This document shows, in pieces, positions 1 through 64,000 of a stretch of DNA of 64,000 nucleotides. A model generated the notes under the pieces. It was not told the origin of the DNA. It was given only the letters and a program-made list of their open reading frames with translations, and searched no databases. The position numbers were made by a program, and so were the translations under genes. Location of the stretch: positions 30,462,966 through 30,526,965 of the forward strand of contig JAOWCC010000019.1 of NCBI GenBank assembly GCA_030867875.1, in the 5' to 3' direction. How positions within the stretch are numbered: position 1 is the stretch's first letter; every line of letters starts with the position of its first letter. This DNA is from Actinernus sp. WN-2022 (taxonomy: Eukaryota > Cnidaria > Anthozoa > Actiniaria > Actinernidae).

Positions 1-45
1 GGCCACAGCCAGCCCAACGAACACCAAGACGAGGAGAAGCTTCAT
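1..45 (-). CDS. First exon of a secreted-protein gene (partial)
   Basis: Reading the minus strand from an ATG at 45 to the window edge gives 15 residues, MKLLLVLVFVGLAVA. This is a textbook signal peptide: Met-Lys, a leucine/valine core and an Ala-Val-Ala that could precede a cleavage site. The rest of the gene lies left of the window, so the mature protein cannot be named. A TATA-like sequence lies about 50 bases upstream, which fits a compact promoter and a short 5' leader. What is seen is only the signal peptide; that it belongs to an expressed secreted protein is inference. Confidence 0.5.
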   Translation of the reverse strand, partial: MKLLLVLVFVGLAVA

Positions 46-94
46 TGCTTTGCGATTGCACAGTTAACGGTGATGTTGTTATGTGCAGTGTACC

Positions 95-106
95 ATATTT
101 ATGGTA
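95..106 (-). promoter_or_regulatory. TATA-like box upstream of the signal-peptide exon
   Basis: On the minus strand the sequence CCATAAATATGG lies about 50-60 bases 5' of the ATG at 45. The spacing suits a TATA box, but AT-rich motifs are common here. Confidence 0.3.
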
Positions 107-3100
107 AGTTATGATAGTTCAACTGCTGCCCATCTGGGCTGCTGCACACCGACTGAGCAAACATGGAACAAGGTGCTTTATGAGCAGCATAAACAACACC
201 AAAGGTGTATCAATCCTCACTGAAGTCAAGGATTTGGAAAGGTAAGTGAATGGTTATAGAGCTGTAAAGCTGAGAATAGCACAATATCTATCTAATAATA
301 TTAGGTTGGATATTACGACAGTCCATGCTTGTTAACATGAATTGTCAACTGCAATGGTACAAATTATGATTGGGAAAATATCTGACTTTCGTAAGGGGCA
401 TAACTGATAAACTGACAGGAATACATGAAAGTGAGTGTTGGAATACGTTTATGTAGTTGATCCAAAGGTCACAGTATACACGATGACGATAACGTCGTAT
501 CGCGACTAAATAAAAGCTAGAATAAGAGGCATGCTTCTTACTACAGTTTTTGTTCAGTTTTTTGGCACCGGTGGGGCCTTAGTTTTCAAATAAGGTTTAC
601 AGGTAAAACGCTAAAATGACCAGCCCAGAAGCATTTCAAATCCGAGCTTTAAATCCATGATTGAGATGTGAGGGAACTATACCCTAAAAATATTTTTGAC
701 AGGGTGAAATTTAGAACTGTGCGTATTAGGAAATAACTAGGCTTTCGTTCTTCTATGACTGGCTTTGCTGGCATCGCAAGAGGACCGTCAAGATATTAAG
801 CAGATTAGTATATATATTTTTAAATAAAAACGAAAACCCTCGAAAGGTTCCTTTTAATGAGCTGTTCTTAGAGATATATCATTTCGCAGTTAAATTATGT
901 CTGTTCTAGAAAGTATCGATCACTTCCCGAACCGGGTAACATTCAATCTGGACTTTAATATGGCTTCCAGTATCACTTAGATAATTTTTTTGAGAGTTAT
1001 GCTTTTTTAAACAGGGGAAAGTTATGATTTTGATTTAAAACGTTTGACTGAATTTTAAACAGCGTCAAACGTTTCTCTCTGTATGTTAACTCCTTTGCTT
1101 TCTCTGTTTAGTCAACTTCCATCTTTTTAACGCAGTTCGTTGACATGCATGCTCTGTTTTTATCTGGCAAACTTGCAAACACAATTCTCATAATATGACA
1201 TTCATTTGGCTTTGGAAACTTTGCTTTATTCATTGGAACTGAAAATAAAGCATGTTCAAATCAGATGACTCATATACCCACATATTAATTAAAACTTCCT
1301 GTCATTTTGCGGCAAAATAACTAGGGATCTCCAGAGAAGCGAAGAGAAGGCGGGAATATATATAAACCTTTATTGGGTCGATAACGTTTCTGTCGAGGGA
1401 CTGATGATGAACGCTGTTTTTTTGATTGAATACAACATCCAGTTATTAAGAATACTCAAAAAACTGGATCATGACCCTTGCTTATCATCTAAGGGTAGAT
1501 TGTGAAAAGGGATAAACTCGGCAGGTGTTGCTACTGTGTAAACATTATATTCTTTTGCTCATAAAATGGCAATCTAAATAGCGGATAGTAGAATGTTTTC
1601 TTCATGCACATTTACAAGTTTATGAAAACTATCAAACGCGTGAATTATATTTATTTTTGACACTTTTTGGAGCAAGGACGTTGAGAGGGATGCGGCCTCT
1701 ATGGAGTCTCTATGATGACGATTAATGTATATCTCTGATTCTATAGTAATTATAGTCAATTGCCATTCGTTTTTCTTGGTTGAGTGCTTTTAATATTTGT
1801 ATTCTATTTATATCAAATATTTGATATAATCCTCCCTTACCCGCACCGCGTGAAAGCCATTTAGTTGCTTCGTGCTGCCATGCCGTCTGATCCACTGAAG
1901 AATCATGTCTCGAGTCATATCAATATGAATTAACTTTCTGTGATAAACTGACAACTCTGTACTCATACTCTATACTGATAAAACTGTGCATAGCTGGAGA
2001 TCTGAAGAGGGGATTGTTTTTAACTGTCGCGTAATATTTGAAAAAAGCGCCAAAAACTAGCCCGCAGACTAATTTGAATTCCAATTCTCGCTTTGGATTT
2101 ACACTATAATTACTATTTTATTAGTCACAAACAAACACAAATAACACAAACTCTTAACTAAGAACTGTTTTAGCGTGGCACAAAGTTAGTTTTTTGCTTT
2201 TCTTTGGAAATTTACTCAGCCAATGAACCGCCGTAAGTCGTTGGTGTTTCATTATTCGGGTCTAGCCCTGAACGAGGGAAGTTTGTTTCCAAATTTTCCG
2301 CTTTGGATTAACACTCCAATTTAGCTTTCACCATTCAAAAATGAACACAAATATCGTGAAATCTTTGCTAAAACCGATCTAATGGATCTAAAATTGGAAT
2401 ATTATTCATCTAATGTTAAAGAAATAACCAATGTAGGTTATTTAGAGGAACTTGAGACAGTAACATCAACAACAACAAATGACAGTCAGTATATGACCAA
2501 TACTCGGTACTACACATTTAACAGCCTACTTGTCTTATTACAAATGAATGTTGGGCTTGAGGATCTGTGGCAATACACAAAACATGACCTGAAAGTGCCC
2601 GGTTCTGTGGGCCAATACAAATTCCAAAAACCTGGATACTCCCGTGACAGCTTTAGTGCTATCTCGTGACCTGGCCTCCTGTTGCTTCGAAGCTGTAAAA
2701 ACTGAGCTCACAAAATGGTAATTAAAGAAAATCCTGATATTTGGTATTCGAAATTGAAGGGTCCGGCGGTCAAATTTCTGAAAGCTGTAGTGAATTTAAA
2801 GGTCGAACTAGCCTTTTTAGAATCCTTCAAAACTATCTAGCAAGGTTAGAGATATTTTGTTGTAAAGAAGAGTTACAGATACTCAAAGCATTTTCAGCGT
2901 CATAGGGTTTACCCAGTCACACCAAACCAATCACACTATATAGCCTGCCATATACCAGTCGTATTTTTTTCACTCTCGTAAAATGGAAGAAAAACTATTT
3001 GTCTGCGCGCTTATTTAGTTTCCAATATGCAAGCCTTCAGTTATTGTCTGATGGATCAATCAAATTTTACCATATTCTAGGAAGTGACGTAATATTAGAC

Positions 3101-4690
3101 TGAGCACTTCGAACGCCTCTTTCGTTTTGGCTTTTGCTTCGCCATGATTCAGAGCTCGGGGTTGCCTAATTCTGGCTCGATAAGTTAGCATTATTTCAGT
3201 GGTTTGGACTACGATTTATGAAAGCCTTGAGGAATAGTAAGAGTACTACTTCTGGAGCGCGTTCAAGGCTAGACTTATGACTGAGCTATATATATCAAGC
3301 CAAACATGGCCGAGCCTACATCTCGAAGATGAAAGGAAATGAAGCCAGCGGTTTGCGAAGTTCCATCCTACGCGTGCGCGCTCGACACCAAATTAGAGCA
3401 AAACAGATGTTGAGATGCATGCTCAAAATTTTACAGTAACTGTAGTTTGTATGGAAGTTAGTGTTTGAAGTTAAATTATGAGACGGTATAATAATTTCAC
3501 AAATCTCAAGACATGGCCTCGTTCAATTCATTTTAAGCGAGCAAATAAATCAATAATGGAAACTATCCTATGTACAACATGTTATAAAACGTGAAAATAT
3601 TGAGCAAAAAGATAAGTCTTTAAAGAAGTCTTAAATTTACAAAGAGGGTCAGAGGATCTTATATACAACTGTATGACTGAACAGCATAAGAGTCCCGATT
3701 ACGGGGGCGAAATCGCTGGTACACCTGTATATGCCTTCTTTCCCCTCTGCCAGAGCTCGAGCCGTTCGTCCGTCATTACTCAGTCACTCGATTTGCCTGT
3801 AAAAGCCTGGTAACTTGTAGATTCTTAGCAGATGTATGATTGGTACGGTTGTGTTGATTTTCAATATAAGAACTCTTTTTTTCTTGGAGTGAAAAAGTAC
3901 GCGCGAATTCATTGAATAAATCAGACATGTTAAAAAATATCATGATTGTTTACCTCTAAGAAGACACGGTTTTCTCTAAAATAATGATTTAGGACTTGAT
4001 TTCTAGCTGGTATATTCCATGACACCACTTCTGAATTTTTGCCTAAATTTGTAGTGAATTATGAAGTTTATGCCTAAATATGTAATGAAATGGGCCGCAA
4101 CAACTGAGAAATTATCTGAGTACTTCGAATCTACCATGGTTTAACTCCACAGCTATAAGGGTTATGTTTTACAACAGCCGAGAATACCAAGCTGGAGAGT
4201 CTTTCTGCTGGACATGTATGTTAATATGGGGAAAGCTTAAGGAGGTCAATTTGACGGCAGAAACCCTCATTGAGCTTTTAAATGAAGGAATACCAAGCGT
4301 AAGATGAACAGTGAATATCAATGCCGTAATTCAAGAGAAGAAGAGCGCCTGTGGTCAGCATGATACGAAAGCCGAGAAGGGCCACTCACTTCCGAGTTGC
4401 ATATCAAACAATTGTTGTCGTTCAGAGTAATATTTGGGCCTGACTAGATGCTAGTGAGGCATACGCTCATCCTTTTCAAATTTCGCTATCTATTTTTTTA
4501 ATCGCACTTCCTGTAGCCTACGTTGTATCCGCCTCTCTTCTGCCGGCTTGCTACACTTCCTGAACGTGTTCTAGTATTCGACGATCCGTCCTGCTTTCCA
4601 AATATGGAATATATTGACCATATATGGAATATCACAGGGAGCTCTCAGGAACGACACTTTTCTCAATAAATTGTTTGATATGTACTTTTT
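107..4690. other. Gene-free host DNA
   Basis: No convincing coding exon was seen. Open frames are short, lack protein-like composition and do not resemble any family known to me. A block near 4190-4275 is similar, in reverse orientation, to a block near 58590-58690, so part of this stretch is dispersed repeat. Confidence 0.5.
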
Positions 4691-4810
4691 GACTTCCGAG
4701 TTCAACATTTCTGAGTTCAAAACTTCCGAGTTTCAAAATTTCCGAGTTCAAAATTTCCAAGTTCAAAACTTCCAAGTTCAAAATTTCCAAGTTCAAAACT
4801 TCTGAGTTTT
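4691..4810. repeat. 15-bp minisatellite
   Basis: Seven to eight tandem copies of a unit close to TTCAAAAYTTCCRAG. The open frame across it is a by-product of the repeat length being a multiple of three. Confidence 0.85.
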
Positions 4811-4959
4811 TTCACTCGAAAACATTTTTCTTTATTTTCCATAACTTGACATTATTATATACATGCAGTTACAAAAATGTTAAAGATGTATATGCCTGTA
4901 AAATACAAAATAAAACAAAGTTTATACTGTTATAATTATTATTGTTGGCAGTCAATTAA

Positions 4960-5350
4960 GTTATGATGTCTTGCCATTCTGAAATTGGTAAAAAAACAAT
5001 ACTTACCAACAACTGTGATATTTCCCTATATCAATTTTTTAAATACTAACTACATTACCAGGTTTTTACCAATTTCTGACATTGGTATAAGTTTCTGAAA
5101 TTGGTAAAACTTTGGTAAAAACCCATACTTACCAACAATTTATATATTTCCCAATATTGGAAGTTTAGTATTACCAACTACATTACCAAGTTTTTACCAA
5201 TTTCTGACATTGGTAATAAGTTTCTGAAATTGGTAAAACTTTGGTAAAAACCCATACTTACCATCAATTTATATATTTCCCAATATTGGAATTAATTGGG
5301 ATTTTAGTATTACCAACCTTTTACCAATTTCTGACTTTGATAAAATGTTT
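4960..5350. repeat. Diverged ~130-bp tandem repeat
   Basis: Two to three imperfect copies share TTGGTAAAA, ACCAATTTCTGACATTGGT and TTTCCCAATATTGG. Many segments are self-complementary (TTGGTAA/TTACCAA), so the block could fold into hairpins. Confidence 0.7.
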
Positions 5351-6442
5351 TTAAAACCATATTCCCAAAGGCATGACCTTGGTAAAGAGGTTGGTAATTT
5401 TGTTGGTAAATCTAAACTTCCCAACAATCTTGATGTTGGGAAAAGTTAGATTTTCCCAAGATCGGGAATTCCTTGGGATTTCAGGACTTTCCAATGTTTT
5501 ACCAACATTTTCCCAAAGTTGGTATGGGAGAGATTTTTCCCTGTGTTACACGGCAAAAATCGGGAGTGCCGGTGTCCGCGGGCTCAAATTTAGGAATGCC
5601 GTGCCCAAAATGCATTGAGTTGACAGGGCTGAATAACTAGTGCGCATGCGCGAGCGGATGCGTAATTGGCGGGAATTTTAGAATTTTGGTGGTAAATCTT
5701 TCCTGTTTGGAGGCAATTTTATCCCAGTGGTCCAAACTTAAACTACATTGTTCAATACATATGTTGTTTCTCAGTTTCTGGAAGAAATAGTCCGAGTGTT
5801 TGAATCTTATCTTTCCAGCAAAACTCTGATTATTCGCAGAAACATGAAGGTACTCGCCATTTTTGTATACACTGCAGTCGTCCCTAGCCTACGCGCATCA
5901 CGTTATTCAGTAAATGGGGTCTGGGTACGAGATTGTTATTCAGCGCTGTCACTTGAATTATGAAATGAAACTTGCGGATCGCTTTCCGCTAGACGGAATT
6001 TCGAAACAACAATGGCATAACTCGACATCGTAAGGTAAAACAAAACTATTTTCTCGCAAGACTCGACTGCAAATGAGCATCGCTCTGCGGCATGCAGAAC
6101 ATTTAAAAAAAGTTATGTTCATGGTTCGGCCTTGCATACGACACGAAAAATGTCGGTTAGCTTAGAGGTGATCTCACAATTTCATCGGCTTTCCGATATA
6201 TTATGATTTCCAATGCTTTATTGTCATCTAAATTGGAAAGAATAAATCTCTCAAGTTTATACAGTCAAGTCATTACAAGTTTATTCGCTTTCATGTAAAG
6301 CATATACAACTCGAATATATCTATAAAACTACTACGTCTAACAATTATACAACCAATACAAGTTAAGAGTTACACATACGTAAACAACTATTCAGGTGTG
6401 ATGGGTGATGGGTGGGTTCCTTAGCAAGCTCTCTTGTCACGT

Positions 6443-6700
6443 TTTCTGGAAGCTTGTACTTTTACCCACAATCATTTGCGCGCGAAAATCTTTAAATTCG
6501 TTATAAAATCGCTATAGAGATTTTAAATCTTAAAAACAAGTGCTGTTGCGAACACACTGTCATTTAAAAGAATAGTGGATTTTTACTGTTATTTTGACTG
6601 TTTCAGGTTCGAATTCGCAAAGGATTGTGGTCAAATATACAGCGCCATCTTTTTGAGTACGGTAAATTGCACAGCCGTATGGTTATCTTCACACTTCATC
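6443..6700 (+). repeat. Interspersed repeat family A, copy 1
   Basis: Shares with 13525-13745 and 20695-20925 the landmarks TTGTACTTTTACC, CTTTGCGCGCGAAAA, GAGGTTTTAAATCTTAAAAA-like and a 3' GCCATCTTTTT-like end. This is the most diverged of the three same-strand copies. Confidence 0.75.
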
Positions 6701-8954
6701 AGCCGGGAAAACAGGGCTATTTACGCCCTGCTGTTTTTTGGACTATGTACATTGAGGTTACTAGGCAATATATCTCTCTCCGCCTCATAACATTTGCAAT
6801 TTATCATAAAATGTATTTCATCTTCCACTTTCCCAGAACAACACACAAAGCAGCGACCCTATCCAGCAGGTGTTTTGTCGTATCTCCCAGTTTCTACTGA
6901 TGGCTAATCTATGCCGGGCACCAAGTCGGAAACGTGGTAGAATTCTTCTATACTGTCCTGTGGGATATTTAGATTTTGCACAAAAGTAACCTTCTGTAAA
7001 TCAACATATTTGTTCTCTCTCCTTTAGAGGTTTTAGAGGAGCTCTGCAGTCTTATCTTTCATTGGAAAAGTCTAAATTTGACATTATACAGAGAAAAAGA
7101 TATGGATGTTCCTCTGATTATGAAGAATATTTCAATTGTGGTTGATATTGCCATAAATAAGTCCCAACTCCCCCAAAACAGTACCCGAATTGTGAGGATT
7201 TTGCAGAAATAGCAAGTTTGAGAATATGACAAATTGTTTGAGAATGCGTTCTATGTTGACGTTTAGGTACGGCTTACACAAACTGTACTTTCTAAACTCA
7301 GACATCTTGTTAGTATTCCAATTCTAACTCCATTTTATTACTCCCATAAATACAATTTTCTTACACATGGATTCGTTGCAAGGGGTAACACCTACAATCA
7401 GACCTACAATACACTAATACTATCAAACCTATTGTAATCTTGCAGAAATGAGCTCACTGCGAATCGGCATCACTTTTTCTAAACTCGATGCTGGTCTCAG
7501 CATCCCACTTACGATGTCGGAAAGCAAATTCAAACCTTGTCGCAAATTTGATGCGAAAACGAAATTACAATACAGCTCATGCTATAAAAAAAATCGTTGG
7601 CGTTTGAAAAGTGCGAATAAGTGTTACTGGTCAATGATAATAATTGAATAATTAGAAATGGTGAAACATTTGTCAATAAGCAAGATCATAACTGATCAAT
7701 TTAATAATTACTTTGTTATTATGGTGGCCCCTCTTTGGCTGCCCTTACAGAGAATACTAATACTGATCCAACGCATTATATTACAAATTCACCCTCTTCT
7801 AGTTTCTATATGTCACCTGTAACTGAATCTGTTGTCTGCTATCTCTTCTCCCAGCTAAATGTGAGTAAGGCATCTCTGGATATACGAAGTCACTAGCCAT
7901 TACTCTAAAGTTTAACATTTATGTTTGATTCGAATTTCGCGCGATAAGCAGTCAGTAGGGAGCACTCAAGCGGAGCATCACAGAGATGATCACTCGATAA
8001 AGGCTGAGTGACAAGTGAAGGTGGTCTGGCCATGGCCCTTTTATACCGGTACTTCCTGTTTAAGTCAGAATGAACTGGCCTTCGTTTATATTTCAAAGAT
8101 ATATACCATAGCTGTATACTAGCATCATGTTATGTCCGTATCCAAAGGATCTACAATATGCAAATATAATTTAAGCTTTATTGGACCGATTAAGCGGTAT
8201 CGCGTTGTTTACGTCACGCGAACGGCAGAAATAACCACTCGGCCACGATTTTCCCGCGTTAAATGTGGCCGTTTCTATGTGCCAGGCGAGTTGTTGGACG
8301 TGGGAATTCTTTTCATTATTCCTATAGTTTTATTTTGTACTCTGAGTGTAAACAAATGTAAATCTGACGTTTCCTGTTTCGCATAAAACGTAGCGCTTAA
8401 TCTCTCTAGTAAAGACTGAAAACTTCACATATCAGAAATAATGGTACCATTTTAGATTGAAGCGTAATATTCCACGGGCCTCCTTTCTGTTCAATTTATT
8501 GCAATTTTTGTTTTATATCGGCTGACACCTGCAATAAAGATTTTTCCATTCTAACTTGTCCAAGGCCCGGCCAAACATCAAATTCACTGCTTGTAAATTT
8601 AACAATAATTTTAGCTCATCAGCATTAAATTCAATACATGAGAAGGTCGACGTATAAAACAGGCATAATCCAACCGATTCATTGTATAGGCCCAGGAAAT
8701 AGGAAAAATAATATTGTCCTGGAGACTTTAATTAGTCTCGTATTCACGTTTCCACACGAAAGCTTTTTCACATTAATGTGAGGCTAAAGATTCCTAAACA
8801 AAGGTTATTCAAATTGGACGCCTTTTATGCAATGGTCTATAGATCTCATAATAAACCCGTAAATCAGTTATTGGAATAGTACACATGCATGAGCCAAGAA
8901 ATATTTATTTCGTTTGTTTGACAGGTTTATTACAATCGGCCATTACAATCACTC

Positions 8955-9331
8955 ATTGTATTATTGTAATCCCTCAAGACTGATTTACATATCAACAACA
9001 ATATAATGCTGCTGGTCCTAGCACTAGGGCTATCTTCATTGTATTGTAATCCCTCAAGACTGTTTTACATATCGACAACAATACTGCTGGTCCTAGCACT
9101 AGGGCTATCTCTATTGTATCGTAATCCCTCCAGACTGTTTTACATATCAACAACAATATAATGCTGCTGGTCCCAGCACTAGGGCTATCTCTATTGTATT
9201 GTAATCCCTCGAGACTGTTTTACATATCAACAACAATGCTGCTGGTCCTATATTTTAGCACCAGGGCTATCTTCATTGTATTGTAATCCCTCGAGACTGA
9301 TTTGCATATCGACAACAATGCTGCTGACCCC
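8955..9331. repeat. ~80-bp tandem repeat, about 5 copies
   Basis: Each unit contains ATTGTAATCCCTC, ACATATC(A/G)ACAACAAT and GCTGCTGGTCC, followed in most by AGCACTAGGGCTATC. Copies differ by small indels such as loss of an ATATA segment. Confidence 0.9.
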
Positions 9332-9715
9332 CTTTTCGTTGGCTTGGATACATGCCCCGGCTCCCTTAGCTAATCGCGCCCATACGGCACGAAGTTCGGC
9401 TTACGCCGCGGCCCCCGCCTCTTTCTGTATTTCCTGGATCCGCCCCTGGCTGGTTCTACACGCTTGTAAAAATATGATAGCGCAAACAAATAAAACAATG
9501 AAGGTGTGAATAGGAACAATAAGTGCTGAATAAATGAATTCTGAGTATTGTCCTTGTCCATGGCATATGCATGCGTTTACTCTCAATGGTTGTTGTTCAT
9601 TGTTCAATGTGACCAACACGTTTTGAAATATAGGCGACGCTTTGTATACAACTATTTTAACTGAAAAACATTGTCTGGCACTTTGACTCAAGCCTACGCG
9701 ACTAAACCGAAAGGA

Positions 9716-10208
9716 AGTATGGGAATAGGACAGCAGATTTAAATACTGACATCGTCAAGTGAAGCCCTGGCATCTGTTCTTGCTTGCTTGATTTAAAATG
9801 TACAAATGTATAAGGTAGTATGGGAATAGGACAGCAGATTTAAATTATGAAATTGTCAAGTGAAACCCTGTCATCTGTTCTTGCTTGCTTGATTTAAAAT
9901 GTATAAGGTAGTATGGGAATAGGACAGCAGATTTAAATACTGACATCGTCAAGGGAAGCCCTATCATTTGTTCTTGCTTGCTTGATTTAAAATGCGCAAA
10001 TGTATAAGGTAGTATGGGAACAGGACAGCAGATTTAAATTATGAAATTGTCAAGTGAAGCCCTGTCATCTGTTCTTGCTTACTTTATTTAAAATGCACAA
10101 ATGTATACGGTAGCAGTATGGAAATAGGACAGCAGATTTAAATACTGACATTGTCAAGTGAAGCCCTGTCATCTGTTCTTGTTTTCTTGATTTAAAAGGC
10201 ACAAATGT
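9716..10208. repeat. ~100-bp tandem repeat, about 5 copies
   Basis: Units begin AGTATGGGAATAGGACAGCAG and contain GTCAAGTGAAGCCCTG and CTTGCTTGCTTGATTTAAAA. Two sub-types alternate at the position after ATTTAAAT (ACTGACATCG versus TATGAAATTG), suggesting amplification of a two-unit block. Confidence 0.9.
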
Positions 10209-10301
10209 ACTGTTCATTCCCCGTCATATATTAGATGGCAAAATTGATCTTGTACCCATGCTCCCTTTCGGTCTGATTCACCGACAACTTGCTTTGAAAT
10301 A

Positions 10302-10440
10302 GACAAGTTTATGCGGATTCATGATCATGCACAGTTGTTCAAGTCTTGTTTCATCTGGCGGGCCACCATTGTCTAACATCTGCCTGCCCGCCAAATAAAC
10401 AAAAGACTTTTACAACTGTGCATGAACCGTAAACTTGTCT
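10302..10440. mobile_element. MITE-like inverted repeat
   Basis: The left arm AGACAAGTTTATGCGG...GCACAGTTGT is answered by ACAACTGTGCATGAACCG...AAACTTGTCT on the right. It is non-coding and short, as expected of a non-autonomous DNA transposon. Confidence 0.6.
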
Positions 10441-10520
10441 ATACTAAGCTATATGCGCAAACGGTTCGCCCACGCCAAGTCTTGCGATAATATAGCTTGG
10501 GAATTAATGATCTGTCTGTT

Positions 10521-10802
10521 CATAGTTAATAGAGTGGAATGGTTATGAAACCCGGCAAACTTCAAAGAGGCTAACAAAGGCGCTGCGATTTATGTTGGAA
10601 GGGGCAAGACAAAAGATTGTGCAGGGTCATAGTTCATTAGCGTCCTCTGAACGACTGAACTCACACGTTTCTATTGGCTGATTAATTAACACATTGGAAT
10701 TTCTATTGTGTTTTGTGCAGGGTAGTGGTTGAAAAAAGCTAACAAAGACATATAACAAAGAAGGTCGCTGGGTTTCATAACCATTCCACTCTATTAACTA
10801 TG
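10521..10802. mobile_element. MITE with 33-bp perfect terminal inverted repeats
   Basis: Positions 10521-10553 are the exact reverse complement of 10770-10802 (beginning CATAGTTAATAGAGTGG). The 282-bp interior has no coding capacity. Perfect termini imply recent insertion. Confidence 0.85.
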
Positions 10803-11747
10803 GTCTGTTGTGTAATAAAAACGAATTTCTGATGAAACCGAAACAATAAAGATCAATCCGTGAATTATGAGCCTGAGGGACTGAGGTATATAGATTAATA
10901 ACGATGTGAGAAAATTGGTTCATAACTGGAAACAGGTGGACTGATCGACAAAAACAGGAAGAGGAAATACAATGGAGGACGCATGAAAAAGAAATGGAAT
11001 AACAGAACGATAGGCTAAAACTGTTTTCCAGTTTCAGGCAAATTTTATCAGAATGTTTACAGTTTGTGTAGTCAAAGTGATGAATGAACCATCCCTCTTC
11101 TTCGAAAGTTGTTCTAGCTCAATAAAGGGTGTTAATCATATGTGATAGGCTGTAAGGGCCGTCTATTGTCCTTCAAGCAATGCGAGCTTATTCAACTGCT
11201 TATTGAACTCACCAACGACAGCTGCTGTACTAAACAATTTGCGATGAATCGATAATGGTGAAGATAATTATTTATAAATATGATGCACTGTTGTTTCCTT
11301 GATAAAAAAATAATCCACGATGGTTCACTCTCTAGGTGCAGAACATTTCTTAACTATCACTGTTTGGTCAAAAAGGTTGGTTGCATGGCAACGTTTATAT
11401 CCATAACTGCACGAACCTCCACTTGAGTCTCACTATTCAAGTGCAGTTGCGTGGGTTATTTCGCAACTGAGACAATCGGGGTTCAAGCTATCAATTTGGT
11501 TGAGCGGTTTCAGGGCATTTTGTATTTTCCTTAGGGAAGACCAAGTACGCAAACAGTTGAGTATATTTACTCATCAACAAAGACCCGCGAAAGTCAGGTG
11601 AGAAAACCTTTTAAACTATCACAGTTAACTTTAACAGTTCTAACTGGTCCAGTTAGGCCAAGTTAATATCGTTCTATTTATATATAACATAATAAGGTAA
11701 ATAGCATCTTTGAGAACTAAAAAATGCCAGTTTGACATCGATATTAT

Positions 11748-12180
11748 TTACCGTATTTGCTCGATTGGGCAACATATTTGAAACTTGAATGCAAAATTTG
11801 GAATAAGCTCCTCCCTACCCCTCCACTCACACATCAGAATTCAGTCGAATGTATAAATTAACAGTAGACATACGTGCGTTGCTTCAGGTGAGTAAATTCT
11901 CTAAAATGAAAGTTGGTTTAAGGTTGAAATTTTTTGAAAGCTTTACTTGTTCACACTCATGTTTTTATGTACATGTGCTTCTTAAGCGTTTGTGTCGCAA
12001 TAGTTATTGGATCTTCGTCGACATCCCAGATCTAAAGTGATCCTATGTGAAATGTGGCTGATTACACTTGTTTAGAATACGCTAATTTTATTAAGCGCCC
12101 TTGAATTTCTCGAATAAGCGGCCTCATTTGAAAATCATATTAAAGACGTGCCCTAATCAGAGGATCCGAAATACGGTTTT
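11748..12180. repeat. AAGCGCCC-type dispersed repeat
   Basis: Starts near TTACCGTATTTGCTCGATTG and ends near GAAATACGGTTT, with TTAAGCGCCCTTG and AATAAGCGGCC inside. Related AAGCGCCC strings recur at 23430-23490 and 23783-23880. Confidence 0.5.
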
Positions 12181-12564
12181 CCAAACGTTCTTTTTCCCAT
12201 TTCATTGCTGTTTATATTTCTGTATATTTTTCTCCTAGCTCGTTATCGCAAAAGGTGTTGTGAAATAGAAATCTCATCCTCATTAATTATTCAAGAGGTA
12301 ACCAACCAACCATGTGCCCAGAATTCGATCACATGACGATCCTTGAAACCCCGGAAAGTACTCCCAGAACTACATTTTCCAGTCCAAAGACTGAATTAAT
12401 TTTGTTCCAGTCCTAGGACTGAATTAATTTTGATCCAAATCACTAGTGATGTTCATCTGTGTTCTCATTGGGTATCATTCATGCATGTGTTGGGCCTAAT
12501 TAAGCTACCAGGATTACAGCATAAGTATGACTTTACATGGAGAAGTGAAGTAGAAGACGGAAAT

Positions 12565-12655
12565 AAAAATCGGTGTCCAGAGTGTGACTCGAACCATCAT
12601 CCGCATGGCTGCTCTTGACTACTAGTCCGCTGTCTTGTCCACTAAGCTATCAGGC
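12565..12655 (-). repeat. tRNA-derived SINE head
   Basis: On the minus strand a box A-like TAGCTTAGTGG is followed about 50 bases later by a box B-like GGTTCGAGTCA. Spacing and sequence match the internal RNA polymerase III promoter of a tRNA-derived SINE. The flanking bases do not form a full cloverleaf, so a functional tRNA is unlikely. Confidence 0.6.
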
Positions 12656-12816
12656 CGTTTGTTGAAATATAATGACCGTGACAAAATAACAATAACAACC
12701 CTTGTAGTCTATAATTATGATGAAAAAAATCAATTGTCAACCTGTACCCGAAATAAAAACAACATCCCTCCCGAATAATTAATGACAATGAGATGTCATT
12801 TCAAAGCCTCCAATTC

Positions 12817-12920
12817 GAACTGGACGGGATTTCGAGTCCTTGCAATTAGTTCCAGTCCTTGGCTGCGCCTCAGACTGGAACTAATTGCGCGGACTTGAAA
12901 TCCCGTCCAGTCCTCATTGT
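12817..12920. repeat. Long near-perfect hairpin
   Basis: Arms run from ACTGGACGGGATTTCGAG through CAATTAGTTCCAGTC and back, separated by a 16-base loop CTTGGCTGCGCCTCAG. It looks like a small palindromic MITE. Confidence 0.75.
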
Positions 12921-12979
12921 CGGCTTTGAAATATTACTTCTCAAACTCATGAATAATTAATAAGATCAGGTGGATGAAT

Positions 12980-13325
12980 CTTGATAACCATGAGCCCATT
13001 ACCCGGAGCGTCCATCCCCGATAATACGTCTGTGATGCAGCGTATTTATATACAGACCGGGTTATTTTTAGAATGTGTTTCCCGCGAGTTTGGTTCCCTA
13101 AGCCAATCACAAGCGTTCGCGTAATTTTAATTCAAATGATCGATTAATGGTGTTGCAGCCATGTTGGTTGATCAAACAAGAGGCATCTTTTGTTGACGAC
13201 ATTCCGCGATGGAAGCGAACAATGAGATGTGAAATCTAAAAATAATCCGGTCTGCAAAAACGCTACATCATGAATATATGACAGATGGTCGCTCCGGGTA
13301 ATGGCTCCTGTGATAACCCAATGAA
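12980..13325. mobile_element. MITE, copy 1 of a pair
   Basis: Ends are inverted: TGATAACCATGAGCCCATTACCC on the left matches GGGTAATGGCTCCTGTGATAACC on the right with small differences. A relative lies at 13850-14155. Confidence 0.65.
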
Positions 13326-13404
13326 ACACCGATCCAAATCACTAGTGATCTTCCTCTGGCTTTCTATTGGGTATCAACATTCATGCATGTGATACCTAAT
13401 TCAT

Positions 13405-13515
13405 GGTATTTACTTCATGGTAGTGTTTCGTTCCTGCATAATCATTTTCTCTACTGTTTTACAGTATTATGCAGGGATACTATATGGAACGAAACACTAC
13501 CATGAAGTATATACC
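13405..13515. mobile_element. Palindromic MITE, copy 1
   Basis: GGTATTTACTTCATGGTAGT at the left answers ACTACCATGAAGTATATACC at the right, with TGCATAATCATTTTC and ACAGTATTATGCAGG forming an inner stem. A sister copy with a target duplication is at 20542-20668. Confidence 0.8.
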
Positions 13516-13524
13516 AAGAAAAAT

Positions 13525-13745
13525 ATGGTGCCTTGTACTTTTACCTACAATCCTTTGCGCGCGAAAAACTTCAAATCCGTTGTAAAATCGCGGTAGAGAG
13601 GTTTTAAATCTTAAAAACAACAAGTACAAATGCTGTTGCCAATCCACTGTCATTGCTGAGAATAGAGGATTTCTACGTGTTATTTTTACCGTGTTAGGTT
13701 CGCAAGGGATTGTGGTCAAGTATACAGCCGCCATCTTTTTCGGTG
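13525..13745 (+). repeat. Interspersed repeat family A, copy 2
   Basis: Same landmarks as the copies at 6443 and 20695, ending GCCGCCATCTTTTT. It lies directly downstream of a palindromic MITE, as does copy 3. Confidence 0.8.
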
Positions 13746-13849
13746 CGGTGCATTATGGGCTACATCATAAGTATGACTTTACAAAAGAACTGCTTTCTCG
13801 ATGTTTTAATTCCACGGTCAAACACTTGAACTCGTTTTTGATATATAAT

Positions 13850-14155
13850 ATCAGGAGCCCCTGATAACCAGGAGCGTCCATCCCGCATACTAGGCCTATG
13901 TCACAGCGTTTTCACAAGTTAGGTTATTTTTAGAACAGTTTCCCGCTATTGTTGAGTTGCAATTATTCCTAAGGGAATAAAATCACAAAAGCGTAGCAGT
14001 ATAACAAAAGTAGCTAATGAGGCATCTTTTGTTCCGCCACGATGCAACCCACTAATTGGCGGGGGAAATAATATAAGAATAGCCCAACTTGTAAAAACGC
14101 TGTGACACCTGTATAGGAGATATGGACGCTCCTGGTTATGGGCTCCTGATAATAT
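13850..14155. mobile_element. MITE, copy 2 of a pair
   Basis: CCTGATAACCAGGAGCGTCC on the left is mirrored by GGACGCTCCTGGTTATGGGC on the right; the interior carries CACAGCGTTTTCACAAGTT and its inverse. Related to 12980-13325. Confidence 0.7.
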
Positions 14156-14995
14156 CAATAAAATATTCTACTACTCATTAATTATTCACGAGAACAACTA
14201 CCAACCAGCGGCCTAAATTTGTACACGTGACGTGCTATGAAATGCCGTCCAGTCCTCATTGTCGGCCTTTAAACATTACTTCAAAGTCCGAGGACTTTGA
14301 AATCTGAAAGTACTTGGGAATTCCTGTCCTGGGAAACTAACATGTCAACAGTACAGAAGTGATGTGACATCGAAAGAAAAAAAGTTTACCTGCCTAATAT
14401 GTAATTTAGTGCAAAAATACACCTATATACTAGTATACCTAACAGGTAGTGAATGCTGCTCCGCTCAGATAAGGAAGTGTATTAGAGGAGAACCTACAGT
14501 AGCACTTTGGTAGGAAAAATATATTACTGGGTGACAAAAATGCCAAGGTGTTAGATGAATATATTTTGTAGTTTTGGGGCTATCGTGCGACTGAATCCTA
14601 TTTAAGCTGTGGTGTGCTATCTCAAAAGTTGTCTCGATTTATTTTCTTTTTGTCCCGACATATCAACGATCTCCCGGTAAATCCCCTGAGCCTACCAATT
14701 CCCGACATTTTCTTAAGATTCCCGGCACAAAAAACTGCTGTTCTCCCCTGTGAAGTTTAAACACCGGAAATCAACTGTAATTGAGAATGTAATTGTAAAT
14801 GCTAATTGTGTTTTGAACCGGCTGCTTGACTTGGTCAATAGAAGAAAATTATTTGCTGCTCACCATCTTGATAACAGGAGAGATCTTACTCTTTGGAAAC
14901 TGATAGTTCACACGGAGTTCGCCTACACGTTACACTGGTTCCAGAGGTTTTCTGGAGAGAGAACAGCCGCGGAGAAAGAGCCGCGAAGCGGCGAT

Positions 14996-16115
14996 CAGCG
15001 AGGTAATTAATGGCACTCTTTCGGCCGAACCTAATGTAGTTACATGCGGCATTCCATAGATGTCCATCCTAGGCCCCCTGTTCTTTCTGCTTTATATAAA
15101 CGATATACCGAACTCTAATTTGATATTAAATGTCCGTATGTACGCAGACGACACAAGTCCCTATTAAAGTAGCGCGGACGAGTTATCCCAAACTATCAAT
15201 AATGATCTGGCAAAAGTGCATGCATGGCTTAATGCAAATAAGCTGTCTCGATACCACTAAAACAAAATGCATGTTTTGGGTACACGCCATAAGCTTGGTC
15301 TCCTCCTTGAAAATCCAAATATCAGCGCAAATGGTTGTCATATCGAAAGAGTCAGGTCCTACAAATGTCTTGATCTTCATATTGATGAGATTCTCACGTG
15401 GGAAACTCATGTAATATATAATATCTCTAAGAAAGTGACTTGGTGTTTTGAGAAGACTCCGACCATTTGTGCCGAAAATACCCTTATTTATATATACAAT
15501 TCTCTAATAGTCCCCCATCTAGACTATTGTAGTTCTGTTTGGAGTTCTGTGGGTAAGAGCCTCGCAAAAAAAAAATCAAAATAGAGCGGTCAGAATCGTT
15601 ACTTATTCGAATTATGACATCAGATCCAAAGATATTTTAAACAACCTTGGCTGGAAAGACCTGACAGAAAGACGCTACCATCAGCTAGCTACGTTCATGT
15701 TTAAAACCATTAATGGTGTCAGTGGTCCCCCAACATATTTCTCAACTCAGTTTTACTAAAACTAGCGATATACACGCCTATAGCCTGCGCCGTTCTGACA
15801 GTATTCATACCTAGACCCAACATTGAAGCCATTTTTTTCTATAGTCAGGCGCTATTCTATGAACAATCTATCTGCTAACCAACAGACTGCCTCCAACCTA
15901 GCGCAGTTTGTTAATTGCTTGTAACTTTATAGTATTTTTATCAATTTATTAACTATGACTATTTTAGGTTAGTTATAATAGTTATATAATTATAGTAGTT
16001 TTACGATTGTAATTTTCAATGATTTGCTCACGGCTCTCTGGAAGAGCATCTTTTATATTCCGGCGATGATGGAACTCCGTGATCAAATAAAGAGTATGTA
16101 AAAACTATGTATGTA
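14996..16115 (+). pseudogene. Degraded non-LTR retrotransposon, reverse transcriptase part
   Basis: Successive frames encode the core of a CR1/L2/RTE-like reverse transcriptase. A segment reading ILGPLFFLLYINDIPN (motif before the catalytic site) is followed by the catalytic YADDT box near 15140. Then come the thumb-like SLIVPHLDYCSSVW near 15500 and a C-terminal RAVRIVTYSNYDIRSKDIL segment near 15590. Frames change at least twice and a stop interrupts the CG-IP/MS-ILG junction, so it cannot make an active enzyme. The 3' end has an AATAAAGAG-like signal near 16087. The endonuclease part is absent: a typical 5'-truncated copy. Confidence 0.85.
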
Positions 16116-16629
16116 TCTAAACTGTTCCGTTATCTTTTTAACTTGAATGTGTAGAATAACTTGTAAACACATAATAAAATGCCCCAGTCGTGGGGGTATT
16201 TGTCAATTTTTGTACTGGAAATCTTGCCCCAAGTAGTGAGGGATCGAACGTCGTCGATTTGGGTAAAAACAAATCCGCACCTCGGCCCCCACGGAAATAC
16301 TTAATATTTTTAGCATTTTCAAATGCATCGGTGCACTCGATCTGTGACTGGTGAAATATAATTGTTTGGTTGTTGTTTTGTGTGTGGTATTTATAAGTTT
16401 ATGAATTCACCCGAAGTAGCTTTTAATCATTTTTAAGACATTGATAATGCGAAACCGACTGCCGGTCAACGGCCTTTGCACGTTTGCAGGGGATATTTCT
16501 ATCTATCTCTACCTATCTTCCAATTACACTACTACCCCTCATTGTTGAGGTTATTGGTTGATGGTCTCTTGTTGGTGGTCAGCATATAAATTTATAAATG
16601 CTTACATATTACAATACATTACAATAGAC

Positions 16630-16896
16630 CCTATGCATAAGTCCTGGTAACTAGCATGTCAACGAGGCCGGTAGGTCCTCTGGAATGTTGAAATTGAAGC
16701 GCCCGGGGAGATTGTGAAATGCACTGAACGAATGTTCAGTGAAACAATGCCGTTAATTTGCTATGCGCCTGGCTGATTGTACTATAAACAATCATGTTCA
16801 ACACGTTTCACACCTCCTGCTAGTATTTAAACTTCAACATTCCAGAGGACCTACCGGCCTCTTTTTCGTGTTGTGACCGCGCGAGTTATGCATAGT
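16630..16896. mobile_element. MITE family B, copy 1
   Basis: CCTATGCATAAGTCCTGG on the left and GAGTTATGCATAGTG on the right form terminal inverted repeats. An inner stem pairs GAGGCCGGTAGGTCCTCTGG with its complement near the right end. A second copy is at 26706-27029. Confidence 0.8.
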
Positions 16897-17289
16897 GTGT
16901 ATTGCATTACATTTTACAATAGAATTAAATGATTAATAAATATAGTCTTTCAGACTTTCAGTTTATTCACACACTTTGTAATTAACATGATAGTAGATAG
17001 ATAATTACAGGATAAATAAAAGACATAACAATAGTAACATTTACATAAAAAAAGAAACTATAATCAATTGTGCGTGCGCAGTGATCAAAGTAGCAAGAAG
17101 CTCTCGTGTTGATTACTGCCTACGTCTAACATTGTGACAGCTAGAAAAAAAGGACGGACGTGGATAAAAGGTTCAGCCTCAATAAATGAAAAGAGTTATT
17201 GTCAAACATTATTAATGCGTCTGTGAGATAAGGAGAGATTAAGTATATTTTTTCCTAAATGTATAGAGGTTGAATTAGACTGCTTAATT

Positions 17290-17935
17290 CCATGATCAAT
17301 GATTTCCCAAATTTGTGTTGTAATAAATTTAAATGTTTGTATTCCGTACTTTTCAGAAAATATTATCGGGACTTTAATCTTTCCATTTATAATTTTATAT
17401 GCAAAAGTAGCTATTTTTAATATGAAATGTTATCAAGCTTAAGTATCGTATACCTAGGAGATTAAAATAAGGAGTGGCATTCTCTCTTTTTTTTTATGCA
17501 TTATTTTGACAAGAAGTATATATAGGTGTTGTCGCAGCTCATCAATCCATAATTGATATATGGATATGGATTAGTGTATAGTAAATTTGCAAGTAAGTTT
17601 AATGAGAATTCCAGTATTTCTTTGCAATTTTGTTATTTGCATGTTTAATCTGTTGTTCACAACTAATATGCTCGTCGATGTATATACCTAAATATTTTAT
17701 ATGACATTTTTGTTTTGACTTTTTTCGATTATTTTCTTTGAAGAGGTTATCAACATAAAATTAGTCTTTTTTAAATTTATTGAAAGTTTGTTGGTGGCAC
17801 AGTAACGAAAACTTTGATTAAATTCTTCATTCATCATCACATTTTCCACATCATTAATACATGTGCTTGAATAAAATACGTTGGTATCATCCGCAAATAT
17901 TCGAAATGACAGTTTATTAGAACAATTAGGCATAT
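17290..17935 (-). pseudogene. Non-LTR reverse transcriptase fragment (minus strand)
   Basis: From 17933 the minus strand reads a palm-domain segment with the catalytic FADDT motif (FRIFADDTNVFYSS). A lysine-rich NKLSINLKKTNFML follows, then, in a shifted frame, YLGIYIDEHISCEQQIKHAN. This order is standard for CR1/L2-like elements. Later frames are broken. It is unrelated in detail to the copy at 14996, so it is a different family or an old copy. Confidence 0.8.
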
Positions 17936-17938
17936 CAT

Positions 17939-18139
17939 TTATGAAAAGTGTAAAGAGAAGTGTGCAACAGCTTTGTGTTTCACAGAGGCTACTATCTGCT
18001 TAAAGGATTGTAACAAACAACTGTCAGTGATAAAAGAATGTACTAAATTATCCCATTCAGTTATAGTCCAAGGGTAAAATGAAAGACGATGGGAGCTTTC
18101 AGAATGGAAATGCCTTGTCCTGCGTTGAAAGGGTTTCAC
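17939..18139 (-). pseudogene. Reverse transcriptase C-terminal tail fragment
   Basis: The minus strand encodes a segment with SFYPWTITEWDNL, a pattern typical of the extreme C-terminus of non-LTR reverse transcriptases, where a Ser-Phe-Phe/Tyr-Pro-Arg-Thr-Ile-x-x-Trp-Asn motif occurs. It lies 5' of the catalytic fragment at 17697-17933, the wrong order for one element, so two fragments are juxtaposed. Confidence 0.6.
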
Positions 18140-19139
18140 GACAATAAGTCATTTATTTTAAGACTAATTAAAACAGCGTAGTTCCTCTGTCAAGTCCAGT
18201 GACGTATTTACAGTAAATCAGCACTACTTGTGATTAGGGTTTATCAGTACTAAATGACGTTAATCCGGTTGTTCACGTACACATGCTTATAAACTGACTT
18301 TGTGACGTTAACTTTCTTGTGGATTCTGGGCTGCAGCTGCTACTGTTATTCCCAAACACGTATCTGTATCTCGTTTAGATTCAATTGACCGTATTCCGGC
18401 ATAGGAATATACTGAACGATCACTACACATCGCTTATGTCGGGGATTTTTAGCTACTTGAATACTAAATGTATCCTGAATATTATATAATTATTTGCAAG
18501 GCAGCGTTTTGTAGCCAGTTTCAGTGCAAAATGTGTCTGAACCAGTGATTTCCAGAGACTATTCCAACTATTCTTATTCTGGAATACTGTCAATCGTACA
18601 CACCCTAAATGTATGTATATTTACTGGCTATTTAATGGTTTCCTATGTGGAATACGGGTGAACACTTCACGAGAAATGTATATCGTATACAACGAGTCTT
18701 TAATGGGCGAGTTGTATACCAAAAAGCACAAACATTTCAAATAACATTTTCCATAGAAAACTGTGAAATAACCATATTATCCTATAAATAACAAATGGGT
18801 AAATCCATTTTGTCTTCGGAAAGAGAGGACAGTTTTGAAGCCATTATGAAGAACCTTTAAAATGTGCTTACGGTTTTTATCTTCGAGTTGTGCTCGTTCG
18901 CTTCGAAGATAAAACCCGTATCACCTCGAGGCCATGTTGCGCACGCACACGAGCGTACGTAATATCCTCCGATATATCTGTATGCATCGATTTTCAATAT
19001 ATTTAATAAGTATATTTAATAAGTTTTAGTTTTGGAGTCAATCAGGAGTGAGGAATTTTCCCCTCAGCTATATGGCAATTCTAACACGTAAATAAAGTTA
19101 TTACTTTTATCATAATACTGAATGCTGCAGCGAGACTAG

Positions 19140-19630
19140 TATTAGACATGAGGAAGTATTCCCACATCACCCAAGCTCTTTATACTTTCCAATATATGGT
19201 TGCCAGTTACCTCACGTATTCATTTTAAAGTTGTATTGTTAACATTTAAAGCTAAATATGGAGATTTAATTGTTATCAAGCAAGTCCTGATACAGTCTTA
19301 TATGTCTAATGACAGTCTGTTTCTTGAGCGCCCCAGAGAGAAAATGCTGGGTACACTTGTGGCTAAGTCTTTCTCAGCTGCCGCTCCTGAGTTATGGAAC
19401 AGCCTGCCCATATACGCGACATAAAGTCGCTGAGTGTCTTTAAGGCGCATGGTTCTCATATAATCGTCCCGATCGTTCCGATCACTTGATTCTTTTGTTC
19501 TGCATATTAATTCACGCTTCAATTCACACCGAACAAAAGGTTCAAGCGATCGGGACGATTATATGAGAACCAGCCTTTATACACAAAGTCAAGACTCATC
19601 TCTTCCGGGCAGCTTTTAGAAATTCTTAGT
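19140..19630 (+). pseudogene. Reverse transcriptase C-terminal fragment with nested MITE
   Basis: The frame contains RIHFKVVLLTFKAKYG followed by KSFSAAAPELWNSLP, a C-terminal signature of many animal non-LTR reverse transcriptases. The coding match stops at 19450, where a palindromic MITE is inserted, and resumes after 19571 with a KTHLFRAAF-type end. The catalytic domain is missing. Confidence 0.8.
19451..19571. mobile_element. 121-bp palindromic MITE inserted in a retroelement
   Basis: Positions 19451-19475 and 19547-19571 are perfect 25-bp inverted repeats starting GGTTCTCATATAATCG. It interrupts the reverse transcriptase fragment, so it is younger than that fragment. Confidence 0.85.
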
Positions 19631-19819
19631 CCAATCAGTTTTATATTCGTAGTTTTAAAGATAATTAAGGTTTTATATTTGTCTCAAGTATTATTGTAAA
19701 GCGCTGTTGATCGCTACATAAGTAATTAAATTATTATTATTATTTTGATTATTGTAATTATACTTTATTATGAACCGTGTGTGTGATTGGAGATTACTAA
19801 AAGTCTTCTTAATTACACG

Positions 19820-20075
19820 GTTTCGCATTAAAATTACCGCTGGATGCGATGCCTACAGGCGCACTTACTCAACGTTAGTCTCATTCTGATGTCAAATATT
19901 CACAAATGCCACGATTCAAACTACATCAATACATAGAGTTGTGAATAACCCATCTTGCCGCTGGTATTTTAAATAAATAATATGTAATGAATATTAGTTA
20001 ACGTCAGAATGAGACTAACGTTGAGCAAATGTGTCTGTAGTCATCGCATCCAGCGGTAGTTCTTGATTGCGAAAC
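19820..20075. mobile_element. MITE with ~75-bp inverted ends
   Basis: GTTTCGCATTAAAATTACCG and CGCTGGATGCGATG at the left are matched by CATCGCATCCAGCGGTAG and TTGCGAAAC at the right; CAACGTTAGTCTCATTCTG also occurs inverted. Confidence 0.75.
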
Positions 20076-20142
20076 TAGACTATTATGATTATGCATTTAT
20101 TTATGTATTTATTTATTTTTAGTTATTAATTATTCATAGCTT

Positions 20143-20181
20143 GGGGGGGGGGGTGTGTGTGGGGGGGGGGGGGGGGGGGTA
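20143..20181. repeat. Poly-G / GT tract
   Basis: Two guanine runs of more than ten bases flank a TGTGTGT stretch. The tract could form a G-quadruplex, and its length is likely unreliable in assemblies. Confidence 0.8.
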
Positions 20182-20541
20182 GGTGAGAGATCCCGGCATC
20201 CGTGCCTTTTTCTATGTGACGAAGCTACAGAGTTCTAGTGTTCTTCTATGGGACAAAGTTATTCATGTCTAACACCTTTACAAATTACCTAGCGAAATGT
20301 AAATACACCTAGGGCGCACCGCGGTTGTTAGGAAAAGTATAGGCCACTCGCCGATACGATCGCATCACAATAATATATCACTTACACAAAATGACGAGTG
20401 GAAATGACAGATACATTAAATAATAAATCCCAAACCTTTGATATGCTAGAAATACGTTTCCATGAATTTCAGTGCCATATATAAAGAATCTAAGAACAAA
20501 AACCGTTCTAAAAACGATGGAGTGCGAAAACGTGTCTTCTT

Positions 20542-20668
20542 GGTATATACTTCATGGTAGTATTTCGTTCCATATAGTCTCCCTGCATAATACTGTAAAA
20601 CAGTAGCGGAAATGATTATGCAGAGAGACTACATATATGGAACGAAATACTACCATGAAGTATATACC
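20542..20668. mobile_element. Palindromic MITE, copy 2, with 8-bp target duplication
   Basis: GGTATATACTTCATGGTAGT on the left is inverted on the right as ACTACCATGAAGTATATACC. The flanks 20534-20541 and 20669-20676 both read GTCTTCTT. An 8-bp duplication is the hallmark of hAT-superfamily elements, so this is probably a hAT-mobilised MITE. Confidence 0.85.
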
Positions 20669-20694
20669 GTCTTCTTAATCCACCGCACTGAAAA

Positions 20695-20925
20695 AGATGG
20701 CGGTTTGTACTTTTACCCACAATCCTTTGCGCGCGAAAAACTTTAAATCCGTTATAAAGTCGCGGTAGAGAGGTTTTAAATCTTAAAAACAAACAAGTAC
20801 AAATGCTGTTGCCAATCCACTGTTATTGAAGAGAATAGATGATTTCTACGTGTTATTTTGACCGTGTTAGGTTCGCAAGGAATTGTGGTCAAATGTACAG
20901 CCGCCATATCACGTGACAGGACTGA
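20695..20925 (+). repeat. Interspersed repeat family A, copy 3
   Basis: Closely matches 13525-13745, including CTTTGCGCGCGAAAAAC and CAAATGCTGTTGCCAATCCACTG. The adjoining stretch to about 21065 also resembles 5720-5990 in reverse orientation, so the repeat is larger than the shared core. Confidence 0.8.
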
Positions 20926-21851
20926 ATAACGCGACGCGCGGGGATTAAGGACGACAGTAGCGAAGAATAACAGATTTATGACAAGGATAAGCTCCAAATA
21001 CTCATAACATTTCCTCCAGAAACTAACAAAAAAACTAGTTTTGAATAGGGTACACGGTTGGCACAAATGACCCTCAAATCGATCACTTTGCTATATTTTC
21101 AAACGTTTCCAACGTATAAGATTGAATTTGTTGTCATTTTTTATCAGTTCCGAAACCTTTCAATCGTGAAAAGTTATATCTAAACGTTTAATTTCAATTA
21201 TTATGATATTTAATTTGCTTACTGAAGGGAGAGAGAACGTCTGCACGCAGGCTAACTGAAGAAGAACCTTAATGACAATCGCTTTTTATTGCTTGGTTAG
21301 CCAGTATTGCTCTACACATTTATCTCATTTCATTATTGTTGCTATTATTGCCAAATAAAAACAGAAATTTCCCTTCTCGCTCAAACATCCCCGACTAGTT
21401 AAAAATATATATTTTTTATTTATATGAGTTGAGAATATTAAAGTGACAGCTAATGTACGTAGCCGCGCATAAATTAAACGCGATAAGACTTCCTTTCTAT
21501 AAGGAGCCAATTATAAACTAACTATTAATAGATGCATATATACTATTTATATCAAGATTGAAACTATAGCAGTCGCGAAACACGGCTTCAGTTATTTGTG
21601 GAAAGGGGGGAGGGAAGATAACAGATCGTAAAAAGATATGGTAACTGCAAGCCTTTCTCTCGTACTTTATTTTATGGCCTTTCTATTTTTCATTCTGAAA
21701 CAATTTCTTTTCGAGACAAATTTGCGTCTGATGGCTAGATACTTTCAATTATACAACTTACAGCCCCTTCCCTCCCAAATTAAACGGTTAAACGCCCCTT
21801 CCATTCAAGATTTATTCTTAAATTAAAGATATGTTTTCGTTTTTATATTTC

Positions 21852-21853
21852 AG
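21852..21853 (+). promoter_or_regulatory. Likely 3' splice site in the GPCR 5' leader
   Basis: A pyrimidine-rich TTTTTATATTTCAG ends at 21853, 63 bases before the GPCR start codon. It suggests a non-coding first exon further upstream. Confidence 0.45.
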
Positions 21854-21916
21854 TCAGTTCGTCGCCCGTGAGAGCCATCGTGATCGTTAAAAGGACCACT
21901 ATTCAGTTAAGCTGAC

Positions 21917-22864
21917 ATGTGCAATACTACTAACACAACAACGGATGAATATAGCAATGAAGCCTGCTTCCTCGCAGAGTTCTCCGCCAAGGCCCAGCAC
22001 GAATATCACCAAATCACGAGTACAGTTACCGTGCCTTTGAACATATCCTGTGCATTGTGGGTAACCGTGGGTAACCTAAGCATTATTATCTCAGTGGCAA
22101 AGATAAAAGAACTGCAGCTTCCTTCGACATTTTTGTTGGTCAGTTTGGTCGCTAATGACTTTTTGGTCGGGTTAGTGCTTCAGCCACTAGCGATATCAAG
22201 ATCAATACAGTGGCTGCTAGCGGACAAGTTTTGCATCAAAACAACCGCTGACACATCCAGAATGTTTTTTATATATTTGTGTCGTTGTAACGCCTTGTCA
22301 AGTCTAATGTGTCTCAGCATTGAAAGGTACATAGCGATCTCGCAACCACGAAAATACAGAACCATCGTTAACAAGAAGCGAGTCATTTCTGCCATAGTCG
22401 GGTTCTGGGTATCCAACCTCTTGCTTACAACCATTGTGCAGTTCTACATATCAGAGCAAGCCAAAGACCTGATGAAATCAATTCCGTTTGGAACTTGGGG
22501 AGCACTAATTGTTTTGTTCCAGATGGGAATTCTGAAGTCGTACCATCACAACAATAGGATTCTTTGTGAGGAGGCATCAAGCTTTGATGAGCTGAATGCG
22601 ATGAGAACACGCGCGAGGTTCGAGAAGAAAGCGGCTATTACACTTGTCATAATATTAGCGGCACTGTTTATCTGCTACCTGCCAATCATCATCATATTCC
22701 TAATAAGGGCTACTAACGGACGCAACTACCTCAGGCTCACCACGCAATGGCTGGAACTCGTGCTCTACCTCAATTCGGCCGTTAACCCTGTCATTTATTT
22801 TCACCGGTATACAAACCTTAGAAGGGAAGTGAGGAATATCCTATGGCCGAATTCGAACGCATAG
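21917..22864 (+). CDS. Rhodopsin-class (class A) G-protein-coupled receptor
   Basis: A 315-residue intronless receptor. The N-terminus is short, without a signal peptide, and has Asn-Thr-Thr and Asn-Ile-Ser glycosylation sites. Seven hydrophobic helices follow with the family marks: Gly-Asn in helix 1, Asn-Asp (ANDF, the sodium-site aspartate) in helix 2, and ERY instead of DRY at the end of helix 3 (SIERYIAI). Helix 6 has ICYLP in place of CWxP, and helix 7 has NPVIY. The second extracellular loop is very short, and the C-tail after helix 8 is only a few residues, so desensitisation sites are nearly absent. It should act at the plasma membrane through heterotrimeric G proteins; the ligand is unknown. 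It belongs to the large set of intronless orphan receptors in anthozoans, some of which are amine- or adenosine-receptor-like. AATAAA at 23069 may be its polyadenylation signal. Confidence 0.9.
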   Translation: MCNTTNTTTDEYSNEACFLAEFSAKAQHEYHQITSTVTVPLNISCALWVTVGNLSIIISVAKIKELQLPSTFLLVSLVANDFLVGLVLQPLAISRSIQWLLADKFCIKTTADTSRMFFIYLCRCNALSSLMCLSIERYIAISQPRKYRTIVNKKRVISAIVGFWVSNLLLTTIVQFYISEQAKDLMKSIPFGTWGALIVLFQMGILKSYHHNNRILCEEASSFDELNAMRTRARFEKKAAITLVIILAALFICYLPIIIIFLIRATNGRNYLRLTTQWLELVLYLNSAVNPVIYFHRYTNLRREVRNILWPNSNA

Positions 22865-23429
22865 ATTTGCGTAATGCAAAAAGCGTTTTGTTTTAGCTTT
22901 AAAAAAGGAAAAGCCAGAGTTCAGGACAATTTTGCTAGCCAAAACTATTGGGGGATTTCCCTTAAAGAGATTGATTCTTCAGCTAGGAAGTCGATTTACA
23001 TTCCATCATGACGCACTCAGCTATCACTTGACGAAAACACGGATTTGCACAAATTTGCAACTTGAGTAAATAAAGTTAGCCCCGCCTCTTTTTATTCCAT
23101 TATTGCACGGATTGGAAAACAAATAACACCATCCCACCATCCCATATACTGAGTATTACAATCAGTTTTTGAAACAACGGGACTTTACTTCACCTTGTAT
23201 AGTATCGCCATCGGCTCTGATTCACATTTTAAACACCTGTTTCACTCGGCGTTTTATTAACGGAGGTATATCAACAGTACCTTTGGAGCTTCCGTTTCAA
23301 AAACCCTAGTACATGGGCCTTCTGAATATGCGCGACTTTTTGGTCAAATTCTGTATGACATTTGCTGAAAGTCACGTGTCCCAGCACCTCGTTCCAGTGC
23401 CGTCGCTGGTTTCAGAAAAAAAATTGAAA

Positions 23430-23880
23430 CCTGCTATTAAGCGCCCCCTCTCAAATAAGCGCCTCCTCTCTATTAAGCGCCCCCCTTTGGAACAGTTTTG
23501 TAATAAGCACAGAGCACAGAGCACAACACGCTCATATCGAACAACATTAAATATATGACAAGCTCTCTTACGATGTACATGTACTAACTTTTGAATGCGA
23601 CACGTGCTAGTATAATGTGTGCGTGTTGACTACGCCAGCGTGTACGAACGATAATGTCAGCGATGATCTGACAGAATTGTGTTATATTTCATATTGGCTT
23701 TGTTTCTACGTACTTACTTTGATAATAAAGTTTATGAAATGGTACAGTAAGAGAATCGAAGTGTTTGGTTTAGGAAATTGAATAAGCTTAAGCGCCCTAT
23801 TTTAATAAGCGCCCTCCTAAGACCCCCGAAATTAAATAAACGCCCCGAGCGCTTAATAGAGCATTTACGGTGCCTGTAAT
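23430..23880. repeat. AAGCGCCC-rich dispersed repeat with inverted ends
   Basis: TTAAGCGCCCCCTCTC-type strings recur at 23430-23490 and again at 23783-23880, with GCTTAATAGAGCATTTACGGT at the right end. It resembles a cnidarian-type non-autonomous element. Confidence 0.5.
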
Positions 23881-25473
23881 AAGCATCTGACATGACTGGA
23901 ATCACATACCGCGTAAATTTCAATAGAAACGAGTTAAACTGCTTGTTTATTTCTTCATATTTACATGTGAAGGCTATTGATCGAGAGATCCTTACAAAGT
24001 TTCAAGGAAATAGAGACTAATTGCCAACGAGTCAACCAAGCCAAAACGCGAGGTTGATGAGGCGGCAGAGCACAGTCTGTACACCAGTGAAAATCTGAAT
24101 GTAATCAATCTCGTACCCAGACCATATGTTTCTTACTGCGTATGCTCGACGAAAATATTTGAGCCAAACATCAAAGCGCTCTGGAATAATCCGATTTTTT
24201 TGTATTCTGATTGGCTGTTCTGAACAATGCAATTCCATCGGAGGTCAAACATAAAGCCTTTTTGGACGGTTGATTTATTTATTTGGACAATGGCATTGAA
24301 AATTGTGGGTTATATAAACGCTAAAAACCGTTGGATTTTACTTAAGTGGTTGCCGCTAAAAAAAATCAGGGCTTCTTCAATAGTTGCTTGCATCCAATCA
24401 GGAGTTCAAATCACTTCACCGCCAACACAAATCGCACACAGTACATGAATTCGAAAATCGAACCGGCAGTAACAGTTGATATAGCCGAGGGATTTACCGT
24501 ATTATTACGGTAACAGATAGGTAATACTACACATTCCCATATTAACAACAATATTCATAAGTGATCTATAGGCAGAAGTGGCATTTTCCGATCTCGTAAA
24601 CTTGTGCACAGGCGCTGATCGCTTAAATATAAGCGTTTATATGGGAATGCAACGAACTCCAGCCTTCACTGACGTCGCGCAGAATTCTCACTATTGTTCT
24701 CGGCGACATATACTTACGGCCGGGAGGTTGCAGATCCAGTGGGGTAAATTTTATTAAAGTTTAGGTCAAGGGAAGACGCACACTTTTCAATGTAGTCGGT
24801 TGTTCAATATAACTGAGTTTGAGTTAGCAAGGTCCTACTGTAAATGTCAGGACCTTTATTGGTAACAGTTAAACTGAAAGTGTCTGTCAATGTACCTGGG
24901 CTAGTTCATGGCTGAGGAAAAAAACACATCAATCAAGAATAGTATAATTATTATATTATTATTATTCTACACTGACTGCTTACTGAGTTTAAGGGGCCCT
25001 ATATAATGCTCTTATTAATAAATGAAATATTCAATGCTTACACTTTTTTTGAAAAAATAAATAGGTTACATTATTTATTTTAATTATTTACGTGTGCAAG
25101 CATTGCAGGCTGATTTAGCTATTGTCCACCATCTGAGTGTGACATCTTCGACATTGTCTGCGAATATAAAATGAAAGCATTCACTTAAGGATTGCTTTAT
25201 TGTGTCCTTAAAAAGGAGAAATAATTATTGGGCCTCAATTATTGGATACGGGAAAACAATTCTTCTTTCCTAAATCTGCATCTAAAGGCGATAAAATATT
25301 TCTTATATGCATACCTTTGCTCATACCACGTGGCAGGTTTAGACATGTGTAGAAATGCTGAGTGATCGGGGATTCTACGAGCTCTGAAGAGAGCTCCCGA
25401 TCCATACGTTGCGTTTCACGAACAGACGACATGTTGAAAACTAGTGAACTCTCTAACATTTGCTTCCGTCTGA
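23881..25473. other. Gene-free host DNA
   Basis: Only short open frames without recognisable domains. A possible AT-rich linker with a TTATTATTATT run is at about 24950-24965. Confidence 0.5.
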
Positions 25474-25887
25474 ATTGGCCACTACCAAATTGAAAAAAAG
25501 GACTGGGCCGAGTTTGTAAAGTTAATCTAATTATAACCTAATTAAGAAATGAACTCCATCATAAGGAAGAAAACATTGAAATTAGTAAGTTTATCAAATT
25601 TTGGGCCGTTTCATTGAATATTTACCATGTGGTGAGCTTTCAAAAAATCGCAAAAATAAGAGAAGTCTGCAGATTTGAGGGACGCTTGTCCTTCCAATCC
25701 ACACCAACGTCTTATTTTTGCGATTCTTGAAAGCTTGCTATTCAATTTCTATTTAGTACCAAATCTTGCTCAAACTTGGTATTCGTAGTAATTCCGAGGT
25801 GGTCTTTCTTATGGCGAGGTTTATATGTTAATTGATTAACTTTACAAACTCGGCCCCAGTCCTTTTTTCAATTTAGTAGTGGCCAAT
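25474..25887. mobile_element. 414-bp MITE with ~53-bp inverted ends
   Basis: ATTGGCCACTACCAAATTG at the left is inverted at the right as CAATTTAGTAGTGGCCAAT, continuing through AAAAAAGGACTGGGCCGAG. An inner pair CGCAAAAATAAGA/TCTTATTTTTGCG exists. Part of the interior recurs at 27600-27715. Confidence 0.8.
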
Positions 25888-26705
25888 AGGTGTCGCTTTG
25901 TCGGTTGAGTTTTATACCACTGTTTCCTAGCAACTACAATGCAGTGGCTTTAAACAGAGAGGTTTACCGGTTTAGGAATTTTGCACCTCTTAACTCAATC
26001 TATTTTTAAAACGGCGTGACAGCCCGAATTCAATAGGTAATTAGGTGGTGTGCTTGTATAAGAGGCGGAGTTTAGAAAAACTCAAGGAGTCTCCCGCGGG
26101 AGTTTTTAAAGCCCAAATACGGCAAACGTATCGGAGTTTTCAGTATGCATTCTGCAAATGTTTATTTCTATACTACAAATAACTTACGGAATGCAATGAA
26201 AAAACAGACTCTGGTTAGTAAGACATCAATCTAACTTTTGCCTTTTGTAGCTAAGTAATCGAATGAGTATTTGAAGAGAAGTTCGACCTCAATATCTGCT
26301 GATAAGCAATCTCATACGACAAAATATCGAAAACCTCGGATTTGACTGTAAAAACGCTAGTAGTTTTATTCATGCGAAAAAAATCATTTTGGGCGGAAAT
26401 TGTTTATTGGTATATCATCTTTAAAATGCCGTTTGTAGCTAGTCGTTACAAACATTAGATTTCACATAAATGAAGGATATCGTAACGTCGTTTAACCTTT
26501 TTAGCCCATTTCTTTGGTAATTTGCTTCATGATTTAATGAATAGCTTTAATTAAATCTAGAATAAAATTAAAATATCTTTTGAACCACAAAAATATATAC
26601 GAGAGTATGAGTTTAAGATCAACAATGCTATCAAATTAATATCTAAATGTCATAGTTAAAAACTGTATGTCGACTATTATGCTTTATAAGAGTGTAGCTA
26701 TAGAC

Positions 26706-27029
26706 CCTATTCATAAGTCCTGGTAACTAGCATGTCAACGAGGCCGGTAGGTCCTCTGGAATGTTGAAATTGAAGCGCCCGGGCAGATTGTGAAATGCAC
26801 TGAACGAATGTTTAGCCGGTGAAACAATGCCGTTAATTTGCTATGCGCCTGGCTGGTTGTACTATAAATAAAAATATAAATAAAGGATAAATGAGGACAG
26901 ATTAGCAACATTTTTCAACTAAACAATTGTGTTCAACACGTTTCACACCTCCTAGTATTTCAACTTCAACATTCCAGAGGACCTACCGGCCTCTTTTTCG
27001 TGTTGTGACCGCGCGAGTTGTGCATAGTG
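26706..27029. mobile_element. MITE family B, copy 2
   Basis: Nearly the same sequence as 16630-16896, but with about 50 extra bases, rich in ATAAATA, near 26870-26925. Confidence 0.8.
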
Positions 27030-27160
27030 TGTATAGCTTTTGAATCTAGCGCAGCTGGCCTTGGAAATGTCCTGGATGTGTCGCGCCATTCTTCCCGATG
27101 CCCCACGCATCGCCCACTTTTCAAATTATCACTCCACATCCGCAAAATAAGTATGAATCG

Positions 27161-27373
27161 GCTGATATTACTGTGGCAATCTACGAATAGTAGTTTCAGC
27201 GGTATTGACCCGAACGCCTCACTTCGATGTAATGAAGCGCCATTGAAACCATCATTCTTGCATGACACTTAAACAAACACGACTAATTTGAATAGCGCTT
27301 CATTACTATCTAAGTGAGGCGTTCGGGTCAATACTGCTGAAACTGTTATTCGTAGACACAACTGTAATATCAG
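27161..27373. mobile_element. MITE-like inverted repeat
   Basis: GCTGATATTACTGTGG on the left matches the right end GTAATATCAGC, and TTGACCCGAACGCCTCACTT is inverted as AAGTGAGGCGTTCGGGTCAA. Confidence 0.75.
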
Positions 27374-28205
27374 CTCATCCGTTTTGGGCTCCCTGTTTCC
27401 AGTTGGAAGTCAGCGCGAGTCTTGGTGAGGGCCTGGAGTTGTGACGTCAATCGGACATCATTTTATTACAACTACCAGAACCCTTTGCTCGATTTCTTTT
27501 GTTCCTCTAATTTAGACCATTGTCTTGCTATTCTCAAAGGAGTTGGAAAAACTGAATAAGAAAAATAATTCAAAAAGCAAAAATGTCCTATTATATTCTA
27601 ATCAGTATAAAATAAACTCCATCACAAGAAAGAGCACATCGAAATTAGTAAATTTACCAAGTTTGGTGACATTTCATTGGATATTTACCATGTGGTGAGC
27701 TTTCAAGAGTCGCATGGAAGGACCGCCTTACTACATACACGTCACAGGTCACTGGTCTCCAGGCCCCCAAAGGGAATTGAAAACTGACGGCCACACTGTT
27801 CAGCCTCAATAAATTAAAAGAGTTATTGTCAAACATTATTAATGTGTTTGTGAAATAAGGAGAGATTGAGTATATTTTGTACCTTGTTGCCGATTGGTTC
27901 TCTATTTCACGTGACACGATTCAACCAATCGCGCGGACCTGATAGATCGCGTGAAATAGAACAAGGTACAAATATTGTACCTAAAAACCGAACATGGAAT
28001 CCTTTCTTGTCGCTTCGCTCAATCGTCGCTGAAAATTAGCGAAGAGAGAGGTAATAAACCTTGGTACCAAGAGTAGTAATATCTTCTTTTTATTTTACTT
28101 GCAGTGAAATCATGATCAATTACAAATATATTAAACGGTTTAATCAGCGGTCGATCAATTCTCTGCAATCGGCTAAAAATGATACTCAAGTGACACTTTA
28201 GTTTA

Positions 28206-28368
<163 letters not shown>

Positions 28369-28430
28369 CTGCAACATCAAATGTTAATAGGAAAACAGCT
28401 AATAAAAACCAGAAGTCCATAACAACGTAA

Positions 28431-28832
28431 ATGCCAGTGTGACTATAGGGGTTACAACACTTGTTCACATTTGTTCAAACGGCACTAGTGGGGGACACTC
28501 GCTAGGCTATCAGACTATCGTGTGTTATATATAAATGCCAGTGTGACTATAGGGGTTACAACACTTGTTCACATTTGTTCAAACGGCACTAGTGGGGGAC
28601 ACTCACTAGGCTATCAGACTATCGTGTGTTATATATAAATGCCAGTGTGACTATAGGGGTTACAACACTTGTTCACATTTGTTCAAACGGCACTAGTGGG
28701 GGACACTCACTAGGCTATCAGACTATCGTATGTTATATATAAATGCCAGTGTGACTATAGGGGTTACAACACTTGTTCACATTTATTCAAACGGCACTAG
28801 TGGGGGACACTCACTAGACTATCGTGTGTTAT
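28431..28832. repeat. 104-bp tandem repeat, 4 copies
   Basis: Unit starts at 28431, 28535, 28639 and 28743 are exactly 104 bp apart; units contain ATGCCAGTGTGACTATAGGG and CACTAGTGGGGGACACTC. The last copy lacks a short GCTATCAG-containing piece. It lies immediately upstream, in the minus sense, of the ZFR-like exon. Confidence 0.95.
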
Positions 28833-29257
28833 ACGACGAATTTTTCCAGCCATCCCACTGCTCTAATATTTGCCCAGTCTGTGAGATGAATGACCTGATA
28901 ACTAAGAAATCAAATTACACGCTAGCACGATAATATGCATCAACAATATTAGAATAATATAACCAATTAGAAGAATAAGCAAAGACTAATTGTTAGAAAG
29001 CTGAAAGAGATAAATCTTCCTACTATACCAGTACGTTTTGTGATCCGCTTTAATCTTTGCCATCCAAACGTTTATCGAAATAGTCTTACGTGGTCTCTAT
29101 TAAAAGTTCTTTCTCAGCTTCTGGGTTTCTTTGTTTATTTGAGTCATTCCCATCGGGAATTCTGATTGGTTGATTCACCTGCAACTAACTGTTTGCAAAT
29201 AATTGTTTACTAACAATTTTCTGAGCATGCGTACTGTTTACCGATTCGGCGGTTTTT

Positions 29258-29287
29258 GTATTATTATTATTATTATTATTATTATTT
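29258..29287. repeat. (ATT)n microsatellite
   Basis: About nine copies of TTA/ATT in a row. Confidence 0.95.
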
Positions 29288-29469
29288 CTATTGCGCCCTT
29301 TAGCATAAAATGATCAAAAGCGCATTACATTACAATTACTACAAAAGGAATAATAAAAATTAAGAAATAAAGAAATAAAAAAAATAAAAAAATAAAAATT
29401 ACAACAAGTTAATTAAATACATTAAAATATCTCAATTAAAATTATTATAAAAAGACTATAAATTAAAAG

Positions 29470-29880
29470 CTAATTTAAAAAGATACATTTTAAGTGAAGA
29501 TTTAAAAAGACTAAGCGACTGAATATTGCGCAGATATTGTGGTAGACCGTTCCATAGAGTCGGAGCCGCTAAAAGATCTATCACCGAATGAACGCAAAAG
29601 CCTCCCACTAGAAATCTTCAGTAGAACACCATTATTTGAGCGTAGTTGATAGCACGGCTGTTTCTTAATCGTAATAAGGTCTCTAATGTACTGTAATGTA
29701 ATGCACAAGGCAGCTCGATTTGAGCTGTCGAAGGCTCAAATTTCCAGTTTCGAATTTCTGAAAAAGCTCTGCAAAATGTCTTAATTAAGCTGTCCAGGGT
29801 TCGGTATCGGCAAATAACTGAGACAGCTCGCCGCAAACAAATCATGATTAAGTCTTGGCGGCACGCGTTTGACACAAGAC
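29470..29880 (-). pseudogene. Reverse transcriptase C-terminal fragment (minus strand)
   Basis: In two overlapping frames the minus strand shows the non-LTR C-terminal signature: a YQLRSNN-type arginine segment, then SFGDRSFSGSDSMERSTT, where Ala-Pro-x-x-Trp-Asn is expected but has decayed, and an LKMYLFKLAFN-like end. It is a decayed 5'-truncated copy like that at 19140. Confidence 0.65.
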
Positions 29881-29967
29881 TCGGTCGGCTAAATTAAATT
29901 TACAGACGAGACTTGAACCTCCCAGGGTCGCACTTCAACGATAACGGTAATAAAACGTAAAGTATTT

Positions 29968-30914
29968 AGAATGTGATAAGTACTACAGCTTTTTCAGGTG
30001 TAGTGAGGTCATATCCTATTGGACTTCACTGATAAAGAATTATATCGTTTTACGGTTAATCTATTGTACAAACATTTCAGGTTGCAAACGGTGAATACCA
30101 TTACAGGTTCCTTGTTAAACGAATTATCAAAAGACTAAGAAAATTACCGTGTTATCAAACCGTGTTAATAATCATAAACAAGATCTGACTGACACAGCTG
30201 TGTATAGCTATTGGTCTAATGATCTTTACACAGCTTGTTTATTTTCCACTCTGTAATCCTGACGATGTTAAAGTATCAAGGGAAGAATGTGATAAGTACT
30301 ACAGCTTTTTCAGGTGTAAGGAGGTCATATCCTATTGGACTTCACTGATAAAGAATTATATCGTTTTACGGTTAATCTATTGTACAAACATTTCAGGTTG
30401 CAAACGGTGAATACCATTACAGGTTCCTTGTTAAACGAATTATCAAAAGACTAAGACAATTACCGTGTTATCAAACCGTGTTAATAATCATAAACAAGAT
30501 CTGACTGACACAGCTGTGTATAGCTATTGGTCTAATGATCTTTACACAGCTTGTTTATTTTCCACTCTGTAATCCTGACGATGTTAAAGTATCAAGGGAA
30601 GAATGTGATAAGTACTACAGCTTTTTCAGGTGTAGTGAGGTCATATCCTATTGGACTTCACTGATAAAGAATTATATCGTTTTACGGTTAATCTATTGTA
30701 CAAACATTTCAGGTTGCAAACGGTGAATACCATTAAAGGTTCCTTGTGAAACGAATTATCAAAAGACTAAGAAAATTACCGTGTTATCAAACCGTGTTAA
30801 TAATCATAAACAAGATCTGACTGACACAGCTGTGTATAGCTATTGGTCTAATGATCTTTACACAGCTTGTTTATTTTCCACTCTGTAATCTTGACGATGT
30901 TAAAGTATCAAGGC
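29968..30914. repeat. 316-bp tandem repeat, 3 copies
   Basis: Units begin at 29968, 30284 and 30600 and are almost identical. A diverged partial copy lies at about 32060-32210. The identical open frames at 30219 and 30535 are repeats, not genes. Confidence 0.95.
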
Positions 30915-31380
30915 TGCTATATATTTGGACGTGTCACGAAAACAGATGCCTTGTGACAAATTACGTCATTTTGAGAAAATAGCGATTTTTTTTGCCGAGT
31001 TACCGGCCAAATAAACCAAGCGAGAGTGTTTTGTTTTAACATAAAAAAGTAGCACTTAATCTGGGAAACTAAATTCTAATAAAATGTTTGTAAAATGTAT
31101 GTAAATTTGAACATTTACAGACCGATATACGGAGACTGTATGCAAGATTCTCACATTTTACATAGATGAACATACTTTTTACGTAGTTCTTCAAAGTATG
31201 GCGGTAAATGGTTGGATTTTTCCTAGTAGTAAATTTGGAGAAATTTAGGAACATTTTGTATGATTGATTTATAAAATATTTGTAAAAACGTAGTTTACGT
31301 TGATAGAAATATTAGTGTAAATATGTCTGAAAATGTGACATTTTAGAAAGATTTTACAGCTTTTTGACAGTTTCCAACTC

Positions 31381-31967
31381 AGGGCCCGGTTGTTCAAAGG
31401 GTAGATAACGCTTTCCACTGGATAAATCCTTATCCATTGGATCAGTGTTAACCAAACTAGCTTATTTTATCCACTAGATAAGGGGGGTACTCCTGTTTGA
31501 GACGTATTATGTATGTGCCGCGGGAGTGGGTCAGGGTTTTGAGCTCAGTTTGGGCAGGTAGGGTCAGAGTTTTGACCTGATTTGGGCAGATCAGGGTCAG
31601 GATTTGAGTTTAATTTCGGTGCAGTCAGGGTCGGGTTCAGTATTTTTTAGGCAGTTAGGGTTCAGTTTTTTTTTAGCTGCTATGTTAAAATAAGACATTC
31701 TGTTGCAGCATTTTGATCGCCTGGACATGCAAGCACCGAGGTTCCGATACATCGTGTGCCGCTAATTCGTACTTCAGTATTATCTATGTACTTCAACTGC
31801 ATCTTCCCCCCCAAAAAAAGGGGCAATCAGGGTTTTGGAGTTCGGATTTTGGGTCAAATAGGGTCAGGGTTTGAGACTCTTGGCCTCACATACATACCCA
31901 TTTTTCATGTAAGTACCCCCCCCCCCCTCCCGGGGATTTATCCACCCTTTGAACAACAGGACCCTGG
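31381..31967. mobile_element. Non-autonomous element with inverted ends
   Basis: The left edge GGGCCCGGTTGTTCAAAGGG is mirrored by CCCTTTGAACAACAGGACCC on the right. Inside, AAGGGGGGTACTCC is answered by AAGTACCCCCCCC. The middle is a GGGTCAGGGTTTTGAG-rich degenerate repeat. Confidence 0.75.
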
Positions 31968-32210
31968 AAATGATTGGGTTTTTCCAGGAATTTGAGTTGA
32001 AGCAAATTGCTGTTGCTACCGTAATACCAATATGAAGAGAAGAAGAAAGCTAAAAAGCTACTCAAACCGCGTGTTAATAATCATAACCAATTTTTACAAG
32101 AGCTCTGGTTTGCCGAACACAGCTGCGTCACTTGGTCTAATGATCTTTACACAGCTGGTTTATTTTCTACTCTTTAATCTTGAAGATATTAAAGCATATC
32201 AGGTGAATTT

Positions 32211-33280
32211 TATCTTCGTTAATTTTCTATACAGTTTGTGTAAAAGTTCGCTGTCACTTTAAGTCATATACCCTCAGCCATTTAGATATTCCTAGAAAGG
32301 TTTGGCCGGACTCTTTAAAAACAACTCATTTCTAGTGAAGCAAATTGGTATTGATCGCCATACGATCATACGCGTGACGTCATCACACGTCATGGCAAAT
32401 GATCATGGGACGTTATAAAATAGCTGATAAGAACATTGAGAATCACACGATCTACTGAAGAACCTTCTTCGCAGTGAAGATATCAGCGTCAGAAACGTTA
32501 AACAATCTCAAGGTACGTGATACGGATATAGATAGATAGATTTTATATCTACTGAAGCATGCGAAAAGTATCTCCTCTTGATGGGAGTCCCGAGAAACGG
32601 ACCCGATGAAATCGCACCGGGCTGAAGTTAGCTGCCAGCTCAAATTGAGCTGGCAGCTGCCAGCTCGACTCGTAGAAGTTAGCTGCCACTTCGTAATTTC
32701 AAACGCGGAAGTGGACATTTTAACTGCGATGTGATCTATTAACATCTACTAACTCACTACCAAACTTTCAAACGTTTTCCTCAAAGCACAACCGATTTAT
32801 AACCATAAACGTTTACTCATTTTACCCGAACTTTACTTCCGGTTTGTTGCACTGATTTGTAACAGAAATATGTGGTTTCGAATCATCGTTTACCTTTGAA
32901 TCGCGGGTTTTATTACTGTTCTATCTGAGTAACAGTTGCAAGATATGGTTAGATTTCATTATATTGAACACCACAAATCGCTGAAAGTTGTAAAAGTTGA
33001 AATAAATGAGCGAGAAGGCGAAATATAAAGATGTAACACGATGCTTATCCGGCGGCCTAGCTTGAACTTTCGATCTCAGGAATTTGTATATCTGTTGCAA
33101 TAACTATGTGACTCAGGTCAGTCATTCACGAACATTGGCAATAGTTTCCTTTTTATATATTTCATTTCTTTAAAATATTACTAACGCAATTAGTGGTTTA
33201 ATAACCATTCACCAAAAAAGCAAGCTTCTTTCTGCTGCTTGCCGGCAGCCGTGTACGTGATACGGTATCTTACCTACGGG
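32211..33280. other. Gene-free host DNA
   Basis: No coding exon recognised. A small palindromic run around 32630-32660 reads CAGCTGCCAGCT-like sequence. Otherwise ordinary intergenic DNA. Confidence 0.5.
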
Positions 33281-33402
33281 TGTTGATATAAATGCTAATT
33301 TCGCAGTAAATGCTATCTATAGACCCAACATAAGTTTAGCACTAAGCATGAGGTGTAAAAAACTTAAATGATAATTATTTTTTTATATTACTGACCGAAA
33401 CT

Positions 33403-34088
33403 TTAGCAGTTAATTAAATGCTAAACTTACGCTCTGTATATATGGAGAGTCACACTTTAGTAGTTATTTAAATGCTAAACTTACCCTCTCTATATATGGA
33501 GAGTCACACTTTAGCAGTTAATTAAATGCTAAACTTACGCTCTGTATATATGCGAGCTCACACTTTAGCAGTTAATTAAATGCTAAACTTACGCTCTGTA
33601 TATATGCGAGCTCACACTTTAGCAGTTAATTAAATGCTAAACTTACGCTCTGTATATATGCGAGCTCACACTTTAGCAGTTAATTAAATGCTAAACTTAC
33701 GCTCTGTATATATGGGCAGTCTCACTTTAGCCGTTAATTAAATGCTAAACTTACGCTCTGTATATATGGAGAGTCACACTTTACCAGTTAATTAAATGCT
33801 AAACTTACGCTCTGTATATATGCGAGCTCACACTTTAGCAGTTAATTAAATGCTAAACTTACGCTCTGTATATATGGAGAGTCACACTTTAGCAGTTAAT
33901 TAAATGCTAAACTTACGCTCTGTATATATGGAGAGTCACACTTTAGCAGTTAATTTAATGCTAAACTTACGCTCTGTATATATGGAGAGTCACACTTTAG
34001 CAGTTAATTAAATGCTAAACTTACGCTCTGTATATATGCGAGCTCACACTTTAGCAGTTAATTAAATGCTAAACTTACGCTCTGTATA
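33403..34088. repeat. 54-bp satellite array, left part
   Basis: About 13 units at 54-bp spacing. Each holds a near-perfect palindrome: TTTAGCA and TGCTAAA arms around TTAATTAA. ACTTACGCTCTGTATATATG follows, then one of two boxes, GAGAGTC or CGAGCTC. The array is cut at 34088 by the Polinton and continues at 55213. Confidence 0.95.
34083..34088. other. Target-site duplication, left copy
   Basis: TGTATA precedes the Polinton; the right side reads TGTATA at 55212-55217. Because the element may itself end in T, the duplication is 5 bp (GTATA) or 6 bp; Polintons characteristically make 6 bp. Removing the element and one copy rebuilds the satellite consensus CTCTGTATATATGG. Confidence 0.75.
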
Positions 34089-34443
34089 AGTAGGGGGAAA
34101 AGGCCGATTCTGGCGCAGTTTTCTGGCGCATTGGCAATACTGGCGCAGCGCCAGTAATGACAATTCTCCAGACAACTCCGTCAGAAGTCTGCCTTTTCCT
34201 CCTACTGTTAATTTATTCAGCCTGTCTGATACTTAATGAAATAATTATATAGTCGTTCCAAGAAACCGGTTTAAACTGGATTCCAAGAATTCGATCACGT
34301 GATCACGTGTAATCGACCACGCCCTAATTGACCACGCCTATGAATGGAATGCCAAGGTCACATAGTATCTTTTTTTTCTTGATGAAGTCGATGAAGTTGA
34401 TCACCTCGTGTAATTGACCTTGACCTTGACCTTGACCTTGACC
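34089..34443 (+). repeat. Polinton left terminal inverted repeat
   Basis: Matches the reverse complement of 54859-55212 with about two substitutions (near 34193 and 34253). It contains several TGGCGC motifs, the perfect palindrome ACTGGCGCAGCGCCAGT (34139-34155) and two CACGTG boxes (34296-34309). It ends in five TTGACC units. The terminal protein-priming site and integrase-binding site are expected at the outer end. Confidence 0.97.
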
Positions 34444-34444
34444 T
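34414..34444 (-). promoter_or_regulatory. Array of AAGGTCA half-sites in left TIR
   Basis: Five TTGACC units read on the minus strand as overlapping TCAAGGTCA, the extended half-site bound by monomeric nuclear receptors of the NR5A/ERR type. A further CCAAGGTCA is at 34352-34360. Function is inferred only. Confidence 0.4.
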
Positions 34445-34454
34445 TATTTTAATA

Positions 34455-34477
34455 TATTCAAACTATATAAGTAGGTG
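34455..34477 (+). promoter_or_regulatory. TATA box of the coiled-coil gene
   Basis: ACTATATAAGTAGGTG sits immediately before the ATG at 34478; TATATAAG is a canonical TATA element. A start site so close to ATG would give a very short leader. Confidence 0.45.
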
Positions 34478-36214
34478 ATGTTTAATAATAATATTGAAAT
34501 GGAGGGAATCATAAAAGGATACAAAGATATCGAAAAAGTAAAGTCTAAAAAGGAAGACGAATTAAAAGAAGTAAGAAAGAAGATTTCCTCGATATCTAGA
34601 CATCTAGAGAAAGTAAAAAGGAGTAAGGCAAAAGGAAGGAAAGAGATCATGGTACGAATCGAGGAAGATTTAGAGAGAGGATCGTACAATGAAAAGATTC
34701 TGGAAGAAGAATTAGAGTCTATCAAAATAGAATTGAAGGATTTCATAGAAGAACATAATCTAGATACTACACTAATTAATAAAAGTAGCGAACCGAAAGA
34801 TAAGAGTAGTAAACCAAAAGATGAATGTATGCCACCAAAGAGTAAGCCAAATGACAAGCATATGTTATCGAAGAGCGACATCGCATCCTTAGAAAAAGTA
34901 GTAATAAAAGATAACGTAATGAAAGTAGAGAGGATGCTCATGGAAGAATATAATAGAATGATAGAAAGGAAGAACGAACTCGAGTATAAATTATCGGAAC
35001 TAAATAATGGTATTCGCGAGCTCAATAAATATTTATCATATCAGAAGGAACAACCAAAAGATAAGAGAGATAAAGAAAAAATAATAGAAAGTAGAAAGCG
35101 AAGAGATGAATTCGCATCCGCTTATGATGATGTTGAATCTGCTTACGATATGAATAATAAATTAATAAATGAGCATATTAGTGCATTTGGTTTAGAACCT
35201 GCATCTAGTGGTCTATCAGTAAGAGAATTATATAGTAAGGCTAGACAGTTAAATATAGAGAGTCGAAAAGAAACTAATCGATACCTCGGAGAGCGAGATG
35301 AAGAAAAGCAACGATATGAACGCTTAGAAGAAATGGTTAAGGAAGAGCAATCTAAACCACGAAAGCAACAACTCAAAAAAGACGAACGAGTTAAGGAAGA
35401 ACAATCTAAACCACGAAAGCAACAACTCAAGAAAGACAAACAACCTAAACCACAAAAGCAACAACCTAAGAAAGATGAACGATATGAAGAAGACAATCAA
35501 ACTGAAGAAGAGATGGAGCAATCCGAAGAAGACAATAAATCTGAAGAAGACCAAATCGAGGAAGAGCAATCTGAAGAAGACCAAATCGAGGAAGAGCGAT
35601 CTGAAGAAGACAATCAAATCGAACTGATAGAACAAATCGAGGAAGAGCAACCTAAAAAATCTGAGGAACAACTTAAGAAAGACAAACGAAATGCACGAGT
35701 TAGACAACGCAGGAAAGAGAAACGGCTTGAGGAAGAGCAAATTGAACAACCCAAACAATTAGGGCAAATCACACTACCCAATCAAAATACAATTGAACAG
35801 TTAGAGCAAATTGAACAACTCAAACAATCAGAGCAAATCTTACTACCCAATCAAAATACAATCGAACAGTTAGAGCAAATCGAAGTACTAAAGACAATCG
35901 AACGACTCGAACAGTTAGAGCAAATTGAACTACGTAATCAAAGGACAATCAAACAAGAGCAAATTAGGCTACCCAATCAAGAGATAATTGAACAATTAGA
36001 GCAACAACCCAATCTAATTGAACAGCTAGAGCAACAACCCAATCTAATTGAACAATTTAAACGAGAGCAAATTAAGCAGTTAGAGCGAATCGAACAATTT
36101 AAGCAAGAGCAAATCGATCAACTAAAGCAAAAGCAAACCAAACAATTAGAACGACTTGAACAACTAAAACAAGGACAAGATAGACAATTACGAATTATCA
36201 AGCAGTATAAGTAG
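34478..36214 (+). CDS. Glu/Gln/Lys-rich coiled-coil protein
   Basis: The protein has 578 residues and I recognise no named family. Residues ~1-100 and ~150-210 are charged helical coiled coil. Residues ~100-130 form a lysine/proline/serine linker with repeated (S/P)KPKD. From ~290 the sequence becomes low-complexity: first KPRKQQLKKDE-type repeats, then acidic EEDQIEEEQSEED repeats. It ends with glutamine-rich EQLEQ and LPNQNTIEQ repeats. There is no signal peptide or membrane segment. It is the first gene inside the left end, on the same strand as the TFIIB- and zinc-finger genes, and its last codons form one arm of the hairpin over the TFIIB start. It could be a scaffold, tegument-like or DNA-organising protein, but this is a guess. 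The first ATG (34478) is chosen; another lies at 34499. Confidence 0.85.
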   Translation: MFNNNIEMEGIIKGYKDIEKVKSKKEDELKEVRKKISSISRHLEKVKRSKAKGRKEIMVRIEEDLERGSYNEKILEEELESIKIELKDFIEEHNLDTTLINKSSEPKDKSSKPKDECMPPKSKPNDKHMLSKSDIASLEKVVIKDNVMKVERMLMEEYNRMIERKNELEYKLSELNNGIRELNKYLSYQKEQPKDKRDKEKIIESRKRRDEFASAYDDVESAYDMNNKLINEHISAFGLEPASSGLSVRELYSKARQLNIESRKETNRYLGERDEEKQRYERLEEMVKEEQSKPRKQQLKKDERVKEEQSKPRKQQLKKDKQPKPQKQQPKKDERYEEDNQTEEEMEQSEEDNKSEEDQIEEEQSEEDQIEEERSEEDNQIELIEQIEEEQPKKSEEQLKKDKRNARVRQRRKEKRLEEEQIEQPKQLGQITLPNQNTIEQLEQIEQLKQSEQILLPNQNTIEQLEQIEVLKTIERLEQLEQIELRNQRTIKQEQIRLPNQEIIEQLEQQPNLIEQLEQQPNLIEQFKREQIKQLERIEQFKQEQIDQLKQKQTKQLERLEQLKQGQDRQLRIIKQYK

Positions 36215-36271
36215 AATTGAATCTTTCCATTTTCTAAATTTAGAAATGGAAAGATTCAATTCTACTTATAC
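36205..36271 (+). promoter_or_regulatory. Inverted repeat over the TFIIB start codon
   Basis: Perfect 28-bp arms (36205-36232 and 36244-36271) flank an 11-bp loop TCTAAATTTAG, itself palindromic. The 5' arm covers the last codons and stop of the coiled-coil gene. The 3' arm begins two bases before the TFIIB ATG (36246) and extends through its first codons. In RNA the start codon would lie at the loop-proximal end of a very stable stem. Confidence 0.95.
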
Positions 36272-37214
36272 TTCGGATGCGTTATACTATTTCGATATGT
36301 GTGAAGAAGAAGAAGAAGAAGATGATGAACCAACGAATACGAGGTGTACTGAAATAGTAAGGGACAAGCAAAAAGGCATAGATGTCTGTATCAAATGTGG
36401 TCAAGTGCAAGGATACATCCTAGATAACAATCCTGAATGGACTACGTACGAAGGAAACGACAGTTTAGGTACGAATAGATGCAGTGGACCAATCAATGTA
36501 CTATTACCCCAATCATCTCTCGGTACAAGTATCAGTGGTAACAAATATGGTAAACTACAAACACTAAATAGATGGTTACAAATGCCATATAGAGAGAGGA
36601 GTCTGTATATGGTTTTCAAAGATATCGAAGAGAAATGTAAAAGCATTGGTATTCTAAAGTGTATTGTGGATGATGCTAAAATTATCTTCAAAGAAATAAA
36701 TTCACAATACTATTTTAATGATGCTAATGTAAAAAAGAGTGTCATTATGAGAGGAACGAATAGAAAAAGTGTAATTGCAAATTGTGTTCTCTTTGCATGC
36801 AAAAAGAATAATAACACTAGATCATCGAAAGAAATAGCTATACTATTTAAACTAAATCATAAAGATATAGCAAAGGGATACAAGGTCTTTACGAAATTAA
36901 CTAAAAATATTAAATCCTTTAGAAAATTAGACTATAGCTCTCCTGATGACTTCATTCCACGATTCTGCAAGATCCTTAACTTTAAACAAGAACTCATAGA
37001 TCAAGTTGTGAAAATCACAAGAAACGTTCAAAAGCTAAATATCGCAATAATGCACACACCACTTTCTATAGCTATTGGATGTATCCTATTAACAATAAAT
37101 ATAAACAATTTAGCAATTACGAAGAAAGAGATAGCTAATAAGTTCCTAGTGTCAGAAACCACTATATCTAAAGTTTACAAAGCAATAGAGCCATATAGAA
37201 ATGAGCTTGTATGA
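36246..37214 (+). CDS. TFIIB-like general transcription factor
   Basis: A 322-residue protein with the TFIIB order of parts. An N-terminal cysteine ribbon (C34, C48, C51 with CIKCG; the fourth ligand may be C19, an unusual spacing because of an acidic insert) is followed by a B-reader/linker-like segment with NPEWTTYEGND. Two cyclin folds come next. The first (~105-215) has an RGTNRKSVIANCVLFACKK core like the TFIIB helix with Arg-Gly-x-Asn. The second (~228-322) contains SPDDFIPRFC and ends in a KKEIANKFLVSETTIS helix-turn-helix typical of the DNA-contacting helix. TFIIB bridges TBP-bound promoter DNA to RNA polymerase. Such factors are common in nucleocytoplasmic large DNA viruses; I know of none described in an animal Polinton. 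It pairs logically with the TBP homologue at 44941-45705, although the genes lie in opposite blocks. The start codon is in a hairpin. Confidence 0.9.
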   Translation: MERFNSTYTSDALYYFDMCEEEEEEDDEPTNTRCTEIVRDKQKGIDVCIKCGQVQGYILDNNPEWTTYEGNDSLGTNRCSGPINVLLPQSSLGTSISGNKYGKLQTLNRWLQMPYRERSLYMVFKDIEEKCKSIGILKCIVDDAKIIFKEINSQYYFNDANVKKSVIMRGTNRKSVIANCVLFACKKNNNTRSSKEIAILFKLNHKDIAKGYKVFTKLTKNIKSFRKLDYSSPDDFIPRFCKILNFKQELIDQVVKITRNVQKLNIAIMHTPLSIAIGCILLTININNLAITKKEIANKFLVSETTISKVYKAIEPYRNELV

Positions 37215-37249
37215 CACTTAAAGAGACGACGTCATAATGTATTATTGAG

Positions 37250-37726
37250 ATGAATGATAATAAAGAAATACCTCCTATTAATGAAGTCATCATTAATGGA
37301 AAGATTAGAGATTACTCATTCGTTAAAGATAATCATAAGAACAAGAAGAGTGTAAAAACTACCAATTGTGATACGAATAAAGTAACGTACTTCGATAGTA
37401 TGTATGCTATTCAGCAACATCTTGGAATTAATGCTGGTATAGTCAAGATGGTTTGTGAAGGGTTGAATAATTGTAAAAGTGGTATATCAAAGATAGACAA
37501 GTGTAGATATGCATTCGAATATGTAGAAAGAGATGAACTACCAGAAGATTGTAAGAAATCGTCTTATGAACGAAAGAAAGAGAAATTGCCAGAATCTGAA
37601 CTAAAGGAAATGCGAAAGGTGATAAGTAAGGAATGGCGACAAAGAGAATATATTTGTCCTGATTGTAATGCAGTAATAAAGAATGGTAGTAAGTACGTTC
37701 ACAAGAAGAGACACTTAGGCAAATAG
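37250..37726 (+). CDS. Small DNA-binding protein: NUMOD-like helix plus C2H2 finger
   Basis: The protein has 158 residues. Residues ~45-95 (TYFDSMYAIQQHLGI, then a short helix and KCRYAFEY) resemble the NUMOD/IENR-type DNA-binding repeat found with homing endonucleases and many viral proteins: Tyr-x-Ser, a helix with LGI, and a closing aromatic strand. The C-terminus has a Cys-x2-Cys-x11-His-x3-His finger (CPDCNAV...HKKRH). No nuclease catalytic motif is seen. It is the last of three plus-strand genes. Its 3' end overlaps by about a dozen bases a minus-strand open extension that follows the 445-residue gene, so transcription converges here. A role as transcription or replication regulator is inference. 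Confidence 0.75.
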   Translation: MNDNKEIPPINEVIINGKIRDYSFVKDNHKNKKSVKTTNCDTNKVTYFDSMYAIQQHLGINAGIVKMVCEGLNNCKSGISKIDKCRYAFEYVERDELPEDCKKSSYERKKEKLPESELKEMRKVISKEWRQREYICPDCNAVIKNGSKYVHKKRHLGK

Positions 37727-37896
37727 ATACCAACCTACTCCTGCTGCTGCTATTGTTAGTACAATCAAATTAGTTTCATGAGAGGATGATGCAAGTGTTA
37801 TTTGTGGTTTCTTTATTATAGGCTTCACTATTGGTTTATTGCCATATTGGTGTGGCAGTTTAACTTTACCTATATTATGTTTTGATACTATAGGTT
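37715..37896 (-). pseudogene. Out-of-frame C-terminal extension of the 445-aa gene
   Basis: Open -1-frame stretch of about 60 codons without its own ATG: a basic, proline-containing linker and then a hydrophobic stretch of roughly 18 residues next to the stop. Its composition looks protein-like, and it continues the upstream gene after an A-run. It is separated from it by a frameshift. Confidence 0.6.
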
Positions 37897-39234
37897 CTAC
37901 TTTTTATTTACTGAGTCATTAGCTCCAAATGTCATATCATTTGTAGCTTTCAATAATTTATTATTGTATCCTACCACACTTTGTGTATTTATGACGAGAT
38001 CAGATGGCATTAACCATATTCCTGGAGCAATGGCTAAGTCTAGTCTCAATTTCGCTCCTTGAACAGCTAATTGATATCGTTGTATACTCATTGATACGTT
38101 ACCTTCAATTACAGCGCTTTCAAAAAGTGATAGCATTTCCTGTTGTGTCTCAATAGCACTTCCACCAGTACCAATAATACTCGATCGCGTATCCACTTGT
38201 GAACCTAATATGCAATAAACGAAAGCCTCTGCTGATCTATTTAATCTACCCATACCAGCTATTGTTAATCCACTATCTTCATTTGGAACGAACCAAGAAT
38301 ATTGTTTACCATTGTGGTCATCATTACGGATAAATGAAATGAGATTTCCTTGGTCAACCTTACCACCCTCGTCAGAGAATAGTTCTCCATCTGGACTAGG
38401 ATATAAGTTAGCATCTATATCGTATCCACGAATTTCGTGAACGTTTTCATAACCAGAACCTGAATAATATAGAAATATATCACCAAGTCCATTATTGCGT
38501 CCTCCTTTCCACCTGAAGTCTGGATTGGAAGGAATATCGAATTCATTACATAACTGTTCGAAAGTAACTTTACTATAACGATTATTTGTTTGATTGAAAA
38601 TATGATCATCTGGTAATGGTGTCCCCAATTCATATAGGATTCTTCGTATAGTATAGTAAACGTGAAACTTGATAAATCCTTGAACAACTGGAGGATACTG
38701 TTCTTGTAGACTTATTCCACAACCAGAAGTAGCACACCATACAGCAAAGTTTAATTGTTGTGGCCAATATCCATAGTCAGGCTTATTCAACCAACGTCTT
38801 GACTGTTTAGCAGATTTGAAAGTCACTGTACAATCCTTGAAGATGTTTCTAAACTTTATGATAAAGTACTGAGTTGGGGAAACGTATATCTTCATTTCTT
38901 TCAATGATGGTGCAATATCCAAAGCTGTTTGTGTAAATGAGATTCCAGGGATTGGATACTTGTGTGTAGTTGGTAATAAGGAATCTGGAAATGATGTTGG
39001 CGGTTCTAGAGCTATTCTCATAGCCTTCTTATCAGCATTCGTTAAAGAACTAGGATCATCAATGAATTTCTTATCGCCCCACACACCATGATCCATAATT
39101 GGTCCTTTGAAGTATACGTTATAATAAGTAGTACCATATTCTTCAGTGGCTTCCTTATAGAATCTACTTAGGTCAGCATTAGGATAGCGTTGCTTGAAAC
39201 TATTCCATACTTCAATCAATTTCTTCGAAGCCAT
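37897..39234 (-). CDS. Conserved Polinton protein of unknown function (445 aa), C-terminally frame-broken
   Basis: ATG at 39234 (MASKKLIEVW) gives 445 residues. I recognise the type, with conserved WPQQLNFAVWCATSGCG, QGFIKFHVYYTIRRILYELG and a late VVGYNNKL, as one of the standard orphan proteins of cnidarian-type Polintons; its function is unknown. No protease triad or nucleotide-binding motif is evident. The frame stops at 37897-37899 just after a run of five A (37901-37905, minus sense). In the -1 frame the strand stays open about 62 more codons to a stop at 37715-37717, ending in a short hydrophobic, tail-anchor-like segment. Either one base was lost from the A-run or ribosomes shift there. 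It could be a structural or membrane-associated virion protein. Confidence 0.8.
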   Translation of the reverse strand: MASKKLIEVWNSFKQRYPNADLSRFYKEATEEYGTTYYNVYFKGPIMDHGVWGDKKFIDDPSSLTNADKKAMRIALEPPTSFPDSLLPTTHKYPIPGISFTQTALDIAPSLKEMKIYVSPTQYFIIKFRNIFKDCTVTFKSAKQSRRWLNKPDYGYWPQQLNFAVWCATSGCGISLQEQYPPVVQGFIKFHVYYTIRRILYELGTPLPDDHIFNQTNNRYSKVTFEQLCNEFDIPSNPDFRWKGGRNNGLGDIFLYYSGSGYENVHEIRGYDIDANLYPSPDGELFSDEGGKVDQGNLISFIRNDDHNGKQYSWFVPNEDSGLTIAGMGRLNRSAEAFVYCILGSQVDTRSSIIGTGGSAIETQQEMLSLFESAVIEGNVSMSIQRYQLAVQGAKLRLDLAIAPGIWLMPSDLVINTQSVVGYNNKLLKATNDMTFGANDSVNKK

Positions 39235-39330
39235 ATTTATGATATGAGACAATGTTTTATATCATTTAGTATTTTTCATATCTAAATTTATGAATGAAAC
39301 CTCCATAAGGTGTTACATCATAGGAGTGTG

Positions 39331-39939
39331 TTATTTCTCTAGTTGTTTTAATAGTTCCTGTTTTACTTCCTCTCGTATCTTCTGTGTATCGGTTTTCTCT
39401 ATAGTATTGGTTCTTTTTTTTAATTCCTCTTTTCGGGTATTTTGTCGGATCTCACCTTTCAAGTCTTCATACTTATTAAATTCAACCATAATCGATTCGA
39501 ATTCTGTATCACTGATCTTGTTATCATTCAATGCTTTCGATACTAGGTCACGTATTGTGTTTAGTTTTGCTTTTCCTAACATTACTGTTTTTTCATGTTT
39601 GGACACCTTCTTGGTTAGAGCTTTAGTAGCTGTTGCAGAAGAAGCTGAAACTAGACCACACAAACCGCCAACTACTCCTACTGGGAGTCCAATGACAGCA
39701 CCAAACCCTGTCAAAGAAGTCGCTACTGCAGAACTTGTTAAGATAACTGAAAGTAAGCCAGCACCTACAGAAAGATTGTGGGTTATTCCTCGTATTCTAA
39801 CGTATTTCTTCCGTACCTTTTCATAATGTTTTATTTCAGCTCCTAATTCTGATAGAACCGTATTTACCTTATGAAGTCTAAAGTTTTCTCCAGTGACTTG
39901 TAGCGGTATATCTGGGTAAATCGAATCGTAGTCAACCAT
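39331..39939 (-). CDS. Hydrophobic-core Polinton protein (202 aa)
   Basis: A 202-residue protein with a hydrophilic N-terminal region. A long glycine/alanine/serine-rich hydrophobic centre follows (about residues 52-105: VGAGLLSVILTSSAVATSL and GLPVGVVGGLCGLVSASS), probably two membrane-inserting hairpins. The C-terminal half is helical and charged (SKALNDNKISDTEFE, then a Lys/Glu coiled coil). I recognise this arrangement from cnidarian Polintons, where it is an orphan. A membrane-active or capsid-lining role is plausible by analogy with minor virion proteins, but nothing in the sequence proves it. It lies between the long penton-like gene and the 445-residue gene, in the same minus-strand block as the virion genes. 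Confidence 0.8.
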   Translation of the reverse strand: MVDYDSIYPDIPLQVTGENFRLHKVNTVLSELGAEIKHYEKVRKKYVRIRGITHNLSVGAGLLSVILTSSAVATSLTGFGAVIGLPVGVVGGLCGLVSASSATATKALTKKVSKHEKTVMLGKAKLNTIRDLVSKALNDNKISDTEFESIMVEFNKYEDLKGEIRQNTRKEELKKRTNTIEKTDTQKIREEVKQELLKQLEK

Positions 39940-39963
39940 ATGATTAATAGTAGCATCTTTCGT

Positions 39964-41709
39964 TTAAACGATTTCTAATACAATTCGCATTGGATATATT
40001 CCACCATTTATCATATTATGATTACCATCTGTTACCCATACACTAACGCTATTGATATGATTAGCCTTTCTAACATTAATATAATTATTTGGAGTGTGGG
40101 ATATCTTTTCACCTCTTTTGTTTAATTCTATAGATGTTAGTATTTGAGAATACTTAGTTTCTTTTATGACTTGCGTTGGGTTGATAATATCACAATGAAT
40201 ATGTATGACACTAGTACTCTCCTTAATATCGATCTCGGTTCTAAACCAACTACCAATATTATCTTTTGTAGTAAGTAATCTAGCTAAGTTCTCACTTAGT
40301 ATGATATCTTCATTAGAAGTAAGATAGACTCTATCATTTATGGTTTCTATATTGATTGTATCCTTGTGTTTGGTAAACTTACTCATTGTGGCTATAATTT
40401 CTAGTAAGTCGTAATCTCCACTAGGGATGTGGTATAGATCATCATCATCCATATCGAAAATTATACCATCTTCTGGAAGGTTGATGGTTTGGCGTATATA
40501 GAATCGGGTCCTACTTGATGCTTTAATGTGTTTACCAATATTGAGGAATTTAGCCATACTATCATTCAATATGAGGTCATCATTAGTATAGAGGCGCCAT
40601 TCATTGCTGAGGTATGGATGACCTATAATAGGATTACTCGATGGATTCGAATTTCCATTGACACTATAGAAGATATCAGATATAGTCTGATAAGTATGGT
40701 CTCCCTTAGGAAATCTAAATATTACGACACCATTTGTGTGAGAGATCGTACCTTCACTTGGAAGGTTGTAGGCTTTCCATATCTGGATCTCATTTCGAGA
40801 CCCACGTTTTAAGGTTCTATTAATAGTAAGTAGTTTAGCTAAGCTTTTGCTTATGGAAAGATCTATATTAGAAATTAGGTAGGTTATATTATCTAAATAT
40901 TCTATAGAGAATAATAAGTTAGTCTGCTTTATGAAGATTTTGAAACTTTCTAAGGTATAATCTCCGCTAGGAAGACGTAATAGCTCATTACGATATATAT
41001 CATGAATTATACCATCACTTTTGAGATTAGTGGCCTTTGTGATCTGAATGGTGTGAAGTTGCTCTTTCCATAATGTTCTATCAGTGTGAAGTAATGTAGC
41101 TAAGCTCTCGTTTAGTGTGACATCTTTTTTGATGGATAAATAAGTAGTACCACCCTGTGTAGATGTTCCTATATCTTTCTTTTCTTTATTAACACCATAT
41201 GCGAAATTTCTTAGGTAATTATTAAAACTTTCTAAAGTATAGTTTCCTTTTGGAAAACGATATAGTTCGTTACCACGCATATCGTAAATTATACCATCAC
41301 TTGTGAGATTAATAGCCTTTATGATCTGAATCTCATTTAGGGATCCCATTTTCAAGCCCTTATTAATAGTAAGTAACTTGGCTAAGCCCTCATTAAGAAT
41401 AATATCTTTATTAGGAATAATATAGGTTATACCTTTTATAGTCTTAAGAAGAAATGGCTCCCTTCTTTCCATATTATCTTTATTTATTTTATTTATTAGG
41501 TTTTTAAAACTTTCTATGCTATAATATCCCTTAGGAAAACGATATAGTTCTACGCCTACGATATCGGAAATTGTACCATCATTAATAAGATTATATGAAT
41601 GATCATAAAAATTACAATTAATCATCGAAACGTGTTTTCTAACTTCGATGGGGTTCTTCAAGTATATAGTCTCATCACATTTTGTCTTTTCAATATATAG
41701 TACTACCAT
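39964..41709 (-). CDS. Long penton/minor-capsid-like protein with five tandem modules
   Basis: The protein has 581 residues. It begins MVVLYIEKTKCDET, nearly identical to the start of the neighbouring 213-residue gene, and ends with the same C-terminal domain (IHIHCDIINPTQVIKET to PMRIVLEIV, ~498-581). Between them, instead of one, there are five copies of a ~90-residue beta-rich module (about 1-131, 132-225, 226-312, 313-407, 408-497). Each has DGxIxD, LYRFPKG(D/N)YTLESF and, near its end, LAKLLTIN. The end domain resembles the C-terminal jelly roll of Polinton penton-type minor capsid proteins. The expanded form may act as a spike or fibre. It arose by gene duplication plus module amplification. 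Confidence 0.8.
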   Translation of the reverse strand: MVVLYIEKTKCDETIYLKNPIEVRKHVSMINCNFYDHSYNLINDGTISDIVGVELYRFPKGYYSIESFKNLINKINKDNMERREPFLLKTIKGITYIIPNKDIILNEGLAKLLTINKGLKMGSLNEIQIIKAINLTSDGIIYDMRGNELYRFPKGNYTLESFNNYLRNFAYGVNKEKKDIGTSTQGGTTYLSIKKDVTLNESLATLLHTDRTLWKEQLHTIQITKATNLKSDGIIHDIYRNELLRLPSGDYTLESFKIFIKQTNLLFSIEYLDNITYLISNIDLSISKSLAKLLTINRTLKRGSRNEIQIWKAYNLPSEGTISHTNGVVIFRFPKGDHTYQTISDIFYSVNGNSNPSSNPIIGHPYLSNEWRLYTNDDLILNDSMAKFLNIGKHIKASSRTRFYIRQTINLPEDGIIFDMDDDDLYHIPSGDYDLLEIIATMSKFTKHKDTINIETINDRVYLTSNEDIILSENLARLLTTKDNIGSWFRTEIDIKESTSVIHIHCDIINPTQVIKETKYSQILTSIELNKRGEKISHTPNNYINVRKANHINSVSVWVTDGNHNMINGGIYPMRIVLEIV

Positions 41710-41735
41710 TATACATGTATAATCTTTTTATCTTT

Positions 41736-42377
41736 CTAAATAACTCCTAACACGATCCGCATTGGATATGTTCCAGAACTTATCATATTATGATTACCAT
41801 CTGTTATCCACAATCGTATGCTATTAATATAGTCAACCTCTCTAATACTAATATTAGGTGAATTATTAGGGGTATAGGATACCTTTTCCCCTTTTTTATT
41901 TAGTTCCAATGATGTTAATATTTGTGAATGTTCAGTTTCTTTTATGACTTGTGTTGGATCGATTAGATCGCAATGAATATATACAACATTAATCTTAGTA
42001 ATCTTGATCTCGTTTCGAGACCCTATTTTTAAACTCTTATTAATAGTAAGTAGTCTAGCTAAACTATCATTCAGTATGACATCGACTGTAGGAATGAAAT
42101 AGGCTTTACCATTTGAAATTCCTATACTGATTGGCTTATCACCAATAGAAATAGCATTACTTACAGCATTTTTAAAACTTTCTATAGTATAGTCTCCTTG
42201 AGGAATACGAAGTCTTACGTTACCTTGCATATCGGAAACTATACCTTCACTCATAAGATCGTATAAATTATTATTAAAATTACAGCTAATCAGTGAAATA
42301 TACCTCTTAACTTCAATTGGATACTTGAGATATGTGGTCTCATCACATTTTGTCTTTTCAATATATAATACTACCAT
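41736..42377 (-). CDS. Penton-like minor capsid protein (213 aa)
   Basis: A 213-residue protein made of one N-terminal ~120-residue module (IPQGDYTIESFKNAV, SLARLLTINKSL) and a C-terminal beta-rich domain (VVYIHCDLIDPTQVI to TYPMRIVLGVI). Single-jelly-roll minor capsid proteins of about this size occupy the vertices of Polinton and adintovirus-like particles. The assignment here rests on length, predicted strands, family resemblance and its place in the virion block. It is the short paralogue of 39964-41709, 26 bp away and on the same strand. TATAGTATA lies just before its ATG, the motif shared with the capsid gene. Confidence 0.75.
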   Translation of the reverse strand: MVVLYIEKTKCDETTYLKYPIEVKRYISLISCNFNNNLYDLMSEGIVSDMQGNVRLRIPQGDYTIESFKNAVSNAISIGDKPISIGISNGKAYFIPTVDVILNDSLARLLTINKSLKIGSRNEIKITKINVVYIHCDLIDPTQVIKETEHSQILTSLELNKKGEKVSYTPNNSPNISIREVDYINSIRLWITDGNHNMISSGTYPMRIVLGVI

Positions 42378-42390
42378 TATACTATACAGT
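42378..42390 (-). promoter_or_regulatory. TATAGTA motif before short penton-like gene
   Basis: On the minus strand TGTATAGTATA abuts the ATG. Related motifs precede three other genes (48555, 43758, 53372). Confidence 0.5.
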
Positions 42391-43323
42391 CTATCTTTTA
42401 TTTTTATATCTTTCTACGAAATAAACAACTACAGCCACAATAAGAAGCCATGCATTTTTAGCCAAAAAGCTAATTACTTCTCCAGCTGTTCTAAAAATAA
42501 AGGATGCAATTGCTCCAATCATTCCAGGCAATAATTCGCCTAATTTCTTTCCAATAGTTTTCAAACCATTTCCAATACCTTTTGCAACAGATGATAGTCC
42601 ACTTGTTAGACTATTAACGATTACTCCAATAACAACCCCAACAGCTGTTAGGACAGCAATGACTGTAAAACCATATTTTTTGAATATAGCTTTTATGCGA
42701 TCTCTTAGAGACATGCGCCCTTCTATTACTTCATTCACCTGTTCAAGTCTATCGATCTCATCTGCTTCTAATTCTATCTGTGCTCTAATTGATCTATTTA
42801 ATCTATCTCTAACATTTTCGTCTTCAGTTTGAGTTATATCTTCCAGATCTTGTTCTAGTGCTCTAATCTTTCCTTTTCGTCTAGATATTTTTTCTTCGTT
42901 TCCAAATACTACTCTATCAGCTGTCATACCAAGAGAACCAGCAATCGTTGGGGGTAATTCCTCACTTATTTCTCCATCTGCAGTAAATAGAACATAAATC
43001 TTAGCACCTTTTCTATTTAGTCTTACTACCACTCGTCCCAAATCATCTAAGGTTGCTGTGAACTTGGATTTCACAGGGTCGAAGTTGGGAAACAACGTTC
43101 TAATTCTTTCCCAAGCGCTATGGGTTCTATTTTCTCTAATAATTAGTAGGTTAGTATTGTCGCCTTCTATGAATGACGTTTCTTCAGTGGTGTGGGTACG
43201 ATGTTGAGTTGATGTCAATTGAGACATTTCGTGATATTCGTCATCGATATAACCATCGTTATCGTGATCATCATGATCATCGAAAGGATTGCGTTCATCA
43301 GGATCCACTGGGTCAATTTCCAT
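42391..43323 (-). CDS. Acidic-headed multi-helix membrane protein (310 aa)
   Basis: Residues 1-35 are very acidic (Asp/Glu/His-rich). A mixed region to ~140 and a charged coiled coil (~150-205) follow. The C-terminal third is strongly hydrophobic: YGFTVIAVLTAVGVVIGVIV, an amphipathic glycine-rich middle, SFIFRTAGEVISFL and a final AWLLIVAVVVYFV before a basic tail. I recognise it as a recurrent cnidarian Polinton protein with no known function. The membrane-end layout suggests an internal-membrane or membrane-disrupting virion component. It sits between the short penton-like gene and small membrane proteins. Confidence 0.8.
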   Translation of the reverse strand: MEIDPVDPDERNPFDDHDDHDNDGYIDDEYHEMSQLTSTQHRTHTTEETSFIEGDNTNLLIIRENRTHSAWERIRTLFPNFDPVKSKFTATLDDLGRVVVRLNRKGAKIYVLFTADGEISEELPPTIAGSLGMTADRVVFGNEEKISRRKGKIRALEQDLEDITQTEDENVRDRLNRSIRAQIELEADEIDRLEQVNEVIEGRMSLRDRIKAIFKKYGFTVIAVLTAVGVVIGVIVNSLTSGLSSVAKGIGNGLKTIGKKLGELLPGMIGAIASFIFRTAGEVISFLAKNAWLLIVAVVVYFVERYKNKR

Positions 43324-43346
43324 ATTTTATAATATATAATATCTTT

Positions 43347-43757
43347 TTATACGAGTTTAGTAGCTATATATGTTATAGCCATAATACCACCTCCCACATA
43401 TGCCATTTCATATTGTTTCTGATTATTACTTGGTTTATAATAGTTAGATAATTGTGGTTCATTCAAATTGAAATCTGGATGTGTTTGAGCATATAGTCTA
43501 AAAGCGTTGTCAGTCTCTTTGTCATTATCATCTGCGTGGATTTTGTTTTGATACTTTTCTGATAACCAATCTTGATATCCTTGTCTTCTTTTCTGCCACT
43601 TACCCATATCGCGTTGATATTTTTCTAGAGCCTTGTCGTGTCTAATTCGTTCTTCATCTGAATTGTTACCTGATAGGTACTTCGCTAGATATGATCCTCC
43701 TACAAATGTCGTTGCATTTAAGATAGCTCCACCAATCATTATTGCTATAGTTGCCAT
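43347..43757 (-). CDS. Small two-helix membrane protein (136 aa)
   Basis: Hydrophobic segments lie at both ends (residues ~3-25 with IMIGGAILNATTFVGGSYLA and ~117-136 with VGGGIMAITYIATKLV). Between them is a charged, tyrosine/tryptophan-containing helical loop (KWQKRRQGYQDWL). It is a recurrent Polinton orphan by my recognition. It probably spans a membrane twice or lines the capsid. TATAGTATAGC precedes its ATG. Confidence 0.8.
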   Translation of the reverse strand: MATIAIMIGGAILNATTFVGGSYLAKYLSGNNSDEERIRHDKALEKYQRDMGKWQKRRQGYQDWLSEKYQNKIHADDNDKETDNAFRLYAQTHPDFNLNEPQLSNYYKPSNNQKQYEMAYVGGGIMAITYIATKLV

Positions 43758-43778
43758 GCTATACTATATGTACATTTG

Positions 43779-44021
43779 TTAAAGTGACTTTGGTAATATC
43801 TTCTTATCTTCAAGGTACTCTTTCAGATACATACTTCCAGATAAGACTAAGACCCACTTACCATAATTCGTGATACTTGATGAGGGATCATTTAGGAATG
43901 ACTCTTTCATCATCTTTTTGCTTAGATAACCAACACCAGCTGAAAGTCCAACTACGACAGCAGCATCTGTAAATGTTTTAACGAGTTTATTTTCTACCAT
44001 GATACTTACATATCTTACCAT
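43779..44021 (-). CDS. Small hydrophobic protein (80 aa)
   Basis: The protein has 80 residues and two weakly hydrophobic stretches (AAVVVGLSAGVGYLS and GKWVLVLSGSMYL). An alternative start lies seven codons in (MVENKLV). No family is recognised. It belongs to the tightly packed minus-strand run of small genes with gaps of about 20 bp. Confidence 0.65.
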   Translation of the reverse strand: MVRYVSIMVENKLVKTFTDAAVVVGLSAGVGYLSKKMMKESFLNDPSSSITNYGKWVLVLSGSMYLKEYLEDKKILPKSL

Positions 44022-44038
44022 AGGTTTAAATCAATTCA

Positions 44039-44377
44039 CTACATACCTATATTTTGAATGGATGACTTTGTAGATGGCCTTATTTCTTCTATTACGTTAG
44101 GTTCTCCAACTTTATTATTCCTATATCTAAAATACAAGTCTGTAGCAGTTAGGCCAATACCAACTATTGTTAATACTGTCGTAAACGATAACTCGGGTAT
44201 GTAAGACTTAGGATCCACCTCATCCGTACTTACCTCTTTCTTTGCTTTCTTACGGTATTCCGCTAACTTCTTTCCAGCTTCAACCTTCTTAGGATCTTTT
44301 GGAGTTCGTTTTTTATTTTCTACCTCCTTAGTAATTTGTTCGATATAGTCATCATCAAATATCTTATCGTTCGACAT
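44039..44377 (-). CDS. Single-pass membrane protein (112 aa)
   Basis: A basic/acidic N-terminal half (EVENKRTPKDPKKVEAGKKL) is followed by one hydrophobic helix (TVLTIVGIGLTATDLYF) and a short tail. No named family. It belongs to the same compact gene run as its neighbours; likely a virion or membrane-associated factor. Confidence 0.7.
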   Translation of the reverse strand: MSNDKIFDDDYIEQITKEVENKKRTPKDPKKVEAGKKLAEYRKKAKKEVSTDEVDPKSYIPELSFTTVLTIVGIGLTATDLYFRYRNNKVGEPNVIEEIRPSTKSSIQNIGM

Positions 44378-44401
44378 ATTATAAATAATATACTTTAATG
44401 T

Positions 44402-44917
44402 TTAAACCAATTTGCTCTCAGTAGAAATCTTAACATGTTTTGCTATTTGAAGTAAGCCACTTGCTAGAGCTACTATTCTACCCCCCTTCAATACTAAGTA
44501 TCCAGCAGCATTTGATAGTTCTTGTTTGACTAATTCATTGGTTTGTAAATCATTGCACAATTCTTCATTGTTATCTATAGTAACCATGTGGGAGATTATT
44601 TCCACAGTAGCTTTTATAGCGGTATCTACTAAGCCATTAGTAACTTTATTACCAACTATGACTTGGTACCTATTATAATACTTCTCAACATCTTTTACTG
44701 ACAACTTCTTAACGTCACCAAGACTCATATTGACTCCAACAAATTCATTGATAGTTCCCAACACTGCTAGGATTGCTAAGGATTCCCTTTTATCGTCTAT
44801 GTCTGTTGGGATTACTGTTGGCTCTTTCTTGAGTCTTACCTTCTTCTCTTTCGGAGCTTTTATTGGTTGGACATCTTCTTCATTATTATCGATATACTCT
44901 TCAATGATTGATTCCAT
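44402..44917 (-). CDS. Helical orphan protein of the Polinton late block (171 aa)
   Basis: An acidic then lysine-rich N-terminal tail (about 1-40) precedes a compact helical domain with conserved-looking AGYLVLKGGRIVALASGLLQ near the C-terminus. I recognise this ending from cnidarian Polintons; the function is unknown. There is no signal peptide. It lies 23 bp downstream of the TBP-like gene on the same strand. Confidence 0.75.
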   Translation of the reverse strand: MESIIEEYIDNNEEDVQPIKAPKEKKVRLKKEPTVIPTDIDDKRESLAILAVLGTINEFVGVNMSLGDVKKLSVKDVEKYYNRYQVIVGNKVTNGLVDTAIKATVEIISHMVTIDNNEELCNDLQTNELVKQELSNAAGYLVLKGGRIVALASGLLQIAKHVKISTESKLV

Positions 44918-44940
44918 ATATTATAATTGTCAATTATCGT

Positions 44941-45705
44941 TTATGTATCCATTGATTGAGATCCATATCCAACGATTAAGATGAGATCCGCATAGTTGCT
45001 AAGCAGGAGAATTGAAATGTAACTAAATGCATCATTAATTTGCTTTGCAGTTGTTGCTCCAGTAATTATAATGGAACCACTTGTGAATACGAAAATGGAT
45101 GTCTGCTTTCCTGCATCATTATCGAGCTTAATATTGACGCATGCATGCCTGTCAAGATTTAAGAATACCTCGACGTCTCTTTCCACTAGGTAATCGCGTA
45201 GTCTTTGTCTATCTATTTGGAATCCAATATTCATCAAGCAATTGATCATGCTGATCTTAAAATCGTAGACATTATTAATGTTTAAAAGTTTTGGACAATC
45301 GACAAAAGGTTTCTTTCTCAATTCTATACACATTTTATTAAGAGCTTCAATAGTACCATTGATACTTTTACAACCTGTCATCTGTATTGATCCATTATTG
45401 AACAACTTCGTATTTATGTATTTATCATCATAATTCGATTTTATAATGATGGTTATTTGATTTAGGAAACTCTTCTTAACCTTTTTCTTTTCATTCAGTA
45501 AAGATCTCACTTGCTGAATACCTTTGTTGTTATAGTTGATGGAAACTATGGCATCCTTATTCAACTTTAGATACCTATATATATTCTCAGTATTGAATTT
45601 TACATTGAACTTGCACACTATTGTCATCGTACTTATGCTCAATTTGTCATCTATAGTATCTAAGCTAAAGAGGGAGTTTAACTCTTCTATTTTATTGATA
45701 GCCAT
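44941..45705 (-). CDS. TATA-binding-protein (TBP) homologue
   Basis: A 254-residue protein with the TBP saddle plan: two direct repeats of about 90-100 residues. Repeat 1 contains TMTIVCKFNVKFNTENIYRY and, after a lysine-rich insert, KLFNNGSIQMTGCKS. Repeat 2 contains NVYDFKISMINCLMNIGFQ and VFTSGSIIITGATT, the hallmark Phe-x-Ser-Gly-x-x-x-x-Thr-Gly-Ala strand-turn whose phenylalanine wedges into the minor groove. Each ends in a helix (TAKQINDAFSYISILL). Sequence is far from cellular TBP, as with TBPs of large DNA viruses. It should bind promoter DNA with the TFIIB-like protein. Its ATG lies in a 40-bp-arm hairpin. I know of no described animal Polinton with TBP. Confidence 0.87.
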   Translation of the reverse strand: MAINKIEELNSLFSLDTIDDKLSISTMTIVCKFNVKFNTENIYRYLKLNKDAIVSINYNNKGIQQVRSLLNEKKKVKKSFLNQITIIIKSNYDDKYINTKLFNNGSIQMTGCKSINGTIEALNKMCIELRKKPFVDCPKLLNINNVYDFKISMINCLMNIGFQIDRQRLRDYLVERDVEVFLNLDRHACVNIKLDNDAGKQTSIFVFTSGSIIITGATTAKQINDAFSYISILLLSNYADLILIVGYGSQSMDT

Positions 45706-45755
45706 CTCTACGGTGAGAGATGGCTATAAAGAAAATAGAAGAGTTAAACTCCCTC
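45670..45755 (-). promoter_or_regulatory. Inverted repeat over the TBP start codon
   Basis: Arms 45716-45755 and 45670-45709 are 40 bp each with two mismatches and a 6-base loop. In the minus-strand transcript the 5' arm lies in the leader, and the 3' arm begins four bases before the ATG (45705) and covers the first dozen codons. The geometry matches the TFIIB hairpin. Confidence 0.95.
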
Positions 45756-45774
45756 ATACTATTTGAGAGGAGCC

Positions 45775-46644
45775 TTAGTTCATATTTATTCTGTGGAAGT
45801 ACTTTTTATGATTTCTTAGTGTTTCACTTGTGCAGAATTTCCTATTACAATATTTACATCTTATTCTAATATCTTTTAGATAATCATTTAGCTCTTTTAT
45901 TATTAGATCATAATCGTTTGATACTAAACACTTGAACTCATTCTCTTCATACTTCTCTAATAGGTTCTTTTGTGCATTAGACAAGACACCATTACCAGTG
46001 GGGGTTTTAAATTCGATGCATAAACCTTTGTAAGTTTTGTGACAATTACTTATTATAATATCTGGCTGCCCTTTCATATATCCTTTCTTATAAGAATCGA
46101 TTCGTTTAGTTGAACTATCTTGTAATTCACCTAATCCAGCTGTCATAACGACATTAGGATAGAATCGTCTAATATAACTAACTACTTTTGTGTGTAGGTC
46201 ATACTCGTCTTCTATCTTGAATGTTAGTGTGTTAGGATTGTCAAACATTTTATAGTATCCATACTTTCTAATAGATGGTAATACTTTGGAGAATACCCAT
46301 TTTTGAAATACTTTAGCTGAATCTAATTTAGATCCAAAGATGAGGGAGTATAAGCCAGGTTCTTTTATGAATATCATATGTGGTTGCACATTATTCAAGG
46401 GGGGAACGAAACGGGCCCCCCTTGAAGGGGGTATGAAACGCCCACCTTGTAATTTTCTATATTCTACCTTATATTCTTCATCCACATGGTCTCTTATTGC
46501 TTTCCTAGTATTTTCGTAACCCAATGCTCTAGCAATATCTATACCTTTGAAATAAACATTCTGCTTACTATCTATGAAAGCATTGATAGACATATTAAGT
46601 TCGACATTTTCGAATCTCTTGATTACTAGCGTCATTATAATCAT
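45775..46644 (-). CDS. Bro-N / VRR-NUC nuclease / zinc-finger fusion
   Basis: The protein has 289 residues and three parts. Residues ~13-135 form a Bro-N (baculovirus repeated ORF N-terminal) DNA-binding domain: FKGIDIARALGYENTRKAI, EPGLYSLIFGSKL and FQKWVFSKVLPSIRKYG. Residues ~145-250 look like a VRR-NUC-type PD-(D/E)xK nuclease: GQPDIIIS supplies the aspartate and CIEFKTPTG the Glu-x-Lys. A C2H2 finger (CKYCNRKFC...HKKYFH) closes the protein. It may resolve replication intermediates or act in virus-host conflict. A GC-rich in-frame duplication (GGRFIPP/GARFVPP) sits in the Bro-N domain. It lies between the ATPase and TBP genes. Confidence 0.85.
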   Translation of the reverse strand: MIIMTLVIKRFENVELNMSINAFIDSKQNVYFKGIDIARALGYENTRKAIRDHVDEEYKVEYRKLQGGRFIPPSRGARFVPPLNNVQPHMIFIKEPGLYSLIFGSKLDSAKVFQKWVFSKVLPSIRKYGYYKMFDNPNTLTFKIEDEYDLHTKVVSYIRRFYPNVVMTAGLGELQDSSTKRIDSYKKGYMKGQPDIIISNCHKTYKGLCIEFKTPTGNGVLSNAQKNLLEKYEENEFKCLVSNDYDLIIKELNDYLKDIRIRCKYCNRKFCTSETLRNHKKYFHRINMN

Positions 46645-46649
46645 ATGTG

Positions 46650-47297
46650 TTAACTACCCTTTAAGTCTATTGCATTAGGTATCTCAAGATAACATTGAAA
46701 TGGATATCGTAAGCAAAAACATATCCTAGAATACTTTTCAGACTTTAGTAGCTTTACGAATTTCTTACGATCTTCATTATCCATGTCTCCTCCACACTCT
46801 TCAAATAATGTTTTAGTTGCCGTTTGACATGAACTATGAAATGCTACAACGCAAGCTACGTTTTCACGAAATGGTTTAGCTATTGAGGTTAGTTGTTGAG
46901 TTAATACCCAAACGGATATTCCTTCATGTCTACCTGAAAACCCTAGATTAATGAACTTATTAGAACGCTGTTTTAGATCCTTACTAAAAGCGCAATCATC
47001 TAATATTATTAATGTATTAGTACCTGTAAATAATTGTTGGCAATATGATAGTAAATCATTTATCTCATCTACGTTACTTGCATCAGGCGATAAAACAATG
47101 AATCTAGGATCACCTTTTGCAAATCCATGATATGTCTTATTATTTATGTACGTTGGGCAAAATAGTACTACGTATTCGAATATATAACGAAAGGATCCTC
47201 TAAGAAGATCTATTAAATATTTCGTCTTTCCACATTCCGTTGGTCCTGTAATGATACAGTGGAAAGGTGTCTTGTCATTCAATTTTTCCATATACAT
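46650..47297 (-). CDS. A32/FtsK-HerA-type genome packaging ATPase
   Basis: A 215-residue P-loop ATPase. Walker A is GPTECGKT (residues 18-25), Walker B is LIILDD (96-101), and VLTQQ (131-135) is the conserved glutamine-bearing sensor. This is the compact form of the viral packaging ATPase that drives genome entry into preformed capsids. The gene lies directly downstream of the capsid protein, the usual morphogenetic pair, and ends only 5 bp before the Bro-N gene starts. All catalytic motifs are intact. The first ATG (47297) is two codons upstream of another (47291); either may be used. Confidence 0.92.
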   Translation of the reverse strand: MYMEKLNDKTPFHCIITGPTECGKTKYLIDLLRGSFRYIFEYVVLFCPTYINNKTYHGFAKGDPRFIVLSPDASNVDEINDLLSYCQQLFTGTNTLIILDDCAFSKDLKQRSNKFINLGFSGRHEGISVWVLTQQLTSIAKPFRENVACVVAFHSSCQTATKTLFEECGGDMDNEDRKKFVKLLKSEKYSRICFCLRYPFQCYLEIPNAIDLKGS

Positions 47298-47315
47298 ATA
47301 TTAATACTCAATCTC

Positions 47316-48554
47316 TTAATACATAATTGATTGGAGTTCGTTATTCATAAGAGTGAATAGAGCATCAGCCACTACGAACATGTAACAGGTAACAGCAGAA
47401 GATCCAGACTTTCTCCTAATCTCTAGTCTCACACCATCTCGTGTATTATTCAGTGTCAATCCTCCTCCATGAACATCGTTATCTGCGAAAGTTCTCAAAT
47501 CAACCCACAATGCAAACTTATCACTAGCATAGAAGTCATTTTGTTTCACACCTTCTAATCCTGGAAAGCGTTTCCTTATGGAATCCCACAGATCCGATGG
47601 TAGCATACCTTTTGAGTATAGACGATTTGGCATTCCATCAATATCAACAATTACAGATGTAATCTTTGGGTTAGCAAACTTTTCAGAATCTCTCGTACCT
47701 GCAGTATATGTTTCCATAAACAAGAATAATACTCCTGTCATAGACCTACGTGGTAAATTAATATGTTCATTGATAACAACATCCGTTGTCTTGATATTGA
47801 ATGTCTTATATAGAATTATATTCTCATAGAAGAAGCCTCTACCTCCTCGATACGTTGATGCAGCCTCACCTGCAAGTAATTCGCTCGAAATACATGAATA
47901 CTCCATTTCTATATTTGTAAGTTTATAATCAGGAGGTATTGTGGTATCTGAATATACTAATACTTCTGCGACTGGGGCTAGCGTAATCTCAAATATTAGT
48001 GGATGAGGTAGTGCCTTTGGATAGAATACTCCATGATTATTTAAGATAGAGTGGTCAAGTGGGATTTTATACTTAGTGCCGTGTATTGCTGCTAGAGCAG
48101 TATCCTTAGCAACATCAGAAGGCTTATCACCAGCACCTGCTCGCATCTTTCTCATAGCTTCAGAAGATATGCCTTGTTTTATTCTATTTTCACGTTCTTC
48201 CGTTGATAAGTATAAATCGTGATAGGTATAGAAAAGATCATGACGTTGTGTATCCTGAATAGTCTCTCCACCAAATATTACCTTTTGTCTATATATTAGG
48301 TTCCTACCTATATTGTTCACAAGTCTCTTATTTGCATGTCCCGTGATGACAATATCGAATAGTAGAGCTATGCTACCAGGAACAATAACGACATTCTCTG
48401 TTAATTGTGGAATATTGACATACAGAGTTTCTCCTGGACTTGCAGAAGATGGATTCATAGTTATACGATTTAGACTACTTTCTGCTTTCAATCCAAATGG
48501 GTGCTTATAAATATGACTGACACTTAGCTTTTCTGAAATCGTTTGTGGCGACAT
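47316..48554 (-). CDS. Major capsid protein, double jelly-roll type
   Basis: A 412-residue, beta-strand-rich protein. Near the N-terminus a PSSASPGETLYVNIP segment is followed by a strand-rich NNIGRNLIYRQKVIFGGETI, matching the pattern of double-jelly-roll capsid proteins (a Gly-x-x-Leu-Ile strand then a GG-x-x-I turn). YRGGRGFFYENI and NLPRRSMTGVLFLF lie in the second half. It is shorter than the best-known Polinton capsid proteins, but it adjoins the packaging ATPase and matches a capsid type I recognise from cnidarian elements. It would form the pseudo-hexameric capsomers. It starts 36 bp from the divergent integrase; TATAGTATT abuts its ATG. Confidence 0.78.
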   Translation of the reverse strand: MSPQTISEKLSVSHIYKHPFGLKAESSLNRITMNPSSASPGETLYVNIPQLTENVVIVPGSIALLFDIVITGHANKRLVNNIGRNLIYRQKVIFGGETIQDTQRHDLFYTYHDLYLSTEERENRIKQGISSEAMRKMRAGAGDKPSDVAKDTALAAIHGTKYKIPLDHSILNNHGVFYPKALPHPLIFEITLAPVAEVLVYSDTTIPPDYKLTNIEMEYSCISSELLAGEAASTYRGGRGFFYENIILYKTFNIKTTDVVINEHINLPRRSMTGVLFLFMETYTAGTRDSEKFANPKITSVIVDIDGMPNRLYSKGMLPSDLWDSIRKRFPGLEGVKQNDFYASDKFALWVDLRTFADNDVHGGGLTLNNTRDGVRLEIRRKSGSSAVTCYMFVVADALFTLMNNELQSIMY

Positions 48555-48590
48555 AATACTATAAGGAATAAACTATTCTCTTATTTATAT
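48555..48590. promoter_or_regulatory. 36-bp divergent promoter between capsid and integrase genes
   Basis: Entirely AT-rich. On the minus strand it reads CCTTATAGTATT up to the capsid ATG, and on the plus strand CTTATTTATAT up to the integrase ATG. Such a short gap leaves room for little more than two overlapping core promoters. Confidence 0.55.
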
Positions 48591-49553
48591 ATGTTTAGTA
48601 AAATATATTATTCAACGAATGGTTATTGGAAAGGATATTCAGCTATTTATAAATTAGCACAGGCTGCTAGTGTAAGTGAAGACCTTGCAAAAAAGTGGCT
48701 TGAGAAACAATCGATTTGGCAAATATACTTATCAGCTCCCACATATGTTCCAAGACCTCACTGGGATATATCGAAACCTAATCAGATCCATCAAGCAGAC
48801 TTATTATTCCTTCCACATGATACTGTCAATAGAAGAACTTACAAATATGCTTTGGTTGTTGTCGACATAGCTTCTAGATACGTTGATGCCGAACCCTTGA
48901 CATCTAAATATTCTACGGAAGTATCAAAAGCTTTTACTAAGATTTATTCTAGGAAACTAAAATGGCCACAAACATTAATGGTAGATCCTGGAACAGAATT
49001 TATGGGTGAAATGAAAAAACATAATATTAAAATTCAAAGAAGTGAAGCTGGTAACCATAGAGCACAGTCACTAGTTGAAAGGGCTAACATAACTATTTCT
49101 GAAAAACTATTCAGTCACCAATATGCTCAGGAAATGATAATGGAAAATGATAGATCAAGAAAGTGGGTTAAGATATTGCCTGGTGTTTTGAAAACTATTA
49201 ATAGTTCCGTTAGAAGAATTACTGGTAAAGAACCTATAAAATCAATAAGCTCTAAAGAAGTTGAAAATAAAGAAGATAAATATAAAAGGCCTGTCGGATT
49301 AGATGAAAAGATATTACCAGCAGGAGTGAAGGTTAGATATTTATATGCTCCAGGAGAACTTGAAGGAGGTGATAGATATAGATCAACTGATCCAATATGG
49401 AGTTTAGATATGTATGACATTTCACGTAGTATCATCTCTACAAATCAACCTGTCTTATATTTCTTAATAGCTGGTCCAAAACGAGGTTTCGTAAGAGAAG
49501 AATTACAAACCGTACCACATGATACTGAACTACCGCCAAACAGTGTTCTATGA
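48591..49553 (+). CDS. Retroviral-type (DDE) integrase
   Basis: ATG at 48591 gives 320 residues; the frame is open upstream but only to a TTG. The RNase-H-like core holds the triad D70 (HQADLLFLP), D132 (MVDPGTEFMG) and E163 (QSLVERAN). The second spacing is about 30 residues rather than the classic 35. The usual N-terminal HHCC zinc motif is not evident; the C-terminal part (YLYAPGELEGG to FLIAGPKRGFVREEL) looks like a small beta-barrel. No chromodomain is visible. The enzyme joins element ends to target DNA with a 6-bp stagger, consistent with the observed duplication. It is transcribed opposite to the capsid and polymerase genes. Confidence 0.95.
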   Translation: MFSKIYYSTNGYWKGYSAIYKLAQAASVSEDLAKKWLEKQSIWQIYLSAPTYVPRPHWDISKPNQIHQADLLFLPHDTVNRRTYKYALVVVDIASRYVDAEPLTSKYSTEVSKAFTKIYSRKLKWPQTLMVDPGTEFMGEMKKHNIKIQRSEAGNHRAQSLVERANITISEKLFSHQYAQEMIMENDRSRKWVKILPGVLKTINSSVRRITGKEPIKSISSKEVENKEDKYKRPVGLDEKILPAGVKVRYLYAPGELEGGDRYRSTDPIWSLDMYDISRSIISTNQPVLYFLIAGPKRGFVREELQTVPHDTELPPNSVL

Positions 49554-49581
49554 GCTCATGGTATTATTGTATTCATACGAC

Positions 49582-52500
49582 TCATACTATCAATTCGTTT
49601 TTTGTCTGTACTACCGATTTCTTATAACCGTGTGCTAAAGTATTAATACCATCAGGACTGATATTTCGTTTATCGTCATCTCTAGATAATGCTACCTTAT
49701 TGACTTCTTCTGTATAAATTTCATGTAAGTGACTTCTGATTACATTCATCTTTCTCATCTGAGGAATACCATCAAATAAGCATATTTTATAATTGTCAAA
49801 TGTGATGTCGTTCTTAACAACTGATTTCTTAATACCCTTACACTTCTTCTCTTCTATGCCACAGTATTTGAATGCATATAACTTTGCCCTCAGTCCAACA
49901 AACTCAGTGATGATCTTACCACCTACTTCATCCTTAAACATTCCTATAACTTTCTTATTGACTTCTGTTCCTATACCTGATGGATGATCATTTGGATAGT
50001 TACTTGTATCGAAATTTAATAGTATATCGTTTTCTATATCCTTGTAGAAATCGTTTGTTTCTATTTCATACATCAAGCTGTCTGTATCCGTGAAAAGGAG
50101 TTTTGCTTTCTCATGATACTTAGGTTTAATATAATTATAGTGAAAGTCATACATTAGTGACTTACTAATATCTAAGATAGACATACCTAAGTATATTGGT
50201 TTATCAAATACTACCTTTATTCTTTTCATGTGTATGGCTACCAAGTTCTCAGAGAATATAGTTCGATGTTGATAATTTGGTTTGGATACTAACTTCCTTA
50301 CCTTATTCTCAGATGTAACGAGTTGGATGTCAACTCTATTACGTATGTTTTCCATAGTCTTACCAAAGGTTGAGTTGTTCATCAATTTGAAGAAGTCTTT
50401 TTCGAACTCATTCTTAGCTTCCTTACGTAGCTCTGTATTCAAGTTTATGTATGGAGCCATCCAAGCACTCTCACTAAATGTTATACCTCTATGGATCTTA
50501 GTAATTTTCAATCCTAAGCTCTCATATAATTTCAATGCATCATGGTGAATAATGTATTTGGTTTTATTATTCAGATTTGGAATCAATTTCTCTACCTCAT
50601 TTATCATCAGTCTTTCTGGAGCTAAAGGATAGTCGTTGTGTAGATTGTGATGATCTGTTGGATACTCTAGATCTACTTCTAATATAGAAGGATATTTATA
50701 CCACTTCCTCAACTCCATCTTATTCATCCACTTAAAATTATGTGTTGGTAGTTTCCTACTCATTGCCCACCCATATAAATTATTCGCATCTAGGTATTGA
50801 ATGTACTTCGAGGGCTTCAATGGATCGTAATTATCCATGTACTTATTATTAGCCATACTATAACGGGTTGAAATCATTGATACTCCACCTCTAATACCTT
50901 TCTCAACCATATTTATCATATCAATATCATGTAATAGTTGTAAGTTAATCTTAGTCATTTTCAAGCAGGCATCCCATGATAATCCTGGTGATGTATAATA
51001 CCATGCGGGATCTAGATTATAATTCTTCAAACATACGTCTCTAAAGTTCTCGAATACATCTGCCAATAGGATGACATCAGATTTAAGGTACGTATCATGA
51101 TAGTCTTTCATGGATTTCATATCGAAATTCTTCCAAACAGTATTAGCATGTTCATAATCCTCTTTTGAGATCGATGTGCCAGTCAGCTTCGAATAGAAGG
51201 CTTCTATTGGTGGAAGACTCGTGTCAGCTAACTTTTCGAAACTATCTACATAATCATAAGGATAGACTCCTTTCCTCAACAATAAATCTAACTGCTTTCC
51301 TTTATAGAATTTTTTCATATTCTTACAACTAGACTTGTCAAGATTACCTACAAGATTTGCTAGACTCATTTGCATAAATTTAAAGCTATCAATGAATCTG
51401 ATATCTCGCGTAATATTCTTATTCTTTCCATCCTTCACAAAGCTGTCTACGATTATCTTCTTCGTAAATGAAATATACTTCTCATCCGTAGTTGGTATAC
51501 AATCTATCTCACCTTCCGTTACACCTAGGTTCTTAATAAAAAGATGCGCATCATATCCAGACAGATTATGAAATACGACAGGAAAGAATTTTGGAATTTG
51601 ATAATTAATATTACAATCATTATGAGCCGCACCTCTATACTTACCTGTTATATGGCAATGATCCAATACTTTATCACCTACTAGCTCTCCGCCACAGATA
51701 TGGCAACTAATGGCTTCCCTATAGGTAGTCTCATCTTCTCCTGTCATACATACCTTCTTGGTGAATTTAAATTTATTATAGATTTCTTTTATAGAATTCT
51801 CGAGATGACTTATGAATTTCTGTGCAACATCATCCCCATGGAACTCAGCTGTATATGTAACTAGCTTTGGTTTCAATACGTCATCATCGAAACATTTTAT
51901 CAAATAGCAAAATCCCGATGGTTTATGCTTCTGATATTGTTTCGTATAACTCTCACTGTCGTTAGGGCTGCAAGTTGATATGCTCTCTGTGAAACATTCA
52001 AAATCAGCATAGATTACAAATGGTACTCTCATAGATCTATTATAATTCTTGAATTTTAGCATAGTTCCCTTTTTTGGTAGCTCTATCTTAACAGCGTCGT
52101 GGTCTGAACAATATTCTATATGCTTGTTTAGTGATTCCTCAGACTTGAATGAGTTCAAGCATCTATTACAAAAATGCGTTTTATGATGATGCTTGTTAAC
52201 CTGTGATGACAATAGTCTGCTAAGACTCTTAATCCAACAATAATGATTTATATCACCATCCGATATCATTAATAAATTAATGGTTTGGTCTCTATTGAAC
52301 TTACTAATTCTTAGAGGATACACTTCATCGTTATCGTATCCAAAAACATTTACTGAATATAGTACATTGTTCCTTTCGAAATGGTCTATCTGTTTTAGTG
52401 AAACTGGAAATTTGATACCACTCCAATCTAACCTTTCTGAATTCTCCTTTAGTCTTTTCGTAATACGTTCATTGTCTCTATTCCTAGGATATGCTGCTTC

Positions 52501-53232
52501 AGTCACACACCATTTGAAACATTCATTATCCGTATTTTTCATATTTATAATTGCTTTCTTTACGACTAAATCCTTAGGAAGAGGCATATATGAATTTGCC
52601 TTAATAGGTATGTGCTTATCGATGTGTATGTCTAAGTACGACACTCTTGAGAATTTCCATCCAGATCCTTCATTTTGGAATGTTTCAATTTTTTCGATTA
52701 TTTCTTCCATCATATTATCGAATATATCAGATACATTTGTTGCTTCTGTAATTATCTCTATTCTAGAATGGAAATTTCCAATAGTAGTAACAGGTGATCC
52801 CGTATTCGTGTCTTCTTTTGTGAACTCACATGTGAGTATGAATTTCATCTTTATTGATTTGTCTTGTTGGTTTATCAAATTGATGACTCTTTGCTTATTA
52901 CTATCGACATAAGTCTTGTAATCGATCTCTTGTCCTCCTATTCTGAATGTCTTCAAGAATCCTTTTATTGCAGTCTTGTACTGTCTAGGTTGTGGTTGTG
53001 GTTTGTTGGTATCGTATAGTTTGTTTATTTCCTCCCTTATTTTTTTGATGCGTTCATCCACTTTCTTATTAGCCTCTGGAACAAGCAATAGGATCTCATC
53101 GACGAATGCATTCATAGCATTCTTAGTTGACTTACTAGATGCCTTTGGCTTACTATATGCCACTGGCTTCAAGATTGGCACATTGATTTCGGGTACTTCC
53201 ATATCCATAACGTTTTGTGCATTGCCACTCAT
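49582..53232 (-). CDS. Protein-primed-type family B DNA polymerase
   Basis: The protein has 1216 residues. An N-terminal ~350-residue region without named motifs could contain a terminal-protein-like part. A C2H2 finger (CNRCLNSF...HIEYC) lies near 353-378. Exonuclease motifs are YADFECF (~408-414), HNLSGYDAHLF (~555-565) and YLKSDVILLADV (~716). Between Exo I and Exo II an endonuclease-VII-like zinc insertion (CHICGG...DHCHITGKYRGAAH) occurs. Polymerase motifs follow: A as YLDANNLYGWAM (~813), B as KLMNNSTFGKTMEN (~947), C as FTDTDSLMYE (~1048). All catalytic aspartates are present, so proofreading and synthesis look intact. It copies the element from its inverted ends. A 152-bp divergent promoter separates it from the repeat-protein gene. 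Confidence 0.97.
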   Translation of the reverse strand: MSGNAQNVMDMEVPEINVPILKPVAYSKPKASSKSTKNAMNAFVDEILLLVPEANKKVDERIKKIREEINKLYDTNKPQPQPRQYKTAIKGFLKTFRIGGQEIDYKTYVDSNKQRVINLINQQDKSIKMKFILTCEFTKEDTNTGSPVTTIGNFHSRIEIITEATNVSDIFDNMMEEIIEKIETFQNEGSGWKFSRVSYLDIHIDKHIPIKANSYMPLPKDLVVKKAIINMKNTDNECFKWCVTEAAYPRNRDNERITKRLKENSERLDWSGIKFPVSLKQIDHFERNNVLYSVNVFGYDNDEVYPLRISKFNRDQTINLLMISDGDINHYCWIKSLSRLLSSQVNKHHHKTHFCNRCLNSFKSEESLNKHIEYCSDHDAVKIELPKKGTMLKFKNYNRSMRVPFVIYADFECFTESISTCSPNDSESYTKQYQKHKPSGFCYLIKCFDDDVLKPKLVTYTAEFHGDDVAQKFISHLENSIKEIYNKFKFTKKVCMTGEDETTYREAISCHICGGELVGDKVLDHCHITGKYRGAAHNDCNINYQIPKFFPVVFHNLSGYDAHLFIKNLGVTEGEIDCIPTTDEKYISFTKKIIVDSFVKDGKNKNITRDIRFIDSFKFMQMSLANLVGNLDKSSCKNMKKFYKGKQLDLLLRKGVYPYDYVDSFEKLADTSLPPIEAFYSKLTGTSISKEDYEHANTVWKNFDMKSMKDYHDTYLKSDVILLADVFENFRDVCLKNYNLDPAWYYTSPGLSWDACLKMTKINLQLLHDIDMINMVEKGIRGGVSMISTRYSMANNKYMDNYDPLKPSKYIQYLDANNLYGWAMSRKLPTHNFKWMNKMELRKWYKYPSILEVDLEYPTDHHNLHNDYPLAPERLMINEVEKLIPNLNNKTKYIIHHDALKLYESLGLKITKIHRGITFSESAWMAPYINLNTELRKEAKNEFEKDFFKLMNNSTFGKTMENIRNRVDIQLVTSENKVRKLVSKPNYQHRTIFSENLVAIHMKRIKVVFDKPIYLGMSILDISKSLMYDFHYNYIKPKYHEKAKLLFTDTDSLMYEIETNDFYKDIENDILLNFDTSNYPNDHPSGIGTEVNKKVIGMFKDEVGGKIITEFVGLRAKLYAFKYCGIEEKKCKGIKKSVVKNDITFDNYKICLFDGIPQMRKMNVIRSHLHEIYTEEVNKVALSRDDDKRNISPDGINTLAHGYKKSVVQTKNELIV

Positions 53233-53384
53233 TCCAATAATATCTTAACGCGCCATTCCTTTAAGCCCCTTTCATGCAAGCACATAAATAATCACCTTAA
53301 AAACGTGCGCATGCCTCATAAGCACAAAAGCACACGTGTCAAGCACGCAGTACACTTAAAGATATATCGACCTAGTATAGTACA
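53233..53384. promoter_or_regulatory. Divergent promoter region between polymerase and repeat-protein genes
   Basis: 152 bp, less AT-rich than other gaps, with repeated AAGCAC(A/G) strings. On the plus strand it ends in CCTAGTATAGTACA before the ATG at 53385, a variant of the TATAGTA motif. Confidence 0.5.
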
Positions 53385-54833
53385 ATGGTGAATGACGGAA
53401 AGGCACAAAGCACAAAAGCGCACAGCGATATCGACGCGATAGAACGCTTCATGGATAGCATGCATATCATCAGGGCAGAACTCGTCGCACATAACATGCA
53501 TATGTACATGGTAAGATCAATGGCGCGACAGGAGGTACTGGATGCTCGGTTTGATATTGCCATGGCATTCCTAGACAGCCTATTCATGGACGACACATAC
53601 CCAGACCTAGTTGACCCCCTATACATAGACCCGCGATTATGTGGCAGCCTATTCATGGACGACACATACCCAGACCTAGTTGACCCCCTATACATAGACC
53701 CGCGATTATGTGGCAGCCTATTCATGGACGACACATACCCAGACCTAGTTGACCCCCTATACATAGACCCGCGATTATGTGGCAGCCTATTCATGGACGA
53801 CACATACCCAGACCTAGTTGACCCCCTATACATAGACCCGCGATTATGTGGCAGCCTATTCATGGACGACACATACCCAGACCTAGTTGACCCCCTATAC
53901 ATAGACCCGCGATTATGTGGCAGCCTATTCATGGACGACACATACCCAGACCTAGTTGACCCCCTATACATAGACCCGCGATTATGTGGCAGCCTATTCA
54001 TGGACGACACATACCCAGACCTAGTTGACCCCCTATACATAGACCCGCGATTATGTGGCAGCCTATTCATGGACGACACATACCCAGACCTAGTTGACCC
54101 CCTATACATAGACCCGCGATTATGTGGCAGCCTATTCATGGACGACACATACCCAGACCTAGTTGACCCCCTATACATAGACCCGCGATTATGTAGCAGC
54201 CTATTCATGGACGACACATACCCAGACCCAGACCCAGATGACATATCCAACATATGGGATCAAAGCATCCTAAACGGAATGATAAGGAACTCAGACCGTA
54301 GCACCTTAAGGAGAATACGTGCCCAGCTTAATAGGATATCCCCCATCGATTCGGATGACTCAGACTCAGACTGGGATCCCAATGAGGGACGCGACACATG
54401 GCGCCCATACAACGCGAACAACGCAGACGACGCAAACAATGCAGACGACACGGATGACCCAGGCATAGACTCAGATGATGAGGTGAACCACAACTCGATA
54501 CGTGCCCGCTATCCAATTGCGAATCGCGACCTGATGTGCACCTGCAATTCAATCGTGATTAATGCATGCAGTGAAAAATACAACATGGTTGACATAACCT
54601 ATGAGTGTGCCTTGTACTACGATTCATACATGGGCGAGTCACCGCCACTTTATAGTCTCGAGTATAATTCGCTCATGGATGAGCCACCACCTTCCATGGT
54701 CAACTACAATCCATACGTGGGTGTGCCACCACCACCTTACAGTCTCGAGGACAACCTACCCCTAGGCGAGCCACCACCTTACACCCCTTGGTACAATCCA
54801 CTCCTAAACGCATTTCCTGAAATCCACTCTTAA
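53385..54833 (+). CDS. Repeat protein with YPxL and PPxY late-domain-like motifs
   Basis: The protein has 482 residues and no recognised family. Residues 1-64 are helical. Nine perfect 23-residue repeats (69-bp DNA units, 53577-54197) and a partial tenth follow, each containing TYPDLVDPLYIDPRLCG. Next is an acidic Asp/Ser/Asn region (~285-375), then a proline-rich tail with PPLY, PPPY and PPPY. YPDL matches the YPxL class of ALIX-binding late domains and PPxY the NEDD4/WW-binding class, both used by viruses to recruit ESCRT machinery; their joint presence suggests a role in particle release or membrane traffic, by inference only. The gene is more GC-rich than its neighbours, hinting at a different origin. 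It is the last gene before the right end. Confidence 0.8.
   Translation: MVNDGKAQSTKAHSDIDAIERFMDSMHIIRAELVAHNMHMYMVRSMARQEVLDARFDIAMAFLDSLFMDDTYPDLVDPLYIDPRLCGSLFMDDTYPDLVDPLYIDPRLCGSLFMDDTYPDLVDPLYIDPRLCGSLFMDDTYPDLVDPLYIDPRLCGSLFMDDTYPDLVDPLYIDPRLCGSLFMDDTYPDLVDPLYIDPRLCGSLFMDDTYPDLVDPLYIDPRLCGSLFMDDTYPDLVDPLYIDPRLCGSLFMDDTYPDLVDPLYIDPRLCSSLFMDDTYPDPDPDDISNIWDQSILNGMIRNSDRSTLRRIRAQLNRISPIDSDDSDSDWDPNEGRDTWRPYNANNADDANNADDTDDPGIDSDDEVNHNSIRARYPIANRDLMCTCNSIVINACSEKYNMVDITYECALYYDSYMGESPPLYSLEYNSLMDEPPPSMVNYNPYVGVPPPPYSLEDNLPLGEPPPYTPWYNPLLNAFPEIHS
53577..54227 (+). repeat. 69-bp coding tandem repeat, 9.4 copies
   Basis: Nine units of exactly 69 bp are identical except for a G-to-A change (Gly to Ser codon) in the last, followed by 30 bp of a tenth. 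Near-identity means very recent expansion or ongoing homogenisation; copy number may vary between alleles. Confidence 0.98.
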
Positions 54834-54858
54834 CCGGTTTCTTGGAATAACGAGCACA

Positions 54859-54889
54859 GTCAAGGTCAAGGTCAAGGTCAAGGTCAATT
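54859..54889 (+). promoter_or_regulatory. Array of AAGGTCA half-sites in right TIR
   Basis: Four overlapping TCAAGGTCA sites, mirror image of those in the left end, plus TGACCTTGG at 54941-54949. They resemble NR5A/ERR-type nuclear-receptor elements. Confidence 0.4.
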
Positions 54890-55212
54890 ACACGAGGTGA
54901 TCAACTTCATCGACTTCATCAAGAAAAAAAAGATACTATGTGACCTTGGCATTCCATTCATAGGCGTGGTCAATTAGGGCGTGGTCGATTACACGTGATC
55001 ACGTGATCGAATTCTTGGAATCCAGTTTAAACCGGTTTCTTGGAACGTCTATATAATTATTTCATTAAGTATCAGACAGGCTGAATAAATTAACAGTAGG
55101 AGGAAAAGGAAGACTTCTGACGGAGTTGTCTGGAGAATTGTCATTACTGGCGCTGCGCCAGTATTGCCAATGCGCCAGAAAACTGCGCCAGAATCGGCCT
55201 TTTCCCCCTACT
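54859..55212 (-). repeat. Polinton right terminal inverted repeat
   Basis: Reverse complement of 34089-34443 with about two substitutions. On the plus strand it begins with repeated GGTCAA units (54859-54889) and ends CCCCCTACT. The string ACCGGTTTCTTGGAA occurs inside it and again just outside at about 54834-54848, a subterminal direct repeat. Confidence 0.97.
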
Positions 55213-55217
55213 GTATA
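55212..55217. other. Target-site duplication, right copy
   Basis: TGTATA, identical to 34083-34088; the first T may belong to the element. Confidence 0.75.
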
Positions 55218-55590
55218 TATGGAGAGTCACACTTTAGCAGTTAATTAAATGCTAAACTTACGCTCTGTATATATGCGAGCTCAAACTTTAGCAGTTAATT
55301 AAATGCTAAACTTACGCTCTGTATATATGGAGAGTCACACTTTAGCAGTTAATTAAATGCTAAACTTACGCTCTGTATATATGCGAGCTCACACTTTAGC
55401 AGTTAATTAAATGCTAAACTTACGCTCTGTATATATGGAGAGTCACACTTTAGAAGTTAATTAAATGCTAAACTTACGCTCTGTATATATGGAGAGTCAC
55501 ACTTTAGCAGTTAATTAAATGCGAAACTTACGCTCTGTATATAGGGAGTCACACTTTAGCAGTTAATTAAATGGTTACGCTCTGTAATAT
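55213..55590. repeat. 54-bp satellite array, right part of the interrupted array
   Basis: About seven units in the same orientation and with the same two box variants as 33403-34088. The last units carry small deletions, marking the original right edge of the array. Confidence 0.95.
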
Positions 55591-55912
55591 ACAGGGTCAA
55601 AAATGTTCTGCGTAATAACGCCGCCTCCGAATTAGAATTATCTAGACAGTTTATATTACAATCATGACCAACTGTCCATAATCATGAAAATTAACCAATC
55701 AAAAAGTCGTAAGACATGGTGTGTAGATCTCATGGTGTGTGATGTAAAAGTTGCCGACGTCAATCTCCAGACGGCAGGCAAAGGATTTTTTATGATATCG
55801 GATTCCTTTACCACCCAGTTCGCGCTGCGTGTAGTATATAGTGGTACTTTTAAGCGTGCTTGATATTTTCTTACATCGGATACGGCTTTGTCTATATCTT
55901 TAAACGTTTACA

Positions 55913-55997
55913 ATGAATGGTAAGCGGCTTTTTGTGAAGTTTGCAAGGTTTTGGGACTCTGAATACCTGCGCGAGACGCTTGAGGAACATTTCACAT
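55913..55997 (+). CDS. Possible first coding exon
   Basis: An ATG at 55913 opens a protein-like segment (MNGKRLFVKFARFWDSEYLR, then ETLEEHFT) of 85 bp, ending at GTAAGTAT, a near-ideal splice donor at 55998. The surrounding sequence is otherwise repeat-poor. I recognise no domain, and downstream exons were not found. It could be the first exon of a gene carried between the inverted satellite arrays, or chance. Confidence 0.3.
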
Positions 55998-56129
55998 GTA
56001 AGTATGACCAGGGAGGCGGGAGACATACCGGGACTAGTAATATGTCAATTTCTCTCATACTAAAGAGCCAGTAGCCATATGAAGGCCTCTTCATGAGGGG
56101 ACTTGGTGCACTGTTTTTACACCTCAGTA

Positions 56130-56410
56130 TGTTAGCAGTGGCAGTAGCTAGCTCTTGCCATATAATGAGGGTGTGAGCGCTCTCCTCTCACCTCTGTGAC
56201 CCGGGTTCCATTCCCGGCGTGGCGTCATATGTGAGTTGAGTTTGTTGGGCTCTCCCTTACTTCGAGGGTTTTTCCCCGGGTTCTCCGGTTTTCCTCAATC
56301 CTCAAAATCCAACCCAAATTCCAATTCGACCGGGATCGGGATAGTGTCCCCATTTAGCTGCATAGCTAATTATATTTGACACTTAAATAAAGTTATTTAT
56401 TGTATTTATT
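56130..56410 (+). repeat. tRNA-derived SINE, coral type
   Basis: A box A-like GTAGCTAGCTC is followed by the box B-like GGGTTCCATTCCCG (56203-56216). A conserved body with GAGGGTTTTTCCCCGGGTTC, TCCGGTTTTCCTC and GTGTCCCCATTTAGCTGC follows, then CACTTAAATAAAGTT and a TTTATTT tail. I recognise this body from scleractinian-type SINEs, the best taxonomic clue in the window. Confidence 0.8.
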
Positions 56411-59398
56411 TTTATTTATATGTCGGCGGGGATGAAAACATTGGTATATATGATTAATTAAAAGTTGATTGTATGCTAATCATCGTGGAAAGCGAGGTCA
56501 GAGCAAAAACTCGAAATGCCAGCTGATCGAAGCGTTAACGCTCGAAACGTCAGCTGCACCTCGCTGTCCCAGAGGGTTAACATACAATCAACTATAAACT
56601 GATCACACCAGTGGATATATATTGTTTAATTTAGTGCCATATTCGCTTTGAAAAGTACTTTCAGAACAGTTTCAAATTGTGCAATCTTTATTCCTTGAAA
56701 ATTTGTTGTGGCAAGTTGTTGTCGTTTTTGTATTTTAGTGATGAACGAAATTGTTCAAGGTGTTGGTGGAAACAGCTAAAAAAAGATGAGACTCGAAAAG
56801 ATCATTTCTCAACCTTTGTAGATTGTGCTCATAAATTGGGGAAATAATGCTCGAAAAAGTGCCAAAATTAAAGGTTGCTCAAAAGTTGCCAAAAAGTTGA
56901 AAAGTTGCCCCTAAATTTGTAAAAAGTTGCTGGCAAATATGAGCAATTTTAGTGAATTAAAAGCTTTGTAACAGCTTTTTTTTATAAATATATTTGGGAT
57001 TCCTGTTGTGACATGACAAAAGTGCATTTTGAGTTACCTGTTTTAACTTGAAGTTCTGGAGATGAGAACTTTTTTTAAACTTCGTAAGCTAATAAAGTGC
57101 TTGTCTACAATAGGCATGTCCACTGATTTTTTTGTTTAAACGCTGCTTCGAAAGGAAAAAAATTGCTCAAAAGATGCTCCGGAAGGCAAAACTAAGTTGC
57201 TAGCTTGAAGTTGCTCTTCGCAAAAAGTTGCTCGAAACTCCTCTGATATTCGTGTTAACAGGTCACGTGACCACCCAAAATTCAAAAATGCTAGTTAAGG
57301 TTCTTTATCACGTGAAGTTCTATTGATGTACTGAGTTTCACTTATTTTTGTCAAGGTTCTAGTTCATAATCTTGAAAATGTTTTTCCTATTTTCGGTCAA
57401 TGACCCAGGCCTTACATATTTGAGAAAGCGGCGTTTGGAAAGTTAACACGAATAAACCGCAGAATAGTGTAGAAAGTCCTACCGCACCACAACTGACAAA
57501 TGTAAAAACGGATTGTCTCAATCTTTAACTTTAAAACAAGAGCCCATCTGGGCTTTCACTCGGGCCACATGAGATTGAAGATGAAATACACTTTCATTTG
57601 AAATCCTCTTAGTATCAAGTCATGCTTTAATTCGCCAGTGAGAACGTCAAAAAAACAGACTGGTCTATTAATCGCTTTTATGGCATGACTATGATAACGC
57701 AGGATTCGAACAACAGAATACTGGCAATTCAAGTGTATAAATGCAATACAATGACATATTCAGACTTTGAATTTGATTGAAAATAGATCAAAAACTCGGG
57801 GAAATGTCCGGCTAAAACTGTATGAATAAATGTGAAATGAAACATAAATTTCATAGCAAGAAAAAAAATTGTAATTCCTATAAATGAGAAAGCTCTTCTA
57901 TTAAGCCTCTTCTCATATACACAGACTGTTTCACAAAAAACATTTGCGCTTATCGACACAAGAATTCAGTTGACCTTTCAAATAATTTATTGTGAGGTAC
58001 GCATACTCTAAATCACAGATGTTAAATAAAGCGATAATTAGAAGAAAAAGTACATTAACAGACAAACTGAGAGGAAATTTATTCAAATCAAAAAGAGTTT
58101 ACTTACAGTACTTACGTAACTGAACTTTCGTTTTGGATCTTTTGGTAGTGTTGTTGACAGCACCCACCTTCGTGCACATATGCACTGAATCGGAATGAAA
58201 GTCGAAGCCTACCTCGAACTTAACTTTCAGCTAACCTGTTACCTTTCATTCCACAATGAATAATAATCTCATAAAGTAAGCCCGTAGCTTCCAATAAATT
58301 TGCCAGTGTCTGAATGAAACAGCTAGATCTTTTCCAATTTCTCTCACGAGTCACGGCAGAAGACAGTCTCAAGCTACAAAACTTGAATTTTGATCCTCTT
58401 CACAGTAACGTAATTTAACGTCTCAGATAGCGCTGTGCATTTCAAGTACTGTTTCCTCTCTCTTTGCTGGCAGTTCATGCTTCTTGTTCGTGTAGTTGCC
58501 GCATTTCAGTTGGCATACACTGAAAACATCTGCTTAACTAAGATTTGTAAAAATCTTAGCGGATCATGTAAATATTCCGCTTGGCTCAATTGAGGGTTTC
58601 TGCCGTCAAAGTTCATTTTTTGTTTCAGTTTTCCCCATATTAGCCGACATGTATAATGTCTCGAGCTCTCAATCCAGTAGAAAGACTCTGGTTATCTGTC
58701 GTAAAACATGCCTTAGCTGTACAAGACCGCCCACGATGGAATAGATTTCTGACAATGACTCATTGAAAGTGATATCTCCTTGTCTCGCCTAGTCTGAGAG
58801 CTTTGAACTTTCTTATCTGAGCGCGCCTGACGAGATCTAACCTTTGATGATAATTCGATACCCGTTGATATCCAAACGTGTTTGGATATTGTATTTCGCT
58901 TACGTTTCTAAATGTACATTGGATCTGTCCAAACAGCGCTGATCGAATGTATTACGGCTCCTGGTTGTTCATGTATTTTTATGGTCAACAAGAGCGCCAG
59001 TTGAAATATCCTGAGCCTGTTGGAAGGCTTTCGCCCTCGCGGGTCGACCATTTTGATTTACTGTATTAAATTCTGTAAATACATTAACCTGGCGATTGTT
59101 GCGTGACCAGCACAGTGCAATCTGATTGGTGTGAATTTGACCTTTAACGCATGCGCAGAACCCGTCCGACATGAAATAAAAAAAAAATAATAATAATAAG
59201 GACTTGCATTTTAAGACTCGGCGCTGCCATAGGCAGCCCGAGTAATGAGACGTTTCTGTGTTACTTTATGCTCTAGAAGACACACTATACAGGGGCGTAG
59301 CCAGTCACCCAGGGGGTACAAGACAAACGAGCGCTGATGGCACGAGCTCAGGAACTTTTTGAAATTTACAAGACTGTGAAACGCTATTTCCCAGCGTT
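56411..59398. other. Host DNA between the satellite arrays, no gene seen
   Basis: No transposase or other coding exon is recognised. A hairpin at about 56463-56600 pairs TAAAAGTTGATTGTATG with CATACAATCAACTATAAA. A block at 58590-58690 matches 4190-4275 in reverse. If the flanking arrays are arms of one element, this is its core. Confidence 0.45.
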
Positions 59399-62300
59399 AA
59401 CTGCTAAAGTGTGAGCTCGCATATATACAGAGCGTAAGTTTAGCATTTAATTAACTGCTAAAGTGTGAGCTCGCATATATACAGAGCGTAAGTTTAGCAT
59501 TTAATTAACTGCTAAAGTGTGACTCTCCATATATACAGAGCGTAAGTTTAGCATTTAATTACTGCTAAAGTGTGAGCTCGCATATATGCAGAGCGTAAGT
59601 TTAGCATTTAATTAACTGCTAAAGTGTGACTCTCCATATATACAGAGCGTAAGTTTAGCATTTAATTACTGCTAAAGTGTGAGCTCGCATATATGCAGAG
59701 CGTAAGTTTAGCATTTAATTAACTGCTAAAGTGTGAGCTCGCATATATACGGAGCGTAAGTTTAGCATTTAATTAACTGCTAACCCTGTGAGCTCGCATA
59801 TATACAGAGCGTAAGTTTAGCATTAAATTAACTGCTAAAGTGTGACTCTCCATATATACAGAGCGTAAGTTTAGCATTTAATTAACTGCTAAAGTTTGAG
59901 CTCGCATATATACAGAGCGTAAGTTTAGCATTAAATTAACTGCTAAAGTGTGACTCTCCATATATACAGAGCGTAAGTTTAGCATTTAATTAACTGCTAA
60001 AGTGTGACTCTCCATATATACAGAGCGTAAGTTTAGCATTTAATTAACTGCTAAAGTGTGAGCTCGCATATATACAGAGCGTAAGTTTAGCATTTAATTA
60101 ACTACTAAAGTGTGACTCTCCATATATACAGAGCGTAAGTTTAGCATTTAATTAACTGCTAAAGTGTGACTCTCCATATATACAGAGCGTAAGTTTAGCA
60201 TTAAATTAACTGCTAAAGTGTGACTCTCCATATATACAGAGCGTAAGTTTAGCATTTAATTAACTGCTAAAGTGTGACTCTCCATATATACAGAGCGTAA
60301 GTTTAGCATTTAATTAACTGCTAAAGTTTGAGCTCGCATATATACAGAGCGTAAGTTTAGCATTAAATTAACTGCTAAAGTGTGACTCTCCATATATACA
60401 GAGCGTAAGTTTAGCATTTAATTAACTGCTAAAGTGTGACTCTCCATATATACAGAGCGTAAGTTTAGCATTAAATTAACTGCTAAAGTCTGACTCTCCA
60501 TATATACAGAGCGTAAGTTTAGCATTTAATTAACTGCTAAAGTGTGAGCTCGCATATATACAGAGCGTAAGTTTAGCATTTAATTAACTGCTAAAGTGTG
60601 AGCTCGCATATATGCAGAGCGTAAGTTTAGCATTTAATTAACTGCTAAAGTGTGAGCTCGCATATATACGGAGCGTAAGTTTAGCATTTAATTAACTGCT
60701 AAAGTGTGAGCTCGCATATATACAGAGCGTAAGTTTAGCATTAAATTAACTGCTAAACTGTGACTCTCCATATATACAGAGCGTAAGTTTAGCATTTAAT
60801 TAACTGCTAAAGTTTGAGCTCGCATATATACAGAGCGTAAGTTTAGCATTAAATTAACTGCTAAAGTGTGACTCTCCATATATACAGAGCGTAAGTTTAG
60901 CATTAAATTAACTGCTAAAGTGTGAGCTCGCATATATACAGAGCGTAAGTTTAGCATTAAATTAACTGCTAAAGTGTGACTCTCCATATATACAGAGCGT
61001 AAGTTTAGCATTTAATTAACTGCTAAAGTGTGAGCTCGCATATATACAGAGCGTAAGTTTAGCATTTAATTAACTGCTAAAGTGTGACTCTCCATATATA
61101 CAGAGCGTAAGTTTAGCATTAAATTAACTGCTAAAGTGTGACTCTCCATATATACAGAGCGTAAGTTTAGCATTTAATTAACTGCTAAAGTGTGACTCTC
61201 CATATATACAGAGCGTAAGTTTAGCATTTAATTAACTGCTAAAGTGTGGGCTCGCATATATACAGAGCGTAAGTTTAGCATTTAATTAACTGCTAAAGTG
61301 TGACTCTCCATATATACAGAGCGTAAGTTTAGCATTAAATTAACTGCTAAAGTGTGACTCTCCATATATACAGAGCGTAAGTTTAGCATTTAATTAACTG
61401 CTAAAGTGTGACTCTCCATATATACAGAGCGTAAGTTTAGCATTTAATTAACTGCTAAAGTGTGACTCTCCATATATATGGAGCGTAAGTTTAGCATTAA
61501 ATTAACTGCTAAAGTGTGACTCTCCATATATACAGAGCGTAAGTTTAGCATTTAATTAACTTCTAAAGTGTGACTCTCCATATATACAGAGCGTAAGTTT
61601 AGCATTTAATTAACTGCTAAAGTTTGAGCTCGCATATATACAGAGCGTAAGTTTAGCATTAAATTAACTGCTAAAGTGTGACTCTCCATATATACAGAGC
61701 GTAAGTTTAGAATTTAATTAACTGCTAAAGTGTGACTCTCCATATATACAGAGCGTAAGTTTAGCATTTAATTAACTGCTAAAGTTTGAGCTCGCATATA
61801 TACAGAGCGTAAGTTTAGCATTAAATTAACTGCTAAAGTGTGACTCTCCATATATACAGAGCGTCAGTTTAGCATTTAATTAACTGCTAAAGTGTGACTC
61901 TCCATATATACAGAGCGTAAGTTTAGCATTTAATTAACTGCTAAAGTGTGACTCTCCATATATACAGAGCGTAAGTTTAGCATTTAATTAACTGCTAAAG
62001 TTTGAGCTCGCATATATACAGAGCGTAAGTTTAGCATTAAATTAACTGCTAAAGTGTGACTCTCCATATATACAGAGCTTCAGTTTAGCATTTAATTAAC
62101 TGCTAAAGTGTGACTCTCCATATATACAGAGCGTAAGTTTAGCATTAAATTAACTGCTAAAGTGTGACTCTCCATATATACAGAGCGTAAGTTTAGCATT
62201 AAATTAACTGCTAAAGTGTGAGCTCGCATATATACAGAGCGTAAGTTTAGCATTTAATTAACTGCTAAAGTGTGACTCTCCATATATACAGAGCGTAAGT

Positions 62301-63085
62301 TTAGCATTTAATTAACTGCTAAAGTTTGAGCTCGCATATATACAGAGCGTAAGTTTAGCATTTAATTAACTGCTAAAGTTTGAGCTCGCATATATACAGA
62401 GCGTAAGTTTAGCATTAAATTAACTGCTAAAGTGTGACTCTCCATATATACAGAGCGTAAGTTTAGCATTTAATTAACTGCTAAAGTGTGACTCTCCATA
62501 GATACAGAGCGTAAGTTTAGCATTAAATTAACTGCTAAAGTGTGACTCTCCATATATACAGAGCGTAAGTTTAGCATTTAATTAACTGCTAAAGTGTGAG
62601 CTCGCACATATACAGAGCGTAAGTTTAGCATTTAATTAACTGCTAAAGTGTGAGCTCGCATATATACAGAGCGTAAGTTTAGCATTTAATTAACTGCTAA
62701 AGTGTGACTCTCCATATATACAGAGCGTAAGTTTAGCATTTAATTAACTGCTAAAGTTTGAGCTCGCATATATACAGAGCGTAAGTTTAGCATTAAATTA
62801 ACTGCTAAAGTGTGACTCTCCATATATACAGAGCGTAAGTTTAGCATTTAATTAACTGCTAAAGTGTGACTCTCCATATATACAGAGCGTAAGTTTAGCA
62901 TTAAATTAACTGCTAAAGTGTGACTCTCCATATATACAGAGCGTAAGTTTAGCATTAAATTAACTGCAAAAGTGTGAGCTCGCATATATACAGAGCGTAA
63001 GTTTAGCATTTAATTAACTGCTAAAGTGTGACTCTCCATATATACAGAGCGTAAGTTTAGCATTTAATTAACTGCTAAAGATGGA
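59399..63085. repeat. 54-bp satellite array in inverted orientation
   Basis: About 68 units, reverse complement of the left array. Each reads CTCCATATATACAGAGCGTAA or CTCGCATATATACAGAGCGTAA with GTTTAGCATTTAATTAACTGCTAAAG split by the unit edge. Two binary variations run through it: the CTCTCC/GCTCGC box and CATTTAATT/CATTAAATT. Small higher-order blocks recur. Open frames inside are artefacts (54 is divisible by three). Confidence 0.97.
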
Positions 63086-63108
63086 GTCTGTATAATATAC
63101 GAACTCGG

Positions 63109-63166
63109 TTTAGTGCTAAATTTATGTTTTATCTATAGAGTAACGAAACTGCGAATTTAGCAAATG
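63109..63166 (-). repeat. Degenerate array edge, inverted match to 33287-33346
   Basis: In reverse complement this segment aligns without gaps to 33287-33346 at roughly three quarters identity, sharing TTCGCAGT, TCTATAGA, AACATAA and TTTAGCACTAA. The outer borders of the two inverted arrays are therefore homologous. Confidence 0.7.
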
Positions 63167-63179
63167 TCAAATGACCGCT

Positions 63180-64000
63180 TACCTACCCAGCACTAAGCAG
63201 TCACTCACATCAAGGCTTCACAACTAAAACGATTTCTCGCTCAAAGCAATCAGTCCTAACCTTTTCAGTATGTTGGAGCAAAAATTTAACTTTTACACCA
63301 ATTTGAAATGAAATCCATCAAAGTAATTCATCTTTCAAATTTCATACATGATTGTTGCGTTTTAAATATCTTGCAAATCATTTTTCAATCAAGCTTCCTC
63401 TAGCTTGGGCAATAGGTTCCATGCATTGAGTTTCGATTCGCAGGATCTATTTCCGTCTCTTTGACTTTTCGTTCTCAAACCTAATACAGAAGTAACTACT
63501 ACTTCTAAGTCATTTTCACAAATACTAGACTACTTTCCTCCAAATACCACCTCCCGGAACAGATGCCAGAAAACTACGATTTCATATAAAAACCTTAACA
63601 GAATTTCCATATCCGCACCGTTCTAATAAAATTCGCTACCAAAAACTCGTCTTAAAATTTTCACTGCTAAGACATCTTCTCTATCAAAAATTCGTCGTAA
63701 ATGCTTCGCAGCCAACAAATCGTAGTAAAACATATTCACTACAAAAAATAATCACCTATTATATATTCAGTACAAGTGATAGAACAAGAATCTGCGGTTG
63801 TACATAGGTGAATAACTTTGAAAGTAGATTTTCAATGCTTTTGAAACTCGCGGAGCGAATGCCTTTAATTATACCTGCAGACCCCATCGCAAGCATCGAG
63901 AGCACCATCGCAAACCGTTTGGGTAGAGCACTATGCGCTCAAGTCTGCCTTAATATTTTCCATTGTTACAAGGGAAAAGTTAATATTTAACCCAAAAATA
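63180..64000. other. Gene-free host DNA at the right edge
   Basis: A short open frame near 63808-63990 has no recognised domain. Repeated TTCGTC(T/G)TAA-like strings near 63640-63710 are weak. Confidence 0.4.

What the first reader, a model, noticed from the sequence alone, without database searches (positions are those of the whole stretch)
36246..45705. An integrated animal Polinton that encodes both TBP and TFIIB
Two genes in the same intact element carry the two DNA-contacting general factors of eukaryotic/archaeal transcription: a two-repeat TBP saddle (44941-45705) and a ribbon-plus-two-cyclin-fold TFIIB (36246-37214). Known: TFIIB- and TBP-like genes occur in nucleocytoplasmic large DNA viruses, which also carry RNA polymerase. 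Inference: here there is no polymerase subunit, so the pair would steer a host polymerase to viral promoters. I know of no described animal Polinton or adintovirus with this pair.
Basis: partly seen in the sequence, partly recalled or inferred. Interest (0 to 1): 0.95.

Follow-up and report, generated by a model that had tools for sequence, protein, structure and literature searches.

The report
Polinton carrying giant-virus TBP and TFIIB
A virus-like element inserted in what looks like an animal genome carries two genes for starting transcription, TBP and TFIIB, that appear to descend from a giant virus, although no polymerase gene was found in the element for them to work with.

The parts
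34089..55212 (.). whole Polinton-type element, 21,124 bp, begins AGTAGGGGG and ends CCCCCTACT
   Evidence: junctions and inverted repeats; sequence
34089..34442 (+). left terminal inverted repeat (354 bp, 352 identical to the right one)
   Evidence: blastn
54859..55212 (-). right terminal inverted repeat
   Evidence: blastn
34084..34088 (.). left copy of target-site duplication GTATA
55213..55217 (.). right copy of target-site duplication GTATA
36246..37214 (+). TFIIB-like protein, 322 aa: altered zinc ribbon (about 34-56), reader/linker (57-115), two cyclin folds (116-222, 223-322)
   Evidence: Pfam; PDB; family; model; fold
44941..45705 (-). TBP, 254 aa, two repeats
   Evidence: Pfam; family; model; fold
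49582..53232 (-). [quoted passage not shown]
   Evidence: polymerase motifs read by eye (motifs recalled); weak endonuclease VII matches; no Pfam polymerase or PDB match
48591..49553 (+). retrovirus-type (rve) integrase, 320 aa
   Evidence: PF00665 7.4e-07 and IS481 transposase model 5.5e-10, both under the curated cut-offs
47316..48554 (-). major capsid protein, 412 aa
   Evidence: 443 homologues; PF16903 Capsid_N in 12 of 18 aligned members, not in the window's own row
46650..47297 (-). A32-type packaging ATPase, 215 aa
   Evidence: PF04665 2.3e-13
45775..46644 (-). BRO-N domain protein with C-terminal zinc-finger-like part, 289 aa
   Evidence: PF02498 3.2e-25
34478..36214 (+). 578-aa Glu/Gln/Lys-rich repeat protein of unknown function
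   Evidence: ORF; no Pfam match at 0.1
37250..37726 (+). 158-aa protein of unknown function, preceded by CTTAAAG
   Evidence: ORF; no Pfam match above cut-off
53385..54833 (+). 482-aa repeat protein, preceded by CTTAAAG
   Evidence: ORF; 69-bp repeat x9.5
37897..44917 (-). block of nine unassigned ORFs (445, 202, 581, 213, 310, 136, 80, 112, 171 aa), perhaps virion proteins
   Evidence: ORFs; no Pfam match above cut-off; role is inference
37217..37223 (+). CTTAAAG, starts 33 nt before the 158-aa ORF
46659..46665 (-). CTTAAAG, starts 21 nt before the BRO ORF
53259..53265 (-). CTTAAAG, starts 33 nt before the DNA polymerase ORF
53355..53361 (+). CTTAAAG, starts 30 nt before the 482-aa ORF
33400..34088 (+). 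host 54-bp satellite array, left of the insertion
   Evidence: TRF
55213..55573 (+). host 54-bp satellite array, right of the insertion (TRF reports it from 55211)
   Evidence: TRF

Best explanation
An integrated Polinton took up, probably in one event, the TBP and TFIIB genes of a giant virus of the mimivirus/klosneuvirus kind and kept them under constraint while they diverged. TBP binds TATA-like boxes of the element (a candidate is CTTAAAG, 21-33 nt before four start codons, including those of the DNA polymerase and BRO genes). TFIIB docks on TBP and hands the promoter to an RNA polymerase that the element does not encode, most likely host Pol II. Shown: the genes, folds, kinship to giant-virus proteins, retention of conserved residues, and where the motif lies. 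Inferred: one capture event, binding to that motif, partnership of the two proteins, and Pol II as the polymerase.
For: TBP and TFIIB identity. Giant-virus kinship: the only relatives that bear a virus name are giant viruses, 3 of 120 listed TBP and 2 of 114 TFIIB relatives, and trees; leaving the window's TFIIB out of the clade P0121-P0125 is rejected, AU p 0.003. The two trees match step by step, as expected if one donor gave both: win+P0121, then P0122, then P0123-5; win+P0001, then P0002, then P0003-5. Constraint: columns conserved in at least 90% of relatives that are kept: ribbon 6 of 7, reader/linker 15 of 15, cyclin folds 30 of 31 and 15 of 16, TBP repeats 24 of 24 and 26 of 31. CTTAAAG: 4 of 4 occurrences lie in the 60 nt before ORFs; 3 of 1000 random window sets gave any 7-mer like that. 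No mimivirus-type early motif: 0 of 19 upstream regions have AAAATTGA. Precedent: gammaherpesviruses, which rely on host Pol II, use a viral TBP mimic to direct it to late promoters (PMC7498053, PMC12529657; search listing only). No polymerase subunit in 20 scanned ORFs.
Against: One zinc ligand of the ribbon, the part that docks on polymerase in known TFIIBs (recalled), is gone, and the roughly 100-aa tail is missing. No expression data and no second copy. The motif is post hoc: by number of genes alone (4 of 19) it does not exceed the best 7-mer of shuffled upstream regions (mean 4.0, 95% 5); in the whole window it also occurs four times outside the element; TBP and TFIIB themselves lack it upstream. 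The AU test did not reject grouping the window's TFIIB with human TFIIB (p 0.173, one very long outgroup branch); for TBP, holding P0001+P0002 together without the window is not rejected at 5% (p 0.079). The contigs of P0121 and P0001 were not seen, so they could be Polintons too. Nothing tests which polymerase is used.
Confidence: 0.47

Rival explanations
1. Virophage-like satellite: the element is transcribed by the RNA polymerase of a co-infecting giant virus, and its own giant-virus-type TBP and TFIIB help it to claim that polymerase.
For: Both proteins are of giant-virus type. Virophages share transcription signals with their giant virus, and in Zamilon coinfection the helper's TFIIB is the most upregulated gene (abstract in listing and passages of PMC11464507). 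[quoted passage not shown] TCTA, a late motif of CroV by recall, is in 7 of 19 upstream regions, but occurs 300 times in the element.
Against: No AAAATTGA upstream of any of 19 genes, the early motif of the klosneuvirus BsV being AAAAATTGA (passage of PMC5871332). Faster change in both genes fits a new partner better than the old one (inference). No giant virus of this host is known here.
Confidence: 0.27
2. Interference: the pair occupies promoters of a rival giant virus or of the host and blocks them, since a TFIIB with a damaged ribbon may bind TBP-DNA without recruiting polymerase.
For: Loss of one of four ribbon cysteines while the cyclin folds are kept.
Confidence: 0.08
3. Passenger genes: a recent capture with no function in the element, slowly decaying.
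For: Long branches, lost cysteine, lost TFIIB tail and shortened TBP linker.
Against: Open ORFs after much divergence, an in-frame deletion, and retention of 116 of 124 deeply conserved columns in ribbon, reader, cyclin folds and TBP repeats taken together (one further column, in the TBP N-terminus, is changed in both window and sister). In the element 19,545 of 21,124 bases lie in 19 ORFs, leaving little unused DNA.
Confidence: 0.12
4. Assembly chimera of a Polinton with giant-virus DNA.
For: The genes are foreign by phylogeny.
Against: Both lie at separate places inside a single element with matching inverted repeats and a target-site duplication inside a satellite array.
Confidence: 0.03

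Closest known systems
Polintons/Mavericks and adintoviruses of animals
   Same: integrase, A32 ATPase, capsid protein of a Capsid_N-related family, probable protein-primed polymerase, AGT/ACT termini, inverted repeats, duplicated target site
   Different: carries TBP, TFIIB and a BRO protein; duplication is 5 bp and not 6; no protease found in the ORFs scanned
TBP and TFIIB of mimivirus/klosneuvirus-type giant viruses (Edafosvirus, Terrestrivirus, Harvfovirus, Hyperionvirus)
   Same: same families; window proteins nest inside them, at 55% (TBP) and 61% (TFIIB) identity to the nearest sequence
   Different: those viruses carry their own RNA polymerase (recalled; BsV has subunits, passage); the window's TFIIB lacks a ribbon cysteine and the C-terminal tail
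Beta/gammaherpesvirus TBP mimic (KSHV ORF24, EBV BcRF1)
   Same: a DNA virus that relies on host Pol II brings a TBP-like protein for its own promoters
   Different: late transcription there needs six viral proteins (abstract start), without a viral TFIIB (recalled); common origin with the present pair is not suggested (recalled)
Virophages (Sputnik, Zamilon, Mavirus)
   Same: related capsid and packaging genes (recalled); use of giant-virus transcription is known there
   Different: a passage of PMC11464507 whose beginning was cut off appears to say that the virophage encodes no transcription factors

Membership tests
Polinton/Maverick | rve integrase | tested here: met
   PF00665 7.4e-07 and IS481 model 5.5e-10; both under the curated cut-offs
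[quoted passage not shown]
   1216-aa ORF with polymerase motifs by eye; no Pfam polymerase or PDB match
Polinton/Maverick | A32-like packaging ATPase | tested here: met
   PF04665 2.3e-13
Polinton/Maverick | double jelly-roll major capsid protein | tested here: met
   by kinship only: PF16903 (best E 2.6e-06) in 12 of 18 aligned rows, not in the window's own row; 57-70% identity to it. No fold was predicted
Polinton/Maverick | adenovirus-type cysteine protease | tested here: inconclusive
   no such Pfam match in 20 scanned ORFs, but many ORFs match nothing at all
Polinton/Maverick | terminal inverted repeats with AGT...ACT ends | tested here: met
   352 of 354 identical
Polinton/Maverick | target-site duplication, 6 bp in vertebrate Mavericks (PMC8097293, passage) | tested here: inconclusive
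   duplication of 5 bp (GTATA) inside a tandem array whose units vary
TBP | two TBP repeats | tested here: met
   two Pfam stretches; repeated strand-helix order in the model
TBP | TBP fold | tested here: met
TBP | four DNA-kinking phenylalanines (recalled from yeast TBP) | tested here: inconclusive
   three aligned Phe (F79, F101, F206); the fourth is His186, invariant in all 22 aligned rows (numbering without the start Met). Repeat 1 was placed by eye
TFIIB | two cyclin repeats | tested here: met
   Pfam; ten helices; fold
TFIIB | zinc ribbon with four ligands | tested here: not met
   three cysteines. The pattern is present in 98 of 112 relatives; of the 14 others, 5 start downstream of it, 8 have four cysteines at other spacings by eye, 1 is unclear. 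So filed as a TFIIB homologue with an altered ribbon, not as a canonical TFIIB
TFIIB | B-reader/linker | tested here: met
   15 of 15 conserved columns kept; the model is not confident there (pLDDT under 50 at 66-108)
Virophage | promoters of the helper giant virus | tested here: inconclusive
   0 of 19 upstream regions hold AAAATTGA, but late motifs and the true helper are unknown
Virophage | replication needs a giant virus | not testable with these tools
   -

The most novel reading that the evidence does not exclude
An animal-genome Polinton has become a satellite or competitor of an undiscovered klosneuvirus-like giant virus of animals: it stole that virus's promoter-recognition pair and now runs a private transcription class (CTTAAAG box plus its own TBP and TFIIB) on a borrowed polymerase, either the helper's or host Pol II.
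Probability: 0.25. Interest if true: 0.92.

Novelty: new variant of a known kind. Interest (0 to 1): 0.76.

Why it matters
Polintons are held to be ancestral to many eukaryotic DNA viruses (abstract of PMC7805220, listing), and how they control transcription in animals is little known (my judgement). A Polinton with its own TBP and TFIIB, but no polymerase, would be a natural orthogonal promoter system in an animal nucleus and makes a concrete question testable: which polymerase does it recruit? Giant-virus ancestry of the pair also implies that a giant virus and a Polinton once shared a cell of this animal lineage or of an earlier host.

Tried and rejected
Scans of IMG/VR viral contigs with TFIIB (single and alignment), TBP alignment, capsid protein (single and alignment), BRO and the C-terminal half of the polymerase (7 of 8 allowed) gave only three distant TFIIB loci at 26-28% identity (L001-L003); L002 carries Rpb2 and is a polymerase-bearing large virus, so no related Polinton DNA was obtained. 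Phage or archaeal-virus origin: the TFIIB matches one PHROG family of unknown function at 2.1e-23 (phrog_20431), so a TFIIB-like family exists in that library, but tblastn against 50,697 phage records gave no match at 1e-3; TBP matched no PHROG. I keep the giant-virus origin because relatives at 36-61% identity lie there. Rfam on the window: nothing at the gathering score. The host genome could not be searched, so copy number, host name and selection on other copies are unknown. Considered and dropped: that the 54-bp arrays are the element's inverted repeats (they are satellite split by the insertion); that TBP and TFIIB are captures from a cell (the virus-named relatives are giant viruses); that the pair is general in this capsid clade (39 of the 120 listed of 443 capsid relatives lie on contigs over 500 kb, counted by eye, but 0 of 114 TFIIB and 0 of the 120 listed of 444 TBP relatives do; this is indirect). 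In print: among the papers listed (lists capped in 13 and 53) I saw none that describes TBP or TFIIB in a Polinton, from titles, abstract starts and passages only; passages were read in PMC12220804, PMC10120064, PMC11244446, PMC8097293, PMC11071308, PMC11071296, PMC12638062, PMC11464507, PMC6401483, PMC5871332. The adintovirus paper of 2021 was not held; most subscription journals are outside the library. Slip of mine: several references to minus-strand ORFs, among them TBP, cut the start Met, so their numbering is one lower than that of the ORF.
Full report
What is there. The window holds an element of 21,124 bp at 34089-55212. It begins AGTAGGGGG and ends CCCCCTACT; its 354-bp terminal inverted repeats are identical at 352 positions, and the flanks share GTATA. 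The element sits in a 54-bp satellite array, which stops at 34088 and resumes at 55213; a second, inverted array of about 68 copies lies at 59397-63080. In the element 19,545 of 21,124 bases lie in 19 ORFs. Assigned genes are an rve integrase, an A32 packaging ATPase, a BRO-N protein, a major capsid protein with 443 homologues, where 12 of 18 aligned rows match Capsid_N though the window's own row does not, and a 1216-aa ORF with family B polymerase motifs. The polymerase is called by motifs that I read by eye and recalled; Pfam and PDB searches gave no polymerase match. A complete 7tm_1 receptor ORF at 21917-22864 points to an animal host; a cnidarian is plausible but not shown.

Ancestry. 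The protein search gave 444 TBP (120 listed) and 114 TFIIB relatives. The five that bear a virus name are giant viruses: Edafosvirus, Harvfovirus and Hyperionvirus for TBP, Edafosvirus and Terrestrivirus for TFIIB (their place among the klosneuvirus-like mimivirus relatives is recalled). In careful trees of 42 and 41 rows the window's TFIIB joins P0121 (bootstrap/SH-aLRT 100/98), then P0122 (100/99), then P0123-P0125 (100/98); the TBP joins P0001 (100/99), then P0002 (100/97), then P0003-P0005 (100/100). These trees hold 40 relatives each, chosen by me from the 114 and the 120; quick trees with 112 of 114 (two short hits left out) and all 120 listed relatives agree. The TBP tree has no cellular outgroup. 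The parallel order suggests one donor lineage for both genes, but the contigs behind these proteins could not be fetched, so I cannot show that P0121 and P0001 come from one virus, nor that they are giant viruses and not further Polintons. Near outgroup rows lie on contigs up to 82,492 bp (P0004) and 36,907 bp (P0124), larger than this element. Results against: the AU test does not reject holding the window's TFIIB with human TFIIB (p 0.173), where the single human branch is extremely long; holding P0001 and P0002 together without the window's TBP is not rejected at 5% (p 0.079). For TFIIB the corresponding tests give 0.03 and, for the five-row clade, 0.003. The TFIIB also matches a PHROG family of unknown function (2.1e-23), while phage records gave no match.

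Change and constraint. With P0122 and P0002 as reference, the window carries 65 unique differences against 21 for P0121 in 319 columns (TFIIB), and 44 against 17 for P0001 in 249 (TBP). The ribbon column lost is a cysteine, missing with neighbouring residues as an in-frame gap. The TFIIB is 322 aa against a median of 440 in relatives, lacking the tail; the TBP is 254 against 304. This looks like redirected evolution of working proteins more than like decay; selection could not be measured, as no second copy's DNA was at hand.

Promoters. CTTAAAG occurs four times on both strands of the element and all four lie 21-33 nt before an ORF: the 158-aa ORF, BRO, DNA polymerase and the 482-aa ORF. In 1000 random sets of 19 windows, 3 had any 7-mer with four or more occurrences that all lay inside (1 for 6-mers, 2 for 8-mers, for which the real set had none). 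Against this, four of 19 genes is no more than the best 7-mer in shuffled upstream regions reaches (mean 4.0, 95% 5), the word was found by looking, and it occurs four times in the rest of the window. Eight of 19 starts read ATATG against 107 of 894 ATGs in the element. AAAATTGA is absent from all 19 upstream regions; TCTA is in 7 of 19 but is common in the element. BsV, a klosneuvirus, uses AAAAATTGA as early motif (passage of PMC5871332).

Mechanism. TBP and TFIIB are DNA-contacting factors whose job ends in recruiting an RNA polymerase, and none was found among 20 ORFs scanned. Two donors of a polymerase are possible. Host Pol II is favoured by the integrated state, the absence of the giant-virus early motif, the fast change of both proteins, and the precedent of gammaherpesviruses (listing only). 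A helper giant virus is favoured by the ancestry and by virophage biology: in Zamilon coinfection the helper's TFIIB is the most upregulated gene (passage of PMC11464507). I put about 0.47 on the first and 0.27 on the second. Interference and passenger readings are kept as minor rivals.

Novelty. No described Polinton with this pair was seen in the searches listed under Tried and rejected; that library lacks most subscription journals. The element is a Polinton with new cargo, so I rate it a new variant of a known kind.

Noticed in passing
window 59397-63080, 33400-34088, 55213-55573: 54-bp satellite with CGAGCT and GGAGAGT unit variants; one array split by the Polinton, a long array in the opposite orientation about 4 kb further on.
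   Followed up: partly
window 53576-54228: 69-bp unit repeated 9.5 times at 99% inside the 482-aa ORF, giving nearly identical 23-aa repeats; very homogeneous for a coding repeat.
   Followed up: no
window 39964-42377: Two neighbouring ORFs (581 and 213 aa) begin with nearly the same MVVLYIEKTKCDET stretch and, by eye, share a repeated domain, the longer one with several copies.
   Followed up: no
window 45775-46644: BRO-N protein with a C-terminal part that has weak zinc-finger matches, next to TBP; its origin (giant virus or other) was not settled.
   Followed up: partly
window 21917-22864: Single-exon rhodopsin-family receptor ORF of 315 aa in the host flank.
   Followed up: no
window 29968-30913: Three copies of a 316-bp tandem repeat at 98% match in the left flank.
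   Followed up: no
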